Part shown: positions 1 to 64,000 of the stretch, in pieces
Layout of the letters: each line of letters opens with the position of its first letter
Position numbering within the stretch: position 1 is the first letter of the stretch
Assembly (NCBI GenBank): GCA_030710605.1
Contig: CP092877.1
Coordinates: 39,818,580-39,882,579 of the forward strand
DNA from: Cordylochernes scorpioides
Taxonomy: Eukaryota > Arthropoda > Arachnida > Pseudoscorpiones > Chernetidae
Length of the DNA: 64,000 nucleotides
Direction of reading: 5' to 3'
Made by a program: the position numbers and the translations under genes
Notes under the pieces: model-generated
Databases searched by the model: none
The model's input: the letters and a program-made list of their open reading frames with translations, nothing else
Told to the model about the DNA's origin: nothing

Positions 1-117
1 GAGGCACCATACTGGAGAAGGGCCATGAAGGATGAATTGAGAAGTCTTGAGGATAGAAACACGTGGACGTTGTCCGACCTACCACTTGGAAAGCGCCCAA
101 TTAGCAGTAGATGGGTA

Positions 118-702
118 TCTACTTATATAATTGCCTTATTCTGAAGCTCACGGATAGAATGCGCGCCCATTGGCTGCCGGCGAACACGTGTCCTCCCTGC
201 CCCCCTCTAGACAACCCTGTTATCAGCTGTGTGATACATACACCTGTCTAAAGCGGCCATTCCAGACAACCCTGTTATCAGCAGTGTGATACATCCACCT
301 GTCTATACAGACCACCCTTTCTATAGCGACCACTGACCACCCTGCCTATAGCGACCACTCTAGACAACCCTGTTATCAGCTGTGTGATACATCCACCTGT
401 CTATACAGACCACCCTGCATATAGCGGCCATTCCAGAAAACCCTGTTATCAGCTGTGTGATACATACACCTGTCTATAGCGGCCACTCTAGACAACCCTG
501 TTATCAGCTGTGTGATACATCCACCTGTCTATACAGACCACCCTGTCTATAGCGGCCACTCTAGACAACCCTGTTATCAGCTGTGTGTTACATTCACCTG
601 TCTATACAGACCACCCTGTCTATAGCGACCACCCAAGACAACGTTTTAAAAACATATCCGCACTCGGGTAAAACCCGGGCGTTGCCCGGGCCATTCGTCT
701 AG
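118..702 (+). mobile_element. Non-autonomous Helitron inserted in the copia RT frame
   Basis: Begins TCTACTTATATAATT directly after a host A (117). Ends with a GC hairpin (CCCGGGCGTTGCCCGGG, 674-690), a short spacer and CTAG (699-702), followed by host T. TC at the 5' end, a 3' hairpin plus CTRR, and A^T insertion without target duplication define Helitrons. Removing it restores an open copia frame, which fixes both ends. It carries no Rep/helicase ORF; its interior is a tandem repeat. Confidence 0.9.
190..640. repeat. Minisatellite inside the Helitron
   Basis: Repeated blocks of about 60-120 bp built from CCCTGTTATCAGCTGTGTGA and ACCTGTCTATACAGACCACC, with GTCTATAGCGGCCACTCTAG between them. 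About five imperfect copies. No coding potential seen. Confidence 0.85.
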
Positions 703-821
703 TTTAAAATAAAGACTAACTCAAAAGGGGACGTTGAAATATTTAAAGCGCGATTAGTTGCGAGAGGTTTTTCTAAAAACAACATATAAAACAATAGGTC
801 GAAGCACATTGACATACGGTA

Positions 822-1120
822 TTCTATATACAGTTACGAGCATCTTTCCTAATCCGTCATCCTTCTCTGTCACCGTTTGCTCTTATTGGTTGGCTACGGT
901 CACGCCACCTTTGCCCCCCCCCTGCCGGCGGCGCGCGCCCGTTGGCTGCCGGCGAGCACGTGACTTCCCTGTGCGCGCGCATGGCGGGCGGTAGGCTATA
1001 GTTATTATTAACTAACATATGCAATTAATTAAGGCACCAATTTAGAATTGCAACAAATAGTATTTGAATCAAAACATTCAATCGGGTAAAACACGGGCGT
1101 TGCCCGGGTCATTCGGCTAG
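822..1120 (+). mobile_element. Second short Helitron in the same copia remnant
   Basis: The 3' end shows the Helitron hairpin (CACGGGCGTTGCCCGGG, one mismatch) and CTAG at 1117-1120, followed by T. The 5' end is TTCTATATAC or TCTATATAC at 822/823; one base is ambiguous. The copia RNase H frame is open on both sides and continues when this block is removed. Non-autonomous, about 0.3 kb, GC-rich in the middle, no transposase. Confidence 0.82.
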
Positions 1121-1298
1121 TCATTATATAAGAGAAAAGGTCAACAGCGGAGACATCCATGTGAATTACATTTCTACTAATGACAACCTGGCCGACATCT
1201 TCACCAAGGGCCTCAAAAAGACTGCACATCAGAATGCTTGTGCAGCTATGAATTGTCTGGATACTGGCATACTACCCGGCATATCCAAAGTGGGGGAA

Positions 1299-1557
1299 TG
1301 AAGACGTTGGATAAGCCTACTTCCGCCGGGGAGGTCTTACTCACCACTACGTCACGACCAGCCGATCACCGAGCTGCCCAGGGGGCAGTCCATCCTCCCT
1401 TCCCCATTAGTCTAAATAAAGGAGCTTAACACTTGCCTGTTGTTCGCGTCGACTCCGCGTGCTTCTAATCTATCCATTTCAATCGGCAGATGTAGTGGGA
1501 TAATTGACTACTTCCATTATTATATCATCTAGTCCAGCTTCAACTTATAGCCCAACA
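1299..1557 (+). mobile_element. 3' LTR of the copia remnant (copy A)
   Basis: Starts TGAAGACGTTGG and ends TATAGCCCAACA (TG...CA), followed by ATTTA. The 259-bp sequence recurs at 50614-50872 as a solo LTR flanked on both sides by ATTTA, which confirms the borders and the 5-bp target duplication. An AATAAA lies at about 1416. Confidence 0.88.
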
Positions 1558-1582
1558 ATTTACCTATTACATTTTAATATAT

Positions 1583-2076
1583 TGTTACGACGCTTCTCAG
1601 CCGTCGATGTTTGCGTTCAAGGTTTCTAAGAGAACAATGTGGATTCTTTAGGATACAGCTTATTGCGGTGTATTTATTAGAGCTTTGAAGAGTAGATAAG
1701 TAACTATACAGTAGAAGATTAACTTGCCTTCAATGTCCGCCACTAGAGGGATCCTTCTCCGCTACCGTCTTCCCGGTCAGTCCATACGGCCACACGTTCG
1801 GTGCCCACCTGCTACGTCTGTTGTCACCACCGCCGTTCTCCTCGCTGCAGGTCCCGTTGTCACCAGACAGACTTCTCTCCCCAGCTGGCAGGTCGTCTCC
1901 GCACACAAACCCCCGGCAGGCCGGCCGCTGACTCGACTGATACCTTCCCCACGGCGGCGCCAGCTGGACTGCCCCGACTGTCTGCCACCCCCTCCCCTGG
2001 AATTTGTCAATCAACACTTCCTGGACGGGGCCTCTGCATACTTTCTTCCCTTCTACTTCTCTGCTGCATCGCTTCA
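1583..2076. mobile_element. Solo LTR inserted in copy A
   Basis: A 494-bp block begins TGTTACGACGCTTC, ends GCATCGCTTCA, and is flanked by ATATAT on both sides. Copy B lacks it (TTTTAATATATATTAGG near 50887), so B shows the empty site. TG...CA ends and a short direct repeat indicate a solo LTR; the family is unknown. The open frames inside (about 1724-2170, both strands) resemble no protein I recognise. Confidence 0.75.
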
Positions 2077-2144
2077 ATATATTAGGTTGTATCTGCCAAA
2101 GTGAACTTTCCTTGATCTCATTAGTTGAGAGATAAAAATAAATA

Positions 2145-2320
2145 CAGTAAAACCTCTCAATAAAGGACACTTAGTTGCAGAGCTAAAGTGTCCTTCAGGG
2201 AGAGGTGTCCTCTTACCGGAGAGTTGCTAAATAGTAAAAATGTTAATTTTGGAAATGAGAACTGTCCTCTATAGAGAGGTGTCTTCTAGCACGAGTGTCC
2301 TCTCATGGAGATTCTACTAT
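2145..2320. mobile_element. pogo/Tigger-like MITE
   Basis: Member of a family of about 175 bp with terminal inverted repeats of type CAGTAGAACCTCC, flanked by TA. The interior contains GGACACCTAATTGCAGAGCC and GGAGAGGTGTCCTCTTACCG motifs, themselves inverted-repeat-like. No transposase is encoded. Assignment to pogo/Tigger rests on the CAGT...ACTG ends and TA duplication and is inference. The copy at 50962 is its partner in copy B. Confidence 0.75.
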
Positions 2321-2537
2321 AATTTCAAACTAATTTTCCATTCGAATTGATATAAAAAAAAAAATCAACACATTTAGTTTTACTATAAAATATTCTTAAC
2401 ACATACAACCGTTTTTTTTTAATTATTATTATTAACTGGGGAGCTACATATTAGAGACCTTCAAATAATTATTTTTAATTTTTTTCTAGTTTCAATAAAG
2501 AAAATCTTTCTTTATAAATCCAAAATATTAAGAAGTA

Positions 2538-2711
2538 CAGTAGAACCTCCCTTTAAAAGACACCTAATTGCAGAGCCAAATGTCCTTTAGGGAGAGGTGT
2601 CCTCTTACCGGAGGGTTGCTAAATTGTAAAAATGGTAATTTCGCAAATGAAAACTGTCCTTTGTGGAGAAGTGTCCACTAGCGGGGTGTCCACTAAAGGG
2701 AGATTCTACTG
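2538..2711. mobile_element. pogo/Tigger-like MITE
   Basis: Same family; ends CAGTAGAACCTCC and GGGAGATTCTACTG, flanked by TA. Partner in copy B at 52779-52952. Confidence 0.78.
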
Positions 2712-3016
2712 TAATATTTGACCAATATTCTTTCGTTTCTCCTCAAGAGCCTAAATTCACAGGATTCTAAATTTAACATTTATTATCGTCCAATCACTTT
2801 AAATTTCACATACACAGAACCTCTAAAGATAGATCATTTACAAAAATATGTACATAGCACTCGCTAGAAAATTCTCTTTTGCAATAGACTTTCGGTTATT
2901 TTACAAAGATGAGATCGCTATTAAAGGTGGTTATTCATCAATTGTGTCACTGATGGAAGGTTTAGCTGTAGATATTTGTGGATTTGTTTAATTTGGGTAG
3001 AAGATTTTAAAACTTA

Positions 3017-3054
3017 CTTGGCAACGGCCTCCCGGGACATCTTCAGGAAGATTG
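3017..3054 (-). CDS. Candidate internal exon 5 of the micro-exon gene
   Basis: On the minus strand, GGTTGCAG precedes 38 bases ending at a GTAAGT donor. In phase 0, following exon 4, it reads PIFLKMSREAVA. It leaves in phase 2. I could not identify the next exon with certainty. In copy B the deletion breakpoint falls exactly at this exon's donor and removes the exon. Confidence 0.4.
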
Positions 3055-3108
3055 GCTGCAACCACAATGTCAGATACAGAATGGTTAAAATGGAATATCT
3101 GTCCTCAC

Positions 3109-3141
3109 CTTCTCCTGAAGCTTGATCTTGACTTCGGCCAT
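3109..3141 (-). CDS. Candidate exon 4 of the micro-exon gene
   Basis: CTGTACAG acceptor, 33 bases reading MAEVKIKLQEK, and a GTGAGG donor. Phase 0 in and out, consistent with its neighbours. Its ATG could suggest a start codon, but the strong acceptor directly upstream and the phase agreement favour an internal exon. The charged, heptad-like content fits a coiled coil continuing from exon 3. Confidence 0.45.
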
Positions 3142-3655
3142 CTGTACAGACAAAAACACCAAAAAGATTATAATTTATTCATTTTAAAATTTATATATTT
3201 TATATTAATCAATTTGACGAAACCACTGAAATAAATTGTTGTTTTTAGTTTGTTTAAAACAATCAATTTACTTTACAATAAAACAACGATTTACTTTGAA
3301 AGATCAGCCATTATTTATTTTTATCTTCGGATAATTGATAAATAGATAAGGCAAATGATAAAGTTATCAATAATTTGTAAAGGATAAAATACTTTGAATA
3401 TTATTACAAAACTAATAAAGTATTTTAATTAATTAGAAAATCATGAATTTACCTATTTTTAAGTTTATATCTCTAGCGTCCATTACAAATTCACTACTGA
3501 AGAGACAAGCCCTTTCATTCAATAACTTATTGCAGTAAGGTCTATAGAGATAATATTTGATGATAATAATGAAAATAAACACATTAGCAGTAAATATATC
3601 TGTTACAAATTTCATCGATAGATGGTAATTGAATTTATAAATTTATTTGACTTAC

Positions 3656-3754
3656 TTGCCGGTCAAGGTCGTCCAGCAATAATTGATTTCTGATCAATTC
3701 CTGGATGAATTGGTCGGGAACAACTTCTTCCTCGACCTCAAGGATCTCTTCTTC
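3656..3754 (-). CDS. Candidate exon 3 of the micro-exon gene: acidic coiled-coil segment
   Basis: Minus strand: TTGTTGTTGTTCAG acceptor, 99 bases, GTAAGT donor. It has a single open phase (0 to 0). The 33 residues begin EEEILEVEEEVVPDQ and end LLLDDLDRQ; the other two frames contain stops. Joined by phase it follows exon 2 (SEEVLK) and leads into MAEVKIKLQEK. I do not recognise the protein. An acidic linker followed by an amphipathic helix is all that can be said. Copy B has lost this exon in a deletion of about 1 kb. Confidence 0.5.
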
Positions 3755-3928
3755 CTGAACAACAACAAGACAATTGATGTTGCTGTAAAAAAATCTATTT
3801 CTTCATCCATTTCAATGTTTATTTTATCTATGTTCTTAACTAAAATTTCAACCGGATCTCTTAAAAAAGTCTACATACCTTAACATACCTTGTTATTTAA
3901 TTAAAAAGGCATATATTGGAACAAAATA

Positions 3929-4101
3929 CAGTTAAACCTGTCTATAGCGCCCTCTCTTGGGTCTCACCAAAATAGGGTGCTATAGACAAGTCACTTTTAA
4001 TGTAAATATTTTACATTTTAATGTTTAAAATCGGGCGCTATAGAGAGAAAGGCGATATTTAGAGGGGGGGGGGGGGGGGGCGCTAAAGACAGATTTAACT
4101 G
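3929..4101. mobile_element. MITE of the CAGTTAAACCTGTC family
   Basis: Ends CAGTTAAACCTGTC and AGACAGATTTAACTG. The interior has TATAGCGCCCTCTCTTGGG and an inverted GGGCGCTATAGAGAG. A G run at about 4063-4080 may be an assembly or replication slippage site. A complete relative lies at 37273-37451 and a truncated one in copy B at 53265-53307. Confidence 0.75.
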
Positions 4102-4456
4102 CTTCACCTTGAAAAAGGTTGGCGTTCAGCCAACTGAAATAAATGATAAAATAAATGATATTTTGATCCAATATATTCCTTTTTAATTAAAGATTTATTT
4201 ATGGATTGTTTTATTTTCAAAACGATACCTTGTTATTTTATGATGCATTAGCGCGCCATCTGTTATGAAAATTCGAAACTATTATAGACGTATAGATGGA
4301 AAATTTGCCGGGGAGGATATTGATCTAAAGAGACAAGGGTCGCCTCTCCCGTCAAAATAGACGTCAAAACCAGACGCCATCTATTGACCGTCGCCGCAAT
4401 TAGCGGCCTCGGGTCGGTGACAAAGCCACAACACAAGCTTTGGAAAACTGAAAAGC

Positions 4457-4511
4457 GTCCACCTAGAGACAATGGTTTCGGGCTAATGGCCCTCGTCAGT
4501 CTAGGGCGGAC
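4457..4511 (-). ncRNA. Hammerhead ribozyme, left arm
   Basis: Minus strand, 5' to 3': stem I (GTCCGCCCTAGA), core CTGACGA, stem II GGGC-CATTA-GCCC, core GAAA, short stem III (ACC-AT-TGT), cleavage C, then TCTAGGTGGAC, which pairs with the stem I start. All invariant core positions (CUGANGA, GAAA) are present. Stem III has one weakened pair (C opposite U). This is a type I layout with a very short stem III. Confidence 0.75.
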
Positions 4512-4611
4512 TTTATTCCATGAGATCCACACGGGATCTAATGGAATCTTGACACCTCTTTGGCAGATTGTCAAGATTCCATTAGATCCCGTGTGGATCT
4601 CATAGAATAAA

Positions 4612-4666
4612 GTTAGCTCTAGACTGACGAGTGCCATTAGCCCCAAACCATGGTCTCTAGGTGGAC
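4612..4666 (+). ncRNA. Hammerhead ribozyme, right arm, core mutated
   Basis: Plus strand: CTCTAGA stem I, CTGACGA, GTGC-CATTA-GCCC, then CAAA instead of GAAA, ACC-AT-GGT stem III, C at the cleavage position, TCTAGGTGGAC stem I partner. The G12 to C change should abolish cleavage. Stem III and the cleavage site are perfect here, which complements the left arm. Confidence 0.65.
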
Positions 4667-4839
4667 GCTTTTCAGTTTTCCAAAGCTTGTGTTGTGGCTT
4701 TGTCACCGACACGAGGCCGCTAGTTGCGGCGACGGTCAATAGATGGCGTCTGGTTTTGACGTCTATTTTGACGGGAGAGGCGACAAAAATGTGATCTGTG
4801 TTTTCTTTATTTTAGGAAATAAATAAAGATTCTAATAAC

Positions 4840-4856
4840 CTTGAGGACTTCTTCGC
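4840..4856 (-). CDS. Candidate 17-bp micro-exon 2
   Basis: Minus strand: GTGTTGTAG acceptor, GCGAAGAAGTCCTCAAG, GTTATT donor. Exon 1 ends in phase 1 and this exon supplies the two missing bases, giving S-EEVLK, then phase 0 into exon 3. The same 17 bases are kept in copy B (55261-55277) with a GTAATT donor. Confidence 0.42.
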
Positions 4857-4939
4857 CTACAACACACAAAGGAACATAAGATTAGAACTAATGAATAAAT
4901 TTGCCTGAATGCGAATACAAGAACTTTACTTTCCATAAC

Positions 4940-5245
4940 ATGGGGATCAGTGGAAGGGTGGTCTAAACCATTGGTTTTTGATCGTTACGACCCGGGATCG
5001 AATCCCAAATTGGGCACTTTTTTTCTGATAAAAAAAAATGCTCAAATGACCCCCGATTCTTGCAAAAGTCCAACCCCACCAGCGAGTGCAAATAACCAAA
5101 CGGGACTCCTGCACATTTGTAAGTGCAAAAGTCGAACTCCTTTTCACATGTGTAGACATGTGGTGCACTTACAGAAAAAACAATTGCCAACTTCTACCCA
5201 CCATGATTATCATGGTCTGTACCACGTGTACTAGGGATAATAATA
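4940..5245 (+). mobile_element. tRNA-headed SINE
   Basis: Head has an A-box-like TGGTCTAAACC and a B-box-like GGGATCGAATCCC. The body has CCAACCCCACCAGCGAGTGC, AGTGCAAAAGTCGAAC and the palindrome CACATGTGTAGACATGTGG; it ends ACTAGGGATAATAATAAT. One of eight family members here; partner in copy B at 55364. Confidence 0.8.
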
Positions 5246-5521
5246 ATAAACTTTCAATATTAGCATCCTATGCTGTTTCGTATATAGATAAGTTGAATTA
5301 TTTTTATCTCATTTTTAGTCACCTTTCTTTATTAAAAGTAGAACCAGGATTCAAAATAACCATTCCCCTGTGGAGAGTGACAGCAGGTCACTGAAATGTC
5401 AGGAGTTAAATATATCATTGGTTGATGTGGCTGTGTGTTTTACCAAACTTTCTTTATTAACAGTGATTGTGAAAGCTCTCTAGTTTTAAATGAAATTTTG
5501 CATAAACATACATTTTAAAAA

Positions 5522-6174
5522 TCTATATATATAAAATTGAATGTTTGTCTGTCTGTTTGTTTGTTTGTTTGTACTCTATAGATTCAAAAACCATACATCC
5601 AATCGCCGTGAAATTTTGGGATATTATTAGGTATATCACCGGGAAGGTTTTTGAAAAATAATTTCCTGAATATCTTGAATATCCTTAGAGTTATTTGCAG
5701 ATTTGTATATTTAACTCTCAAGCAGCGCCCCCATTGTGACGATGTTAACAAGTTTTCTTATCACTAAGTTTGTTATCTTAAATATTATTTATCAAAAGTA
5801 AGATTATCTCAGGATGAAACGGCAATGTGACACGGGAAAAAATGTTCACTAGATAAAACTATGATTTTCTAATGTAGAAAATTAGGAAAGACAAAATTCA
5901 GGATGACACGGCACACAGGGGCCGGGAAAAAATGTTCACTTTATCGAGAGATTCAAATTTACGAGTTTCAAATTATCAAAATATATCTTTTTTTTTTTAA
6001 TAAGTTTTTAGAGAATTGTTTTAACAAATGTTCGCTAGACAAACCTTTACTCGGGTAAAACCCCGGGCGAAGCCGAGTACGTTTTATAAGTTTATAGAGA
6101 ATTGTTTTAACAAAATTTCGTTAGACAAACATTCACTCGGGTAAAACCCGGGCGAAGCCGGGCACATCCGCTAG
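5522..6174 (+). mobile_element. Non-autonomous Helitron in copy A with exact empty site in copy B
   Basis: Begins TCTATATATATAAAATTG after host A (5521). Ends with hairpin CCCGGGCGAAGCCGGG and CTAG (6171-6174) before host T. Copy B reads straight through the site (CATTTTAAAAATATAATTG, junction 55937/55938), with no target duplication. A (GTTT)n tract lies near the 5' end. The 3' hairpin region is present twice (about 6053-6082 and 6135-6174). No Rep/Hel coding. Confidence 0.95.
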
Positions 6175-6979
6175 TATAATTGATAAAAAAATTAAATATT
6201 TAAACGAACTCTTTCGAAGCTACTTTTTATAATTTAAAACTAGTTCTAGAGACCTTATACTGCAATGATCTTTTTACTGAAACGGGATGGCTCATCATTG
6301 GTGAACCCTTCTAGTGGTTTCGTTTGTTTAATCTCTGGACCGTTCTACTATAGTATTGGACTTCAAAATGTGTATCAAGAGGTCTGTGTACTGCATAAAG
6401 ATACTTTTTATAAAGGGCCCTGCTGCAGGTCTTGCGTTCCTCAATTGGTGCAACATGAAGTTTCGCCTTTTTACGTATTTTAATCTGATTTTTTCATGAT
6501 AATACGGTAAACGGTGTTAGTTATTGTGGAAATGTTCCTTTGAGAAGGTGGATTTTATAACCATTTCCTTTATTTTTCTTTAGGTTGGAGTTGAAGGTTT
6601 CTTCAGGCACCTTTTTTTTTCAGAGGATTTTTTTTTTGCTTAATTTCACAGATATAATTTTTTTTTCTTTTTTCCTTTATTATGTGCCTGAATGTGTACT
6701 TAGTAATATCAATATATTCTTATCTTTCATAATTTTAATAATTTGGGGTAAATGAGTATTTCTCACCGGAAAGTCTGAAAACGTAACGTTTTACAAAATA
6801 ACTTATAATTTAAACCATTTAAAATATTAAAAAACAGTTTTTTTTTTCATTAAATATAAATCAATGCTCTTTATTTTGAATAAATAAAACATCGCTCGAA
6901 TCACGCGTTTCTTTCGCGAGATACAGCTTTGAAAAATCATTATTTAAAAAAAGGAACACCCTCTGTATATATATATATA

Positions 6980-7725
6980 TGTAATAAGTTGAGGTTTGGT
7001 TGTTGACTCTCGCTATACTGTGTTAACCGAGAGGAACAGTCAGGATGGGGAGTTTTCCAGTACCTTTCTGCACCTTGGAAGACCTTTTACAATTCTCACA
7101 AAGTACAGGCAGTCGTGGTCGAGGCAGAGTGGAAAGCTTGGAAATGTCCACACAAAAAAAACGAAGACACAGTTGCACTAAGAAAGTTCCGTGAACAGAT
7201 AGAGTTGAGCTAGGAGCGAAAGATGGGGAGGTAGAAGTTTTCTTACTATTCTACGTGATGGATGAGATGGTTCTGAGGACGACCGACGTGGGCTCACACA
7301 GATGCTGCACTCACTGTGAAGTGACTGTAAAGGGACTGTATTTATAGGTTAAGACGGGGGGCCTTATGCGACAGGGGCCGTTTATGAGAAAGGGGCCTTG
7401 CATGTCACCAGGTGTGAGAGGGGGCTTTGCATTCCACCAGATGTGGAGTGTGGGTGGTCTTGGTCCATTTTTAGACCTTGTTGTGGGAATTCTAAATCTA
7501 TCTCGATTTTGACGTTATGACTTCTATCTCTTGCTTAGCTCAACTCTTAATCTATTACAGATTATTATTTATTTATCCTCAGTTTGTACAAATTACATTA
7601 CATATGATGATGTAAAGACACATGTCAATAATACGTATAATCATTTACAGATGTGTTTCTATTATACAACATTAAAATCTTATTATAAGTTATATACAAT
7701 ATGGGGTTGTTGGTTTAAATTACAA
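6980..7725 (-). mobile_element. 3' LTR of Gypsy element 1
   Basis: 746 bp, starting on the plus strand with TGTAATAAGTTGAGG and ending AAATTACAA. Aligns with the right LTR; differs by scattered substitutions and a short indel near 7615-7630. Confidence 0.88.
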
Positions 7726-9640
7726 TAGATGGGCCCCGGGAGTGAAAGGGTTTATCCAAGTTTAAGCGGGTGAAACCTCTCTAACACAGGTAAGTAATTA
7801 AAATTTATTTCAATTAATTTAAACTGTGAGGGTTAAAAAGAGCTATAACAAGATTATTTGTTTGGATATAAAAGTGAGATAAAAATGACATTTTTGTTTG
7901 ATTAAAAAAAATGATGATTAAAATAAAATGATGACATAAAAATTCACATTCTAAGAGAATATTGGCGGGCGTTGGAAAGGGTTAGTAGTTGAAGAATATG
8001 CAATTGTTAGAAGTGCACATGTAAACCAAATACTCAGATCCAGGTGCAAAGCGAGGATATAGACTTGAGCTGTCTTCCTTGGCAATGTTTCACTTGCGAT
8101 CCTATATAAGGGTTACAGTGCTTTGTCACAATTTTAGGATTATTGGGTTAAAAGTTGCTGAAGAAAAGTTGTTTATTTATATGATTGAGAAAGGAGTGAA
8201 ATAGAGCCATTCGAGAAGTAGAATTGTAGTGACAGTAGGTGGTCTGACTTGACTCGAAATCAAAGATTGAATGTGGTCCGCTAGAGCTGAAAAAAAAGTT
8301 GAAAGTTGAAAAAAGTGAACGCTTTGTGAATGCGTTGGTGATTTGCTCTGCGGATGAAATGAAATGAACTCTTGAAGCGTGTTCAGGCCAGAAGTTGGGA
8401 TTTTTAAATCTGGGTAACTGTGTTTTCAAAGAGTTTGTTGAATTACGAAATCAAAAAATAAATTGTCAAGCAGTACTGTCGTTTTTCTACGTTGATGTGA
8501 CGCAATGACTGAAAAGATAGTAATGAAAAATATAGGGAATTGGTTAAAAAATATGATTGTTGAAAACGATTGTTGTAGATGCCCGATAGTGGATGATAAA
8601 CATTGTCAGATAATAATGGTATTTAAACAAATAAAATATAGTGAATAGAAATATAGAAATATGATTGCGGGTACAAAAAGTGTAAGTGGACAAAATTAAA
8701 CATGTAATATATAAAAGATATAATAAATAATAAAATAAAAATAATTTTTGAAACAATTAGATGTTTTGCAATACTAAAATAATATCATGAAAAATAAAAG
8801 TAAATTTGATTAAAGTTTTTTTTTTTAATGTTGGATTAAAAATTTGATTATATAATTGAAAGGTAAAAATAAAAATAATTATTCAAGATTTTATACAAAA
8901 ATTCAAATATAATTAAAGGTTATTAATGATTGGATAAATTTTAAGTAGTGTAAAATTGAACAAAAATTGTCTCTTTTTAAGAAAAGTTACAACTGTTGTG
9001 TGTAGATCATATCCCATTGGTAAACATTGGTGTTTTAGACTCTCTGAAGCGGGAATATGTGAAATGATCCCTTCGTTTGTCCACAATGCTGGTATGTAGA
9101 GAATGATTTCTCTTTCGCGTTATAAAGTCTATATAAGACTTAACCAAATTGTTTTAATTGGTGTTATCAATTAACATGTAAAATGTTTAATATATGTTGT
9201 GTTGTGATATCTCGTTGGTGAGATTTGTGAGATTCTCGAGGAAATCTAAATTGTTGGTTTGAAACATTTGTTTAAAATGGCGATCATGAAGCTAGCGGTC
9301 AAGATCTGCCTTGAGCGGGGACATGTAACCGAAATAGATTCGGGTGATCCTATTACTGGCAGTCACTCCTCCTGTTTTTCATGGGATCGTCGTGGGTGGT
9401 CAATCATGGGGGATGTTTGTTATTTTTGTCGTTTACTTGAAACTGACTTTCTTCTTTGTTGAGGTAGTCAATTTTCTTGCCTATTTGAAAATACCGGGAT
9501 TTAAATGCAAAAAGGGCTGTGAGCTTGTAGGCGGTATAATTCGGAATACTTGCGCCTCGAAGATATCTGGAGTCAAATGGTTGAATTCACTGAGATATAC
9601 ATTTTGAGGCAATCGCTGTGGGTTTTGAACAAATCGGGGT
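7726..9640. other. Non-coding 3' internal region of Gypsy element 1
   Basis: AT-rich sequence between pol and the 3' LTR, with no convincing long frame. A related region lies at 20398-22230 in element 2. The small minus-strand frame at 8148-8429 has no recognisable domain. No envelope-like ORF was found. Confidence 0.6.
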
Positions 9641-9800
9641 TGTGGAGGTGTTATGTACAAAGCATTCTCTGTGTAATATTTTAATTTATTGACATGTATG
9701 GTGTCACTGTCTCTATTGAGAGTTTGATTGGGGCGATCTATTAGAACGACATTGGGTGAGATTATTTCAATGATTGTGTATGGTCCAGTAAAATATGGTG

Positions 9801-11264
9801 CTAATTTACCTGTGTCGGGATGTCTGTAATTTTTACCAAAACAAGATCATTCACTTCGAAATGTGGTGTTCTGTGCTGCTTATCAAATGTTTCTTTATCT
9901 TTTTTATGCTTATTTTGAGTACGAGAGCTTGCTATCTCTCGAGCTGTATTTATTTCGGGGTATGGGTTAAGATGAGTTCTTAGATCTGGGGGGATAACAT
10001 TGAACATTAAGTAGGTAGGTGGAAAACTTGTGACAGAATGGGGTGTGTTATTGTACGTCTGAGTGACGCGCTTAACTAGTTGAGTCCAGGAAGCTTTCGG
10101 ATTTTCTAGATAAGCTAGTCTGAGCTTGCCTGTAATGGTCGCATTTAAGCGTTCTATTAGACCGTTTGCTTGTGGGTTATTGCTTGTGGTGAGTAGAGGT
10201 TGTATACCATGTGTTATTAGAAATTTGCGGAATTTTTCTGAGGTAAAAGCCGGCGCTCTGTCAGATAACAGACGTTTTGGAGATCCTTGCTGTAGTACCG
10301 TTTTGAGGGTTTGAATGTACGTTAGGGTACTGGTGGACTTCGATGGAAAGGTCCAAGCATATCGCGTTAAATGATCCAGTATTACGTGTAGATATGTCTT
10401 GGAGTGTCCATATTTCGAAAATCCAGCTATGGTATCTATAGAGATTAAGTCGAATGGTTGTTGAGGTGGTAGAATTTGTCCGAGGGCACCATAGGGTTTA
10501 CCTTTGGGCCTTTTAATGATTTGGCAGGTGTGACACGACTTGACAAATTTTTCTATAGATTTAGAGATACCTTTCCAGTAGTACTGGGCAGTGATTATGC
10601 GGGTCATCTGAGAGATGCCTGGGTGGTTATATTCTTGGTGAACTTTATTCATTAGATTATGTTGCAGGGTTTCGGGAATTATTATTTTAATTACACCTTT
10701 TCGGGTAATGGTATGGAAGCCGTTTGTATCAATGTTGAAGAGGGATGTTGTTGGTTGATGCTGTTTGATAATATCAGCACTGACAAATCCTACAAAGGGG
10801 TTTCGTGATAGCAAATCTGCCTCGTACTGTTGGCTGCCTTTGAGGTAGTGGATTTCGTAATTATAGGTAGATAGTCTCAGGCTCCATCTAAAGAGTCGTC
10901 CTGACGGATTTTTTTTAGTTTTAAGCCATTGTAAAGCCTGGTGATCTGTGTATATGGTGAATTTTATACCGGTGGGGTATATTCGGAATTTGTCTACACT
11001 TTCGACGATGGCGAGGCACTCGAGTTCGGAAACGGTGTAGTTTCTCTCATGTGCTCTAAGGGCGCGGCTGAAATATTGTACAGGATGTACTTGTCCGTCT
11101 GGATGTACCTGTTTGAGTATGCCTGCGATCCTTTGGGTGGATGCATCGCAATAAAGGCGGCATGGTAAACCGACTTGATACAAGTGTAGTACTGGTTTAC
11201 TGGTTAAACTCTCTTTGAGAGTGGTGAAAGCTTGTTGACAATCTGGGTCCCAATTCCATTTCAC
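9801..11264 (-). pseudogene. Gypsy Pol: RNase H and integrase
   Basis: 487 codons open. RNase H: LYCDASTQRIAGIL, then VSELECLAIV and IYTDHQALQWL (residues about 37-115). Integrase: H-H...CHTC zinc finger (about 215-255), core with LISIDTIAGF, LLSDRAPAFTS and NGLIERLNAT supplying the D,D,E triad. Upstream it is cut from RT by a TAA (near 11268). The C-terminus is lost by a one-base deletion near 9830, where element 2 (22612) keeps an extra G and stays in frame. Acts as retrotransposon replication and integration enzymes; dead here. Confidence 0.9.
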
Positions 11265-11270
11265 ATCTTT

Positions 11271-12281
11271 TTAAAGTAGTTTATTTAAAGGTGCTCGTAA
11301 GCGGGCATAATCTGGTATAAACTTATTATACACGTTCACTGCTCCTAAAAATGATTGTAACGTCTTTTGATTGGTAGGTGGTTTGATGGCATTTATGGTA
11401 TCAAGGTTGCGCGTCTGTGGTGCATAAGTACCTGCGGTAACAGTGTATCCTAAGAAATCTATATTTGTTTTAAAAAACGAACATTTGTTATAATTGAGTT
11501 TGATGTTTTCGTGTTGACACACCGCTAGAAATTGTTGTAGGTGTTGTAGATGATCCTCTAAGGTGTCAGAAAAAATAATGAAATCGTCGAAGTAATGGGT
11601 AACAAAATTTAGTTCATATTTTTGCATGACCTGGTTTATGGCACGATGGTATATCTGTGGCGAATTTTAAAATCCGTAAGGAAGTCTACAAAATTCGTAC
11701 TGACTATCTAACGTCACGAAAGCTAGTAGATTACGTGAGTTAGGTTCTACTTCCACTTGCCAATATGCGGATGCTATATCTACAGAAGAGTAGTATTTGG
11801 CTTTCGACAATTTGTCAAGAATGGTTTCTATTAATGGTAAAGGATGTACGTCTGGAGCGATGATTTCATTAAGTTTTCTGTAATCAATACAGAAACGTTT
11901 CGTTTTGTCACGTTTTGTAACAAGAGTTATTGGACTGGCATAAGGTGAGACTGACGGGGCAATAATTCCATGTTGGAGCATTTGCTCTATTTGGGTTTGT
12001 ATTTCTTGTTGGTCGTGTAGTGGCACTCTATATGGGCGAAATGCTATTATTTTATCTGTGGTGGTATTGATTTTTACCGGTGGTATGTTCAATTTAGGCA
12101 CATTGTATTTATTAGTAGAGAACACTTGCGAGAATTCATATAGAATTCGGTGGAGTTCGTGTGGACAATGTTCTAACTGAGGTGCCGCATTAGAAGGTAT
12201 AGAAATCTCAATATCATGGGTAGGAGATATAGTGGGTGAAACAATAGTGGGGGAACATATAATTGGGGTAGGGTCCGCCAC
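11271..12281 (-). pseudogene. Gypsy Pol: reverse transcriptase, with one nonsense codon
   Basis: Two frames in phase separated by one TAA (about 11668). RT motifs: RFCIDYRKLN, SSVDIASAYWQV, FCRLPYGF, then THYFDDFIIFS (YxDD-type catalytic box) and LGYTVTAGTY. The stop lies right after LPYGF, where the family normally has a lysine or similar, so the nonsense codon is probably a point change. The family assignment is certain from motif order. Confidence 0.9.
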
Positions 12282-12459
12282 GTGTAAACAGGACTGGTTC
12301 GAGGGGAAGGTGGTAAAAATAGCCGTTTCCCTCGGTTGAGTGGGACATAAATCCTGTTTGCACTTGGTGAACTTATAGACATTCTTTGGGAGAGCATCAT
12401 TCTTTTAATAAATTTGGAGATTATTAAAATCTATAATTAATTTAAATATTTTAAGGGTA

Positions 12460-12760
12460 TTAATAGATAAAATACCAAAAGGTAGTGAAGCTTCTATTAT
12501 AAAAAAAAAAAAATAGTTTTTGGGTGAGGTTACCTATTTTAAGTTTTAAAAATATATATCCAAGGGTATTTACATTGTGGGCTATTGCGTTTATAGTTAA
12601 ACTGTACTGATGGATAATAATTTTATATGGTAATCTATTTTCTATGGTTCTTAAAATATCCAAGTTAAGTATGTTAATAGATGCTCCCGTGTCTATTAAA
12701 AAGGGCAAATTTACATTTGGTGACAGTTCAGTCCATATTACGAGCTGTTCAACGAAAAAA
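12460..12760 (-). pseudogene. Gypsy aspartic protease fragment
   Basis: FLIDTGASINIL shows the DTGAS active-site motif, near residue 6 of the open frame. It is followed by hydrophobic strands and then a homopolymer-rich stretch (12488-12515) where the frame is probably shifted. It lies between gag and RT, as expected. Confidence 0.75.
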
Positions 12761-12770
12761 GGTTTCAGGT

Positions 12771-13742
12771 TTTCCTACCGTTGAGTTGCTCGCGGGGCTT
12801 GTAGAGTCGTCTCGGCTTGCAGCTTGGAATTGGGGAACAGGGCTCCGAGATTGGACTTTGGGCCGGGTACCAGATTTTGGTACAGTGGTTGTGCGTGGTC
12901 TGGCGCTGTAGACTTGGCGTGTTCTGTCCTGTGGGAACCGTTGTTCACACTGGGAGTGCCAGTGCATAGCATTGCAATACTTGCAAGGCGAGGGTGGGGG
13001 TGCAACTTGGTACGTTACACGTGATGACCGCTGGTTGTTGTACCGCGGTGGTGGGTTGTGGTAGGTTGGATGTGGGGCCTTGTCTACTTGGCGCTGGTAC
13101 GCTGCACTAATGGCACACTGAGTTCTCCTTATTCTTGACACTAGGTCAAACCATTCTTTAATGGTGTTTGGCTGCAACGTTGCGATTAATCGCTGGTCTG
13201 CGACGGGTAGTCCTTCGGTCAGAGAATCTATTAATATGTCGGCGGGTAGGTTTAATTTCATGCCCATTACCGTTTTGTTTTGGTAGTAGTCTTCTAGGGG
13301 CATTTGGGGTGTCAATTTGATGGCTAGGAAGCGTGGAAAACGACGCTTCTGTCGTTGTTGGGAATAAATCTATCAAGGTTTGGCGGACATCATTATAAAA
13401 TAACCTATCTAACCGTAGGCTTCGGAAATATTGGAGTGGCTTGCCTTGCAGGTAGTAGGGTAACTTGCGTAGGCGATCCGTGTAGGTCAGGTCAGCTCGG
13501 TCTGCTTGGGCACCGAAGTTGTCGAAAAAGCTCTGGGCTTCAAAGGTACCATCGTATGGACTCACATCTATCTCCCTGGGAGATCGGGTGATCAGCAGCT
13601 TACTCAGGGCATCGGCGATCTGTGTCAGCGGGTCTGCGGAGGTCCCTTGGGGCGGCGACGTTTCCTCCTCTTCAAATGTCGTCTCTTGTTGGGGAACAGA
13701 TAGCCCGGTCGCATCGTTGGACTGTTCGGTTTGCTCTTCCAT
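12771..13742 (-). pseudogene. Gypsy Gag with zinc knuckle, frameshifted
   Basis: ATG at 13742 opens a frame (MEEQTEQSNDATG...) with capsid-like sequence SPYDGTFEAQSFFDNF and PYYLQGKPLQYFR. The frame shifts near 13310, and the overlapping frame ends at about 12771 after a CKYCNAMHWHSQC knuckle (CX2CX3HX4C) and an S/P/R-rich tail. Forms the retrotransposon particle and binds its RNA when intact. It lies directly inside the 5' LTR. Confidence 0.82.
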
Positions 13743-13800
13743 CTTTGCACTTTCTCGCTTCTATCTGGCCTTCTTCGTTTTGGTTATCCTGTCGGCTAGC

Positions 13801-14532
13801 TGTAATAAGTTGAGGTTTGGTTGTTGACTCTCGCTATACTGTGTTGACCGAGAGGAACAGTCAGGATGGGGAGTTTTCCAGTACCTCTCTGCACCTTGGA
13901 AGACCTTTTACAATTCTCACAAAGTACAGGCAGTCGTGGTCGAGGCAGAGTGGAAAGCTTGGAAATGTCCACACAAAAAAACGAAGACACAGTTGCACTA
14001 AGAAAGTTCCGTGAACAGATAGAGTTGAGCTAGGAGCGAAAAATGGGGAGGTAGAAGTTTTCTTACTATTCTACATGATGGATGAGATGGTTCTGAGGGA
14101 CGACCGACGTGGGCTCACACAGATGCTGCACTCACTGTGAAGTGACTGTAAAGGGACTGTATTTATAGGTTAAGACGGGGGGCCTTATGCGACAGGGGCC
14201 GTTTCTGAGAAAGGGGGCCTTGCATGTCACCAGGTGTGAGAGGGGGCTTTGCATTCCACCAGATGTGGAGTGTGGGTGGTCTTGGTCCATTTTTAGACCT
14301 TGTTGTGGGAATTCTATATCTATCTCGATTTTGACGTTATGACTTCTATCTCTTGCTTAGCTCAACTCTTAATCTATTACAGATTATTATTTATTTATCC
14401 TCAGTTTGTACAAATTACATTACATATGATGATGTATAAACGTATAATCATTTACAGATGTGTTTCTATTATACAACATTAAAATCTTATTATAAGTTAT
14501 ATACGATATGGGGTTGTTGGTTTAAATTACCA
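13801..14532 (-). mobile_element. 5' LTR of Gypsy element 1
   Basis: 732 bp, from TGTAATAAGTTGAGG to AAATTACCA on the plus strand, followed by (TA)n. On the minus strand the base after the LTR starts GCTAGCCGACAGGATAACC, a possible primer-binding region; a similar GCCGACAGGAT occurs at 17297. Confidence 0.88.
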
Positions 14533-14906
14533 TATATATATATATATATATACGTATAATTGTTTCAAATACATATAAAAGGAGATTCTCCTGTAACTTT
14601 ATGTTGTATACTGGTTAGAAAATCGGCCCCTGTTACTTAACCAGCTTAAACATCTTTTTTGGAAAATTATACCGATTTCAGGACTTCTCTTGTAGGATGT
14701 TATGAAATTGAAGCCACCCTTGTACTTATTTAGGGTCATAGCCATAACATGGTATATATGTTGTTGGCTTTTGTCTGAATTTGTCAAAACTGTTGTTATG
14801 GCACATTCTCCACCACTACCTTCATGTTTTGTTCTGAGGTTATAAACAAAATGCATTGTTTTAGTGCATTTTAAAGAGAGAGGTGCCTCTTTTGTTCATA
14901 TTTATA

Positions 14907-15081
14907 CAGTAGAACCTCCATGAGAGAACACTCACGCTAGAGGACACCTCTCCACAAAGGACAGTTTTCATTTGCAAAATTACCATTTTTACTATTTAGC
15001 AACTCTCCGGTAAGAGGATACCTCTCTCCAAAGGACACTTTGGCTCTGCAATTAGATGTACTTTACAGGGAGGTTCTAATG
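14907..15081. mobile_element. pogo/Tigger-like MITE
   Basis: CAGTAGAACCTCCATGAGAG to GGAGGTTCTAATG; the right end has one change. Partner in copy B at 57114-57288. Confidence 0.75.
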
Positions 15082-15652
15082 TATAAAATATATCTTGTAT
15101 AAATCTTCTCCCCAGGTAAACATTTTAATATTTTTTAAACAGATCATACTAAGAATTTTTCCTCTATATATAAATAGATTCTAAAAATTTTATCAAAAGT
15201 AAATTATGACCATTTAAAATTTTTTGATCATGATAAATTGATATTTTATATTGTATGTTTTTTTCGTTTTATTTTTAGCTTGCAGAGCTAGTAAATAATG
15301 ACTAATGCACATGCAGGGGGTAATATATTATTATGATTATAGTTTTCACAAACAACACACATTTTTCATCTATAAATAAATATTGATATTATATAAATTT
15401 TAAATATTAAAATTTACAATAAAAATAGTCGAGAATTTTTAAAGTGGTAAATCAATTTGTCAATATATAAAAATGAAAATTATTGAAATAATAATTTCTG
15501 ACCAAAAGATTTTTAAAAATCCTTCGTTAATTATAAAAAAAAATAATTTGGTAACATTTCAATAAGTATGCCAATCAAATAATAAAATATTATATTTATT
15601 CTTTTTTAAAACTTGAATTAAATTTTTGAATAAGTAAATTCAACAAACTCAC

Positions 15653-15686
15653 TTTGAAGCATTTCTTTAGACGCTTTGGAGCCCAT
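15653..15686 (-). CDS. Candidate first coding exon, downstream tandem copy
   Basis: Minus strand ATG in a GATCATGG context encodes MGSKASKEMLQ and ends in phase 1 at a GTGAGT donor. MGxxxS/T-K is the N-myristoylation pattern, so a membrane-anchored product is possible (inference). Phase 1 matches micro-exon 2 at 4840-4856, about 10.8 kb downstream, with Gypsy element 1 in the intron. Product unknown. Confidence 0.4.
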
Positions 15687-15965
15687 GATCGCAGATATTT
15701 ACTTTCACTTCTTTGTTTACGAATAACCTTTCTTTGATACCATGGAAATAGAAAGTGGTAAATCAATTTGTCAATATATAAAAATGAAAATTATTGAAAT
15801 AATAATTTCTGACCAAAAGATTTTTAAAAATCCTTCGTTAATTATTAAAAAAAAAATAATTTGGTAACATTTCAATAAGTATGCCAATCAAATAATAAAA
15901 TATTATATTTATTCTTTTATAAAACTTGAATTAAATTTTTGAATAAGTAAATTCAACAAACTCAC

Positions 15966-15999
15966 TTTGAAGCATTTCTTTAGACGCTTTGGAGCCCAT
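15966..15999 (-). CDS. Candidate first coding exon, upstream tandem copy
   Basis: Same 34 bases, donor and flanks as 15653-15686. Two alternative or redundant first exons may exist; only transcripts can tell which is used. Confidence 0.4.
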
Positions 16000-16520
16000 G
16001 ATCGCAGATATTTACTTTCACTTCTTTGTTTACGAATAACCTTTCTTTGATACCATGGAAATAGAATGTTCTTTTTTCTTTTTCATTTAAATCAATTAGT
16101 GATTATCACATGAACTGAAAATATGAACAACCTACAAACCTCTTCTATCTGGTGGAATTCTCTGGAACTCTAATAAAAATAGAATTATAACGAGACGATT
16201 GGAAAAATCCTTAGGAATATTTACATACTGTCCGATAAAACATGTCAGGGGTACCAGGTGTGTCCCTTTGGCTCAAAACGGATCAGTCCCTCTGAGACAC
16301 GATGATTGGCAGACCCCCCTACACAGACCTGCCTTGACTGGCGTCGCCTTCACTTGCTCTCTCGCCATCTCTGTGGTGACATCCAACATGCCTTGTCCTT
16401 TTGCGCAATCTCAAAAACGCCTGAACCCACTCTGAAAATTATGGCCACCTCGACTGCAACTAACATGCCACACTACAGACATCCTACAGAATAAACTACA
16501 TTACAATATATATATATATA

Positions 16521-17451
16521 TGGTAATTTAAAACAACAACCTCATATTGTGTAGATAACTTATAACAAGATTGTCATGTTGTATATAGAGACACATCTAT
16601 AAATAATTATGCGCATGATTAATCTGTGTCATTGCATCACCTATGTAATGTAATTTGTACAAAGTGGATAAATAAATAAAATCTGTAATAGATTTAATAG
16701 TTGAGCTAAAGCAGAGATCGAGCATAGAATTGCCAAAACAACAGAGTCTAAAGATGGGAGTCATAAATCAGGTAGATTCACAGTTCCCACGACAGGCCAC
16801 CCACACTGTCACATGTGGTGGAATGCAGAGACCCCTCTCACACCTGGACAGGTAAAGGCGCCCTTTCTCAAACGCCCCTGTCACATAAGGTCACCCCGTC
16901 TTTAACCTATAAATCATCACCTTACAGTGGCTTGACAGCTCAGTACAGTTCAGTCAGTTGAGTTTAGTGCACCCTTAGCGTCAGCTCACGTCGGTCGTAC
17001 CTTATGTCGATCTCAACTATCATGTAGACGAGTAAGAAACTTCTATGTCTCCATCTTTCGCTCCTGGCTCAACTTTTATCTGTTTACGGAACTTTCTTAG
17101 TGCAACTGTGTCTTCGTTTTTTGTGTGGATATCCCCAGCTTTCCACTCTGCCTCGACCACGACTGCCTGTATTTTGTGAGAACTTTTAAAGGTCTTCCAA
17201 GGTGCAGAGAGGTACTGGAAAACTCTACATCCTGACTGTTCCTCTCGGTCAACACAGTACAACAAGAGCTACCAGGACTTCAACTATTATTTCAGTAGCC
17301 GACAGGATCTCTACAAAAGCTACTGGAATTCTCTCATCTCATTACATGAGTCGACAGGATCTCATCACAGATAAGTCGACAGCAACTCATCATCACATTT
17401 AAGTCGACAGGATTCTACAAGAGTCAACAGTAACTTCATCCCATCATCACA
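16521..17451 (+). mobile_element. Solo LTR of the TA-targeting Gypsy family
   Basis: Starts TGGTAATTTAAAACAACAAC and ends CATCATCACA; (TA)n flanks on both sides. Closely related to the element 2 LTRs in the opposite orientation, including repeated GTCGACAGGATCTCATCA and GTCGACAGCAACTC blocks. No internal region. Confidence 0.8.
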
Positions 17452-17465
17452 TATATATATATATA

Positions 17466-18175
17466 CTAGCGGATGTACCCGGCTTCGCCCAGGTTTTTCT
17501 CGGGGGAATGTTTGTATTCTAGTAATAAGAAAATATACTACACCTAAAAACTATCAGAGAAAAGAGAAACCACGGAAGGTGAACAGAAAAATGCTTACAA
17601 TGGATGTTATGTTTACGATATCAAGTTAAATAAAAACAAAGATAAAATTTGCATATGTTGGTCACTATAAATTTGTATATTTGTTAGGCGAAATTAGAAA
17701 CATGATAAAACAATTGGGTATTTAAAAACAAATGTAGAAATAAAAGTTGAAGTATAATAAACAATGTTAAAGATTAGTTTTAATTATTAATCAAGATTGT
17801 GTGTGAATATGTGAGAAAGATGTAATATCGTTGTTGTTTTCTTGGCCGACTGTTTTACATATGGTGTTATCTTAAAATTGCTTGTTTTGAATATTTTTTA
17901 GATTGAGATTATTAGCTAGTATGTAAAAAAATTAACTCTGTTGAAATTTAATTTTGTATTTATATATAAATAAAATTAACTCTGTTGATTTTTTTTGTAT
18001 TTAATCGATAACAGCGAAGTTACGCATGTTAATGTTAGGAAATATATTTTGATGTTAAGCAAAACCTGCTCCATCTCGTTTTACATAAATGTTGAAAATT
18101 TGGTTGAAATTGATGCATTGTAACGAAAGTTTTTAGTGATGTCCACTTATGAAATTTCCATTTTATTAATATATA
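17466..18175 (-). mobile_element. Helitron, 3' end at 17466, 5' end not resolved
   Basis: Plus strand CTAGCGGATGTACCCGGCTT is the complement of the Helitron 3' terminus (hairpin ...GAAGCCGGGTACATCCGCTAG then T). The body runs rightward through AT-rich sequence. It may be interrupted by the mariner at 18176, so the right border is a guess. Confidence 0.55.
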
Positions 18176-19499
18176 CGAGGGTTGTCCGTTAAATAAGTTC
18201 CACAGAGGTTTTTTCATACAGAAAAACAGGTTTATTTGCCCTGAACTATACATTTTCGAAAATATCAGACTTTTTCATTTTTCTACATATTCCCCGTTTC
18301 GTTCGACGCATTTTTGCATTCAGGACACCCACTTATGGAACCCAGAGTCAAAGAACTCTGCCACCTGGCCGCGTAGAAAGCCTAAAACCGCTTCTTCCAA
18401 CTCGTCATCGTCCTGGAATTGGGTTCCACCCAGTTTTTTCTTCAACTCGGGGAAGAAATGAAAGTCACTAGGAGCTACGTCCGGGCTGTAGGGTGGGTGT
18501 GACACCAATTCCCATCCAAATTCTTCGATGAAGGCGGTGGTTTGATGGGCGGTGTGCGGCCGAGCGTTGTCGTGGTGAAAACGCACCCCTTTGGTTAACA
18601 TCCCTCTCCTCTTGTTCTGAATCGCGCGTCGAAGTTGTTTCAAGGTCTCACAGTACCGGTTGGAATTGATTGTTGTACCCCGACGCATAAAGTCGCACAA
18701 CAATAGACCCTTTCGGTCCCAAAAGACGGTAGCGATAAGTTTCCCGGCAGAAAGTGTTTGTTTAAACTTTAGAGGTTTCGGCGAAGAAGTGTGCTTCCAT
18801 TGCTTGGATTGCTCCTTTGTCTCCGGTGTGGTATAGTGTACCCAGGTCTCATCACCAGTAACGATCGAATTCAAGAATTCCTCTCCGTCAGTTTTGTGGC
18901 AATCGAGAAATTTCTGGGCCGCATCAACCCACTGCCGTTTATGGTCTTCAGTCAGCATTTTCGGAACCCATCTTGCGCAGACCTTTGAATACCCTAAATG
19001 TTCATGCAAAATCTTGTCGATGGTGGTTTGCATTCAGGAACCAAATCGCAGAGCTTCCACGCAGTAACCCGTCGATCTTCAAGCATTGCCGCTTCGACTT
19101 TGGCAATGGTTTCGTCCGAAACCGATGGCGTCCAGCACGCGGTTCATCGTGGACGTCTATTCGGCCGTTTTCAAATTCTCTGACCCATCTGCGCACCATC
19201 CCGGAACTCATACACCCTTCTCCATACACTTGACAGAGTTCAGTATGAATGTCCTTCGCCGAATTCTTCTTTGCGGCCAAAAAGCGAATTACTGACCGTA
19301 ATTCACAGCTGGCGGGAGACACGAGGGGAAGCTCCATCACTAACGGCTGCTCAGCCAAAACTAAGCTTACCAGCGACGTGTCCTTGGTGGGAAATTGGAG
19401 TGGGGAGAACAAGCTACGAGCCCGTGCAGTCGGCTCGAGCCTAAAAGCGATCCTCATGACAGTGGTGCCCCGTGGAACTTATTTAACGGACAACCCTCG
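18176..19499 (-). mobile_element. mariner transposon
   Basis: Inverted ends CGAGGGTTGTCCGTTAAATA (continuing AGTTCCAC) at 18176 and its complement ending at 19499, flanked by TA. Contains a damaged mariner transposase. The right end is 6 bp from the LTR of Gypsy element 2. Confidence 0.93.
18281..19337 (-). pseudogene. mariner transposase, frameshifted
   Basis: N-terminal part MELPLVSPASCELRSVIRF with HTH-like RRWVREFENGR. The frame shifts near 19030-19130. The catalytic part is open from 19033 with VTGDETWVHY, HHDNARPHTA and YSPDVAPSDFHFF; the second and third D are 34 residues apart (DD34D). A TGA after KWVS (about 18320) precedes MQKCVE..., the usual mariner tail, so it is probably a premature stop. 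Cut-and-paste transposase, inactive here. Confidence 0.9.
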
Positions 19500-19505
19500 T
19501 ATATA

Positions 19506-20397
19506 TGTAATAAGTTGAGGTCTGGTAGCCTCTTGTAGAATCCTGCCGGCTTAGATGTGATGAATAGTTGCTGTCGACTTATCTGTGATGAGATCCTGTC
19601 GACTTTGATGTGATAAAGAGTTGCTGTCGACTTATCTCTGATGAGATCCTGTCGACTCTCGCTATAAGCTGTGGTAACCGGTGGTCAAACCTGTAGTAGC
19701 CGAGAGGGACAGTCAGGGCGTGGAGAGTTTTCCAGTACCTCTCTGCACTTTGGAAGACCTTTAACAGTTTTCACAGAGTACAGGCAGTCGTGGTCGAGGC
19801 AGAGTGGAAAGCTTGGGAACCACACACACAAAACGAAGAGACACAGCTGTAGTAGGAAAGTTCCATGAACAGATAGGAGTTGAGCTAAGCAAGATGGAGA
19901 TAAGAGTTTCTTACTGTTTTACATGGTCGATGAGGTGGACCTGGCTATAAGCGACAAGGGCTCGCGCCGACGGTGAAGAGACTAACTGCTGACTAACTCC
20001 GGCCTAACTATCTATTGTCGGCTAAAACCGAGGTGTTTATATACCATTCCCGAGGAGGGGGGGTGGAGATCTGCGATATTTGAACTTTGAACGTCTGGGG
20101 CATTCTGCACCCTTTGGACCAGATGGCAACGGGCTGCCGAATTCCTTTTCAGGGTTGTTGGATTTCTCTCTCGATTTTAGACGTTTTTGAACTACTCAAT
20201 CTTGCTTTAACTTAGCTCTTAATCTATTACATAGTTTTATTTATTTGTCTTTAGTTTGTACAAAGTACATTACATATGGTGATGCAATGACACAGATTAA
20301 TCATGCATATAAGTATTTATAGATGTGTTTCTATATACAACATGACAATCTTGTTATAAGTAATTATACAATATAGGGTTGTTGGTTTAAATTACCA
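19506..20397 (-). mobile_element. 3' LTR of Gypsy element 2
   Basis: Contains a tandem block with CTGTCGACTTATCTGTGATG and CTGTCGACTTATCTCTGATG near the start, a feature shared with the solo LTR at 16521-17451. AATAAA-like signals on the minus strand lie near 20232. Confidence 0.88.
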
Positions 20398-22232
20398 TAG
20401 ATGAGCCCCAGGAGTGAAAGGGTTTATCCGGGTTTAAACGGGTAAAGCCTCTCTAACACAGGTAAGTAATTAAAATTTCTTTTAATTAATTTAAACTGTG
20501 AGGGTTAAAAAGGGCTATACCAAGATGTTTTGTTTGGATATATCTGCAAATTATAAAAAATACAACTTATGTTTAATTTAAAAGTTATGATATTCATATA
20601 AAAGAGAAATTAAGATAAAACCTTTGTTTGATAAAAAATAATGATGATGTTTTAAGAGATTGTTGGCGGGCGTTGGAAAGGTTTAGTGGTTAAAGAATAT
20701 GCAATTGTAAGTATTACACAGGTAATCAAATACTTAGGTCCAGGTGCAAAGCGAGGATATAGACTTGTGCGTATTCCGAGGCAATGTTTCACCTGTGATC
20801 CTGTATAAGGGTTACAGTGCTTTGTCACAATTGTAGGGTTATTGCGTTGAAAAGTTGTTGAAGAACAAGTTGTTAATATGATTGAAAGGGGTGAAATGGA
20901 GTCATGCGTTAAGTAGAATTGTTGTAGCGACAGTAGGTGATCTGACTTGACTTAAAATCAAAGGTTGATTGTGGTCCGCTAGAGCTAAAAAAAATTGTGA
21001 GTTGTGAACGCTTTGTGTTTGCGTGGGTGATTATGCTCTAGGGATGATTGTAGTAAACTTTTGAAACGTGCTCAGGCCAGAAGTTGGGATTTTTAATTCT
21101 GGGGAACTTTGATCAAATAGTTTGTTGAAATTATGTAATCAAAAAATAATTGTCAAGCAGTACTGTCGTTTTTCTACGTTGATGTGAAGCAATGACTAAG
21201 AAGATAGTAGTGTAAAGTACTCTGAAGTGGTTAGAGAAATAGATTGTTGTATGCCCGAAAGTTAATGATAACATAGTCATTTTATATAAAGGTATAAAAA
21301 CAAATATAAAATGAATAAAATATAGAAATATCATTGTGGTTGAATAAAGTTTAAGTGGATAAAATCAAACAATCAATATATAAAAGTGATAATAATGAAG
21401 AATTAAAGTGATTTTTGACAACAAATATATCTTTTGTAATGCTCAAATAATATTATGAAAAATAAAATTGATTTTTTTATATATAATGTTGGATTAAAAA
21501 CTAGTGATTATATAATTGAAAGGCAAAAATAAAAAATAAAATATTTTATACAAAAACAGAATATAATTAAAGATTGTGATCTCAATTTAACATGTAAAAT
21601 GTTTGATATGTAGAAGAAATTAGAGATTTACACGGAATCCAAATATTAAAAATGTTCAATTTAAGGAAGGTCTTGTTCAAATTCAAATATCTAAATGTTT
21701 AAAAGTTAGGTTAAGATATCGACTGCTAATGTAGTAAAAAGTGTGGGAAAAAAAAGAATGCGGGACATGGGGAATGTAGGACTGGGGGACAGTTAGGGGA
21801 AGGGTGGCGATAGATTTAGGTGACGCACATGGTGTCTCGAATTGTTTAGTCTATCAGTCCGGTATTTTTATGACTCTGTCTGGGAATTTGTGAAATTCTG
21901 GGGAAAATATAAATGGCTGATGTGAAACATATGGTGGTCGTTCCGACAGCGGATTTTTAGTTGACAGCTTTGTTAGCGGGGAGAGAGGCGTTGTATATAC
22001 ATGAAACGGGGTCGACTAAAGGGCAATTGCCGCTGTTTATCGTCGGGGATTATATTACTGGGGTCTTGTCTACAGCGTTAAATTCCTTCTCCTCTTGTTC
22101 TAGGTCTGGTGGTTTCACAGAAATCTTTATATTGTGTGAAAGAGAGTAAGTAAGTAATACATATCCAAATGGGTTGGTGTAGAGTATGTAGATAGAACAG
22201 GTTTGTGAATTTAACGGGAAATTTTCTGGTCG

Positions 22233-23140
22233 TTACTTGAGGTTTGTTTTAAAACGATCGCTATTAAATAAATCTGGATTTAAATGTAGGAATGGCTGGG
22301 AAGTTTGTGGCGGTATAATTCGGTAAAGTTGCGTTTCGAAGATATCTGGAGTCAAATGTTTGAATTCACTGAGATATACATCTGGGGACATTCGCTGTTC
22401 TTTTTGAACATATTGGGTATGAGGAGGTGTAATGTACAGAACATTCTCTGTGTAATATTTTAATTTATTGACATGTATGGTGTCACTGTCTCTATTGAGA
22501 GGTTGATTGGGGCGATCTATTCGAACGACATTGGGTGAAATTATTTCAATTATTTTGTATGGTCCAGTAAAATATGGTGCTAATTTACCTGTGTCGGGGT
22601 GTCTATAATTTTTGACCAAAACAAGATCATTCACTTCGAAATGTGGTGTTCTGTGCTGCTTATCAAATGTTTCTTTATCTTTTTTATGCTTATTTTGGGT
22701 ACGAGAGCGTGCTATTTCTCGAGCTATATTTATTTCGGGGTATGGATTAAGATGAGTTCTTAGATCTGAGGGGACAACATTAAGTAGGTGGGTGGAAAAC
22801 TTGTGACAGAATGGGGTGTGTTATTGTACGTCTGAGTGACGCGTTTAACAAGTTAAGTCCAGGAAGCTTTTGGATTTTCTAGATAAGCTAGTCTGAGTTT
22901 GCCTGTAATGGTGGCATTTAAGCGTTCTATTAAACCGTTTGCTTGTGGGTTATTGCTTGTGGTGAGCAGGGGTTGTATACCATGTGTTATTATAAATTTA
23001 CGGAATTTTTCTGAGGTAAAAGCGGGCGCTCTGTCAGATAACAGACATTTTGGAAATCCTTGTTGTAGTACAGTTTTGAGAGTTTGAATGTACGTTAGGG
23101 TACTGGTTTACTGGTTAAACTCCCTTTGAGAGTGGTGAAA
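22233..23140 (-). pseudogene. Gypsy element 2 integrase remnant
   Basis: An open frame of 133 codons (22233-22634) is the integrase C-terminal tail: NDLVLVKNYRHPDTGKLAPYF, then RIDRPNQPLNRDSDTIHVNKL. Upstream, to about 23100, degraded integrase core aligns with 9800-10330 of element 1, with a 12-bp loss near 22780. At about 23103 the sequence jumps to that seen at 11196 in element 1; the 860 bp between is gone, with GTACTGGT at the junction. Confidence 0.85.
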
Positions 23141-23149
23141 GCTTGTTGG

Positions 23150-24702
23150 TAGTTTTATGGTGTATTTGAAAAAGTTAGTTTTATCGGTTTTCGTAAGTGC
23201 TGTGTTTCGACTTTGTTGCGGTAAAAATGTTATTCAATTATGTCAGGTTTAGATGTGGGTAAAGGTGCGACTTTCGACGTGGACACGCTTTGGGGTGAGA
23301 AGTGTCACAGGCATGAAGGCGTCTTTGTGGCCTTTTAAGTGAGAAAAATTGTTGTGATGCGCTGTGTGACACGAGTGAGTGAATTGAATGAAAAGGTGTC
23401 ACGTGAAGTCTTTGTTTTTGGTATAGAATCCAACTTGTTTCATCACGAACAACAAATTTACTAGTCATGAGTGGTGGTTGTACAAAACACATCGAGATAT
23501 CTTAGTTGTTAGTGAATGTGGCACGTTTAGTGGCGCCGGAGCTTGTGTTGCTCGAATTCGATTTGTTGCTAAGTTGCGCGCTAATAGATGGTAGCCAATT
23601 GTAGAAAGTGATGGGAAGTGTGTTGTAGTTTATTGAGAGAGATGTGTGGATAATTAATAATTATGCATGTAAAAGGAAAGGACGGGGGAGTGTAGCTATG
23701 TTGGGATTTAATGATTGTAATAGTTTTGGAAGACTGTGACTTAATTTAGCTACTGACGTGGTAGTTGATGGGATTTTTATTTTTAACTTTTTTTGGGAAA
23801 GATAGTTACTTTTCTAGTTGTGATTTTGAAGATATTGTATCTTTCGATTTTGCAATTTAAAAAAAAATGCGTTTCACCTATGTTTATTAAAATTTGAATA
23901 TATTTTTTAAATCGTTGATTATGGTAGTGTAAAAATTATCCTTGTAAAAGGGGCAATGGCGTGATAGTGACTTATAAATTGAATGGGGCGTTAATATAAA
24001 ATATTGAACATAAAAATGATTTTTGCAAAGTTTTGAGCATTTGATTAAGAAATTGGTGTTTTGGTATAAAAATAAGATATTAAGAAAAACAAACAAATAA
24101 ATTTAGAATTATGATTCGAGTAATTAAAAAAATAATGATTTTTTTTATGTAAAATTGAAAGTAATGAATTAAAATTTATAAGTTGCTTAAAATGAGGTAA
24201 AAATTGATAAATGAGGGTGTAAAAGATTTAAAATTTGAATTTAAATGATATAAAAATGGTAAAAATTGATTTTAAAATGATTACAGTGAAAATAAACATT
24301 AAACTTATGGAAAATCAAGTTGTGAGCATGAAGAGAAAGTTTTTCAAAAACTCACAGTTTTTATGATTGTTCAGTCAGGAGACTTGGTCTTTGGTTGTTG
24401 TCCTGCTGATGACGTGGAAGACGCTCCAAGTAGAGCTTGTAGAAGCTTGTAACTTCTGTTTGGTGACGGCGGCATGTCGCCTGGAAGGTGGTTACGTTGT
24501 AAGGACGAAGGTGGGGAACTTCTCACCGGCTTATTTTGCGGGATTTTCGGCTGTGTCGTTGGGGGGAAGATTGATTGGTCGTTTCGTTGGACTGGCGGCG
24601 GGTTTGTTCCTCCATCTTGGCTCTTTCTCTCTTTTCTATCTGGACAGTCTTCTTACCTTCTTCACTGTGGTGTCCTTCGTTTGGGTTATCCTGTCGACTC
24701 TC
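23150..24702. other. Element 2 5' internal region without recognisable gag
   Basis: AT-rich. Short frames at 24367-24735 (plus) and 23238-23492 (minus) have no domain I recognise. The end, CTGTCGACTCTC at about 24691, borders the 5' LTR and is the likely primer-binding area. Confidence 0.5.
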
Positions 24703-25597
24703 TGTAATATGTTGAGGTCTGGTAGCCTCTTGTAGAATCCTGCCGGCTTAGATGTGATGAATAGTTGCTGTCGACTTATCTGTGATGAGATCCTGTCGAC
24801 TTTGATGTGATAAAGAGTTGCTGTCGACTTATCTCTGATGAGATCCTGTCGACTCTCGCTATAAGCTGTGGTAACCGGTGGTCAAACCTGTAGTAGCCGA
24901 GAGGGACAGTCAGGGCGTGGAGAGTTTTCCAGTACCTCTCTGCACTTTGGAAGACCTTTAACAGTTTTCACAGAGTGCAGGCAGTCGTGGTCGAGGCAGA
25001 GTGGAAAGCTTGGGAACCACACACACAAAACGAAGAGACACAGCTGTAGTAGGAAAGTTCCATGAACAGATAGGAGTTGAGCTAAGCAAGATGGAGATAA
25101 GAGTTTCTTACTGTTTTACATGGTCGATGAGGTGGACCTGGCTATAAGCGACAAGGGCTCGCGCCGACGGTGAAGAGACTAACTGCTGACTAACTCCGGC
25201 TTAACTATCTATTGTCGGCTAAAACCGAGGTGTTTATATACCATTCCCGAGGAGGGGGGGGGGGGAGACATCTGCGAATTTGAACTTTGAACGTCTGGGG
25301 CATTCTGCACCCTTTGGACCAGATGGCAACGGGCTGCCGAATTCCTTTTCAGGGTTGTTGGATTTCTCTCTCGATTTTAGACGTTTTTGAACTACTCAAT
25401 CTTGCTTTAACTTAGCTCTTAATCTATTACATAGTTTTATTTATTTGTCTTTAGTTTGTACAAAGTACATTACATATGGTGATGCAATGACACAGATTAA
25501 TCATGCATATAAGTATTTATAGATGTGTTTCTATATACAACATGACAATCTTGTTATAAGTAATTATACAATATAGGGTTGTTGGTTTAAATTACCA
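24703..25597 (-). mobile_element. 5' LTR of Gypsy element 2
   Basis: Near copy of 19506-20397. Differences include GAGTGCAGG vs GAGTACAGG and a longer G run at about 25254-25265. Confidence 0.88.
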
Positions 25598-25603
25598 TAT
25601 ATA

Positions 25604-26580
25604 TGTTGTAATGTGTAGAGCCGACAACACGTCGCAGTAGGCTCCTCATCCAACATGCAGTCATAGGCCAGAGTGGGAGCTCACTAGCCTGAAGATGAAT
25701 GAATACCACACGTATAAGAACATGGTTACCTAGGTTTAGAGGGGGTAGCACCCAATGAGACGAGGTGGACTATGAGAGTCCTGGGGATCACTGGTTAATC
25801 TGGCAGCATGGCGACCTGGTCTATACCGTGCACCTTGCTATACTCCTTCCTGTGGGCTCAGCAGGAACCCAGCTCATATGTTAATGATGAAGTCAGAGAG
25901 GGCGGACCTTTTTAGGTGTCCGTGTCCAATCAAGGACAGGCATGACCTGTCCACATCCTTCCTGAGTTGCTTTGACTTATCAGTGATCTGTTATCCGATC
26001 TTACTGGATAGAAGTTATTTCTATAAAATATTTTAAAATATTGCACAAAAATATTTTATTTTTAAGAAAAGATTGTTATAAGTATTCATAGGCTTTCCCA
26101 ATATTAAACGTGGACTCTTTAGAACCTTTGTCTGTTTGTTGGTAATTTACTAATTAGCAACTCACGCAGTAAATCATTCTATTCATGGCTTAATATTACG
26201 TGTCTCTTTTTAGGGGGGGGGGGGGAGGGCGGGGAATAGTGAAAAATGGTATTATTCAAGTCTAATAAGGCTACAAAGTTCTAGAGCTTTAGATTGACAT
26301 AGCTCAAAATATTTCAAAAGACAAAAAAGTAACCTTTTATTTCAGTATTTTCCAGAAAAGTCCGACAGTCCCCGGAGGGGGGGGGGGAGAGGATCCGATA
26401 ATCTTCCCCTAAAGATGTCATATATATATGATATGAGGTATCCAAATATAGAATCTATATAAATAACATGGGTTAAAGAAAATAAAAATGATACTAATCT
26501 AGTATTATTCTCTAATGCTTATCATTGAATTAAATAGATTGTTCGTCTTTAGGAATGTATAGGATTACAAATTGATGCAA
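25604..26580. other. Intergenic sequence without recognised gene
   Basis: Unique-looking stretch including GC-richer sequence at 25610-25990, G runs at 26213-26225 and 26377-26388, and a palindrome TCATATATATATGA near 26429. No exon, repeat family or RNA gene supported. Confidence 0.5.
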
Positions 26581-26586
26581 TTTATT
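26581..26586 (-). terminator. Polyadenylation signal of the Lifeguard gene
   Basis: TTTATT on the plus strand is AATAAA on the minus strand, about 39 bases downstream of the stop codon. Confidence 0.6.
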
Positions 26587-26624
26587 GTTAGATAGATCTC
26601 AACTGAGGAGTCTGTTGAAATTGT

Positions 26625-27347
26625 TTAGTCTTCGCCGCCGGTCATATTGAGAATACGCAGGATCATAAGGAACAGATTGACCATGTCGAGATAGATATTG
26701 AGAGCTGCGAAGATATATTCTTCGGGAGAGATGGAGTAAGCATGGCGTCCTGTGAGCATGAGTTGAGTATCATGGATAAGATAGACTGAGAACAGTATCG
26801 CTCCAGCCACACAGTAGATTAAGTGAAGAATCTTAATATGCACAAACATCAGCACAAAACCAGCAAGCAAGAACGCCAAGAGGAATACAATAAGAATTCC
26901 ATTCATCGTAGTAAAGTCGATGGAAGTCTGGAAGGCAAAGATGGTTAGAGAAAAACAAAGAATAGCTGTGATTGCTAGTGCAAGAAGGACTAATGCTGGA
27001 TCAGTTTGGGCAGCAACGCAGCCAAGAAGGAAAGCTTGAAGTAGAGTGAATGCTCCAAGACAAATGATATTGTTAGGGAAGGTTCTACGAACTTGCTCGC
27101 AGCATACAAGAACGAAGGTGAAGATGATGATAAGGACGAAGGCAATCAGAGGAAGTTCAGGATGCTGCACTACAAACTCCCGCAGGTCTGAGACAAGGGT
27201 GAATGCAGCTATGATAGCTATGGTCGCGACAATCTGAGCTAGGACGATGGAGTACACCTTGCGGACAAATCCAAGGCGCACCTTAGGACAAGAGAACGAT
27301 TCTTCAAATGTGTCGCAAGCCATTTTGTGGTTCGGATTATATGAAGT
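26625..27347 (-). CDS. Lifeguard/TMBIM family membrane protein, N-terminus in the gap
   Basis: Open frame ending at TAA 26625-26627; a possible ATG at 27323 (AAAATGG context) gives 232 residues beginning MACDTFEESF. Seven hydrophobic segments are visible: VYSIVLAQIVATIAI, LIAFVLIIIFTFVLV, ICLGAFTLLQAFLLG, VLLALAITAILCFSL, GILIVFLLAFLLAGF, LIYCVAGAILFSVYL and AALNIYLDMVNLFLM. LIHDTQLML and NIYLDMVN carry the two aspartates that form the pH-sensing pair in the family. The family (Bax inhibitor-1 like; GRINA/FAIM2/TMBIM1 branch) acts in ER/Golgi calcium leak and protection from cell death. Relatives usually have a proline/tyrosine-rich cytoplasmic N-terminus; the frame stays open (SYNPNHK) into the N gap, so the true start may lie there. 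The exact paralogue cannot be set. Confidence 0.9.
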   Translation of the reverse strand, partial: TSYNPNHKMACDTFEESFSCPKVRLGFVRKVYSIVLAQIVATIAIIAAFTLVSDLREFVVQHPELPLIAFVLIIIFTFVLVCCEQVRRTFPNNIICLGAFTLLQAFLLGCVAAQTDPALVLLALAITAILCFSLTIFAFQTSIDFTTMNGILIVFLLAFLLAGFVLMFVHIKILHLIYCVAGAILFSVYLIHDTQLMLTGRHAYSISPEEYIFAALNIYLDMVNLFLMILRILNMTGGED

Positions 27348-27447
27348 NNNNNNNNNNNNNNNNNNNNNNNNNNNNNNNNNNNNNNNNNNNNNNNNNNNNN
27401 NNNNNNNNNNNNNNNNNNNNNNNNNNNNNNNNNNNNNNNNNNNNNNN
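27348..27447. other. Scaffold gap (100 N)
   Basis: Exactly 100 N, a placeholder gap of unknown true size. It falls upstream of the Lifeguard frame and between the two divergent genes, so both 5' ends may be affected. Confidence 0.97.
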
Positions 27448-27505
27448 GAGGCACAAGTTGTCAAGTGGAATCTGTGTTAGAAGGAAATAATTAGGGACAA
27501 TTAAA

Positions 27506-27852
27506 AACATGAGGTAACAAGACCAAATCCAAATAAATAAATAGTTTTTCTAAGAAGGAGTAAAAGTTAATAGTGACAAGATTCTCTATTATATATGAAG
27601 AATCTCGTTGCTGTTAGCTTTTATTCCTTCTTAGAAATACTAACCTGCGATTCATCCTCTTGTAAATAAATAGTGTGTGACGTTTCAATTAGTGTTCTTA
27701 CCATCAAACAAAAGTACTGACTGAACTTCAATTAATATTTTTGTCTGATGGTGGTAACAATGCTGTTACCAAAATGTCCCACAGTATGTATTTATTTGTA
27801 TTTGGTCTTGTTACCTTATCTTTCTAAACTATAATCCAAATTGTCATATGGT
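27506..27852. mobile_element. Palindromic GTGTGTGACGTTTC element, diverged copy
   Basis: Outer arms AACAAGACCAAATCCAAATA and TATTTGTATTTGGTCTTGTT, inner arms GTGTGTGACGTTTC and a mutated CTGATGGTGGTAACAATG. It holds an additional 100-bp hairpin (AAGAAGGAGTAAAAG / CTTTTATTCCTTCTT). Tail CTATAATCCAAATTG as in its relatives. Confidence 0.7.
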
Positions 27853-28194
27853 CAATTGAACAAAATTGTTTCTGTTATATGTAAGTTATGCCCGCACTGT
27901 ATCTGGATGATCAAATGAGCATGTAGGATCAATAAGGATCTCTGTTCTATTCCTTTTTATTGGCATTCCAGGCAAACAATGGATGTATACAGTAGTTGAC
28001 CCTCCCAAGACCTGTTAACTGCCTCAATGTGGCGAGAGGGTGACCCTGGACGGGACAGGTGAAGTATGTCTGGAGTTCTGAACTCCTGGTACCCAAGGCA
28101 TGAAGGCTGTCCCACTATGTCCAGCTAAATGTTAACAGTCGTATTCCTACCTACAGGTGCCTTAGATGTTCCATCAACAGGAAACGCATCTAAA

Positions 28195-28580
28195 TACTCC
28201 AATCTTCTTCTTCCTTATCTCCACTCAAACATATTAGGGTATCAAGTTGTGACCCTTGATGGTGTCTGTTTGACAACCATCATGACTGGGTGAAGTAGAA
28301 TGCGCCTGCCTTTGTCATTAAGACTGGGAGCTCTACTCAGTGGCAGGCCAACTTAGCTCCAAAATAAATGGCTGCCTCTGACATGAGGAACAGACGCCAT
28401 GTGCAGCTGCTCCTAACATGGAGTACAAATGCTGCTCCTCCTGTTTCCCTGGATTAGGAGCCCTTACAGGGTACTATCAGCCAGGCCAGCTGACCCCAGG
28501 TTTTTTAGCAAGCTTGTTACTGCTCCCCCTCCTCCTTTTTCATCCGGGCTTGGGACCGGCAAAGTCGGAGTTAAATGCTC
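28195..28580. repeat. Dispersed repeat, copy 1
   Basis: Shared with 31385-32025: CTTATCTCCACTCAA...ATTAGGGTATCAAG, CATTAAGACTGGGAGC, GACATGAGGAACAGA.GCCATG, GGGTACTATCAGCCAGGCCA. The first part also resembles the minus-strand LINE 3' end at 33960-34060, so this is probably a 5'-truncated LINE tail. Plus-strand frames here are not genes. Confidence 0.7.
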
Positions 28581-28889
28581 CAATGAATTCCTATAACTAC
28601 CATTGCAAAATTGGAGAGGAATGAACTTCAGGAATTGGTTTAACCATGGACCACCACCACAGTAGTTGAACTTGACAGGGGCACCATACAGACTGGACGA
28701 CTACTAGAGACGGACTGGTGTCACTTCCTCACGTGTGCACCCCTCCACTCTGCTATTCTTGGTGGACACATGTTCTCAAACAGCTGTCACTGCCAGCTTG
28801 TCACCTTGACCATGCCAATCTTCTTTGGGCATCATCATGGAGATTGGTTAGAAATTGAAGTATTTACTAGATGTATGTTTGACACTACA

Positions 28890-29160
28890 TATAATTGGAA
28901 GTACTGATGGGAACTACTGATAATTGGGACTACTGTTAATTGTTCTAGTTGATAATTGAGCCCACAGATAATTGGGACTACTGTTAATTGGGGCTGCTGA
29001 TAACTGTGACTACAGATAATTGGGATTGATGAGATATTAATTAGTGATAATTGGGACTACTTCTAATTGGGGCTTCTGGTAATTGAGCCCACAGATAATT
29101 GGGATTACTGCTAATTGGAGCTGCTGATAACTGTGACTACAGATAATTGTGATTGACGGT
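28890..29160. repeat. Degenerate minisatellite
   Basis: About 14 imperfect units around TAATTGGGACTACTGTTAAT. A few more units follow the MITE at 29338-29400, so the MITE at 29162 probably inserted into the array. Confidence 0.8.
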
Positions 29161-29161
29161 A

Positions 29162-29336
29162 CAGTAGAACCTCCATGAGAGGACACTCCCACTAGAGGAC
29201 ACCTCTCTACAAAGGACAGTTTTCATTTGCAAAATTACCATTTTTACAATTTAGCAACACTCCAGTAAGAAGACACCTCTCCCTAAAGGACACTTTGGCT
29301 CTGCAATTAGGTGTCCTTTACAGAGAGGTTCTACTG
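29162..29336. mobile_element. pogo/Tigger-like MITE
   Basis: CAGTAGAACCTCCATGAGAG to GAGAGGTTCTACTG, TA flanks; interrupts the minisatellite. Confidence 0.8.
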
Positions 29337-29440
29337 TAATAGGAATTAGTGTTAATTAGGACTTCTGTTAATTAGAACTGTTGATATTTGGACTAATACC
29401 AACACTTCCCAATTAACAACCATTGACATGACTGTTTCAG

Positions 29441-29650
29441 ACGGCTGTGGGAAGACCCTGAGACACAGACAGGTTCAACATTTCGGCTTTGAATTTGAGT
29501 ACGGAGCCAACCTTGTTGACCCCAACCGACCTCTAGAACATCGGCCCATCCCACCGGTATGTCTGACGGTGCTACAGAGGCTGGTGGAGTCCGGACATGT
29601 GGACAGACTGTCGGACCAGCTCACTGTCAATCGCTACCTCCCTGGACAAG
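29441..29650 (+). CDS. ALKBH8: ALKBH8 exon: start of the AlkB dioxygenase domain
   Basis: Acceptor CTGTTTCAG, donor GTATTA; phase 1 in and out. Translation includes LRHRQVQHFGFEFEYGANLV and SDQLTVNRYLPGQ, the substrate-lid region of ALKBH8-type AlkB domains. ALKBH8 is a two-domain tRNA enzyme: the methyltransferase makes mcm5U at wobble U34 (with TRMT112), and the AlkB domain, a 2-oxoglutarate/Fe(II) oxygenase, hydroxylates it in certain tRNAs. Exons visible: 29441-29650, 30188-30258, 32126-32235, 32294-32424, 33841-33874, 38421-38582, 39591-39740, 42789-43178. Upstream exons, including the RRM domain found in relatives, were not found between the gap and this exon. TRMT9B is excluded because it lacks an AlkB domain. 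Confidence 0.92.
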
Positions 29651-29661
29651 GTATTATCTTC

Positions 29662-29998
29662 TTCAAACACAAGGTAATAAGACCAAATAAGTAAATAGTG
29701 TGTGACGCAGCCTTGTTGCCATCATCAGACAAAAGTACTGGATGAATGATGTTGGTAACAACGTTGTTACAGTAACCAAACAGGGCTCTGACAACATTTG
29801 TAAGTGCAAATTCGAACTGCTTTTCACAATGTGTAGACATGTGGTGCACTTACAGTAAAAGTAGTCACCTTCTTTTACCCACCATCATTATCATGGCCTG
29901 TACCACGTGTACTAGGGATAAGCAGGAAAAAAAAACTTGTTACAGAAATGTCACACACTATTTATTCATTCGGATTTAGTCTTATTACCTTGTGTTTA
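29662..29998. mobile_element. Palindromic GTGTGTGACGTTTC-type element interrupted by a SINE
   Basis: Left half AAGGTAATAAGACCAAATAA, GTGTGTGACG, CCATCATCAGACAAAAGTAC. Right half resumes after the SINE with TTACAGAAATGTCACACACT and CGGATTTAGTCTTATTACCT. The two halves are inverted repeats of each other. Confidence 0.8.
29772..29932 (+). mobile_element. 5'-truncated SINE with target duplication
   Basis: Starts inside the SINE body (TAACCAAACAGGGCTCTGAC) and ends GGGATAAGCAGGAAAAAAAA. TTGTTACAG occurs just before and just after it. Truncation, A tail and duplication indicate LINE-driven retroposition. Confidence 0.85.
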
Positions 29999-30187
29999 TA
30001 ATCTAAAACATTAATTTTTGTGAATGAGAACAGTCCTTTGTATAGATGTGTCAGGAGTGTTCTCCTCTCATTGAGATGCTATTGTATTTATAGTCAGAAA
30101 AAGATAACAATCTTGCTACTTTCCAAACATTACATCCCTATTCCAGTTTGATATAGTGCACCTCAATGTGATGTGTGCTCTATCCAG

Positions 30188-30258
30188 GAATACCACCTCA
30201 CATTGACTCCCATTCTTCCTGTGAAGAACAACTGGTCTCACTCAGTCTCTCAGCACAG
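30188..30258 (+). CDS. ALKBH8: ALKBH8 exon with the HxD iron-binding motif
   Basis: CTATCCAG acceptor, GTGAGT donor; phase 1 in, 0 out. Reads GIPPHIDSHSSCEEQLVSLS. HID supplies the first histidine and the aspartate of the Fe(II) facial triad; SHSSCEEQLVSLSL matches the ALKBH8 strand that follows. Confidence 0.93.
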
Positions 30259-30326
30259 GTGAGTGACTCTTTCTTTTTCATCTCTATCATGAATTATTGT
30301 TGCTATTTATTCTATATCTTGGAGGT

Positions 30327-30618
30327 TGGTGGAAGGATAGTCTAAACCCTTGGTTTTCAATAGCTACGACCGGGTTCGATTGGACACTTTTTTTTTTATT
30401 AAAAAAAAAAATGCTCCAATGGCCCTTGATTTTTGCAAAAATTTAACCCCACCAGCGAGTGCAAGTAACCAAACGGGGCTTTAGCACATTTGTAAGTGAA
30501 AAGTTGAACTGCTTTTCACATGTATAAACATGTGGTGCACTTTCAGTAAAAGCAGTCGCAACTACTACCCACCATGATTATCATGGTCTGTACCTAATGT
30601 ACTAGGGATAAGCAAAAA
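30327..30618 (+). mobile_element. tRNA-headed SINE
   Basis: Full-length family member with GGATAGTCTAAACC head, CGGGTTCGATT B box, CACATGTATAAACATGTGG palindrome and ACTAGGGATAAGCAAAAAAG end. Confidence 0.8.
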
Positions 30619-30659
30619 AGAAAAAAAAATTATATCTTTGGAAACCCTTTTTCTCAATA

Positions 30660-30838
30660 CAGTGGAACCTCTCCATAAAGGACACATGTTGCAGAGCCAA
30701 AGTGCCTTTTAAGGAGAGGTGCCCTCTTATCAGGGAGTTATTAATTAGTAAAAATGATAATTTTGGCAAAAAAAAAAACCTCGTTCTTTATAGAGAGGTG
30801 TCCTCTAGTGAGATTGTTCTTTTAATAAGGTTCTATAT
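30660..30838. mobile_element. pogo/Tigger-like MITE, diverged
   Basis: CAGTGGAACCTCTCCATAAA start; right end AAGGTTCTATA is degraded. Confidence 0.65.
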
Positions 30839-30852
30839 AAAATAAAGTTGCA

Positions 30853-31045
30853 ATGAATTTTTGCAAAAGACCAACCCCACCAGAGTGCAAGTAACCAAAT
30901 GGGGCTCTGGCACATTTGTAAGCGCAAAGTCGAACTGCTTTTCACATGTGTAGACATGTGGTGTACTTACAGCAAAAGCAGTCACCTACTCTACCCACCA
31001 TGATTATCATGACCCACACCACGTGTACTAGAGATAAGCAAAAAA
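30853..31045 (+). mobile_element. 5'-truncated SINE
   Basis: Starts at TTTTTGCAAAAGACCAACCC, ends CTAGAGATAAGCAAAAAAAT. The head is missing. Confidence 0.75.
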
Positions 31046-31052
31046 ATATATA

Positions 31053-31108
31053 CAGCAGAACCTCTTTGAAAAGGACACATATTTGCAGAGTCAAAGTGTC
31101 CTTTCGGG
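31053..31108. mobile_element. pogo/Tigger-like MITE, left fragment
   Basis: CAGCAGAACCTCTTTGAAAA then GCAGAGTCAAAGTGTCCTTT; breaks off after about 56 bp. Confidence 0.6.
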
Positions 31109-31384
31109 ACTGCTGACATGGGATTAACACAGCTTATTCAATAACTGAAAGGCTCTACTTTCAAAAAAGTTGAAAACACTTTTATTCACAATTTATTTAC
31201 AGTATGGGACTCTCTACCCCAGACACCATCAAATTCAGTTAAAATGGAATGACAATTGAATCAAAAGAATCAACGTTGAGGCTTAGATCATGAAAGTACA
31301 AAATGGTTGGTACCTGAATAGACTCAAAATCACACAAAGGTATGTAATTGGCAGTGACAAGTTTATAAAGGAGAGTTTTAATAT

Positions 31385-32025
31385 TTTCCTCTTCTTCTTC
31401 TCTTCTTCTTTCTTATCTCCACTCAACAACCATATTAGGGTATCAAGCCTATAGAACTTGAGATTTTTGATGGTGTCTTCTGGAGATGAGCTCATCAAAA
31501 GAGATTTGACAACCATAATGATTGGGTGAGGTAGAATGCATCTGCTTTTAAAGGAAAATAAGACCTAATCCAAATAATTTTTTTCGTGTGTGACGTTTCG
31601 CCAACAACGTCACCATCATCAGACTAAAGAATAATCCATTTATTCTTTTGTCTGATGATGGTGACAACGTTGTTGCCGAAACGTCACACACGAATAAATT
31701 ATTTGGATTAGGTCTTATTTTCCTTTATTATAGTCTATAATCCAAATTGTGCTTTACCGCATCTGCTTTTGTCATTAAGACTGGGAGCACTACTCAGTAA
31801 CAGGCCGACTTAGCTCCAATATGAAATGGCTGCCTCTGACATGAGGAACAGATGCCATGTGCAGCCTCTCCCAACATGGAGTACAGACTCATTCTGTATC
31901 CCTGGATCAGGAACCCTCACAGGGTACTATCAGCCAGGCCAGCTGAGCCTAGGTTTTTTAGTGAGCTTGTTATTGCTCCCCCTCCTTTTTAATCTGGGTT
32001 TAGGACCAGCAAAGACAGAGTTAAT
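31385..32025. repeat. Dispersed repeat, copy 2, interrupted by a palindromic element
   Basis: Homologous to 28195-28580. The palindromic element at 31550-31758 splits it, duplicating GCATCTGCTTTT. Confidence 0.7.
31550..31758 (+). mobile_element. Palindromic element with hammerhead-like core and 12-bp target duplication
   Basis: Inner arms GTGTGTGACGTTTCGCCAAC and its complement (GAAACGTCACACAC), then ACAAAAGAATAAATGG-type centre. Core on the plus strand: CTGATGA at 31660, stem GGTGACAAC/GTTGTTGCC, GAAAC. An asymmetric tail, CTATAATCCAAATTGTGCTTTACC-like, lies only at the right. Flanked by GCATCTGCTTTT (31538-31549, 31759-31770). Confidence 0.82.
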
Positions 32026-32125
32026 ATTTTCCTGATAGAAGGAAGTACCTTATCATTATCTTTATGTATGGACTCTGTATGTATTTGCAAGATCCCTGTA
32101 TCAGGACTTAAGATTGTGATCACAG

Positions 32126-32235
32126 GTTGTGATGGACTTCCGACATGCCACCACTGGACAACAGAGGTCCATGGTAGTTCCACGGAGGTCTGTACTCATC
32201 ATGTCAGGAGACTCCCGGTATATCTGGACCCACGG
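32126..32235 (+). CDS. ALKBH8: ALKBH8 exon: AlkB core with distal histidine
   Basis: GATCACAG acceptor, GTGAGT donor; phase 0 in, 2 out. Reads VVMDFRHATTG...VVPRRSVLIMSGDSRYIWTHG. The histidine of WTHG is the second iron histidine. PRRS and SGDSRY are typical ALKBH8 positions. Confidence 0.93.
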
Positions 32236-32293
32236 GTGAGTTACACACTCCCAGATGCCAGAGATGTAAAGTCCATGGTGGTGGTTGTGTCAG

Positions 32294-32424
32294 GATTGCT
32301 CCCAGAAAGTCGGATGTAGTCCCAGTGACGGACCACAATGGACACCAATGTCTCACTCTGCAGCGCCGGGACATCAGAACTTCCTTCACTTTCCGCACCC
32401 TGCGGCAGACTCCATGTAGATGTA
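32294..32424 (+). CDS. ALKBH8: ALKBH8 exon: 2-oxoglutarate-binding arginines and first linker cysteines
   Basis: TGTGTCAG acceptor only 58 bp after the previous donor. Reads IAPRKSDVV...LQRRDIRTSFTFRTLRQTP and ends CRC at a GTGAGT donor, phase 1. The two arginines of RTSFTFR fit the 2-oxoglutarate site. TPCRC starts the zinc-binding linker seen in ALKBH8. Confidence 0.92.
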
Positions 32425-32582
32425 GTGAGTGCCTCTCCAGTACTGTTTCAGAGTAATTTTCCCAGCCACCTTCATATTGGTATTTCTCTGGATCTCACTA
32501 AAATTGATGTACTGATGAATGCTTGAAATCATGGTTTCTCATTACTGTGTAATGCCATCTCAGTCCTATCTTACTCCATTCT

Positions 32583-32789
32583 GTTAATAAAAAAATTTAG
32601 ATTATAGATTACACAAGGTAATATAAGACTAAATTCAAATATATAGTGTGTGACGTTTCAGTAACAGCTTTATTATCATCATCAGATAAAAGTCATTCAG
32701 TCAAAATGGTCATTCTGTACTTTTGTCTGATGATGGTAACAAAGCTGTTATAGAAACGTCACACATTTGGATTTGGTCTTACCTTGTGT
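32583..32789 (-). mobile_element. Palindromic element with hammerhead-like core, inverted copy
   Basis: The tail (AATTTAGATTATAG) is at the left, so it is inverted relative to 31550-31758. Arms GTGTGTGACGTTTCAGTAAC and GTTATAGAAACGTCACACAT. CTGATGA at 32719 is followed by TGGTAACAAAGCTGTTATAG then AAAC. Flanked by TTACTCCATTCT (32571-32582, 32790-32801). Confidence 0.82.
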
Positions 32790-33194
32790 TTACTCCATTC
32801 TCATAATAATTTAGACATTTCTTTGAGAGGATCAAACCATTGGCGTACTCTTTCCCTCCTTTTCCAAAGTGTAACCCTCTACTAGGATTCTGTTGATGTT
32901 CCAAACATGTGGCTTGCTTGTTTAGTATTTCTTTAAAGTAGGTGTTTCATGTGACCAATTGAATTATCTGTCTCTGCACTGATAGTGTAGAAAGGCGCAC
33001 TGGTTAATATTCTTTCACCAGGCTATATTCCTATTGTAGATGAGATAAAGTGGCTCGAAATTTTAAAAGAAAGTCAATTTGCAATTCACACTTTTACCTC
33101 AGTCAGTATGCTAATGCTTTGGCAAAATACAAGATATTTAAACAAAAAATAAAAAAAGATCAAATATGTGAAATAAACTCTTGAGAGAATAATT

Positions 33195-33440
33195 ACAAAA
33201 ACTATAACAAGACTCAGAACAAAACACTATAAAGAAATGACAATACATCCAGATGGCACAAGAACCTACAGGACATGCAACAACTGTCCTGGTGTGGAAC
33301 TAACACCTACCCACATATTCACATGCCCAGCAATGGCCGCAGCCTTGCAGAAAATTGACATGGACCCAGAGCAGCAGCTTTACACACCCAAGATAGTGGA
33401 CATTGCTGCTTCTGTGATAGAGATGTATGGAGACTTCTGA
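33195..33440 (+). pseudogene. LINE (jockey-like) RT C-terminal fragment
   Basis: Open stretch HPDGTRTYRTCNNCPGVELT and HIFTCPAMAAALQKIDM ends at TGA 33438. CxxC...HxxxC near the C-terminus is the usual end of jockey-type LINE polyproteins. No RT core remains. Sits in an ALKBH8 intron. Confidence 0.7.
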
Positions 33441-33840
33441 GGCTCTTCATTGGACACGACAACAACAACCTCAATATCATGATGAAATGGAAAATTTATT
33501 TGGTACTTTAGTATTTTTAATTCTATCCAAGATTGATAGATGTAAGATATTTTCAGTTAGTAATAACGAAAAACTTAACTTTGGATACTTCTGGTTAAAT
33601 TTTAATTTTGCTTTCGTACAAAAACAGAGAACATCTATCTCCCATCAGACAAAGATATTTTGATGAAGGGTATTTCCAAAGGATAAATAAAAGTGAAAAT
33701 TTTCTATTGCTGTTTAATTTCTTATTGTTATTAAAGAATAGAATTGGCAATGTTTTTGGTGGTCTCTTAAAGGATGTTCTACTGTACCTGATTTACCTTG
33801 TGGCCTTCCCATTTCTAACACTGGTTGTTTGCTGTTCCAG

Positions 33841-33874
33841 AATATCCAGCTCACTGTGATTCCCAACTTCAAAA
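33841..33874 (+). CDS. ALKBH8: ALKBH8 linker micro-exon
   Basis: TGTTCCAG acceptor, 34 bases, GTAAGT donor. Taken in phase 1 after the previous exon it reads KYPAHCDSQLQ, directly continuing TPCRC. The C-x-C-x-YP-x2-CDSQ pattern is characteristic of the ALKBH8 linker. It exits in phase 2, whereas the next exon found starts in phase 0, so at least one exon between 33875 and 38420 is missing from this annotation. Confidence 0.75.
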
Positions 33875-33974
33875 GTAAGTGAGCTGCTGTCATTTCTCAC
33901 CTTGTTGTTATAAACTAGACCAGGTGTGTGTGTGTGTGTGCATGATAATCTTCTTCTTTCTTATCTCCACTCAA

Positions 33975-34935
33975 TCATATCAAAGTATCAAGCTTGTAAA
34001 GCTTGTTGATGGTTTCTGTCGGGGATGAGTAGAGCACATCAATGGATAAGTCAATACAGTCAATAATGTGTTTTGGGGTTGCAGGTTGAGAATTGCACTT
34101 AGTACATAGTGGGAAAACCTTGAAACCATTCTGGAAAGTCATTGTCCATAGATGACCAGACTTAAGTCTGGAAATCAAAGACTGTTGTTCTCTTGGGAAG
34201 ACAGAACCAGTGATTGTCCCTCCTGCTCTGTACCAGTCATGTGCAGCATTAGATTTCCATTCCTGCAGGCATTGGGTCTTGATGGTATGGAGGAGGTCTC
34301 TTTCATCTAGTTGGGTGGTAGATTCCCTGGCTTCAGCTAGGCCAAGAGCTCCAGCCTTTGCCAGAGAGTCTGCCAGCTCATTTCCTGAAATTTCAACGTG
34401 AGCTGGAAGCCATTACACTGTGACAGAGCTGTTGGCGGAGAGTCAGTTTACAGACTTAGCAATGCTCTTGAGGAGAGGTTCTTGACTGGAGAAGCAGCTT
34501 TGAAGGGTATAAATGGCTGCTCTTGAGTTGGAGTAGATTATTATATTGCTAGGTGAGTTTATGTTGATGTCTTTTAGAGCTGTATCTATTGCGGTTGTCA
34601 TTAATGAAGGTGCTGAGGATAGAGCCCTCAGTGTTGTTGAGGGAACAGCCCCAAGATTGATGCTTGCTGTTGAAGTCACCAAGAATGGGTATATTGGGGT
34701 CAAGTAGGTGTGCAATCAAGTCCAGTTCTGGGCCTAGTTTTTGGAATGGGTGATACGTGTTCACAATTGTTAGGGGTCTTTGATTAGGTAGGTGTATTTT
34801 GAAGGCCTGTAGTGCATGATAATGATGTGTAATGATAAAGAACACATTTGGAAGAGCACTAAACCCTGATGTCATACTGAAAAAAACTCCCTCTTTATCC
34901 TTATCACTCTTTGGGGTATTCTTAAATATACCCAT
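33975..34935 (-). pseudogene. Collapsed LINE: endonuclease, RNase H and tail fragments
   Basis: Minus strand. 34935-34600: endonuclease-like with IPILGDFNSKHQSWGC (GDFN catalytic block) and LNNTEGSIL. About 34590-34443: RNase H-like INSPSNIIIYSNSRAAIYTL. 34178-33975: C-terminal ISRLKSGHLWTM and CTKCNSQPATPKHIIDC. The reverse transcriptase between endonuclease and RNase H is absent. RNase H suggests an I/jockey-superclade LINE. Dead. Confidence 0.8.
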
Positions 34936-34981
34936 TATATATATATAACTCTCTCATTTGTTTATAACATTTACTATATCT

Positions 34982-36309
34982 TCTATATATATAAAAATGA
35001 ATGTTTGTATGTTTGTTGGTATGTCCGGTATACAAATTCGCAGTAGTTCACTAATTCAAACCAAAATTTCCATACATAGGTAAAAAAAAACGAGGATGAC
35101 GATAGGCTATTTTAAAAAATATATAAATCATTTATTAAAACTATATATTCAAATTATTCAACTTAGCTCACGAGCAGCGCCCTCTATCAATTACTAAAAG
35201 GTTATAAATACGTTTAAAATCTAAATCTTCTCAATATTTTATTAATAATAGTTCGCTTAATAATAATATTTATATAATAACTGCTTTAATTTGAAATATT
35301 TGGTAGGTTTTATTTATTTATATATTTTCATTTTTAGATATAACTGATCTAATTCGCCGTTTAAAATAGTTCGCTTAATAACACATATAATATAAATATT
35401 TATATAATAACTGCTCTAATTTGAAATATATGGTAGGTTTTATTTATTTATATATTTTAATTTTTAGATATAACTGATCTAATTCGTCGTTTAAAATAGT
35501 TTGCTTAATAACACATATAATATAAATATTTATATAATAACTGCTCTAATTTGAAATATTTGGTAGGTTTTATTTATTTCTATATTTTCATTTTTAGATA
35601 TAACTGATCTAATTCGCCGTTTAAAATAACTGCTCTAATTCGAAATATTTGGTATGTTTTATTTGTGTTCACTCTATTTCTATTTATTTGAAGTATTATA
35701 ATTTCCATGTTTCAAAAACCTATTTCAAAAGGGTTGTTAGAAATATGTAAGGCCTGAAATAGCTTTACATGCGAACATTTATAATGCCAAGCGTAGCTTA
35801 ATGGTTAGGTGTGCGGCTTCGTATTTCCGCAACCTTGGTTCGAAATTTAGCCTGGGTGTTTTTTTTTTATATTATTGAAGCAAAGTTTTTTTTACAGTAC
35901 CAAAATTTCCATACATAGGTAAAAAAAATACGAGGAAAACGATAGGCTATTTTAAATTATATATAAATTAAATATTAAAACTATATATTCAAATTATTCT
36001 GTTTAGCTCACGCACAGCGCCCTCTATCAAGGTTATAAATACGTTTAAAATCGATATCTTCTCAAATTTTATTAATAATATTTCGCTTAATAATTAGAAT
36101 ACTTGATCTAAATCGAAATATTTATAGACGCTCGCTCGATTTGAAGATTTACACATGTGTATATCGTAACTAATCTGACTGTAAAGTTTGGAGCGGGACG
36201 TTTCACAAAAGTGACGTCCACGGTGCCAATTTATAATTGTAACGAATAGTATTTGAATAAAAACATTTAATCGGGTAAAACCCGGGCGTTGCCCGGGTCA
36301 TTCGTCTAG
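34982..36309 (+). mobile_element. Non-autonomous Helitron with internal repeats
   Basis: TCTATATATATAAAAATGAA start after T/A-rich host; 3' hairpin CCCGGGCGTTGCCCGGG and CTAG (36306-36309) then T. The interior has about 130-bp repeats at about 35330, 35461 and 35591 (TTTTTAGATATAACTGATCT) and a tRNA-like block. Confidence 0.87.
35787..35858 (+). ncRNA. tRNA-like sequence inside the Helitron
   Basis: A-box TAGCTTAATGG (35794-35804) and B-box GGTTCGAAATT (35837-35847) at tRNA spacing. The stems do not close cleanly, so it is a tRNA relic or SINE head rather than a functional tRNA. Confidence 0.45.
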
Positions 36310-36366
36310 TTATCTAAATAATTTACTGACCTTAAAATATATCTCATTTAAAGAAACTACCATGTA

Positions 36367-36507
36367 GCTATAAGAAAATAACACTTAACCCAAATAAATT
36401 AATAGTATCTGACGTTTTAGTAACAACGCTGTTGCCGAAACGCAACACTCTATTACTTTATTTAGATTGTTATTTTCTTGTAACTATAATCTAAAATGTG
36501 ATTTACC
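36367..36507 (+). mobile_element. Short palindromic element with 13-bp target duplication
   Basis: GTATCTGACGTTTTAGTAAC, GTTGCCGAAACGCAACAC, tail ACTATAATCTAAAATGTGAT. Flanked by AAACTACCATGTA (36354-36366, 36508-36520). The central CTGATGA region is deleted. Confidence 0.78.
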
Positions 36508-37272
36508 AAACTACCATGTAAATCCCTTGCCAGAGCTGACTGCTATAAGGCCCCTGGTGGTGGATAGAGGAGTGACCTTCAGATATGAAGACCAGCTGTG
36601 AAACAAGCAGAATAACTCTGCCAAATAAGCAGTCACGGACCACACACACACACACAACAGCAGCATTGTTAGAAGAGGAGTAGACCTCTTTAAAAATCCT
36701 GACTTCCACTGTCCAGGTTGATGGACTTCAGCAAGGGTCCCTCTTCAGGGACACGGAGGAGCTGAGTGTATTCATGTTAGAGTCGGCAGCAAAGGCGTCT
36801 GCTTCCATGTTAGGAACAGCCTCAAATTACAGGCAAAGTCAGAATTTCACCAAAGTGTGCCTGGATCATGGTGCCATGACAACAAAATCTGCACCCCTAC
36901 ATCCCATTCCATGATATCACATGGAATTCGTGTAATCTTTATACAAGGGGATAAGAAACAACACCATGTAAATTCAGTTATATCTCCCTACATCTCATCT
37001 ATAACACTGAGTGTTTGCCAGAACTCCATTGCTGACTGCTGACATCAAAGAAGGGGATGCTGAGGTACTGGAGAAAACTTATGTCCACAAGGTAACTGCA
37101 TCTCACTTTGGCCCACTAACTTGGCAGACTTTAGTTGAAAACCTATGAAAATTCTATGTGCTGCCTTTTAATTGAAACTCCTTGTGGAAATTAAAAAATT
37201 AGTCCCAATATATACATTGTTATTTTAATCTTTTTGGTTTCCCATAGAGTCACAATTATGGAATTATATATA

Positions 37273-37451
37273 CAGTTAAACCTGTCTATAGCGCCCCCTC
37301 TTGGGACTCACCAAAATAGGGTGCTATAGAGAGGGGGTGCTATAGACAGGTCACTTTTAATGTATATCTCGTATCGTACTACGTATTTAAAATCGGGCGC
37401 TATAGAGAGGAAGGCACTATTTAGAGGGGGCGCTATAGACAGGTTTAACTG
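37273..37451. mobile_element. MITE of the CAGTTAAACCTGTC family, complete
   Basis: Perfect-looking inverted ends CAGTTAAACCTGTCTATAGC and GCTATAGACAGGTTTAACTG, flanked by TA. Inner GGGCGCTATAGAGAGGAAGG. Confidence 0.85.
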
Positions 37452-37774
37452 TATATATATTTTTTGAATGATTAACTCTTATTTTGGATCAAAAATATTT
37501 ATTATAACTTCCAATATTTCAATGAGGGCTGTTCGCCTATCTTTCTCGGGGATTCAATTTCACATATATATATATGTGAAGAAATATTAGGAAAAAAAAA
37601 ACTAATAAAAAGGTCAGGTGTTGATATTAAAAACAAAGAAGGCATATCTTGACCAGGAGCACATGTTCTTTTTAGATGGCAGAGCGCCATCTAGTGGAAC
37701 AGAAATCGACTAAACGTTGATTTAGCCTGTTCCCTGATATTTGACCAACCCAATTTCTTGATAAATAAAGAAAA

Positions 37775-37826
37775 GCCATCCACAAACACATTTTGGGCTG
37801 TTGGCCCTCATCAGCATGGAGCAGGC
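37775..37826 (-). ncRNA. Hammerhead-like sequence, degenerate
   Basis: Minus strand: CCATG, CTGATGA, stem GGGC-CAACA-GCCC, then AAAA in place of GAAA, then TGTGTTTGTGGATGG. Stem II is perfect and G12 is changed. Shares GGGCCAACAGCCC with 54071-54098. Confidence 0.5.
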
Positions 37827-38105
37827 TGTACCACTGCGACCAAAATCTTTTGTTTCAGAGGCTTCCTGAGAAATCTTTGTTGGAAGAGAAAATTTCAAGA
37901 ATAATAACCCCTAAAAATGTGATGACCTATTAAAATCTAACTATATTATGTAAGAAAGGGTGAAATGTTTCTTTTTAATAGAGGACTGTTATTATATATA
38001 GGCTTTTGGACCTCACAGTTCTTTGTAAATTGTAAACTTTGTAATTTATAAAAATTTAAAACAAAAAAGTTTGAAATTTGTGCCGGTCAGAGGACAATGA
38101 AGGTA

Positions 38106-38272
38106 AGGAAGCTAGGACACCTAATTGCAGAGCCAAAGTGTCCTTTAGGGAGAGGTGTCCTCTTACTGGAGAGTTACTAAATTGTAAAAATGGTAATTTT
38201 TCAAATGAAAACTGTCCTTTGTAGAGAGGTGTCCTCTAGCGCGAGTGTCCTCTCATGGAGTTTCTACTGTAT
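38106..38272. mobile_element. pogo/Tigger-like MITE, left end lost
   Basis: GGACACCTAATTGCAGAGCC through CATGGAGTTTCTACTG; the first bases of the left inverted repeat are missing. Confidence 0.65.
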
Positions 38273-38420
38273 CCATGAGATAAAGAAACACTGCACACTG
38301 ATTGGCGAATAAAGCCATATGACAATGATCAGCCAATCAGTTCATTGTCTTCTCAATCAGCCAATGAGAAGGTGGTGGATACCTTTATATAATGACATGA
38401 TGACATTGCTGTGTGTACAG

Positions 38421-38582
38421 GTGTACGAGGACATAGCAAGCCACTTCAGTGAGACCCGCCACAGCCCATGGCCCCAGGTTGCCCAGTTCCTCCAGTCTCT
38501 GCCCACAGGATCCGTGGTGCTGGATGCCGGCTGTGGCAATGGCAAATATCTGGCTGCTTATGGAACATCACATCTTGTCATG
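38421..38582 (+). CDS. ALKBH8: ALKBH8 exon: methyltransferase motif I
   Basis: GTGTACAG acceptor, GTGAGT donor, phase 0 in and out, 54 codons. [20 protein letters not shown] matches the start of the Trm9/ALKBH8 methyltransferase domain. [13 protein letters not shown] is the S-adenosylmethionine-binding motif I. Confidence 0.93.
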
Positions 38583-38626
38583 GTGAGTCCACGCTTCACC
38601 TCCAGTGTGTAGGCCTTTAACAAGGG

Positions 38627-38944
38627 GGTCGGTGGAAGGATGATCTAAACCGTTGGTTTTCGACCGCTACGATCCGGGTTGGATTCCTGCATTGGGCACT
38701 TTTTTTTTATTTAAAAAAATAAATAAATAAATAAATGCTCCATTGGCCTTCGATTATTTCAAAAGTCCAACCCCACCAGCGAGTGCAAGTAACCAAACGG
38801 GGCTCTGGCACATTTGTAAGTGCAAAGTCGAACTGCTTTTCACATGTGTAGACATGTGCTGCACTTACAGTAAAAGCAGTTGCCTACTTCTACTCACCAT
38901 GATTATCATGGCCTGTACCACATGTACTTGGAATAAGCCAAAAA
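38627..38944 (+). mobile_element. tRNA-headed SINE
   Basis: Full-length; 45 bp after an ALKBH8 donor site. Contains an (AAAT)n expansion at about 38710-38732. Confidence 0.8.
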
Positions 38945-39155
38945 TATATATAATAATTTTCATGAATTATGAATTGGCTTGGTTTTTGACGGTTTATATG
39001 GCTTAGTACCCATATCAGGGTTGAGAGGACCTATGTTAAGTCTATTGCATACAGCTAAAAGTAACTACCCTCTGTTGATGATAAAAATGTTTGAATTTTA
39101 ACAGATAGTGAAAGTTGTTCCCACAACACCCTATATTTACTTATTATATCAACTC

Positions 39156-39464
39156 CTGGGGTCGGTGGAAGAGTGATCTAAACCACTGCTTTTTGACCGC
39201 TACAAAAAGGTTCGATTCCTGCATTGAACACTTTTTTTCTGATAAAAAAAAAATGGTCCAATGGCCCTCGATTTTACAAAAGTCCAACCCCACCAGCGAG
39301 TGCAAGTAACCAAACGAGGCTCTGGTACATTTGTAAGTGCAATGTTGAACTGCTTTTCACATGTTTAGATATGTGGTACATTTACAGTAAAAGCAGTTGC
39401 CTACTTCTACCCACCATTATTATTATGGCCTATAACACGTGTTCTAGGGATAAGCAAAAAAAAA
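39156..39464 (+). mobile_element. tRNA-headed SINE
   Basis: Full-length; GGTCGGTGGAAGAGTGATCT head; ends CTAGGGATAAGCAAAAAAAA. Confidence 0.8.
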
Positions 39465-39590
39465 AAAAAATTCTCTGTTGATGATAAAAATGTTTGAAAT
39501 TTTGCATATAGATGGCTTTGTGTTTGTTCTGAACACCCACATCAACTCCTACAAGAAATGGTGACTACACAGAGAGTGTTGTGTGTGTAG

Positions 39591-39740
39591 ACGGGATGTG
39601 ACACCAGCATTGGACTCCTCCACATCTGCCGCAGCAAGGGCCAGGATGTGGTGGTGGCTGACACTACGGCCTTGCCCCACCGTAGCGACAGTGTAGATGC
39701 TTGTATTAGCATCGCAGTACTGCACCATCTGGCCACCCAG
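39591..39740 (+). CDS. ALKBH8: ALKBH8 exon: methyltransferase core
   Basis: GTGTGTAG acceptor, GTGAGT donor, 50 codons, phase 0. TGCDTSIGLL (acidic residue binding the ribose of SAM), VVADTTALPHRSDSVDACIS and IAVLHHLATQ are the post-I and motif IV regions of Trm9/ALKBH8. Confidence 0.93.
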
Positions 39741-40203
39741 GTGAGTTGGTCTACTACTTGTTTCTAGAAAATCTGTTTTTAGAGACCCTTTGTCTCTCCT
39801 GGAGATGGTCTCTTATTGGAGTTTATGTCAGTCATTGATTTTACAGAGGTGGAATCTCACCAGTTGGTTGCTCATAGGGGCTTACTTGTAAAAACACAAG
39901 ACCATATCCAAGTAAATAAATTCTAGGTGACTTTGTTTGTTAACAACCACCTCATGTTAAATTCAAGTTGTAGACTCCTTCAACTTAAAAAAAAAAAGTT
40001 TATTGTTCTTGACGTTTTGGCGACTTACTTTTGCTCTTTTTCAAGTGATGGAAGCTTATTAGTGAAGTCGAAACTTCAAGAACAATAAACTATCTTTTAA
40101 AAAAGATTGATGGAGCCTGAAACTTGAATCGATCAAAATTCAACTTACAATTTTGGTATTCTCTATACCTTTGTTAAAATAAAGTCGTAATATAATTGAT
40201 ATA

Positions 40204-40363
40204 CAGTAGAACCTCCCTGTAAAGGACACCTAATTACAGAGCCAGAGTGTCCTTTAGGGAGAGGTGTCCTTTTACCGGGGAGTTGCTAAATAGTTAAAAA
40301 TGGTAATTTTGCAAATGAAACTGTCCTTTGTGGAGAAGTGACCGCTAAAGGGAGGTTCTACTG
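40204..40363. mobile_element. pogo/Tigger-like MITE
   Basis: CAGTAGAACCTCCCTGTAAA to GGGAGGTTCTACTG. Confidence 0.8.
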
Positions 40364-40485
40364 TACTTGGATTTGGTCTTGTTACCCTCTCTTTCTTATA
40401 TGCAGTAAAACACAGCTAAAACAATATTTGGATATAGCGAACCTTCCTTCATAATAAACAGCAAATAATTCCCATTTTTATTTTA

Positions 40486-41801
40486 CAGGGTCCATTATGA
40501 AAGAAATGAGCATTTACTGGCAAAATACATTTATTGATCGTAATTTGTGCAAATGTTCAATATTCTTCAAAATACATTCCTCCTGCATCAATACACTTGC
40601 GGAGACGCGTTTGCCACGCCTGAAAGGCATCCTGAAACTCCTCGACAGGAATGCTTCTCAGGAACGTTGTAACATGGTGTTGGATGTTTTCCACGGTTTC
40701 CCAATGTTTTCCTTTCATCTCTCTCTTGAGTCGCGGAAACAAAAAGAAGTCACATGGAGCTAAGTCGGGACTGTAAGAGGGGTGAGAGATCACCGGGGTT
40801 TTGCTCCGGGCCAGGAAGTTGAAAATGGTGAAGGCTGTGTGGCTTGTGGCATTGTCATGGTGGAGCTTGACCGTCTCTTCAATGTCAGTCCTCACTCGTG
40901 CGATCCGGCGTTTCAATCTCCTGAGCACCTCCAGGTAAAAGACTGAGTTTACAGTTTGTCCCTGCGGCACAAACTCACAATGGACTATTCCTCGGATGTC
41001 AAAGAAGACAATGATAATCTTTTTGATGCGCGACTTGCTCATTCGCGCTTTCTTGGGGCGTGGGGATGATTTTGTGTGCCATGCACAGCTCTGCCTTTTC
41101 GACTCTGGCTCGTATTCAAACATCCAGGATTCGTCTCCGGTTACTACAGAGTTCAGAAAGTCCGGTTCATTTTGAATCAAATCCAACAATTCTTGACAGC
41201 GCAAAACTCTAAGTTCTTTCTGGTCTTGCTTCAACACTTTCGGCACAAGCTTCGCACAGACCTTACGCATTTGCAGATCCTCGGTCACTATCCCATGTAC
41301 CACAAATGTGGACATGTGTAATGTGTCAGCAATTTGCTGGATGCTTAATCGATGGTCGGTACGCAAAACTTCGAGCACACGATCCACCTTCTCGTCAGTT
41401 CTGGCCGTTGTTGGGCGTCCTGAACGGGGTTCGTCGGCGACCTCCTCCCGGCCCTCCTTGAACGCCTTGTGCCACTACCCAAACTGTGATCTTGAAATGC
41501 AATCATCCTTGAAGGCTTTTTGCAGCATCTGGAATGTATCGGTTGCATTTTTTCCAAGCCTCACGCAAAACTTTATGGCGTATCGTTGTTCAAGCGAACG
41601 CTCCATCGCGCTATGTTACAAAAGTTGAAAACACACTTCAAGCGGAGGCATGTATCTCCCCTCACACTGCTTGAACTCAACTGATGACCGGATTTATTGA
41701 AAGGGCATATCCCTCCACCACATTACCCACGGTTTTACCATGCTGCCATTTATCGTCATGTCACAATAACATTTTGCTCATTACTTTCAAAATGGACCCT
41801 G
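40486..41801 (-). mobile_element. mariner transposon nested in a MITE
   Basis: Inverted ends CAGGGTCCATTATGAAAGAA and TTTCAAAATGGACCCTG with TA on each side. Flanking sequence (CAGTAAAACACAGC at about 40403; GGGGTTTTACTG at about 41883) is the two halves of another MITE. Confidence 0.93.
40557..41606 (-). pseudogene. mariner transposase, near-intact with one nonsense codon
   Basis: From ATG 41606, MERSLEQRYAIKFCVRLGKN opens the DNA-binding domain; DEPRSGRPTTARTDEKVDRV leads to the linker. The only obvious break is TAG in SQFG*WHKAFKEG near 41475. After it 276+ codons are open with VVTGDESWMF, LHHDNATSHTAF and YSPDLAPCDFFLF (DD34D). Relatives include the transposase domain fused in SETMAR. 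One point change from a full frame, so recently active or still translated in part. Confidence 0.92.
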
Positions 41802-42128
41802 TATAATACAGTGGACTATTGCTATAATGAACCATGGCTATAGTGAACCACGGGTTCAGTCCCATTGGAGTATGCTATAGAGGGGTTTTACTGTATAATC
41901 CAAATTGCACCTTAGTGTGTAAAATCTTCAATTTGGATATCTTGATACTTTGTGGCTTGTGTTGCACTGTAGATCCTCCTGAATTGCATAGGTCCCTCCT
42001 GGATGTGGTCTCTCATTTATACTTAAATTATTTCTGATGTTACAAAGGGGAACTCTCAGGGATGTAGTGCTCCATCCCATGTTTCATAAAGGATTTACTG
42101 TTCTGCCCTGGTATAATAATGGGGGTAG

Positions 42129-42432
42129 GGGGTCGGTGGAAGGATGGTCTAAACTGTTGGTTTGCAACTGTTATGACCCGGGTTCGTTTCTCGCATTGGG
42201 CGCTTTTTTCTGATTTAAAAAAAAATGCTCCAATGGCCCCCGATTCTTGCAAAAATCCAACCCCACCAGCGAGTCCAAGTAACCAAACGAAGTTCTGGCA
42301 CATTTGTAAGTGCAAAGTTGAACTGCTTTTCACATGTGTAGACATGTGGTGCACTTACAGTAAAAGCAGTCGCCAACTTCTACCCATCATGATTATCATG
42401 GCCTGTACCACGTGTACTAGGGATAATAATAA
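42129..42432 (+). mobile_element. tRNA-headed SINE
   Basis: Full-length, GGTCGGTGGAAGGATGGTCT head, CCGGGTTCGTTTCTC B-box region, ending GGGATAATAATAATT. Confidence 0.8.
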
Positions 42433-42788
42433 TTAAAAAAAAAAAACGATTCATTGTTGGCAAGAAAAAATTTTGTGGCTCTTTTAAAACTTTCAAATTT
42501 TGTAAATTGTGTAATTTTTTACTCTTTCGACTCAAAAGGTTACTGACCCCTGGCCTAGGTCCCTCTTGGATGTGATCTCTCATTTAAAGTTAGGTTATGT
42601 ATCAAGTCAAGGTATTTTTGATGTCACAAAGGTGGTCTCTCAAGGAGTTAGTGCTCCATTTCATGGAGGATTTACTGTCCTGCCCTGGTATTGATGGGGG
42701 ATGATAGCTGAAGCAAAATCTAGGTTTACATCAGGTCTCTGCTGATGACAGGACAGTTGTACATGACTTGATGTTTGTGGGGTTGTAG

Positions 42789-43178
42789 AAACGGAGACTA
42801 CAGGCTCTACAGGAATTAGCAAGGGTCCTACGGCCTGGAGGTTTGGCCTTAGTGTATGTCTGGGCCTTGGAACAAGATGGCCCGGATGGCCCCTCTAAGT
42901 ATCTCAAGCCACAATCCATAGCCGACCCCTCTCAACCTGCCAGCAACACCATTCTTCCCATCCACACCAACCGCACACGTTTCCAGTCACAGGACCTCTT
43001 TGTTCCTTGGAAATCTAAGGATGGACTTACAGTACATCACAGGTTCTACCATGTCTTCACACAAGGAGAACTGGAATCCTTGGTGGAACAGCTACCGTCA
43101 GACTTCAAGATTGTCAGGAATTTCTACGACAGCGGGAATTGGTGTGTGGTAGTGGAGAAATTACCTTCAACACAATGA
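42789..43178 (+). CDS. ALKBH8: ALKBH8 terminal exon
   Basis: GGTTGTAG acceptor, phase 0, 129 codons plus TGA (43176-43178). ALQELARVLRPGGLALVYVW is the conserved strand after motif IV; FVPWKSKDG, RFYHVFTQGELESLVEQL and FYDSGNWCVVVEKL are the typical C-terminal motifs of Trm9/ALKBH8. The insert between EQD and FVPW is shorter than in vertebrate relatives as I remember them. Confidence 0.94.
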   Translation, partial: KRRLQALQELARVLRPGGLALVYVWALEQDGPDGPSKYLKPQSIADPSQPASNTILPIHTNRTRFQSQDLFVPWKSKDGLTVHHRFYHVFTQGELESLVEQLPSDFKIVRNFYDSGNWCVVVEKLPSTQ

Positions 43179-43310
43179 TCTCCCACTATTGCTATCTTTA
43201 TTGTTGAACCTTCTCTGATCACATGTTTTATATAATGGAAGTTTTGTTGTGATGTATAGACATTTGTTAAAATATGTAATATATTCTTGTATGATGGTAT
43301 TTTACACTCT

Positions 43311-43316
43311 AATAAA
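43311..43316 (+). terminator. ALKBH8 polyadenylation signal
   Basis: AATAAA 133 bases after the stop codon, the first in the 3' UTR. Confidence 0.75.
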
Positions 43317-43524
43317 CATTTCCCCACTTAGTTTATTGTCATGTGTGAAGACAATTTAAAAATGATGAAAATTGTATTTTGAAAACTGACCAAAAGTAAG
43401 AAAAATGAGCAACCTACTAGATGAACCTACCCAAGATAACTCTTTTATAAAATGACATGGATCCAAACTCCAATGAAAGACCACCTCCAGGAGAGACCAG
43501 GATGCTTCTGTGGTGCCTCCTACT

Positions 43525-43683
43525 ACAGTAGAATCTGCATGAGAGGACACTCGCACTAGAGGACAGTTTTTATTTGCAAAATTACAATTTTTACTATTTA
43601 GCAACTCTCCGGTAAGAAGACACCTCTCCTTAAAGGACACTTTAGCTCTGTAATTAGGTGTTCTTTATAGGGAAGTTCTACTG
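43525..43683. mobile_element. pogo/Tigger-like MITE
   Basis: CAGTAGAATCTGCATGAGAG to GGGAAGTTCTACTG; lacks one short inner block. A second degraded member lies at about 43745-43880. Confidence 0.75.
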
Positions 43684-44344
43684 TATATCTATAATTAATT
43701 TTTTACTGTTAAATTTTAAAATATATTTCATTTTCTAAGTAGAAAAAAATTCCATGATAGGACACTCTTTCTAAAAGACACCTCTTTAAAGAGGACAGTT
43801 TTCACCAAAATGACCATTTTCACTATTTTGCAACTCTCCAGTAAGAGGAGACCCCTCTCTCTCAAGGTCACTTTGTCTCTGTAACTGGAAATAATTTCTT
43901 CTGATTAATATGGCATAGCGAATGCTTTTTTATTTGTTTCAAATTATAAAGAAATTTGAAGGCTTTTGTAGCCTTTGTAACACAAAGAGTGTAGTAGGTT
44001 AAATTGTGGTAAATATTATTTCTCAATGCTATTTTGGCTAATTAAGGATGCCAAGTCTGGCCTGTCATCATGGTCACTAAAGACACACATTTAGCAGTCG
44101 CTTGTACCTGGTTGGGGTCACTCTCTTGCATCAAAGAGCTTCAACATAGTGACACTCGGTGACAAATTGTTCGGTGCTATGCACATCCCTTGGTAAAGCT
44201 CCTCAGCTATCCCTCTCATCAGATGGGATATTTAATCTTCCTCATTCCTTTGAGGATCTACCTCTTTGCAGAGGGGCAGAATGTCTTGGATGTAAAATTC
44301 TGTACCTTTTAGTGTTTTCTCAGCTCATAGCCTCGAGTTTCTTT

Positions 44345-44465
44345 TTTTTTTTTCAGAAAACTGATTCTAATTGTGACATGAACTCCGTCCAGGTCAGGAT
44401 GCTCTCCTCATTGTTATCAAACCATTTGAGGGCAGTGCCAGTCAGAACATCGAGGGGTTTCTAGG
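44345..44465 (-). pseudogene. Retrotransposon Gag-like fragment
   Basis: Minus strand LTGTALKWFDNNEESILTW followed by TEFMSQLESVF resembles the common LTR-element Gag block (A..W......i.tW..f). The upstream KKLKIVSVEQEEATMNIKKE (44564-44493) may belong to it after a frameshift. Too short to classify. Confidence 0.5.
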
Positions 44466-44644
44466 TAGATGTTGTACAAAAAATGAGCCTACCTGAGTTG
44501 TTGCTTCTTTCTTGATGTTCATGGTTGCTTCTTCTTGCTCAACAGAAACAATTTTTAGTTTTTTCTGAAAGGATATCTGTCCAGCTCTCCACCAGTTTTA
44601 GCATAGAAATCAAGCCTCGTTGTAAATCTTAATATATAAAAGTA

Positions 44645-44786
44645 CAGTAGAGCCTCCATAAGATGACACTCGCACTCTCTACAAAGGACAGTTTTCATTT
44701 GCAAAATTACAATTTTACTATTTAGCAATCTCCGGTAAGAGGACACTGCTGTGCAATTAGATGTCCTTTACAGGGAGGTTATACTG
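44645..44786. mobile_element. pogo/Tigger-like MITE, internally shortened
   Basis: CAGTAGAGCCTCCATAAGAT to GGGAGGTTATACTG; two inner blocks are missing. Confidence 0.7.
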
Positions 44787-45044
44787 TATATATTGATGAC
44801 CTCAGCAAGACTAGTCGACAATTATCAACAAGAACTATCTACAGTTAGAGAGAGATATTTATATCCCAGGTTCATGGAGCACAGCTAGAGAATATTGAAT
44901 AAGTAAAGATTTCATAAATATAGCGTAATATTCTGCTAAGTATTTTCAATTTCTTTGCCAATATATCATAAAGTGTTTTATTTCAAGCATTATTCATAGG
45001 GCAAGCATTCACTTGGGGAGATCTTGAGTGAAGGAGAGTCATAA

Positions 45045-45157
45045 TTTATAATTGTAACGAATAGTAGTTGAATAAAAACACATTTTTTGAATACATACAC
45101 ACTCGAGGGGAAATGCTCTCTGGTAAAACCCAGGCATTGCCTGGGTCATTCGGCTAG
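45045..45157 (+). mobile_element. Helitron 3' end, diverged
   Basis: TTATAATTGTAACGAATAGT as in other members, then hairpin CCCAGGCATTGCCTGGG, spacer and CTAG (45154-45157) followed by T. The hairpin pairs are compensated (CAGG/CCTG). 5' end not found. Confidence 0.7.
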
Positions 45158-45335
45158 TATTACAATAAAATTATGCAATAATTGAAATTTTGCATTACTG
45201 AAAACGGCCATTATTTTCACCCCAACCTAATATATAATTATATTAGTTATTAATTTTAGTAAATATTTTTGACTTTGGTTTGTTTGAAGAAATAAAACCT
45301 TTAACTTTTGATTTATTTATTTTTATTTGGTTGTA

Positions 45336-45509
45336 CAGTAGAACCTCCATGAGAGGATACTTGCGCTAGAGGACACCTCTCTACAAAGAACAGTTTTCAT
45401 TTACAAAATTACCATTTTTACTATTTAACTCTCTCCAGTAAGAGGACACCTCTCCTTGAAGGACACTTTGGCTCTGTAATTAGGTGTCCTTTACAAGGAG
45501 GTTCTACTG
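45336..45509. mobile_element. pogo/Tigger-like MITE
   Basis: CAGTAGAACCTCCATGAGAG to GGAGGTTCTACTG. Borders the tRNA-like array. Confidence 0.8.
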
Positions 45510-45573
45510 TATTAATATATACAGTTATCAGCGTAATGCACAATTCTTTCTTAATTTTGTCACCGTTTGCTTT

Positions 45574-45637
45574 TGGTTCAGTGGTAGAATGCTCGCCTGC
45601 CACGAGGGCGCCCCAGGTTCGATTCCCGGCCGATGCA
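45574..45637 (+). ncRNA. tRNA-Gly(GCC)-like block, unit 1
   Basis: A box TGGTTCAGTGG and B box GGTTCGATTCC intact; anticodon loop CTGCCAC (GCC, but stem changed by CACGAGGG); 3' acceptor half CCGATGC-A; T run follows. The 5' acceptor strand is lost. Confidence 0.6.
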
Positions 45638-46054
45638 TTTTTTTTTTTTTTTTACAATTTCAAAAATCATTTATATTAAAATATATGTGCTTTTCCTGTC
45701 TATGTACAGATTTATGGTCTATGTACACAATTATACAAGTATGTATACAAGTTATTTGCAAATTGCGTGGCAAATTTGCCCTTTCGCTCGCAAGCAGCGC
45801 CTCTAGCGGTGAAGATAGGAGGTAATATCAGCCGACCTAATGGACATGTAAAACATGTTTTAACAGGACATAGAGAAAAATCTGGAAAATATATTTTTCG
45901 GATTTTTAGTCAAAAAAAAATAAATTGACAGGTTCTGGGGAAAAGTAGTTGTTTTTTATTCAGAAAATGATGATGACAATATTGCTGTATCATTAATATA
46001 TACAATTATCAGCGTCATGCACAATTCTTTCTTAATTCTGTCACCGTTTGCTTT

Positions 46055-46118
46055 TGGTTCAGTGGTAGAATGCTCGCCTGCCACGCGGGCGCCCCGGGTT
46101 CGATTCCCGGCCGATGCA
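46055..46118 (+). ncRNA. tRNA-Gly(GCC)-like block, unit 2
   Basis: As in unit 1, but with an intact anticodon arm (CTCGC-CTGCCAC-GCGGG) and T arm. The 5' acceptor strand is replaced by TTGCTTTT. A T run ends transcription. Confidence 0.62.
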
Positions 46119-46529
46119 TTTTTTTTACAATTTTAAAAATCATTTATATTATTAAAATATATGTGCTTTTCCTGTCTATGTACAGATTTATGGTCTATGT
46201 ACACAAGTATACAAGTATGTATACAAGTTATTTGCAAATTGCGTGGCAAATTTGCCCTTTCACTCACAAGCAGCGCCTCTAGCGGTGAAGATGGGAGGTA
46301 ATATCAGCTGACCCAATGGACATGTAAAACGTGTTTTAACAGGACATAGAGAAAATCTGGAAAATATATTTTTCGGATTTTTAGTCAAGAAAAATAAATT
46401 GACAGGTTCTGGGAAAAAAGTAATTTTTTAATCAGAAAATGATGATGACAATAATGCTGTATCATTAAAATATACAAGTATTATCAGCGTCATGCACAAT
46501 TCTTTCTTAATTCTGTCACCGTTTGCTTT

Positions 46530-46593
46530 TGGTTCAGTGGTAGAATGCTCGCCTGCCACGCGGGCGCCCCGGGTTCGATTCCCGGCCGATGCA
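46530..46593 (+). ncRNA. tRNA-Gly(GCC)-like block, unit 3
   Basis: Same as unit 2, followed by about 18 T. Confidence 0.62.
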
Positions 46594-47104
46594 TTTTTTT
46601 TTTTTTTTTTACAATTTTTAAAACTCATTTATGTTATTAAAATATATGTGCTTTTCCTGTCTATTTACAGATTTATGGTCTATATACACAAGTATACAAG
46701 TATGTATACAAGTTATTTGCAAATTGCGTTGCAAATTTGCCCTTTCGCTCGCAAGCAGCGCCTCTAGCGGTGAAGATGGGAGGTAATATCAGCTGACCTA
46801 ATGGACATGTAAAACGTGTTTTAACATAGAGAAAAATCTGGAAAAGATATTTTTCGGATTTTTAGTCAAGAAAAATAAATTGACAGGTTCTGGAAAAAAA
46901 GTAGTTGTTTTTTATTCAGAAAATGATGATGACAATATTGCTGTATCATATTTGATTATCAAATACAAAATTATATCTGGAAAAATTCCAAAAAGCAGGG
47001 ACCACCTGTGAAGCCAGTTCATTTTTAGTATGCAGGAACAAAATTCTAACAGAAAAACATTCATTCGAGCAGAAGACACAAAGCCAGATCATCTCTTTAT
47101 AAAA

Positions 47105-47224
47105 ATATCGCTTCTCAGACACAAAGTTTGGAGCGGGACGTTTCACAAGAATGACATCCACGGCGCCAATTTATAATTGTAACGAATAGTATTTGAATAA
47201 AAGCATTTAATCGGGTAAAACCCG
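47105..47224 (+). mobile_element. Helitron 3' segment broken inside the hairpin
   Basis: GGAGCGGGACGTTTCACAAG to CGGGTAAAACCCGGGCATTG, then the right hairpin strand is cut and TTTCTTAATCAATTCTGTCA of the tRNA-like unit follows. Confidence 0.7.
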
Positions 47225-47306
47225 GGCATTGCCCTTTCTTAATCAATTCTGTCACCGTTTGCTTTTGTGAATGGAATAAATACCCAAATATGGCCATTTC
47301 TCATAA

Positions 47307-47377
47307 CCATCGGTGGTTCAGTGGTAGAATGCTCGCCTGCCACGCAGGCGGCCCGGGTTCGATTCCCGGCCGATGCA
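47307..47377 (+). tRNA. tRNA-Gly(GCC), nearly complete, probable pseudogene
   Basis: 71 bases from CCATCGGTGGTTCAGTGGTA to TTCCCGGCCGATGCA. All arms and the GCC anticodon are present. Base 1 is C instead of G (C-C mismatch at the acceptor end) and the anticodon stem has one change (GCAGG). Followed by a run of about 18 T. Upstream TCTGTCACCGTTTGCTTTTG is shared with the array, so this is the fuller ancestor-like copy. Function is uncertain. Confidence 0.65.
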
Positions 47378-47411
47378 TTTTTTTTTTTTTTTTTTACAAT
47401 TTTTAAAACTC

Positions 47412-47515
47412 ATTCATATATTATACAAGAATGACATCCACGGTGTAACAAATAGTATTTGAATAAAAGCATTTAATCGGGTAAACCCCGGGCGTTGCCC
47501 GGGTCATTCGGCTAG
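47412..47515 (+). mobile_element. Helitron 3' end
   Basis: GAATGACATCCACGGTGTAA, GGGTAAACCCCGGGCGTTGC hairpin, CTAG at 47512-47515 before T. Confidence 0.75.
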
Positions 47516-47780
47516 TTACATATATTCTACAGTTCTCAAGACTTATGATGATAATTTACTTAAATAACTTCACCAAGATATCCACCAGTGTCGGATACAT
47601 AAATAGACAAGCCCAATACAACATAATAGAGCCGTATAGAAAATTAAACTGGTGAAACACAGCTGGGATGGTTCATTAATGATTTGCCAGGCCCTCCTAA
47701 TATTTTATCAATATGAAAGGACAAAATTTAATTGAATTATTCATTAAATAAAACTGTGCTAAATACTTTAAATATATATA

Positions 47781-47939
47781 CAGTAGAACTACCTCCCTGT
47801 AAAGGACTCCTGCAAAGCCAAACTGTCCTTTAGAAAGAGGTGTCCTCTTACCGGAGAGTTACTAAATTGTAAAAATGATAATTTTACAAATGAAAACTGT
47901 CCTTTATAGAGAGGTGTTTGCTAAAGGGAGGTTCTACTG
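47781..47939. mobile_element. pogo/Tigger-like MITE
   Basis: CAGTAGAACTACCTCCCTGT to GGGAGGTTCTACTG. Confidence 0.75.
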
Positions 47940-47949
47940 TATATTTTTA

Positions 47950-48430
47950 TTCTCTTATTCCTCTTTAGCTTTAGTTGAGTTTCTGTTGAGCAAGTAAGAC
48001 TCGAATAGGAGAGCGCATAAAGTTGGTGGTAGTAAAGTTGAATATTTTATTAATGGCATTCAGATATGGAATCTTGGTTTTATTTTATTCACTTACTACG
48101 TTTGTAAAAGTTTGGCTTATTTGGCAGTAGGATTTATTGAGGAAGAGGGCTGCTTCTGGACCTTGGTTATGATGAAGAAGATGGCTTCTTCTGGCGATAG
48201 ATTTTATTGATGAAGGTGTCTGCTCCTTATAATAGGTAATATTGAGGGAAAAGGCTCTCTATTTTGATTAAAATTTGGCTTTTAAAATATAGATGGTATA
48301 TATGACAATTTGACAATTAAACATCTCTATTGACATCTCGTCAATCTTTACACTCAAAGGGAGTTATAAGGTAATAATAATGGTAGGAATGAAGAGAGAT
48401 ATATACAATCGACGTAGCCCTCTCCGAGGG
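47950..48430. other. Intergenic, nothing recognised
   Basis: No exon or repeat family seen. It may be the 3' flank of the minus-strand hypothetical gene at 48441. Confidence 0.4.
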
Positions 48431-48440
48431 CACGTCCGGA

Positions 48441-48887
48441 TCAGGAGCTTAAAGCCGCCTTGAATCTAGACAGATCCCTGCCATTTGGGGAGTTCATGTT
48501 CAGAACATGTTTGATGATAATGTCGAAGAATTTGTCGAGAAGAATCTTGTCTTCAGGTGTGAGTAGCCCGAGGAGGTGCTCCGTTTCTTCTTCGTAATAG
48601 ACCGTGAGTATGATATCCATCCTGACCACATTATTCTTGTTATATATGGAGTGCAGGAATTCTCGATCCTTCAATCGGATGAGTAACTTTTCTATGTCCA
48701 CATCGCCCTCAGGAGTGAGAGCTATAAGGGGTGCAGGAGCGGTCAGGAGCTCATGGGTCATCGGGGTAAGTATTAGTAGCGGTGTAGTAGATGGTATATA
48801 TGGTCCTAAGACAATATATAGAAAAATAATCAGCCATCTTGCAGTAGACGTTTCGCTGTTTAAATTGTGAAAGAGGAAGACGGCCAT
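48441..48887 (-). CDS. Hypothetical protein C-terminal part, downstream of the repeat region
   Basis: Minus-strand frame of 148 codons ending at 48441. The last 90 residues look like a folded, charged protein: DVDIEKLLIRLKDREFLHSI, VRMDIILTVYYEEE, LGLLTPEDKILLDKFFDIII and ending DLSRFKAALSS. The first residues overlap the final, decayed minisatellite units in another frame. If the gene is real, the repeat-coded part (48751-50115) is probably joined to this by splicing; CTTGTCTTAG-like acceptor sequence exists near 48810. I do not recognise the family. Confidence 0.45.
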   Translation of the reverse strand: MAVFLFHNLNSETSTARWLIIFLYIVLGPYIPSTTPLLILTPMTHELLTAPAPLIALTPEGDVDIEKLLIRLKDREFLHSIYNKNNVVRMDIILTVYYEEETEHLLGLLTPEDKILLDKFFDIIIKHVLNMNSPNGRDLSRFKAALSS

Positions 48888-50115
48888 GTTGCGGCAAATA
48901 TTTCAATGCCTGAATGGTAAAGGAATAGCAGCTATTTTGCGGCAGATATTTTTCTGCTTTCGGTGGTGGTGATGGAGAAGCAGCCATGTTATGGCAGATG
49001 TTTCGCCGCTTAGGTGGAGGAAGAGCAGCCATGTTGTGGCAGATGTTTCGCCGATTAGATGGTGGAGGAGGAGCAGCCATGTTGCAGCAGATGTTTCGCC
49101 GCTTGGGTGGTGGTGGAGGAGGAGCAGCCATGTTGCGGCAGATGTTTCGCCGCTTGGGTGGTGGTGGAGGAGGAGCAGCCATGTTGCGGCAGATGTTTCG
49201 CCGCTTGGGTGGTGGTGGAGGAGGAGCAGCCAAGTTGCGGCAGATGTTTCGCGGCTTGGGTGGTGGTGGAGGAGGAGCCATGTTGCGGCAGATGTTTCGC
49301 CGCTTCGGTGGTAATGATGGAGGAGCAGCCATGTCACGGCAGATGTTTCGCCGCTTAGGTGGTGGTGGAGGAGGAGGAGCCATGTTGCGGCAGATGTTTC
49401 GCCGCTTAGATGGTGGAGGAGTATCAGCCATGTTGCGGCAGATGTTTCGCCGCTTGGGTGGTGGTGGAGGAGGAGCAGCCATGTTGCGGCAGATGTTTCG
49501 CCGCTTGGGTGGTGGTGATGAAGGAGCAGCCATGTTACGGCAGATGTTTCGCCGCTTCGGTGGAGGAGGAGCAGCCATGTTGCGGCAGATGCTTCGCCGC
49601 TTGGGTGGTGGTGATGAAGGAGCAGCCATGTTACGGCAGATGTTTCGCCGCTTAGGTGGAGGAGGAGCAGCCATGTTGCGGAAGATGTTTCGCCGCTTAG
49701 GTGGAGGAGGAGCAGCCATGTTGGGGCAGATGTTTTGCCGCTTAAATGGTGGAGGAGGAGCAGCCATGTTGCGGCAGATATTTCGCCGCTTAGGTGGTGG
49801 TGATGAAGGAGCAACCATATTACGGCAGATGTTTCGCCGCTTAGGTGGTAAATGGGGGAGGAGCAGCCATGTCACGGCAGATGTTTCGCCGCTTAGGTGG
49901 TGGTGGAGGAGGAGCAGCCATGTTGCGGCAGATGTTTCGCCGCTTGGGTGGTGGTGGAGGAGGAGCAGCCATGTTGCGGCAGATGTTTCGCGCATTAGTG
50001 GTGGAGGAGGAGCCATGTTGCGGCAGATGTTTCGCCGCCTTAGGTGGTGGAGGAGGAGCAGCCATATTTGCGGCAGATGTTTCGCCGCCTTAGGTGGTGG
50101 AGGAGGAGCAGTCAT
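48751..50115 (-). CDS. Proline-rich repeat ORF encoded by a minisatellite
   Basis: 454 codons without a stop on the minus strand. About 25 units of roughly 16-19 residues, consensus KRRNICRNMAAPPPPPP. The plus strand is also open over 48986-50143 (385 codons; AAMLRQMFRRLGGGGG). Unit lengths vary in steps of three bases through most of the array, which keeps the frame and would fit selection on a protein, or only a triplet-based repeat (GGT/GGA runs). Proline tracts alternating with basic KRR and cysteine are unusual. No known domain; coding status unproved. Confidence 0.4.
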   Translation of the reverse strand: MTAPPPPPKAAKHLPQIWLLLLHHLRRRNICRNMAPPPPLMRETSAATWLLLLHHHPSGETSAATWLLLLHHHLSGETSAVTWLLLPHLPPKRRNICRNMVAPSSPPPKRRNICRNMAAPPPPFKRQNICPNMAAPPPPKRRNIFRNMAAPPPPKRRNICRNMAAPSSPPPKRRSICRNMAAPPPPKRRNICRNMAAPSSPPPKRRNICRNMAAPPPPPPKRRNICRNMADTPPPSKRRNICRNMAPPPPPPPKRRNICRDMAAPPSLPPKRRNICRNMAPPPPPPKPRNICRNLAAPPPPPPKRRNICRNMAAPPPPPPKRRNICRNMAAPPPPPPKRRNICCNMAAPPPPSNRRNICHNMAALPPPKRRNICHNMAASPSPPPKAEKYLPQNSCYSFTIQALKYLPQHGRLPLSQFKQRNVYCKMADYFSIYCLRTIYTIYYTATNTYPDDP

Positions 50116-50370
50116 ATTTGCGGCAGATATTTCGCCGCCTTAGTGGAGGAGCAGCCATGTTGCGGCAGATGTTTCGCCGCCTTAGGTGGTGGAGGAGGAA
50201 AGCCATATTTGCGGCAGATGTTTCGCCGCCTTAGTGGAGGAGGAGGAGCAGCCATGTTGCGGCGGATGTTTCGCCGCCTAGGTGGGGGAGGAGCAGCCAT
50301 GTTGCTGCAAATGTTTCGCTGCTTAGGTGGTGGAGAAGGAGGAGCAGCCTGGTTGTCGCAAGTTATTTGC
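48886..50370. repeat. Minisatellite, about 28 units of 45-60 bp
   Basis: Unit core GCAGATGTTTCGCCGCTTAG, then GGTGGTGGAGGAGGAGCAGC and CATGTTGCG. GCGGCAGATGTTTCGCCGC can form a 5-bp hairpin in every unit. Variation is mainly in the number of GGT/GGA triplets. Right-hand units (50020-50300) have an extra base (CCGCCTTAG). Confidence 0.95.
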
Positions 50371-50497
50371 GTCCTTGATAAAGTCATAATTGATGATTGT
50401 GGTCACATCCAGTTTTGTTGTCAAATTCGGTGGTTGATGTCACAGTCGGTTGGAATGTCACGATTGCTGTTTCCGTAGCCAATAGTTCTGGGCGAGG

Positions 50498-50557
50498 TTA
50501 TGGCTCTAATTTGCCATAATAATCTGCCACAGGCTCTTCTTGGGCGGCTCCCTGAGC
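50498..50557 (-). CDS. Candidate terminal exon, possibly of the duplicated micro-exon gene
   Basis: TTGTTTCAG acceptor and 60 bases ending in TAA; in phase 0 reads AQGAAQEEPVADYYGKLEP. It lies just left of the copia LTR insertion in copy B. The counterpart in copy A would lie left of the window. Linking it to exons in copy A is speculative because phases were not reconciled. Confidence 0.3.
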   Translation of the reverse strand, partial: AQGAAQEEPVADYYGKLEP

Positions 50558-50613
50558 CTGAAACAACCAAGATTTGTTTATTAAATAAATTCTTCCGATT
50601 ATATATTAATTTA

Positions 50614-50872
50614 TGAAGACGTTGGATAAGCCTACTTCCGCCGGGGAGGTCTTACTCACCACTACGTCACGACCAGCCAATCACCGAGCTGCCCAGGGGG
50701 CAGTCCATCCTCCCTTCCCCATTAGTCTAAATAAAGGAGCTTAACACTTGCCTGTTGTTCGCGTCGACTCCGCGTGCTTCTAATCTATCCATTTCAATCG
50801 GCAGATGTAGTGGGATAATTGACTACTTCCATTATTATATCATCTAGTCCAGCTTCAACTTATAGCCCAACA
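50614..50872 (+). mobile_element. Solo copia LTR in copy B
   Basis: 259 bp, TGAAGACGTTGG to TATAGCCCAACA, flanked by ATTTA at 50609-50613 and 50873-50877. Near-identical to 1299-1557. No internal copia sequence remains. Confidence 0.92.
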
Positions 50873-50961
50873 ATTTACCTATTACATTTTAATATATATT
50901 AGGTTGTATCTGCCAAAGTGAACTTTCCTTGATCTCATTAGTTGAGAGATAAATATAAATA

Positions 50962-51137
50962 CAGTAAAACCTCTCAATAAAGGACACTTAGTTGCAGAGC
51001 TAAAGTGTCCTTCAGGGAGAGGTGTCCTCTTACCGGAGAGTTGCTAAATAGTAAAAATGGTAATTTTGGAAATGAGAACTGTCCTCTATAGAGAGGTGTC
51101 TTCTAGCACGAGTGTCCTCTCATGGAGATTCTACTAT
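50962..51137. mobile_element. pogo/Tigger-like MITE
   Basis: Copy B partner of 2145-2320. Confidence 0.75.
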
Positions 51138-51270
51138 AATTTCAAACTAATTTTCCATTCGGATTGAAATTTAAAAAAAATCAACACATTTAGTTTTACC
51201 ATAAAATATTCTTAACACATACTACCGTTTTTTTTTTCTTAATTATTATTATTAACTGGGGAGCTACATA

Positions 51271-52689
51271 CACTGCGTGACATTGAAAATGGAACACCAA
51301 GAAATAGTGACCAGAAAGTGATGAAACTCGGCAGACAGAGAGAGACAGGGACGAACAATAAGTGATCTTTATTTCAAAATGATAGTCATAATACAGAGCG
51401 AGAACGGCGTCGGCTTAGTAGCAAGTAGGACCACCGCGGACGGCGATGCACGCAGCAACACGTCTAGGTAGAGAGTCAATCGGAGTATGGATGGCGTCCT
51501 GAGGGATGGCTCTCCATTCCCTCTCAACCATTTGCCACAGTTCGTCTTCTGAACGCGGCTGTGGCAAGGCATGCAAACAGCGTCCAATGATGTCCCAGAC
51601 GTGCTCGATTGGTGAGAGATCAGGAGAGTACGGTGGCCAGGGAAGCATCTGTACATCTTGCAGAGCTTGTTGGCTAATGCGAGCAGTGTGCGGTCGGGCG
51701 TTATCCTGCTGATAAAGGGCATTGGGTACCCCCTGAAGGTAGGGGAGTGTCACCGGTCGCAGCACATCATCAACGTATCGTTGGGCCGTCATAGTGCCCT
51801 GAATACGAAGTAAAGGTGACCTGGAATCATACGCGATTGCGCCCCAAACCATGATTCCACGTTGTCGCACGGTGAGGCGTTCCACAATTGCTGCCGGATT
51901 GGACCTTTCTCCACGTCGACGCCACACGCGTACACGGCGACTATCACTGGACAAGCAGAAACGCGACTCATCTGAGAACACGACCCTGTGCCATTCCGTC
52001 ATCCACGTCGATCTAGCCCGGCACCATTCCAAACGTTGGCGCCTATTCGGTGGGGTCAATGGCAGTCTTCTTAGCGGACGGCATGAGTGCAAGCCATTAG
52101 CAACCAATCGAAGGGAAATGGTTCTGGTCGAGATGGAATGATCTAGGGTGTCTTGCACATGTTGCAGGATGGCGGTACAAGTGGCTTGTGGGGCCGCCAC
52201 TGCTTGTCGAAGGATACGCCGATCCACACGTGCTGACGTCACTCTGGTTGCACCGACATTCCTATAAATTGCCACATTTCCTTGTTCCAACCATCTTCTC
52301 CACAGTCGGTGCACCGTGGACGCACCAAGGTGTGTATCAGCTGCGATTTGACGTATGGACCAACCTGCCCTTTTCAGTCCGATCACCATGCCCCTCGTAA
52401 AAGCGTCTGTCTGCTTGAACTGCCTCCGTTTACGATGACCTGGCATTCTCTGTTATTACACGTGTCTTTTGACACAAGAACAAAATTTCTACAATGATTT
52501 TCCTTGAAGAAATAACGACACGAATACTGTCCTTTCTGCAAGTTCCTTCCCTTATATCTTACTCCATGTGCGCACGAGAGCTGCGCATTTTACATCATTT
52601 GCATAACTCGGTTAGGCGCGTCTACCCTGAAATTTGCATAATTTTCTGGCCACTATTTCTTGGTGTTCCATTTTCAATGTCACGCAGTG
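51271..52689 (-). mobile_element. Complete Tc1-like transposon, probably recent
   Basis: 47-bp terminal inverted repeats with one mismatch (CACTGCGTGACATTGAAAAT...), TA at both ends (51269-51270, 52690-52691), intact transposase. Copy A has the unfilled site GAGCTACATATTAGAGACC with TA at 2449-2450. Confidence 0.96.
51415..52446 (-). CDS. Tc1-like transposase, intact
   Basis: 343 codons, normal for Tc1 family. N-terminal basic region MPGHRKRRQFKQTD, a HTH (GWSIRQIAADTHLGASTVHR, about 30-55), a second HTH region (SISTRTISLRLVANGLHSCR, about 105-125), then the DDE domain: VVFSDESRFCL, YQQDNARPHTAR and PYSPDLSPIEHVWD. The second D and the E have 32 residues between them, two fewer than classical DD34E. 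It ends RRVAACIAVRGGPTCY. ATG at 52446 is the first in frame and lies just inside the inverted repeat. Binds the inverted repeats and moves the element by cut and paste at TA. No stop or frameshift, so it may be functional. Confidence 0.95.
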   Translation of the reverse strand: MPGHRKRRQFKQTDAFTRGMVIGLKRAGWSIRQIAADTHLGASTVHRLWRRWLEQGNVAIYRNVGATRVTSARVDRRILRQAVAAPQATCTAILQHVQDTLDHSISTRTISLRLVANGLHSCRPLRRLPLTPPNRRQRLEWCRARSTWMTEWHRVVFSDESRFCLSSDSRRVRVWRRRGERSNPAAIVERLTVRQRGIMVWGAIAYDSRSPLLRIQGTMTAQRYVDDVLRPVTLPYLQGVPNALYQQDNARPHTARISQQALQDVQMLPWPPYSPDLSPIEHVWDIIGRCLHALPQPRSEDELWQMVEREWRAIPQDAIHTPIDSLPRRVAACIAVRGGPTCY

Positions 52690-52778
52690 TATTAGAGACC
52701 TTCAAATAATCATTTTTAATTTTTTTCTAGTTTCAATAAAGAAAATCTTTCTTTATAAATCCAAAATATTAGGAAGTA

Positions 52779-52952
52779 CAGTAGAACCTCCCTGTAAAAG
52801 ACACCTAATTGCAGAGCCAAATGGCCTTTAGGGAGAGGTGTCCTCTTACCGGAGAGTTGCTAAATTGTAAAAATGGTAATTTCGCAAATGAAAACTGTCC
52901 TTTGTGGAGAGGTGTCCACTAGCGGGGTGTCCACTAAAGGGAGATTCTACTG
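52779..52952. mobile_element. pogo/Tigger-like MITE
   Basis: Copy B partner of 2538-2711. Confidence 0.78.
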
Positions 52953-53309
52953 TAATATTTGACCAATATTCTTTCGTTTCTCCTTCAAGAGCCTAAATTC
53001 ACAGGATCCTAAATTTAACATTTATTATTGTCCAATCACTTTAAATTTCACATACACAGAACCTCTAAAGATAGATCATTTACAAAAATATGTACATAGC
53101 ACTCGCTAGAAAATTCTCTTTTGCAAAAGACTTTCGGTTATTTTACAAAGATGAGATCGCTATTAAAGGTGGTTATTCATCAATTGTGTCACTGATGGAA
53201 GGTTTAGCTGTAGATATATTTGTGGATTTGTTTAATTTGGGAAGAAGATTTTAAAACTTACATTTTAATGTTTAAAATCGGGCGCTATAGAGAGAAAGGC
53301 GCTATTTAG

Positions 53310-53590
53310 AGGGGGGGATCTAACACGGGGTCTAATGGAATCTTGACACCTCTTTGACAGATTGTCAAGATTCCATTAGATCCCGTGTGGATCTCATAGA
53401 ATAAAGTCCGCCCTAGACTGACGAGTGTCATTAGCCCGAAACCATGGTCTCTAGGTGGACGCTTTTCAGTTTGCCAAAGCTGGTGTTGTGGCTTTGTCAC
53501 CGACCCGAGGCTGCTAGTTGCGGCGACGGTCAATAGATGGCGTCTGGTTTTAGACGTCTATTTTGACGGGAGAGACGACCCTTGTCTCTT
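53310..53590. repeat. Half palindrome with hammerhead, copy B
   Basis: Contains the centre (TCTTGACACCTCTTTGACAG) and right arm of the 4339-4784 palindrome, ending GACGGGAGAGACGACCCTTG. The left arm has been lost next to the deletion. Confidence 0.85.
53406..53460 (+). ncRNA. Hammerhead ribozyme, copy B arm
   Basis: GTCCGCCCTAGA, CTGACGA, GTGT-CATTA-GCCC, GAAA, ACC-AT-GGT, C, TCTAGGTGGAC. All core bases are present and stems I and III pair well; stem II has one U-C mismatch. The best preserved core of the three. Confidence 0.78.
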
Positions 53591-53911
53591 TATATATATA
53601 TATATATATGTCATAATATATGCTCTTCCAGGATAATAAAACAATCCAACAGCCAACGAGAGAGAGATGGGCAGCTAAAGCTAAGAAAACTAACTTACGA
53701 CCATTTTTTGGTCACATTCCTGAGGGGGGCGTCACCACCTGGCGCTTATCTTTTGTTAGCCCCGCTTGTGTACACAGGGAAAAACAGTCGTTCAGTAGAT
53801 AACGTCTCACTCGCCACCTTTTTCTCTCTCGGCTGGCTGCCTGGATGATTGCTCTAACAGCTCGTCGTGTGATTATTTCTCACCTCACCACATCATTTAC
53901 CACTATATTGT

Positions 53912-53948
<37 letters not shown>

Positions 53949-54070
53949 TAGTATATATATAAGCGACTATACATATGTATATTACGCAAATAAAATTCTC
54001 CTCAATGCCTGACCTTTTCTATGACCCAGCTAACTTCGAACATCCTTTGATTAAAAAAGCCTGCACCACG

Positions 54071-54110
54071 TTGACGAGGGCCAACAGCCCGAAACGCGTT
54101 CGTGTTTAGC
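54071..54110 (+). ncRNA. Hammerhead-like sequence
   Basis: TTGACGA (C3 changed), stem GGGC-CAACA-GCCC, GAAA, then ACGCG-TT-CGTGT as a stem III. No convincing stem I partner. A decayed relative of the ribozyme at 37775-37826. Confidence 0.45.
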
Positions 54111-54324
54111 TTTTGGTTTCCATCTAGAAAACGCTAATGTTAGTGGTCAGGATATGCCTAATTTTCTGGCTTTCAGTCACCACCTTGCATTTCTTGGGTC
54201 CTTTATCTTTAGTAATGCGATAAGACAAATATGCCTAATTTGTTTTTAATATCAACACCTGACCTTTTTATTTATTATTATTTTTTTCCACATTAAAAAT
54301 ATATTTAGTTATTTTTATAAGTAA

Positions 54325-54803
54325 CTAGCCGAGTAAAGGTTTGTTTAACGAATCTCTCGATAAAGTGAACATTTTTTTCCCGGTCCCTTGAAAAATACTC
54401 GATAAGTTGAATAAAATCAATATTAATTGGTTCCCTCGGTAATTGGAAGTTAAAGGAATAGTATCTTGCCTTTGAATTGTATCATTATTCTTGTCTCAAA
54501 TAAATTGCCGTGTCATCCTGAATTTTGTCTTTCCTAATTTTCTACATTACAAAATCATCGTATCATCATGATAATATTTAGAGCAGATTGTTGAATTATA
54601 ACAGATAAATTAGAATATTTATCTTGATTATTTCTAGGCGAAAAGTTATTTCAAAAATTTTATTTGCTAGAAACCTTCCCAGTACTATACTAAATAACTT
54701 CCCAAAGTTTCATGGCGATCCAATGAGTGGTTTGGTCAGGCATAAAGGACAAACAAACAAACAAACAGACACACACACATACATTCATTTATATATATAT
54801 AGA
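54325..54803 (-). mobile_element. Helitron lacking its 3' hairpin
   Basis: On the minus strand it starts TCTATATATATAAATGAATG (5' end at 54803) with (GTTT)n as in 5522-6174. It ends ...CCTTTACTCGG directly joined to CTAG (54325-54328) and then T, so the hairpin seen in relatives is missing. Confidence 0.72.
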
Positions 54804-55260
54804 TATGATGATATAATACTATGATAAGAAGGGCTTTTAGAATCCAATCTAGATTAAGGTAATGCCTATAAAACATTATCAAATTTGGGATCAAGTGTTT
54901 CTTTAAAATTGAATAAATTTCTTTAACCAAACTTTTGAAAATTCGAAAAAAATTGAAATGACCACAATTTTACTTGCCATAGAGTTTTTTCTTATACGAA
55001 AAGAGGAGAAAATTGAGGGATATTTATAAATAATATTTAATTTTAAAAGTCTTTATTAATCATTTTAGGGAGTTTTCATGTATGTTTTATAATTGTTGAC
55101 AAATCTCTATCGAAAAATCTATGGGTGACTATCGGTATTAAATAATTGATGTTTTATGATATATAATGATAAGGACAGGGATCTCTTTATCTTCAATGTT
55201 AGAATAAAAATGTGATCTGTGTTTTCTTTATTTTAGGAAAGAAATAAAGATTCTAATTAC

Positions 55261-55277
55261 CTTGAGGACTTCTTCGC
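55261..55277 (-). pseudogene. Micro-exon 2 in copy B
   Basis: Identical 17 bases to 4840-4856 with acceptor GTGTTGTAG and donor GTAATT. Exons 3-5 of this copy are deleted, so the gene copy is broken. Confidence 0.5.
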
Positions 55278-55363
55278 CTACAACACACAAAGGAACATAA
55301 GGTTAGAACAAATGAATAAATTTGCCTGAATGCGAATACAAGAACTTTACTTTCCATAACATG

Positions 55364-55666
55364 GGGATCAGTGGAAGGGTGGTCTAAACCATTGGTTTTT
55401 GATCGTTACGACCCGGGATCGAATCCCACATTGGGCACTTTTTTTCTGATAAAAAAAAAATGCTCAAATGACCCCCGATTCTTGCATAAGTCCAACCCCA
55501 GCGAGTGCAAATAACCAAACGGGACTCCGGCACATTTGTAAGTGTAAAAGTCGAACTCCTTTTCACATGTGTAGACATGTGGTGCACTTACAGGAAAAAC
55601 AATCGCCAACTTCTACCCACCATGATTATCATGGCCTGTACCACGTGTACTAGGGATAATAATAAT
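55364..55666 (+). mobile_element. tRNA-headed SINE
   Basis: Copy B partner of 4940-5245; lacks a few bases of CCCCACCAGCG. Confidence 0.8.
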
Positions 55667-57113
55667 AAACTTTCAATATTAGCATCCTATGCTGTTTTGT
55701 ATATAGATAAGTTGAATTATTTTATCTCATTTTAGTCACCTTTCTTTATTATAAGTAGAACCAGGATTCAAAATAACCATTCCCCTGTGAAGAGTGACAG
55801 CAGGTCAATGAAATGTCAGGAGTTAAATATATCATTGGTTGATGTGGCTGTGTTTTTCCAAACTTTCTTTATTAACAGTGATTGTGAAAGCTCTCTAGTT
55901 TTAAAATGAAATTCTGAATAAACATACATTTTAAAAATATAATTGATAAAAATTTATAAATATTTAAACGAACTCTTTCGAAGCTACTTTTTATAATTTA
56001 AGACTAGTTCTGGAGACCTTATACTGCAATGATCTTTTTACTGACACGGGATGGCTGGCTCATCATTGGTGAACCCTTCTAGTGGTTTCGTTTGTTTAAT
56101 CTCTGGACCGTTCTACTATAGTATTGGACTTCAAAATGTGTATCAAGAGGTCTGTGTACTGCATAAAGATACTTTTGATAAAGGGCCCTGCTGCAGGTCT
56201 TGCGTTCCTCGATTGGTGCAACATGAAGTTTCGCCTTTTTACGTATTTTAATCTGATTTTTTCATGATAATACGGTAAACGGTGTTGGTTATTGTGGAAA
56301 TGTTCCTTTGAGAAGGTGGATTTGATAACCATTTCCTTTATTTTTCTTTAGGTTGGGGTTGAAGGTTTCTTCAGGCACCTTTTTTTTTTCAGAGGATTTT
56401 TTTTTTGCTCAATTTCACAGATATAATTTTTTTCCCTTTATTATGTGCCTGATTGTGTACTTAGTAATATCAATATATTCTTATCTTTCATAATTTTAAT
56501 AATTTGGGTAAATGAGTATTTCTCACCGGAAAGTCTGAAAACGTAACGTTTTACAAAATAACTTATAATTTAAACCATTTAAAATATTTCAAAACAGTTT
56601 TTTTTTCATAAAATATAAATCAATGCTCTTTATTTTGAATAAATAAAACATCGCTCGAATCACGCGTTTCTTTCGCGAGATACAGCGTTGAAAAATCATT
56701 CTTTAAAAAAAGGAACACCCTCTGTATATATATATATATATACAGTATATGTATATATACGTATAATTGTTTCAAATACATATAAAAGGAGATTCTCCTG
56801 TAACTTTATGTTGTATACTGGTTAGAAAATCGGCCCCTGTTACTTAACCAGCTTAAACATCTTTTTTGGAAAATTATACCGATTTCAGGACTTCTCTTGT
56901 AGGATGTTATGAAATTGAAGCCACCCTTGTACTGATTTAGGGTCATAGCCATGACATGGTATATATGTTGTTGGCTTTTGTCTGAATTTGTCAAAACTGG
57001 TGTTATGGTACATTCTCCACCACTACCTTCATGTTTTGTTCTGAGGTTATAAACAAAATGCATTGTTTTAGTGCATTTTAAAGAGAGAGGTGCCTCTTTT
57101 GTTCATATATATA

Positions 57114-57288
57114 CAGTAGAACCTCCATGAGAGAACACTCACGCTAGAGGACACCTCTCCACAAAGGACAGTTTTTATTTGCAAAATTACCATTTTTACT
57201 ATTTAGCAACTCTCCGGTAAGAGGATACCTCTCTCCAAAGGACACTTTGGCTCTGCAATTAGATGTACTTTACAGGGAGGTTCTAATG
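57114..57288. mobile_element. pogo/Tigger-like MITE
   Basis: Copy B partner of 14907-15081. Confidence 0.75.
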
Positions 57289-57740
57289 TATAAAATATAT
57301 CTTGTATAAATCTTCTCCCTAGGTAAACATTTTAATATTTTTTAAACAGATCATACTAAGAATTTTTTCCTCTATATATAAATAGATTCTGAAAATTTTA
57401 TCAAAAGTAAATTATGACCATTTAAAATTTTTTGATCATGATAAATTGATATTTTATATTGTATGTTTTTTCGTTTTATTTTTAGCTTGCAGAGCTAGTA
57501 AATAATGACTAATGCACATGCAGGGGGTAATATATTATTATGATTATAGTTTTCACAAACAACACACATTTTTCATCTATAAATAAATATTGATACTATA
57601 TAAATTTTAAATATTAAAATTTACAATAAAAATAGTCGAGAATTTTTAAAGTGGTGATGTGTTCCCTGGTTTGGATAGATGAAAAGGGAGGATACACGAT
57701 GTGACTTATTAAAGTTTCCTTACTTAAGTATATATATATA

Positions 57741-59678
57741 TAGCAATTTAGGCCAACAACCCCATGTATATAACCCGCAGCAAGACCTTAATGTTGTATA
57801 ATGGTAAATATGATGGAATAACGCACTGAAACACATAAAAGTACAAACATCACTAAAACCTGACAGATAATTACCCTCAAAGTAGCCCTAATAAAGTCGT
57901 AATTTTGTAACTGTTGCTGTGTCAATATATCACAGCAAAGATATAGTACACAACTCTATTTCAACAGAGTCGGTTGTTCTATAATTTGTACACTTTGTGA
58001 AATTAAGGTGTGGGGGGTAGTACCATAAGACAAATTATGTATGAAATAGGTAACAGAGGAAACAAGAAAATTTTTCTAGATATTTATTTAAATATCTTAA
58101 AATTTGGGAACATGTCTATACTGACGAGATATGCTATTTACATAGTAAAATTTTAGATAGAGGTGACCTGAAGTTACTTTATAGCCCTTTAGGGCCCATG
58201 CGAAATCTAGGTTGTCTACTACACAAAAGGGGGGGGAACCTAGATCTCCATCTATTCTAGCGGGACAAAATATACGAACCCTAACACTCCTTTTAAGTCA
58301 CTTAAAGCCCTTTAGGGCCCATTCAGAATCTAAATAGATTAGCTTCTGTTCGAAAAAAAAAAAAAAAAAAAGAGGGGGGCTAAGCCATAATGACAAGGGG
58401 CTTACCTTCTCTCGAAAGCGGCGGCAAGGTCTGGTCTCCTCTACGTCTCAGGCCCGTCTAAAAATCGTCCTTCTCACTGAGCGACTCCGATCGAATCCCG
58501 CCTTTTGGCAAAGAACCTTCTTTTATATCATCTCATTCTCCATTTTCATTCGCCGAAAGAAACACCAATCAAAATGGCCAACGGCTCCAGTATCAATTTC
58601 ATAGACGCCCCAGGCCTCTCCCCTTCAAAATAGAACATATAGTATTACCAAAACAAAAAAAATCTAAAGAGAGAAACAACCCCTGCGGTAGTGTAAGATT
58701 TCAGACTCCAGCCCCCCGTCTTTCCACATGGGTTGAAATACAATCCTCCCTTTTTCTCGGGATGGTATATATATCGCCCCCCCGTCTTGGCTAAAATTGA
58801 CCCAGGCCCTTTTTACCTGGACTGTAATGTGATGCTTTCCTTTCTCTGGAAGGATATTTTATAAGTTTCAGTCTTTAGAGATCTTCCTTCTCCATTTTTC
58901 TCCTTTTTTTTTTTTTCTGGTCACCTTTACCTAAATTTTTGGTGAGGGGAATATATGTACATATGAAACAACAGTTTCCAGCTCGGAATGTCTCTGGATG
59001 TCTTCTTCTTTACCAGGCATCAGCTTTCGGCATGGAAGTCTGGTGTCACCAAGTGTCTAAGTTTCTGGGCAAAAAAAAATGGTCTGTAAGTCTATGTGGG
59101 AGGGAAGCCATGTATCCATTTGATTTGATCATACATACGCCTTCTGTTGGGGTATGGTTACAAAAAAACGTGCCCCAACAATCCTCCCCCTGCCAAGTAA
59201 TGGACAAATGCGTTTGTGCTATTCATTATTCATCTGCCTTTCATCAGTTACTATGAAAGCAGGCCCATTTCTAGCAAAATGCATTTTCCATTACTAGGTG
59301 AAGCCAGATGTACCGAAACCTATAGGGAAGGTAAGGCTAGTCAAAATGATGGTATGCCATTCTAGATGTTTATTATTCCGAACATTAGTGGGCATTGCGC
59401 ATCCTGGCAAAGGGGTTTTTATGTGCTATTATTCTGTCAGAACACTGTTATCAAAATAGTTCATGGGGGACAGTCATATCATATGTATGGAAGTAAGCAA
59501 GGTCATCTGTCTTACCATTCATGGGTATATATACCACCCTTCCACTTTCTTCTTTGGCCTTGAGGAGTAGACCCTCCTTGTGGTAAGTCCTCTCAACCCC
59601 ATCCTTGCCTCTTGTGGTGCTGGATTCATTGCTACCTTCTTTCTGCTAACAATACAGTTAGAACATTTCCCTATTACA
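57741..59678 (+). mobile_element. Probable long LTR related to the TA-targeting Gypsy family
   Basis: Starts TAGCAATTTAGGCCAACAAC after (TA)n, like TGGTAATTTAAACCAACAAC of the family, and may end CCCTATTACA before TATTATATAT. Includes AAGCCCTTTAGGGCCCAT direct repeats (58186, 58308) and a run of about 18 A. About 1.9 kb, longer than relatives. The end is inferred from a short match only. Confidence 0.45.
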
Positions 59679-59695
59679 TATTATATATAAAAATT

Positions 59696-61776
59696 TGGGC
59701 GCCAAGGAGTCGTTTAGAAATAACTGACTAGTCCAACTCCTAAAACATGCCAGCATCTTTATTTAAGTACCAATCAAGACATTCGTGTGGTATAGTTATA
59801 CATATACAATCAAAGGAAAGGATAATTATAGTTAGCTGAAAGAAATATCTTGATACATAATGATTAGCCTATGACATGATGACTTTTGCTAAATAAAAAA
59901 AAAAAAGGTTACAGAAAACAAATTGTGAAAGTAATTATTAAATAAGGCACGAAATATGTAATGATAAAATGAATCCTTCCATGTTATATGATGGGTATAA
60001 TATATATATTGAAGAAAACACGTATCATGCAGATAGTGATTAAATATGATAAAAATCATCCCATGATAGATGATAAAGAAAACTACTACAAAATTATATA
60101 TGATGACAAAATATATATACTTATACAAGTAAGGCGGATAAAAGACAATAAGGATAAAATAGATCATGCCTTAAGGGAAGAATAAGCCATGACAACATGT
60201 TAAAAAAAATCGCAACATGGCCGGTAAATATTACTAATATCATGAATATCAAAGGAAATAAAATAGTTGAAATGAATAGCATATGATTATAATATAATAT
60301 ATATGATATAAAATAATAACATATTCAATTAGAAAATGAAAACACATTATATATATTTGTGCGCTGAAGGTTCAAGGTTTAGTATCTCAGTTAAGTTTTT
60401 CAATCTTATTCAGTCTGGAATCACGAGTTGGTCACTGGGTAATATTCGTCTATCCCGATCCTACTGGAGGGTGTGTTTTCTCTTATGTGTTAGATTCCTC
60501 TGTTACAATACTCTCAACTCAGATGGGTACGTCATTTAGAATCTTGGTCAAATGGAATATATCCCAGACCTCTATTAAACTACACAGTCCATTTAAATCT
60601 AGGGTGACAACCGTATGAAGAAAGCTCTCTGTTTGACAGAGAAACTAATCAACTTCTCCCATTTTGTTTGTGACTCCGTTTACCTTGTCTCTGGGGTGTG
60701 TACAGTTCAGCTACCTCCCCCTTCCAAGAAATTCATATTACTTTCATCTACTAATATACCCTCTATTCATTGACCTGAATCCTACAAATCTACATCTTAT
60801 AAATTTGAATTTTATCAATCTGAAATTTTGGTTCTTTTACAAATTCCTTCAGAATTCTACTCCCTGTATAACTGCTCTTAATTCTACTGTCCTCAATACA
60901 ACACTTCTAAAACTCTGACTCATTGGCTCGTTCTGGCGTCTCGTTCGCGGTCCTTATAGTTAACTAATACTTTAAAATCTTATCCTATCATGAAACGAGT
61001 TTAAACTCGTTGAAGGTCCTAATAATTACTTATTTTGCCTCTCGAATCGGTCTTATACTCGAATTCATTCCAACAAAACGTATGGCAGGGCGAATCCTTT
61101 ATTAGAAGAAACTTCCGCTAGCTATGGGGAATCAAACTGGTACCAAAAAAAATTCAGTAGACGGAAACACTTCGTCTAGAATAACTGGGCAATCTCTGCC
61201 TACATGCCAATCTTACAGGACCTCCCATCTAGAACACCCTCGCTCCAGCCACGCTAAAAGCGTCGAAACTACGGTGTCAGATCGGTTACCCAAGGTCGCG
61301 CCGTTATACCCCAGGCTATACGGCATGGCAAAACAAATCCCCCATCCTGCATAAAATTCAATCTATACCTCTTCGTTCCCTCTAATGAGGGGAAGTTTTG
61401 TGGGTTTCCTGGTCTGATCATAACCTCCCACAACCTTCCAGTCTGAGAATCAAGATATGATCATTATCTACGACTCTTAAAATTCAAGTTGATATAATGA
61501 AATAGAGTAACTGATTACCCTAATAAAAGAAATCAATATTTGCACTCCTCTAAAAGGAGACCTAACAAAGTGGAGCGAATATTTTCCTAACAATAGATAG
61601 AGTTGTAGTTGTCCTGTTTGAGGCTTCTCGGTCCTAACAAAATTCGAAATAAAAAGTAAAATAAAATTAAAATCGATCCTATTAAAGTCCTTTAACCCTA
61701 TTCTAATGTATTTTGGGCTCACAATATAATAGTTTTTAACCTTTTTCTACATTCATTGCACCAATTCATTCATACA
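59696..61776 (-). mobile_element. Probable 3' LTR of the second Gypsy lineage
   Basis: About 2.08 kb between TGTATGAATG (after the polypurine tract) and GGCGCCCA; AATAAA on the minus strand near 59762. The second LTR is not in the window, so borders are unconfirmed. Confidence 0.5.
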
Positions 61777-62856
61777 CCCTCCCCCCTATCATTCGCGGTA
61801 CGCATACAAACTAAGGTTGAAAGCTGCTACAAAGGCCAAAATACTCATTTATCTATATCAATAGATCCTAACAAATGATAACATCTTTCAGGACACAATG
61901 TGAAATCAAATAAAATAATAAAATTAAAACAAGTTGGGAACTAAAGCCCTAGGTTACTCAAAAGAAAATGCCTCTGTACAAGCTCTATATATACTAATAC
62001 TTTATACTCGATAAATGATTGTTAACAATAATTGTTAACAATTCTAAATAATCTGGAAGCTAACCTACCAAAAAAAAAATCAGTGTAACTTCAAAAACTG
62101 CCCTTGCCTCGACACTAAGCGACTTTTCACGACAATTCTATAAAGACATACACAAATATAAGGGCGAATAAAGAACCATTAAACGTGACACCTCATAAAA
62201 GCGGATTGAGTCATTCCCCTAGCCACCGTGGGTGAAGTCACTTTCTTCTTACTTCCTCGTGCGTCCGCCCCCTTTGCAGTAGTCCGACCTCAGCACTCTA
62301 TTGAAAGATGGATTTATAGGGTTTATGATTCACTACCCAACACTAACATTCTCAAGTGCTTTCCAAGGATCAACTACAGTCTGGGCCTACTTAACTTCTA
62401 CCCCTGGCTTAGGGTCCCTATACTTCACAACTTTACTCTGAAAGATTGACCTTTCATGTCCTCATTAGAAACCTATTTCAAAGCTACTACCTGAAGGCCA
62501 GGGATTATAGGGTTTCTGAATTACCCAACACAAGCCATAGGATGCCTATTAGGTTTGTTGTTTTAGACATAGCCCCCCCTCTAAGTTGTGATTTCCTACA
62601 CCTTCCTTCACCTATTACTCCTGGTAATAACTAAAATTTCAGATTTACACTAAATAGTTAATTCACAATGGTATACATTATTCTCATTGGTCTTCGAAAC
62701 TCGGGTTTTAACAAGAAATAGTTTGTATTAAAAAAAAAAGGAATCCTAATGAAGCTCTACTTTAAAAAAAAAAAAGGTTTAAAAAAAAAAAAGGCTGAAA
62801 TCTCTAAACTTCTCATTCTATCGAGCTGATTCTCCGTACACACTCCAAAATCCTAG
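61777..62856. other. 3' untranslated stretch of the Gypsy element
   Basis: Between the integrase stop and the polypurine tract. Two A runs at about 62763-62794. No frame of note. Confidence 0.5.
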
Positions 62857-64000
62857 TTAGAGGCGACAGTCTAAGCAGAATTTACACTGTGTGGGCCTTT
62901 TTACCCTTGTAGACCTGCGTAAAGTTAAACTGTTCACACTAACTCTGTCAACTTCCCCTCGTCTCATTACTTCTGAGTTCGCTCTGGTTGTCACCCCTTG
63001 TGGAACCACTACATTAACAGACCTATTAGGGAGATAAGCTGGACCTGTAAGATGAATCCAATGATCTTCATCACTGGAACTTTGACTTGAATTACCATCA
63101 CTAGTCTCCTCCTCCTCTGTGGGGAAAATCCTAATTGGTATATGGTATTGTTTTAACCTATCTATATGGTATTTATCCAAATTCCCAGTTTCTAGATTCT
63201 TCAAGAGATATACAGTATCACCAGCTCTTTTTAGTACCTCATATGGACCCCCATACCTTGGCTCAAATTTGTGACGCCCCTTCGTCTCATGCATTCTCTC
63301 CACTAGGACTAAGTCCCCGTTATTGAAAGTTCTCAGCCTTTTGTTTTCGAACTTAATCCTAGCTTCTTCCTGTTCATTCAAGTAGGTTTCCCTTACTACC
63401 TCTCTTATCTTCTCGACCTCCTCTGTTAGTTCCCGCTCGTAGAAGGCTGCCGTTTGAGCAATCAAATCTTCGCTTACAGGACTTTGTCCCGCTTCCTGAA
63501 AGGGTTGTGGGAGCCTCAGCTCATGTCCGAAGACGAGTTTCGCTGGCGTAAATCCTGTACTAGAATGTTCAGTGGTTCTGATAGCTAAAGCTACCATGGG
63601 TAAGATGTCATCCCAATTAGAACCTGCCTCACACCTACGCAAAGATTCAATTACTGTTCTGTTGAGCCTTTCTACAGCGCCATTACTTTGAGGTCTCCAA
63701 GCAGTGGTGTTCACTGCACTTACCCCCATGGCCTTGCAAATCCCTTTGAAAATACAGCTAATGAATGCCGAACCTCGGTCCGAAAGTATAGTTTTCGGTA
63801 CTCCAAAGATAGTAATTACGCTTTCCAACAGCGCTTTAACCACTGTACTGGCACACTGGTCTCTTGTAGGTATTAAAATAGGGAATTTGGTAAATAAATC
63901 GACTATGGTCAGGATGCTAGAATGTCCTTTGGAAGTCTTCTCTAAGGGCCCTATGAAGTCTAGAGCAAGATGCTCAAATGGTTTTCCAGGCCTGAAGTGG
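62857..64000 (-). CDS. Gypsy integrase, intact C-terminal part, continues beyond the window
   Basis: The frame is open from the window edge to 62857. Integrase core: LALDFIGPL (first D, just before the edge of the listed frame), ILSDRGSAFISC (second D), NGAVERLNRTVIESL (E). A C-terminal FNNGDLVLVERM and FEPRYGGPYEVLKR region resembles the GPY/F module; an acidic EEEETSDGNSSQSSSDEDHW stretch and a basic tail follow. No stop over 380 codons; probably young. Integrates the cDNA of the element. Confidence 0.92.
   Translation of the reverse strand, partial: HFRPGKPFEHLALDFIGPLEKTSKGHSSILTIVDLFTKFPILIPTRDQCASTVVKALLESVITIFGVPKTILSDRGSAFISCIFKGICKAMGVSAVNTTAWRPQSNGAVERLNRTVIESLRRCEAGSNWDDILPMVALAIRTTEHSSTGFTPAKLVFGHELRLPQPFQEAGQSPVSEDLIAQTAAFYERELTEEVEKIREVVRETYLNEQEEARIKFENKRLRTFNNGDLVLVERMHETKGRHKFEPRYGGPYEVLKRAGDTVYLLKNLETGNLDKYHIDRLKQYHIPIRIFPTEEEETSDGNSSQSSSDEDHWIHLTGPAYLPNRSVNVVVPQGVTTRANSEVMRRGEVDRVSVNSLTLRRSTRVKRPTQCKFCLDCRL

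What the first reader, a model, noticed from the sequence alone, without database searches (positions are those of the whole stretch)
4339..4784. Palindromic repeat with a hammerhead ribozyme in each arm
The left arm (minus, 4457-4511), right arm (plus, 4612-4666) and copy B arm (plus, 53406-53460) share CTGACGA, stem II around CATTA, GAAA, a minimal stem III ACC-AT-GGT, C at the cleavage position and complementary stem I strands. Each copy carries a different single defect (stem III pair, G12 to C, stem II pair). That implies an intact ancestral ribozyme. A transcript from either strand would carry one. Type I hammerheads with short stem III are known in Penelope-like elements and animal retrozymes, but an inverted dimer layout is unusual.
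Basis: partly seen in the sequence, partly recalled or inferred. Interest (0 to 1): 0.85.

Follow-up and report, generated by a model that had tools for sequence, protein, structure and literature searches.

The report
Ribozyme retroelement with Penelope insertion signature
The palindrome is one insertion of a short non-coding mobile element that carries a self-cutting RNA motif, is present in thousands of copies in this animal genome, and looks as if it was inserted by the enzyme of a different mobile element (Penelope-like), which suggests how such ribozyme elements may move.

Summary
The hammerhead motifs are real; the left arm (minus strand) has every core base and stem pair tested. The exact 32-nt core occurs 8,774 times in the host genome, reversed control 0. 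The palindrome is one insertion of a non-coding family, here called RZ1 (320-bp unit); window copies A and B are the same insertion, duplicated. Of 55 non-redundant RZ1 insertions examined, 37 are simple head-to-head inversions; in 34 of these one outer end lies at unit site a (237-248) and the other at site b (268-294), typically 34 nt apart. Arms of one insertion resemble each other more than arms of different insertions (0 of 2,000 permutations); segments can exceed one unit; many copies sit between duplicated targets. Penelope-like elements (PLEs) in the same genome show the same head-to-head form and two end positions about 35 nt apart. Published PLE work reports two internal start sites, cutting of both strands and AT-rich targets (PMC11167929). 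Best reading: a retrozyme-type element whose circular or multimeric RNA is inserted by PLE-type machinery. Cleavage, circles and the partner PLE were not shown. The loci examined are the best-scoring ones, so long copies are over-represented.

The parts
4291..4784 (.). RZ1 insertion A: minus-oriented arm 4291-4554 (outer end at site b), plus-oriented arm 4552-4784 (right end missing)
   Evidence: mapping on the 320-bp unit
4453..4517 (-). hammerhead of the left arm, no defect; expected cut after the C at 4468
4606..4670 (+). hammerhead of the right arm, G12 to C and a stem II mismatch
4291..4327 (-). tail: stretch between site b (4291) and site a (about 4328) at the left end of A
   Evidence: unit coordinates
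4552..4554 (.). inner junction of the two arms (unit 11 / 314), shared with copy B
53323..53590 (.). RZ1 insertion B: minus-oriented remnant 53323-53348, plus-oriented arm 53346-53590 (outer end at site a, followed by a TA run)
53400..53464 (+). hammerhead of copy B, one stem II mismatch
37565..37875 (.). copy of a second ribozyme family (RZ2), both orientations; decayed hammerhead at 37771-37832 minus
54053..54287 (+). fragments of RZ2; hammerhead with C3 changed at 54053-54114

Best explanation
RZ1 is a non-coding, retrozyme-type retroelement with a 320-nt unit and a type I hammerhead. Step 1 (inferred): a transcript through a direct dimer is cut by its hammerheads into unit-length RNA and closed into a circle; uncut multimers may also serve. 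Step 2 (inferred from insertion anatomy): a PLE-type reverse transcriptase with GIY-YIG endonuclease cuts both strands of AT-rich DNA and starts one cDNA from each cut end on this RNA, one at site a and one at site b, about 34 nt apart, in and beside a hairpin. Step 3 (inferred): the two cDNAs run on, sometimes past one unit, and are joined, giving a head-to-head inverted insertion with a tail at one end and a duplicated target. The palindrome is a mark of how the element was inserted, not a device to put a ribozyme on each strand.
For: Shown: 34 of 37 simple inverted insertions have one end at a and one at b, 1 is b/b, 2 are truncated, 0 are a/a. Target duplication score 9 or more in 26 of 37 against 39 of 400 mismatched flank pairs; flanks 77.5% AT. 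Arms of one insertion are closer to each other (mean 0.055 against 0.073; 0 of 2,000 permutations) and agree at polymorphic sites in 142 of 169 comparisons, 83.5 expected, so both arms come from one event. 51 of 101 segments exceed 320 nt, longest 559; successive turns agree at polymorphic sites in 73 of 81. Among the first 100 exact cores listed on contig C1, neighbours under 1 kb apart are 9 (-,+), 0 (+,-) and 3 direct at 319 bp (picked by eye). PLEs in the genome: 146 GIY-YIG matches of 150 scored, 11 pairs under 5 kb apart, each (-,+) (by eye). One PLE family stops at two positions about 35 nt apart, and pairs L062, L064 and L084/L092 have one end of each kind. Predicted folds put site a in an unpaired stretch of a hairpin and b 3' of its stem in RZ1, RZ2 and the PLE. 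Ribozyme: 56 of 73 regions without defect. In print: PMC11167929 (parts 1-2 of 4) and PMC3846280 (passages).
Against: No RNA, enzyme or circle was seen. No PLE among the 30 GIY-YIG loci shares RZ1 sequence apart from a weak ribozyme-core match that lies in RZ2, so the partner is unknown. In PMC11167929 dead ribozyme mutants still inserted and no reads began or ended at the cut site, so the ribozyme may not be needed; that work also saw no difference in start site between strands. Loci were the best-scoring ones, which over-represents long copies. Some duplications lie in TA runs and could be chance. 14 of 55 loci show one orientation only and 4 are complex (two of these, L004 and L041, hold a + followed by a -). 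Core positions are only slightly better kept than the rest (0.984 against 0.959, P 0.034; core plus stems P 0.07), and there is no covariation in 39 copies. The hairpins are single-sequence predictions without a shuffle control.
Confidence: 0.78

Rival explanations
1. RZ1 is a PLE that lost its coding part: its unit is a shrunken pseudo-LTR moved in trans by an intact relative from linear multimeric transcripts, and the hammerhead is a passenger.
For: PLE-like ends and form; a PLE of this genome carries a hammerhead-like motif upstream of its ends (read by eye in L088 near 2070-2110); PMC11167929 finds the ribozyme dispensable in vitro; PMC3846280 (passages) reports a host gene moved in trans between PLE pseudo-LTRs.
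Against: Segments over one unit run into another RZ1 unit, not into a PLE reading frame; RZ1's ribozyme has a 2-bp stem III and looks canonical rather than minimal; no PLE with RZ1 sequence among 30 loci.
Confidence: 0.17
2. RZ1 is a fold-back DNA transposon (MITE) with long inverted ends, and the hammerhead is incidental.
For: Long inverted arms and AT-rich targets.
Against: The two ends differ by about 34 nt in 34 of 37 insertions, duplications vary (about 9-19 bp), the inner junction falls all round the unit, and segments exceed one unit.
Confidence: 0.03
3. The hammerhead likeness is chance.
For: No Rfam gathering-score match for any copy searched; one unrelated 2-defect hit in the window (43841 minus).
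Against: 0 of 20 shuffles gave a hit with 0 or 1 defect; 56 of 73 genomic regions have no defect; a second family with unrelated flanks scores as Hammerhead_HH9, 28.0 bits, below its gathering score of 52.
Confidence: 0.02

Closest known systems
Metazoan non-LTR retrozymes (PMC7229834: parts 1-2 of 6 and passages read; PMC7761336: passages read)
   Same: Type I hammerhead in a non-coding unit of about 170-450 nt, many copies, direct repeats of one unit, predicted self-paired circle
   Different: Described there as direct tandem repeats; RZ1 is mostly head-to-head inverted with unequal ends. RNA circles not tested here.
Penelope-like elements (PMC3846280: passages read; PMC11167929: parts 1-2 of 4 and passages read)
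   Same: Head-to-head inverted form, a 30-40 bp tail at one end, short target duplications, AT-rich targets, hammerhead motif
   Different: RZ1 has no RT or endonuclease frame found; its ribozyme has a short stem III rather than the minimal form
Hammerhead viroids (recalled; abstracts in listings only)
   Same: A hammerhead on each strand of a self-paired RNA, as the palindrome would give
   Different: RZ1 is genomic DNA; here the two-strand layout is best explained by insertion; RNA-to-RNA replication was not examined

Membership tests
Type I hammerhead ribozyme | Conserved core CUGANGA / GAAA / C17 with stems I-III, open at stem I | tested here: met
   left arm 0 defects; 56 of 73 genomic regions 0 defects, 14 one, 3 two
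Type I hammerhead ribozyme | Score over Rfam's gathering threshold | tested here: not met
   copy B 18.4 of 34 bits; no hammerhead match to RZ1 at E up to 5 in 8 loci
Type I hammerhead ribozyme | Self-cleavage | not testable with these tools
   needs in vitro transcription
Type I hammerhead ribozyme | Covariation of stem pairs | tested here: inconclusive
   no change on both sides in 39 distinct copies; too little divergence
Metazoan non-LTR retrozyme | Non-coding unit of a few hundred bp in many copies, including direct tandem units | tested here: met
   320-bp unit; 8,774 exact cores; direct copies at 319 bp; longest stop-to-stop frame 99 codons in three long segments
Metazoan non-LTR retrozyme | Low GC (below 50%, or below 45% in a figure legend of PMC7229834) | tested here: inconclusive
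   49.1% for the L004 unit
Metazoan non-LTR retrozyme | Expression as linear and circular unit-length RNA | not testable with these tools
   no RNA data
Penelope-like element | Frame with RT and GIY-YIG endonuclease | tested here: not met
   longest stop-to-stop frame 99 codons in three long RZ1 segments; a 182-codon open frame crosses insertion A and was not searched
Penelope-like element | Inverted head-to-head repeats with a 30-40 bp tail at one end and a short target duplication | tested here: met
   34 of 37 simple insertions; 26 of 37 with duplication score 9 or more against 39 of 400 controls
Fold-back DNA transposon / MITE | Identical fixed ends and fixed-length duplication | tested here: not met
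   ends differ by about 34 nt; duplications vary in length

The most novel reading that the evidence does not exclude
Animal retrozymes are satellites of Penelope-like elements: a ribozyme-made RNA circle is the direct template, and the PLE enzyme uses start site a for one DNA end and start site b for the other in each insertion, so the PLE 'tail' records two-ended priming rather than an optional extension.
Probability: 0.5. Interest if true: 0.78.

Novelty: new variant of a known kind. Interest (0 to 1): 0.66.

Why it matters
PMC7761336 (passages) says that metazoan retrozymes show no conserved motif that would help deduce which element's machinery they use, and names PLEs as likely candidates because they co-occur. 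RZ1 insertions carry such a signature: head-to-head arms, a tail at one end, duplicated AT-rich targets, and a hairpin round the start site like that predicted for a PLE of the same genome. This makes the partnership testable with one purified protein and one 320-nt RNA, and suggests that the PLE tail reflects one start site per DNA end. In ten searches of an open-licence library I found no title, abstract or read passage reporting this in retrozymes; subscription papers and repeat databases were not searched.

Tried and rejected
Chance hammerhead: rejected by shuffles and genomic copies. MITE: rejected by unequal ends and variable duplications. Three independent window copies: rejected; A and B are one duplicated insertion. 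Linear ribozyme-cut monomer as the only template: disfavoured, since inner ends are spread round the unit rather than gathered at the cut site and 51 of 101 segments exceed one unit. Covariation: none, copies too alike. Copies elsewhere: none with the exact patterns used in viral contigs or genome contigs, none in phages. Host species: the 120 listed matches to a lifeguard-family protein are a mix of arthropods, molluscs and others at about 45-55% identity, which does not settle it.

Rows dropped: 5 of 60 RZ1 loci as the same insertion or place as another (L025 with L001, L031 with L030, L047 with L034, L053 with L039, L057 with L056, judged by shared flanks or coordinates). 2 of 75 ribozyme regions left out of the defect count for not being 65 nt (L014 decayed, L041). 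Close pairs were picked by eye. PLE ends (30 rows): 10 stop at 2143-2155, 8 at 2182-2190, 12 earlier (two at a locus edge); the query ended at 2190, so one search repeated it to 2230 on 11 loci. L078 and L087 are near-identical loci. L071 agrees only approximately, L091 is interrupted. RZ2: one sharp end at 252-255, a looser one at about 284-315; five inverted pairs read by eye (L022, L041, L056 twice, L073) have one end of each kind; L010 and L088 agree less clearly. For L084/L092 I expected the second end from the first; L092 had already been fetched but not yet examined, and the expectation was not written down beforehand, so my notebook words 'predicted before fetching' are wrong.

Full report
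WHAT IS THERE. The palindrome is real: arms 4339-4554 and 4569-4784, 216 nt, 96% complementary, 14 nt between. A geometric type I hammerhead scan of the window finds the left arm (minus strand) without defect, copy B with one and the right arm with two, plus one unrelated hit with two (43841 minus) and two with three; 20 dinucleotide shuffles gave none with 0 or 1 defect, 2 with two and 46 with three. The motif has 6 bp of stem I, an inner loop, 4 more bp, a 4-bp stem II with loop CATTA, and a 2-bp stem III with a tetraloop. Rfam gives only a sub-threshold Hammerhead_1 match to copy B (18.4 bits against 34, E 0.019), no hammerhead at E up to 10 for the left arm, and none for RZ1 at E up to 5 in 8 loci.

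A FAMILY. The host genome is held (2.62 Gb, 24 contigs; window at C15:39818580-39882579). The exact 32-nt core occurs 4,362 + 4,412 = 8,774 times and 12,620 + 12,771 = 25,391 times with up to 3 mismatches; the reversed control is 0 both times. Sixty loci were cut from two searches that scored 40 candidates each, of 4,095 and 3,893. They show a 320-bp unit, here called RZ1. Of 75 ribozyme regions in 55 loci, 73 are full length: 56 have no defect, 14 one, 3 two; 48 of 55 loci have at least one without defect. Core positions are kept slightly better than the rest of the unit (0.984 against 0.959, P 0.034; core plus stems P 0.07), weak evidence of selection. There is no covariation among 39 distinct copies.

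A AND B ARE ONE EVENT. Blocks 2449-3017, 4011-4070, 4785-5536 and 6175-6983 recur at 52690-53261, 53258-53317, 55206-55951 and 55938-56742. A and B share the inner junction (unit 11/314), which no other simple insertion in the set has within 3 nt. They are best read as one insertion carried by a segmental duplication and then damaged differently. A keeps the left end (site b, 4291), B the right end (site a, 53590).

HOW INSERTIONS ARE BUILT. Of 55 non-redundant insertions, 37 are simple (-,+), 8 (-) only, 6 (+) only, 1 (-,-) and 3 complex; none is (+,-) alone, though two complex loci contain a + followed by a -. In 34 of the 37, one outer end is at site a (237-248) and the other at site b (268-294); one is b/b, two are truncated, none is a/a. 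A target duplication scoring 9 or more is seen in 26 of 37 against 39 of 400 mismatched flank pairs; these are 9-19 bp long, some in TA runs; flanks are 77.5% AT. Inner junctions fall all round the unit. The arms of one insertion are closer to each other than to arms of others (mean 0.055 against 0.073; 0 of 2,000 permutations) and agree at polymorphic sites in 142 of 169 comparisons against 83.5 expected. Of 101 segments, 51 exceed 320 nt, the longest 559; successive turns differ at 202 of 3,356 positions and agree at polymorphic sites in 73 of 81. The loci were chosen by similarity to queries of 225 and 300 nt, so long copies are over-represented. A listing not chosen by length agrees: among the first 100 exact cores on C1, neighbours under 1 kb apart are 9 (-,+), 0 (+,-) and 3 direct at exactly 319 bp.

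THE PENELOPE LINK. A GIY-YIG search gives 146 matches of 150 scored (17,015 candidates); 11 pairs lie under 5 kb apart, each (-,+), that is head-to-head (by eye). L088 holds an RT fragment and a GIY-YIG frame in opposite orientations. Copies of its 3' region stop at two positions about 35 nt apart: of 30 rows, 10 at 2143-2155, 8 at 2182-2190, 12 earlier. A hammerhead-like motif lies just upstream in L088 (near 2070-2110, read by eye). Inverted pairs L062, L064 and L084/L092 have one end of each kind; L071 agrees approximately; L091 is interrupted. In RZ1, RZ2 and this PLE the predicted fold puts site a in an unpaired stretch inside a hairpin, with site b 3' of the stem (single sequences, no shuffle control). 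In print (PMC11167929, parts 1 and 2 of 4 and passages), a lizard PLE protein cuts and extends both strands, prefers AT-rich DNA, and starts reverse transcription at two adjacent internal sites, the stretch between them being the genomic tail; dead ribozyme mutants still inserted. PMC3846280 (passages) describes rotifer PLEs with an inverted pseudo-LTR, 8-10 bp duplications and a 31-bp tail optionally at one of the inverted pseudo-LTRs, most often head-to-head, and proposes self-priming.

MECHANISM. The best-supported account is that RZ1 RNA is the template for PLE-type, two-ended target-primed reverse transcription, one cDNA starting at a and one at b, the cDNAs then being joined. Shown here: anatomy, linkage of the arms, unequal ends, duplications, runs over one unit, and the same form in PLEs of this genome. 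Inferred: the PLE partner, circles, and the order of steps. A circular template is favoured because segments hold unit sequence only, can pass one full turn and stop anywhere, but linear multimers remain possible. A transcript of 4317-4784 is predicted to fold into one long hairpin (MFE -418.3; 88% of right-arm bases paired to the left arm), hiding the ribozyme; the 320-nt circle is predicted to be well paired (z -5.0 against 100 shuffles). Source places are more likely the direct partial dimers.

KNOWN OR NEW. Type I hammerhead retrozymes in animals are known (PMC7229834), as is the PLE insertion form, including a tail at one end. PMC7761336 (passages) says animal retrozymes show no motif revealing their helper and suggests PLEs from co-occurrence. 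In ten searches I found no report of PLE-type ends in retrozymes. So: a new variant of a known kind, with a testable answer to an open question. A second family, RZ2 (283 candidates, 40 scored), is also inverted, with a sharp end and a looser one 30-60 nt on; two copies lie in the window.

LIMITS. No RNA evidence, no named species, no partner PLE for RZ1 among 30 loci compared, and a similarity-biased sample of loci.

Noticed in passing
window 37565-37875 and 54053-54287; L088 2170-2700: A second hammerhead family (RZ2), also inverted, with Hammerhead_HH9 scores below threshold (28.0 of 52 bits in L088).
   Followed up: partly
window 2449-6983 and 52690-56742: Segmental duplication inside the window, 95.7-97.7% identical in its three long blocks, with different gaps in each copy.
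   Followed up: partly
window 3926-4101, 37270-37451, 53258-53317: A short element with inverted ends (CAGTTAAACCTGTCTATAGCGCC...), probably a MITE.
   Followed up: no
window 48828-50368: Minisatellite-like block, GC-rich for this window, open in several frames on both strands.
   Followed up: no
window 46050-46118, 46525-46593, 47307-47377: Three tRNA matches; the first two are identical in sequence as aligned, lie in a tandem duplication and lack two acceptor-stem bases.
   Followed up: no
window 9801-13760, 18320-19478, 40557-41474, 51415-52452: Retroelement pol pieces with RT, RNase H and integrase domains, two mariner-type transposases and one Tc1-type transposase (Pfam).
   Followed up: no
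window 26625-27476: Lifeguard/Bax1-I family coding stretch on the minus strand, running into a gap of N at 27348-27447.
   Followed up: partly
window 43841 minus: Hammerhead-like hit with two defects in the geometric scan, probably chance.
   Followed up: no
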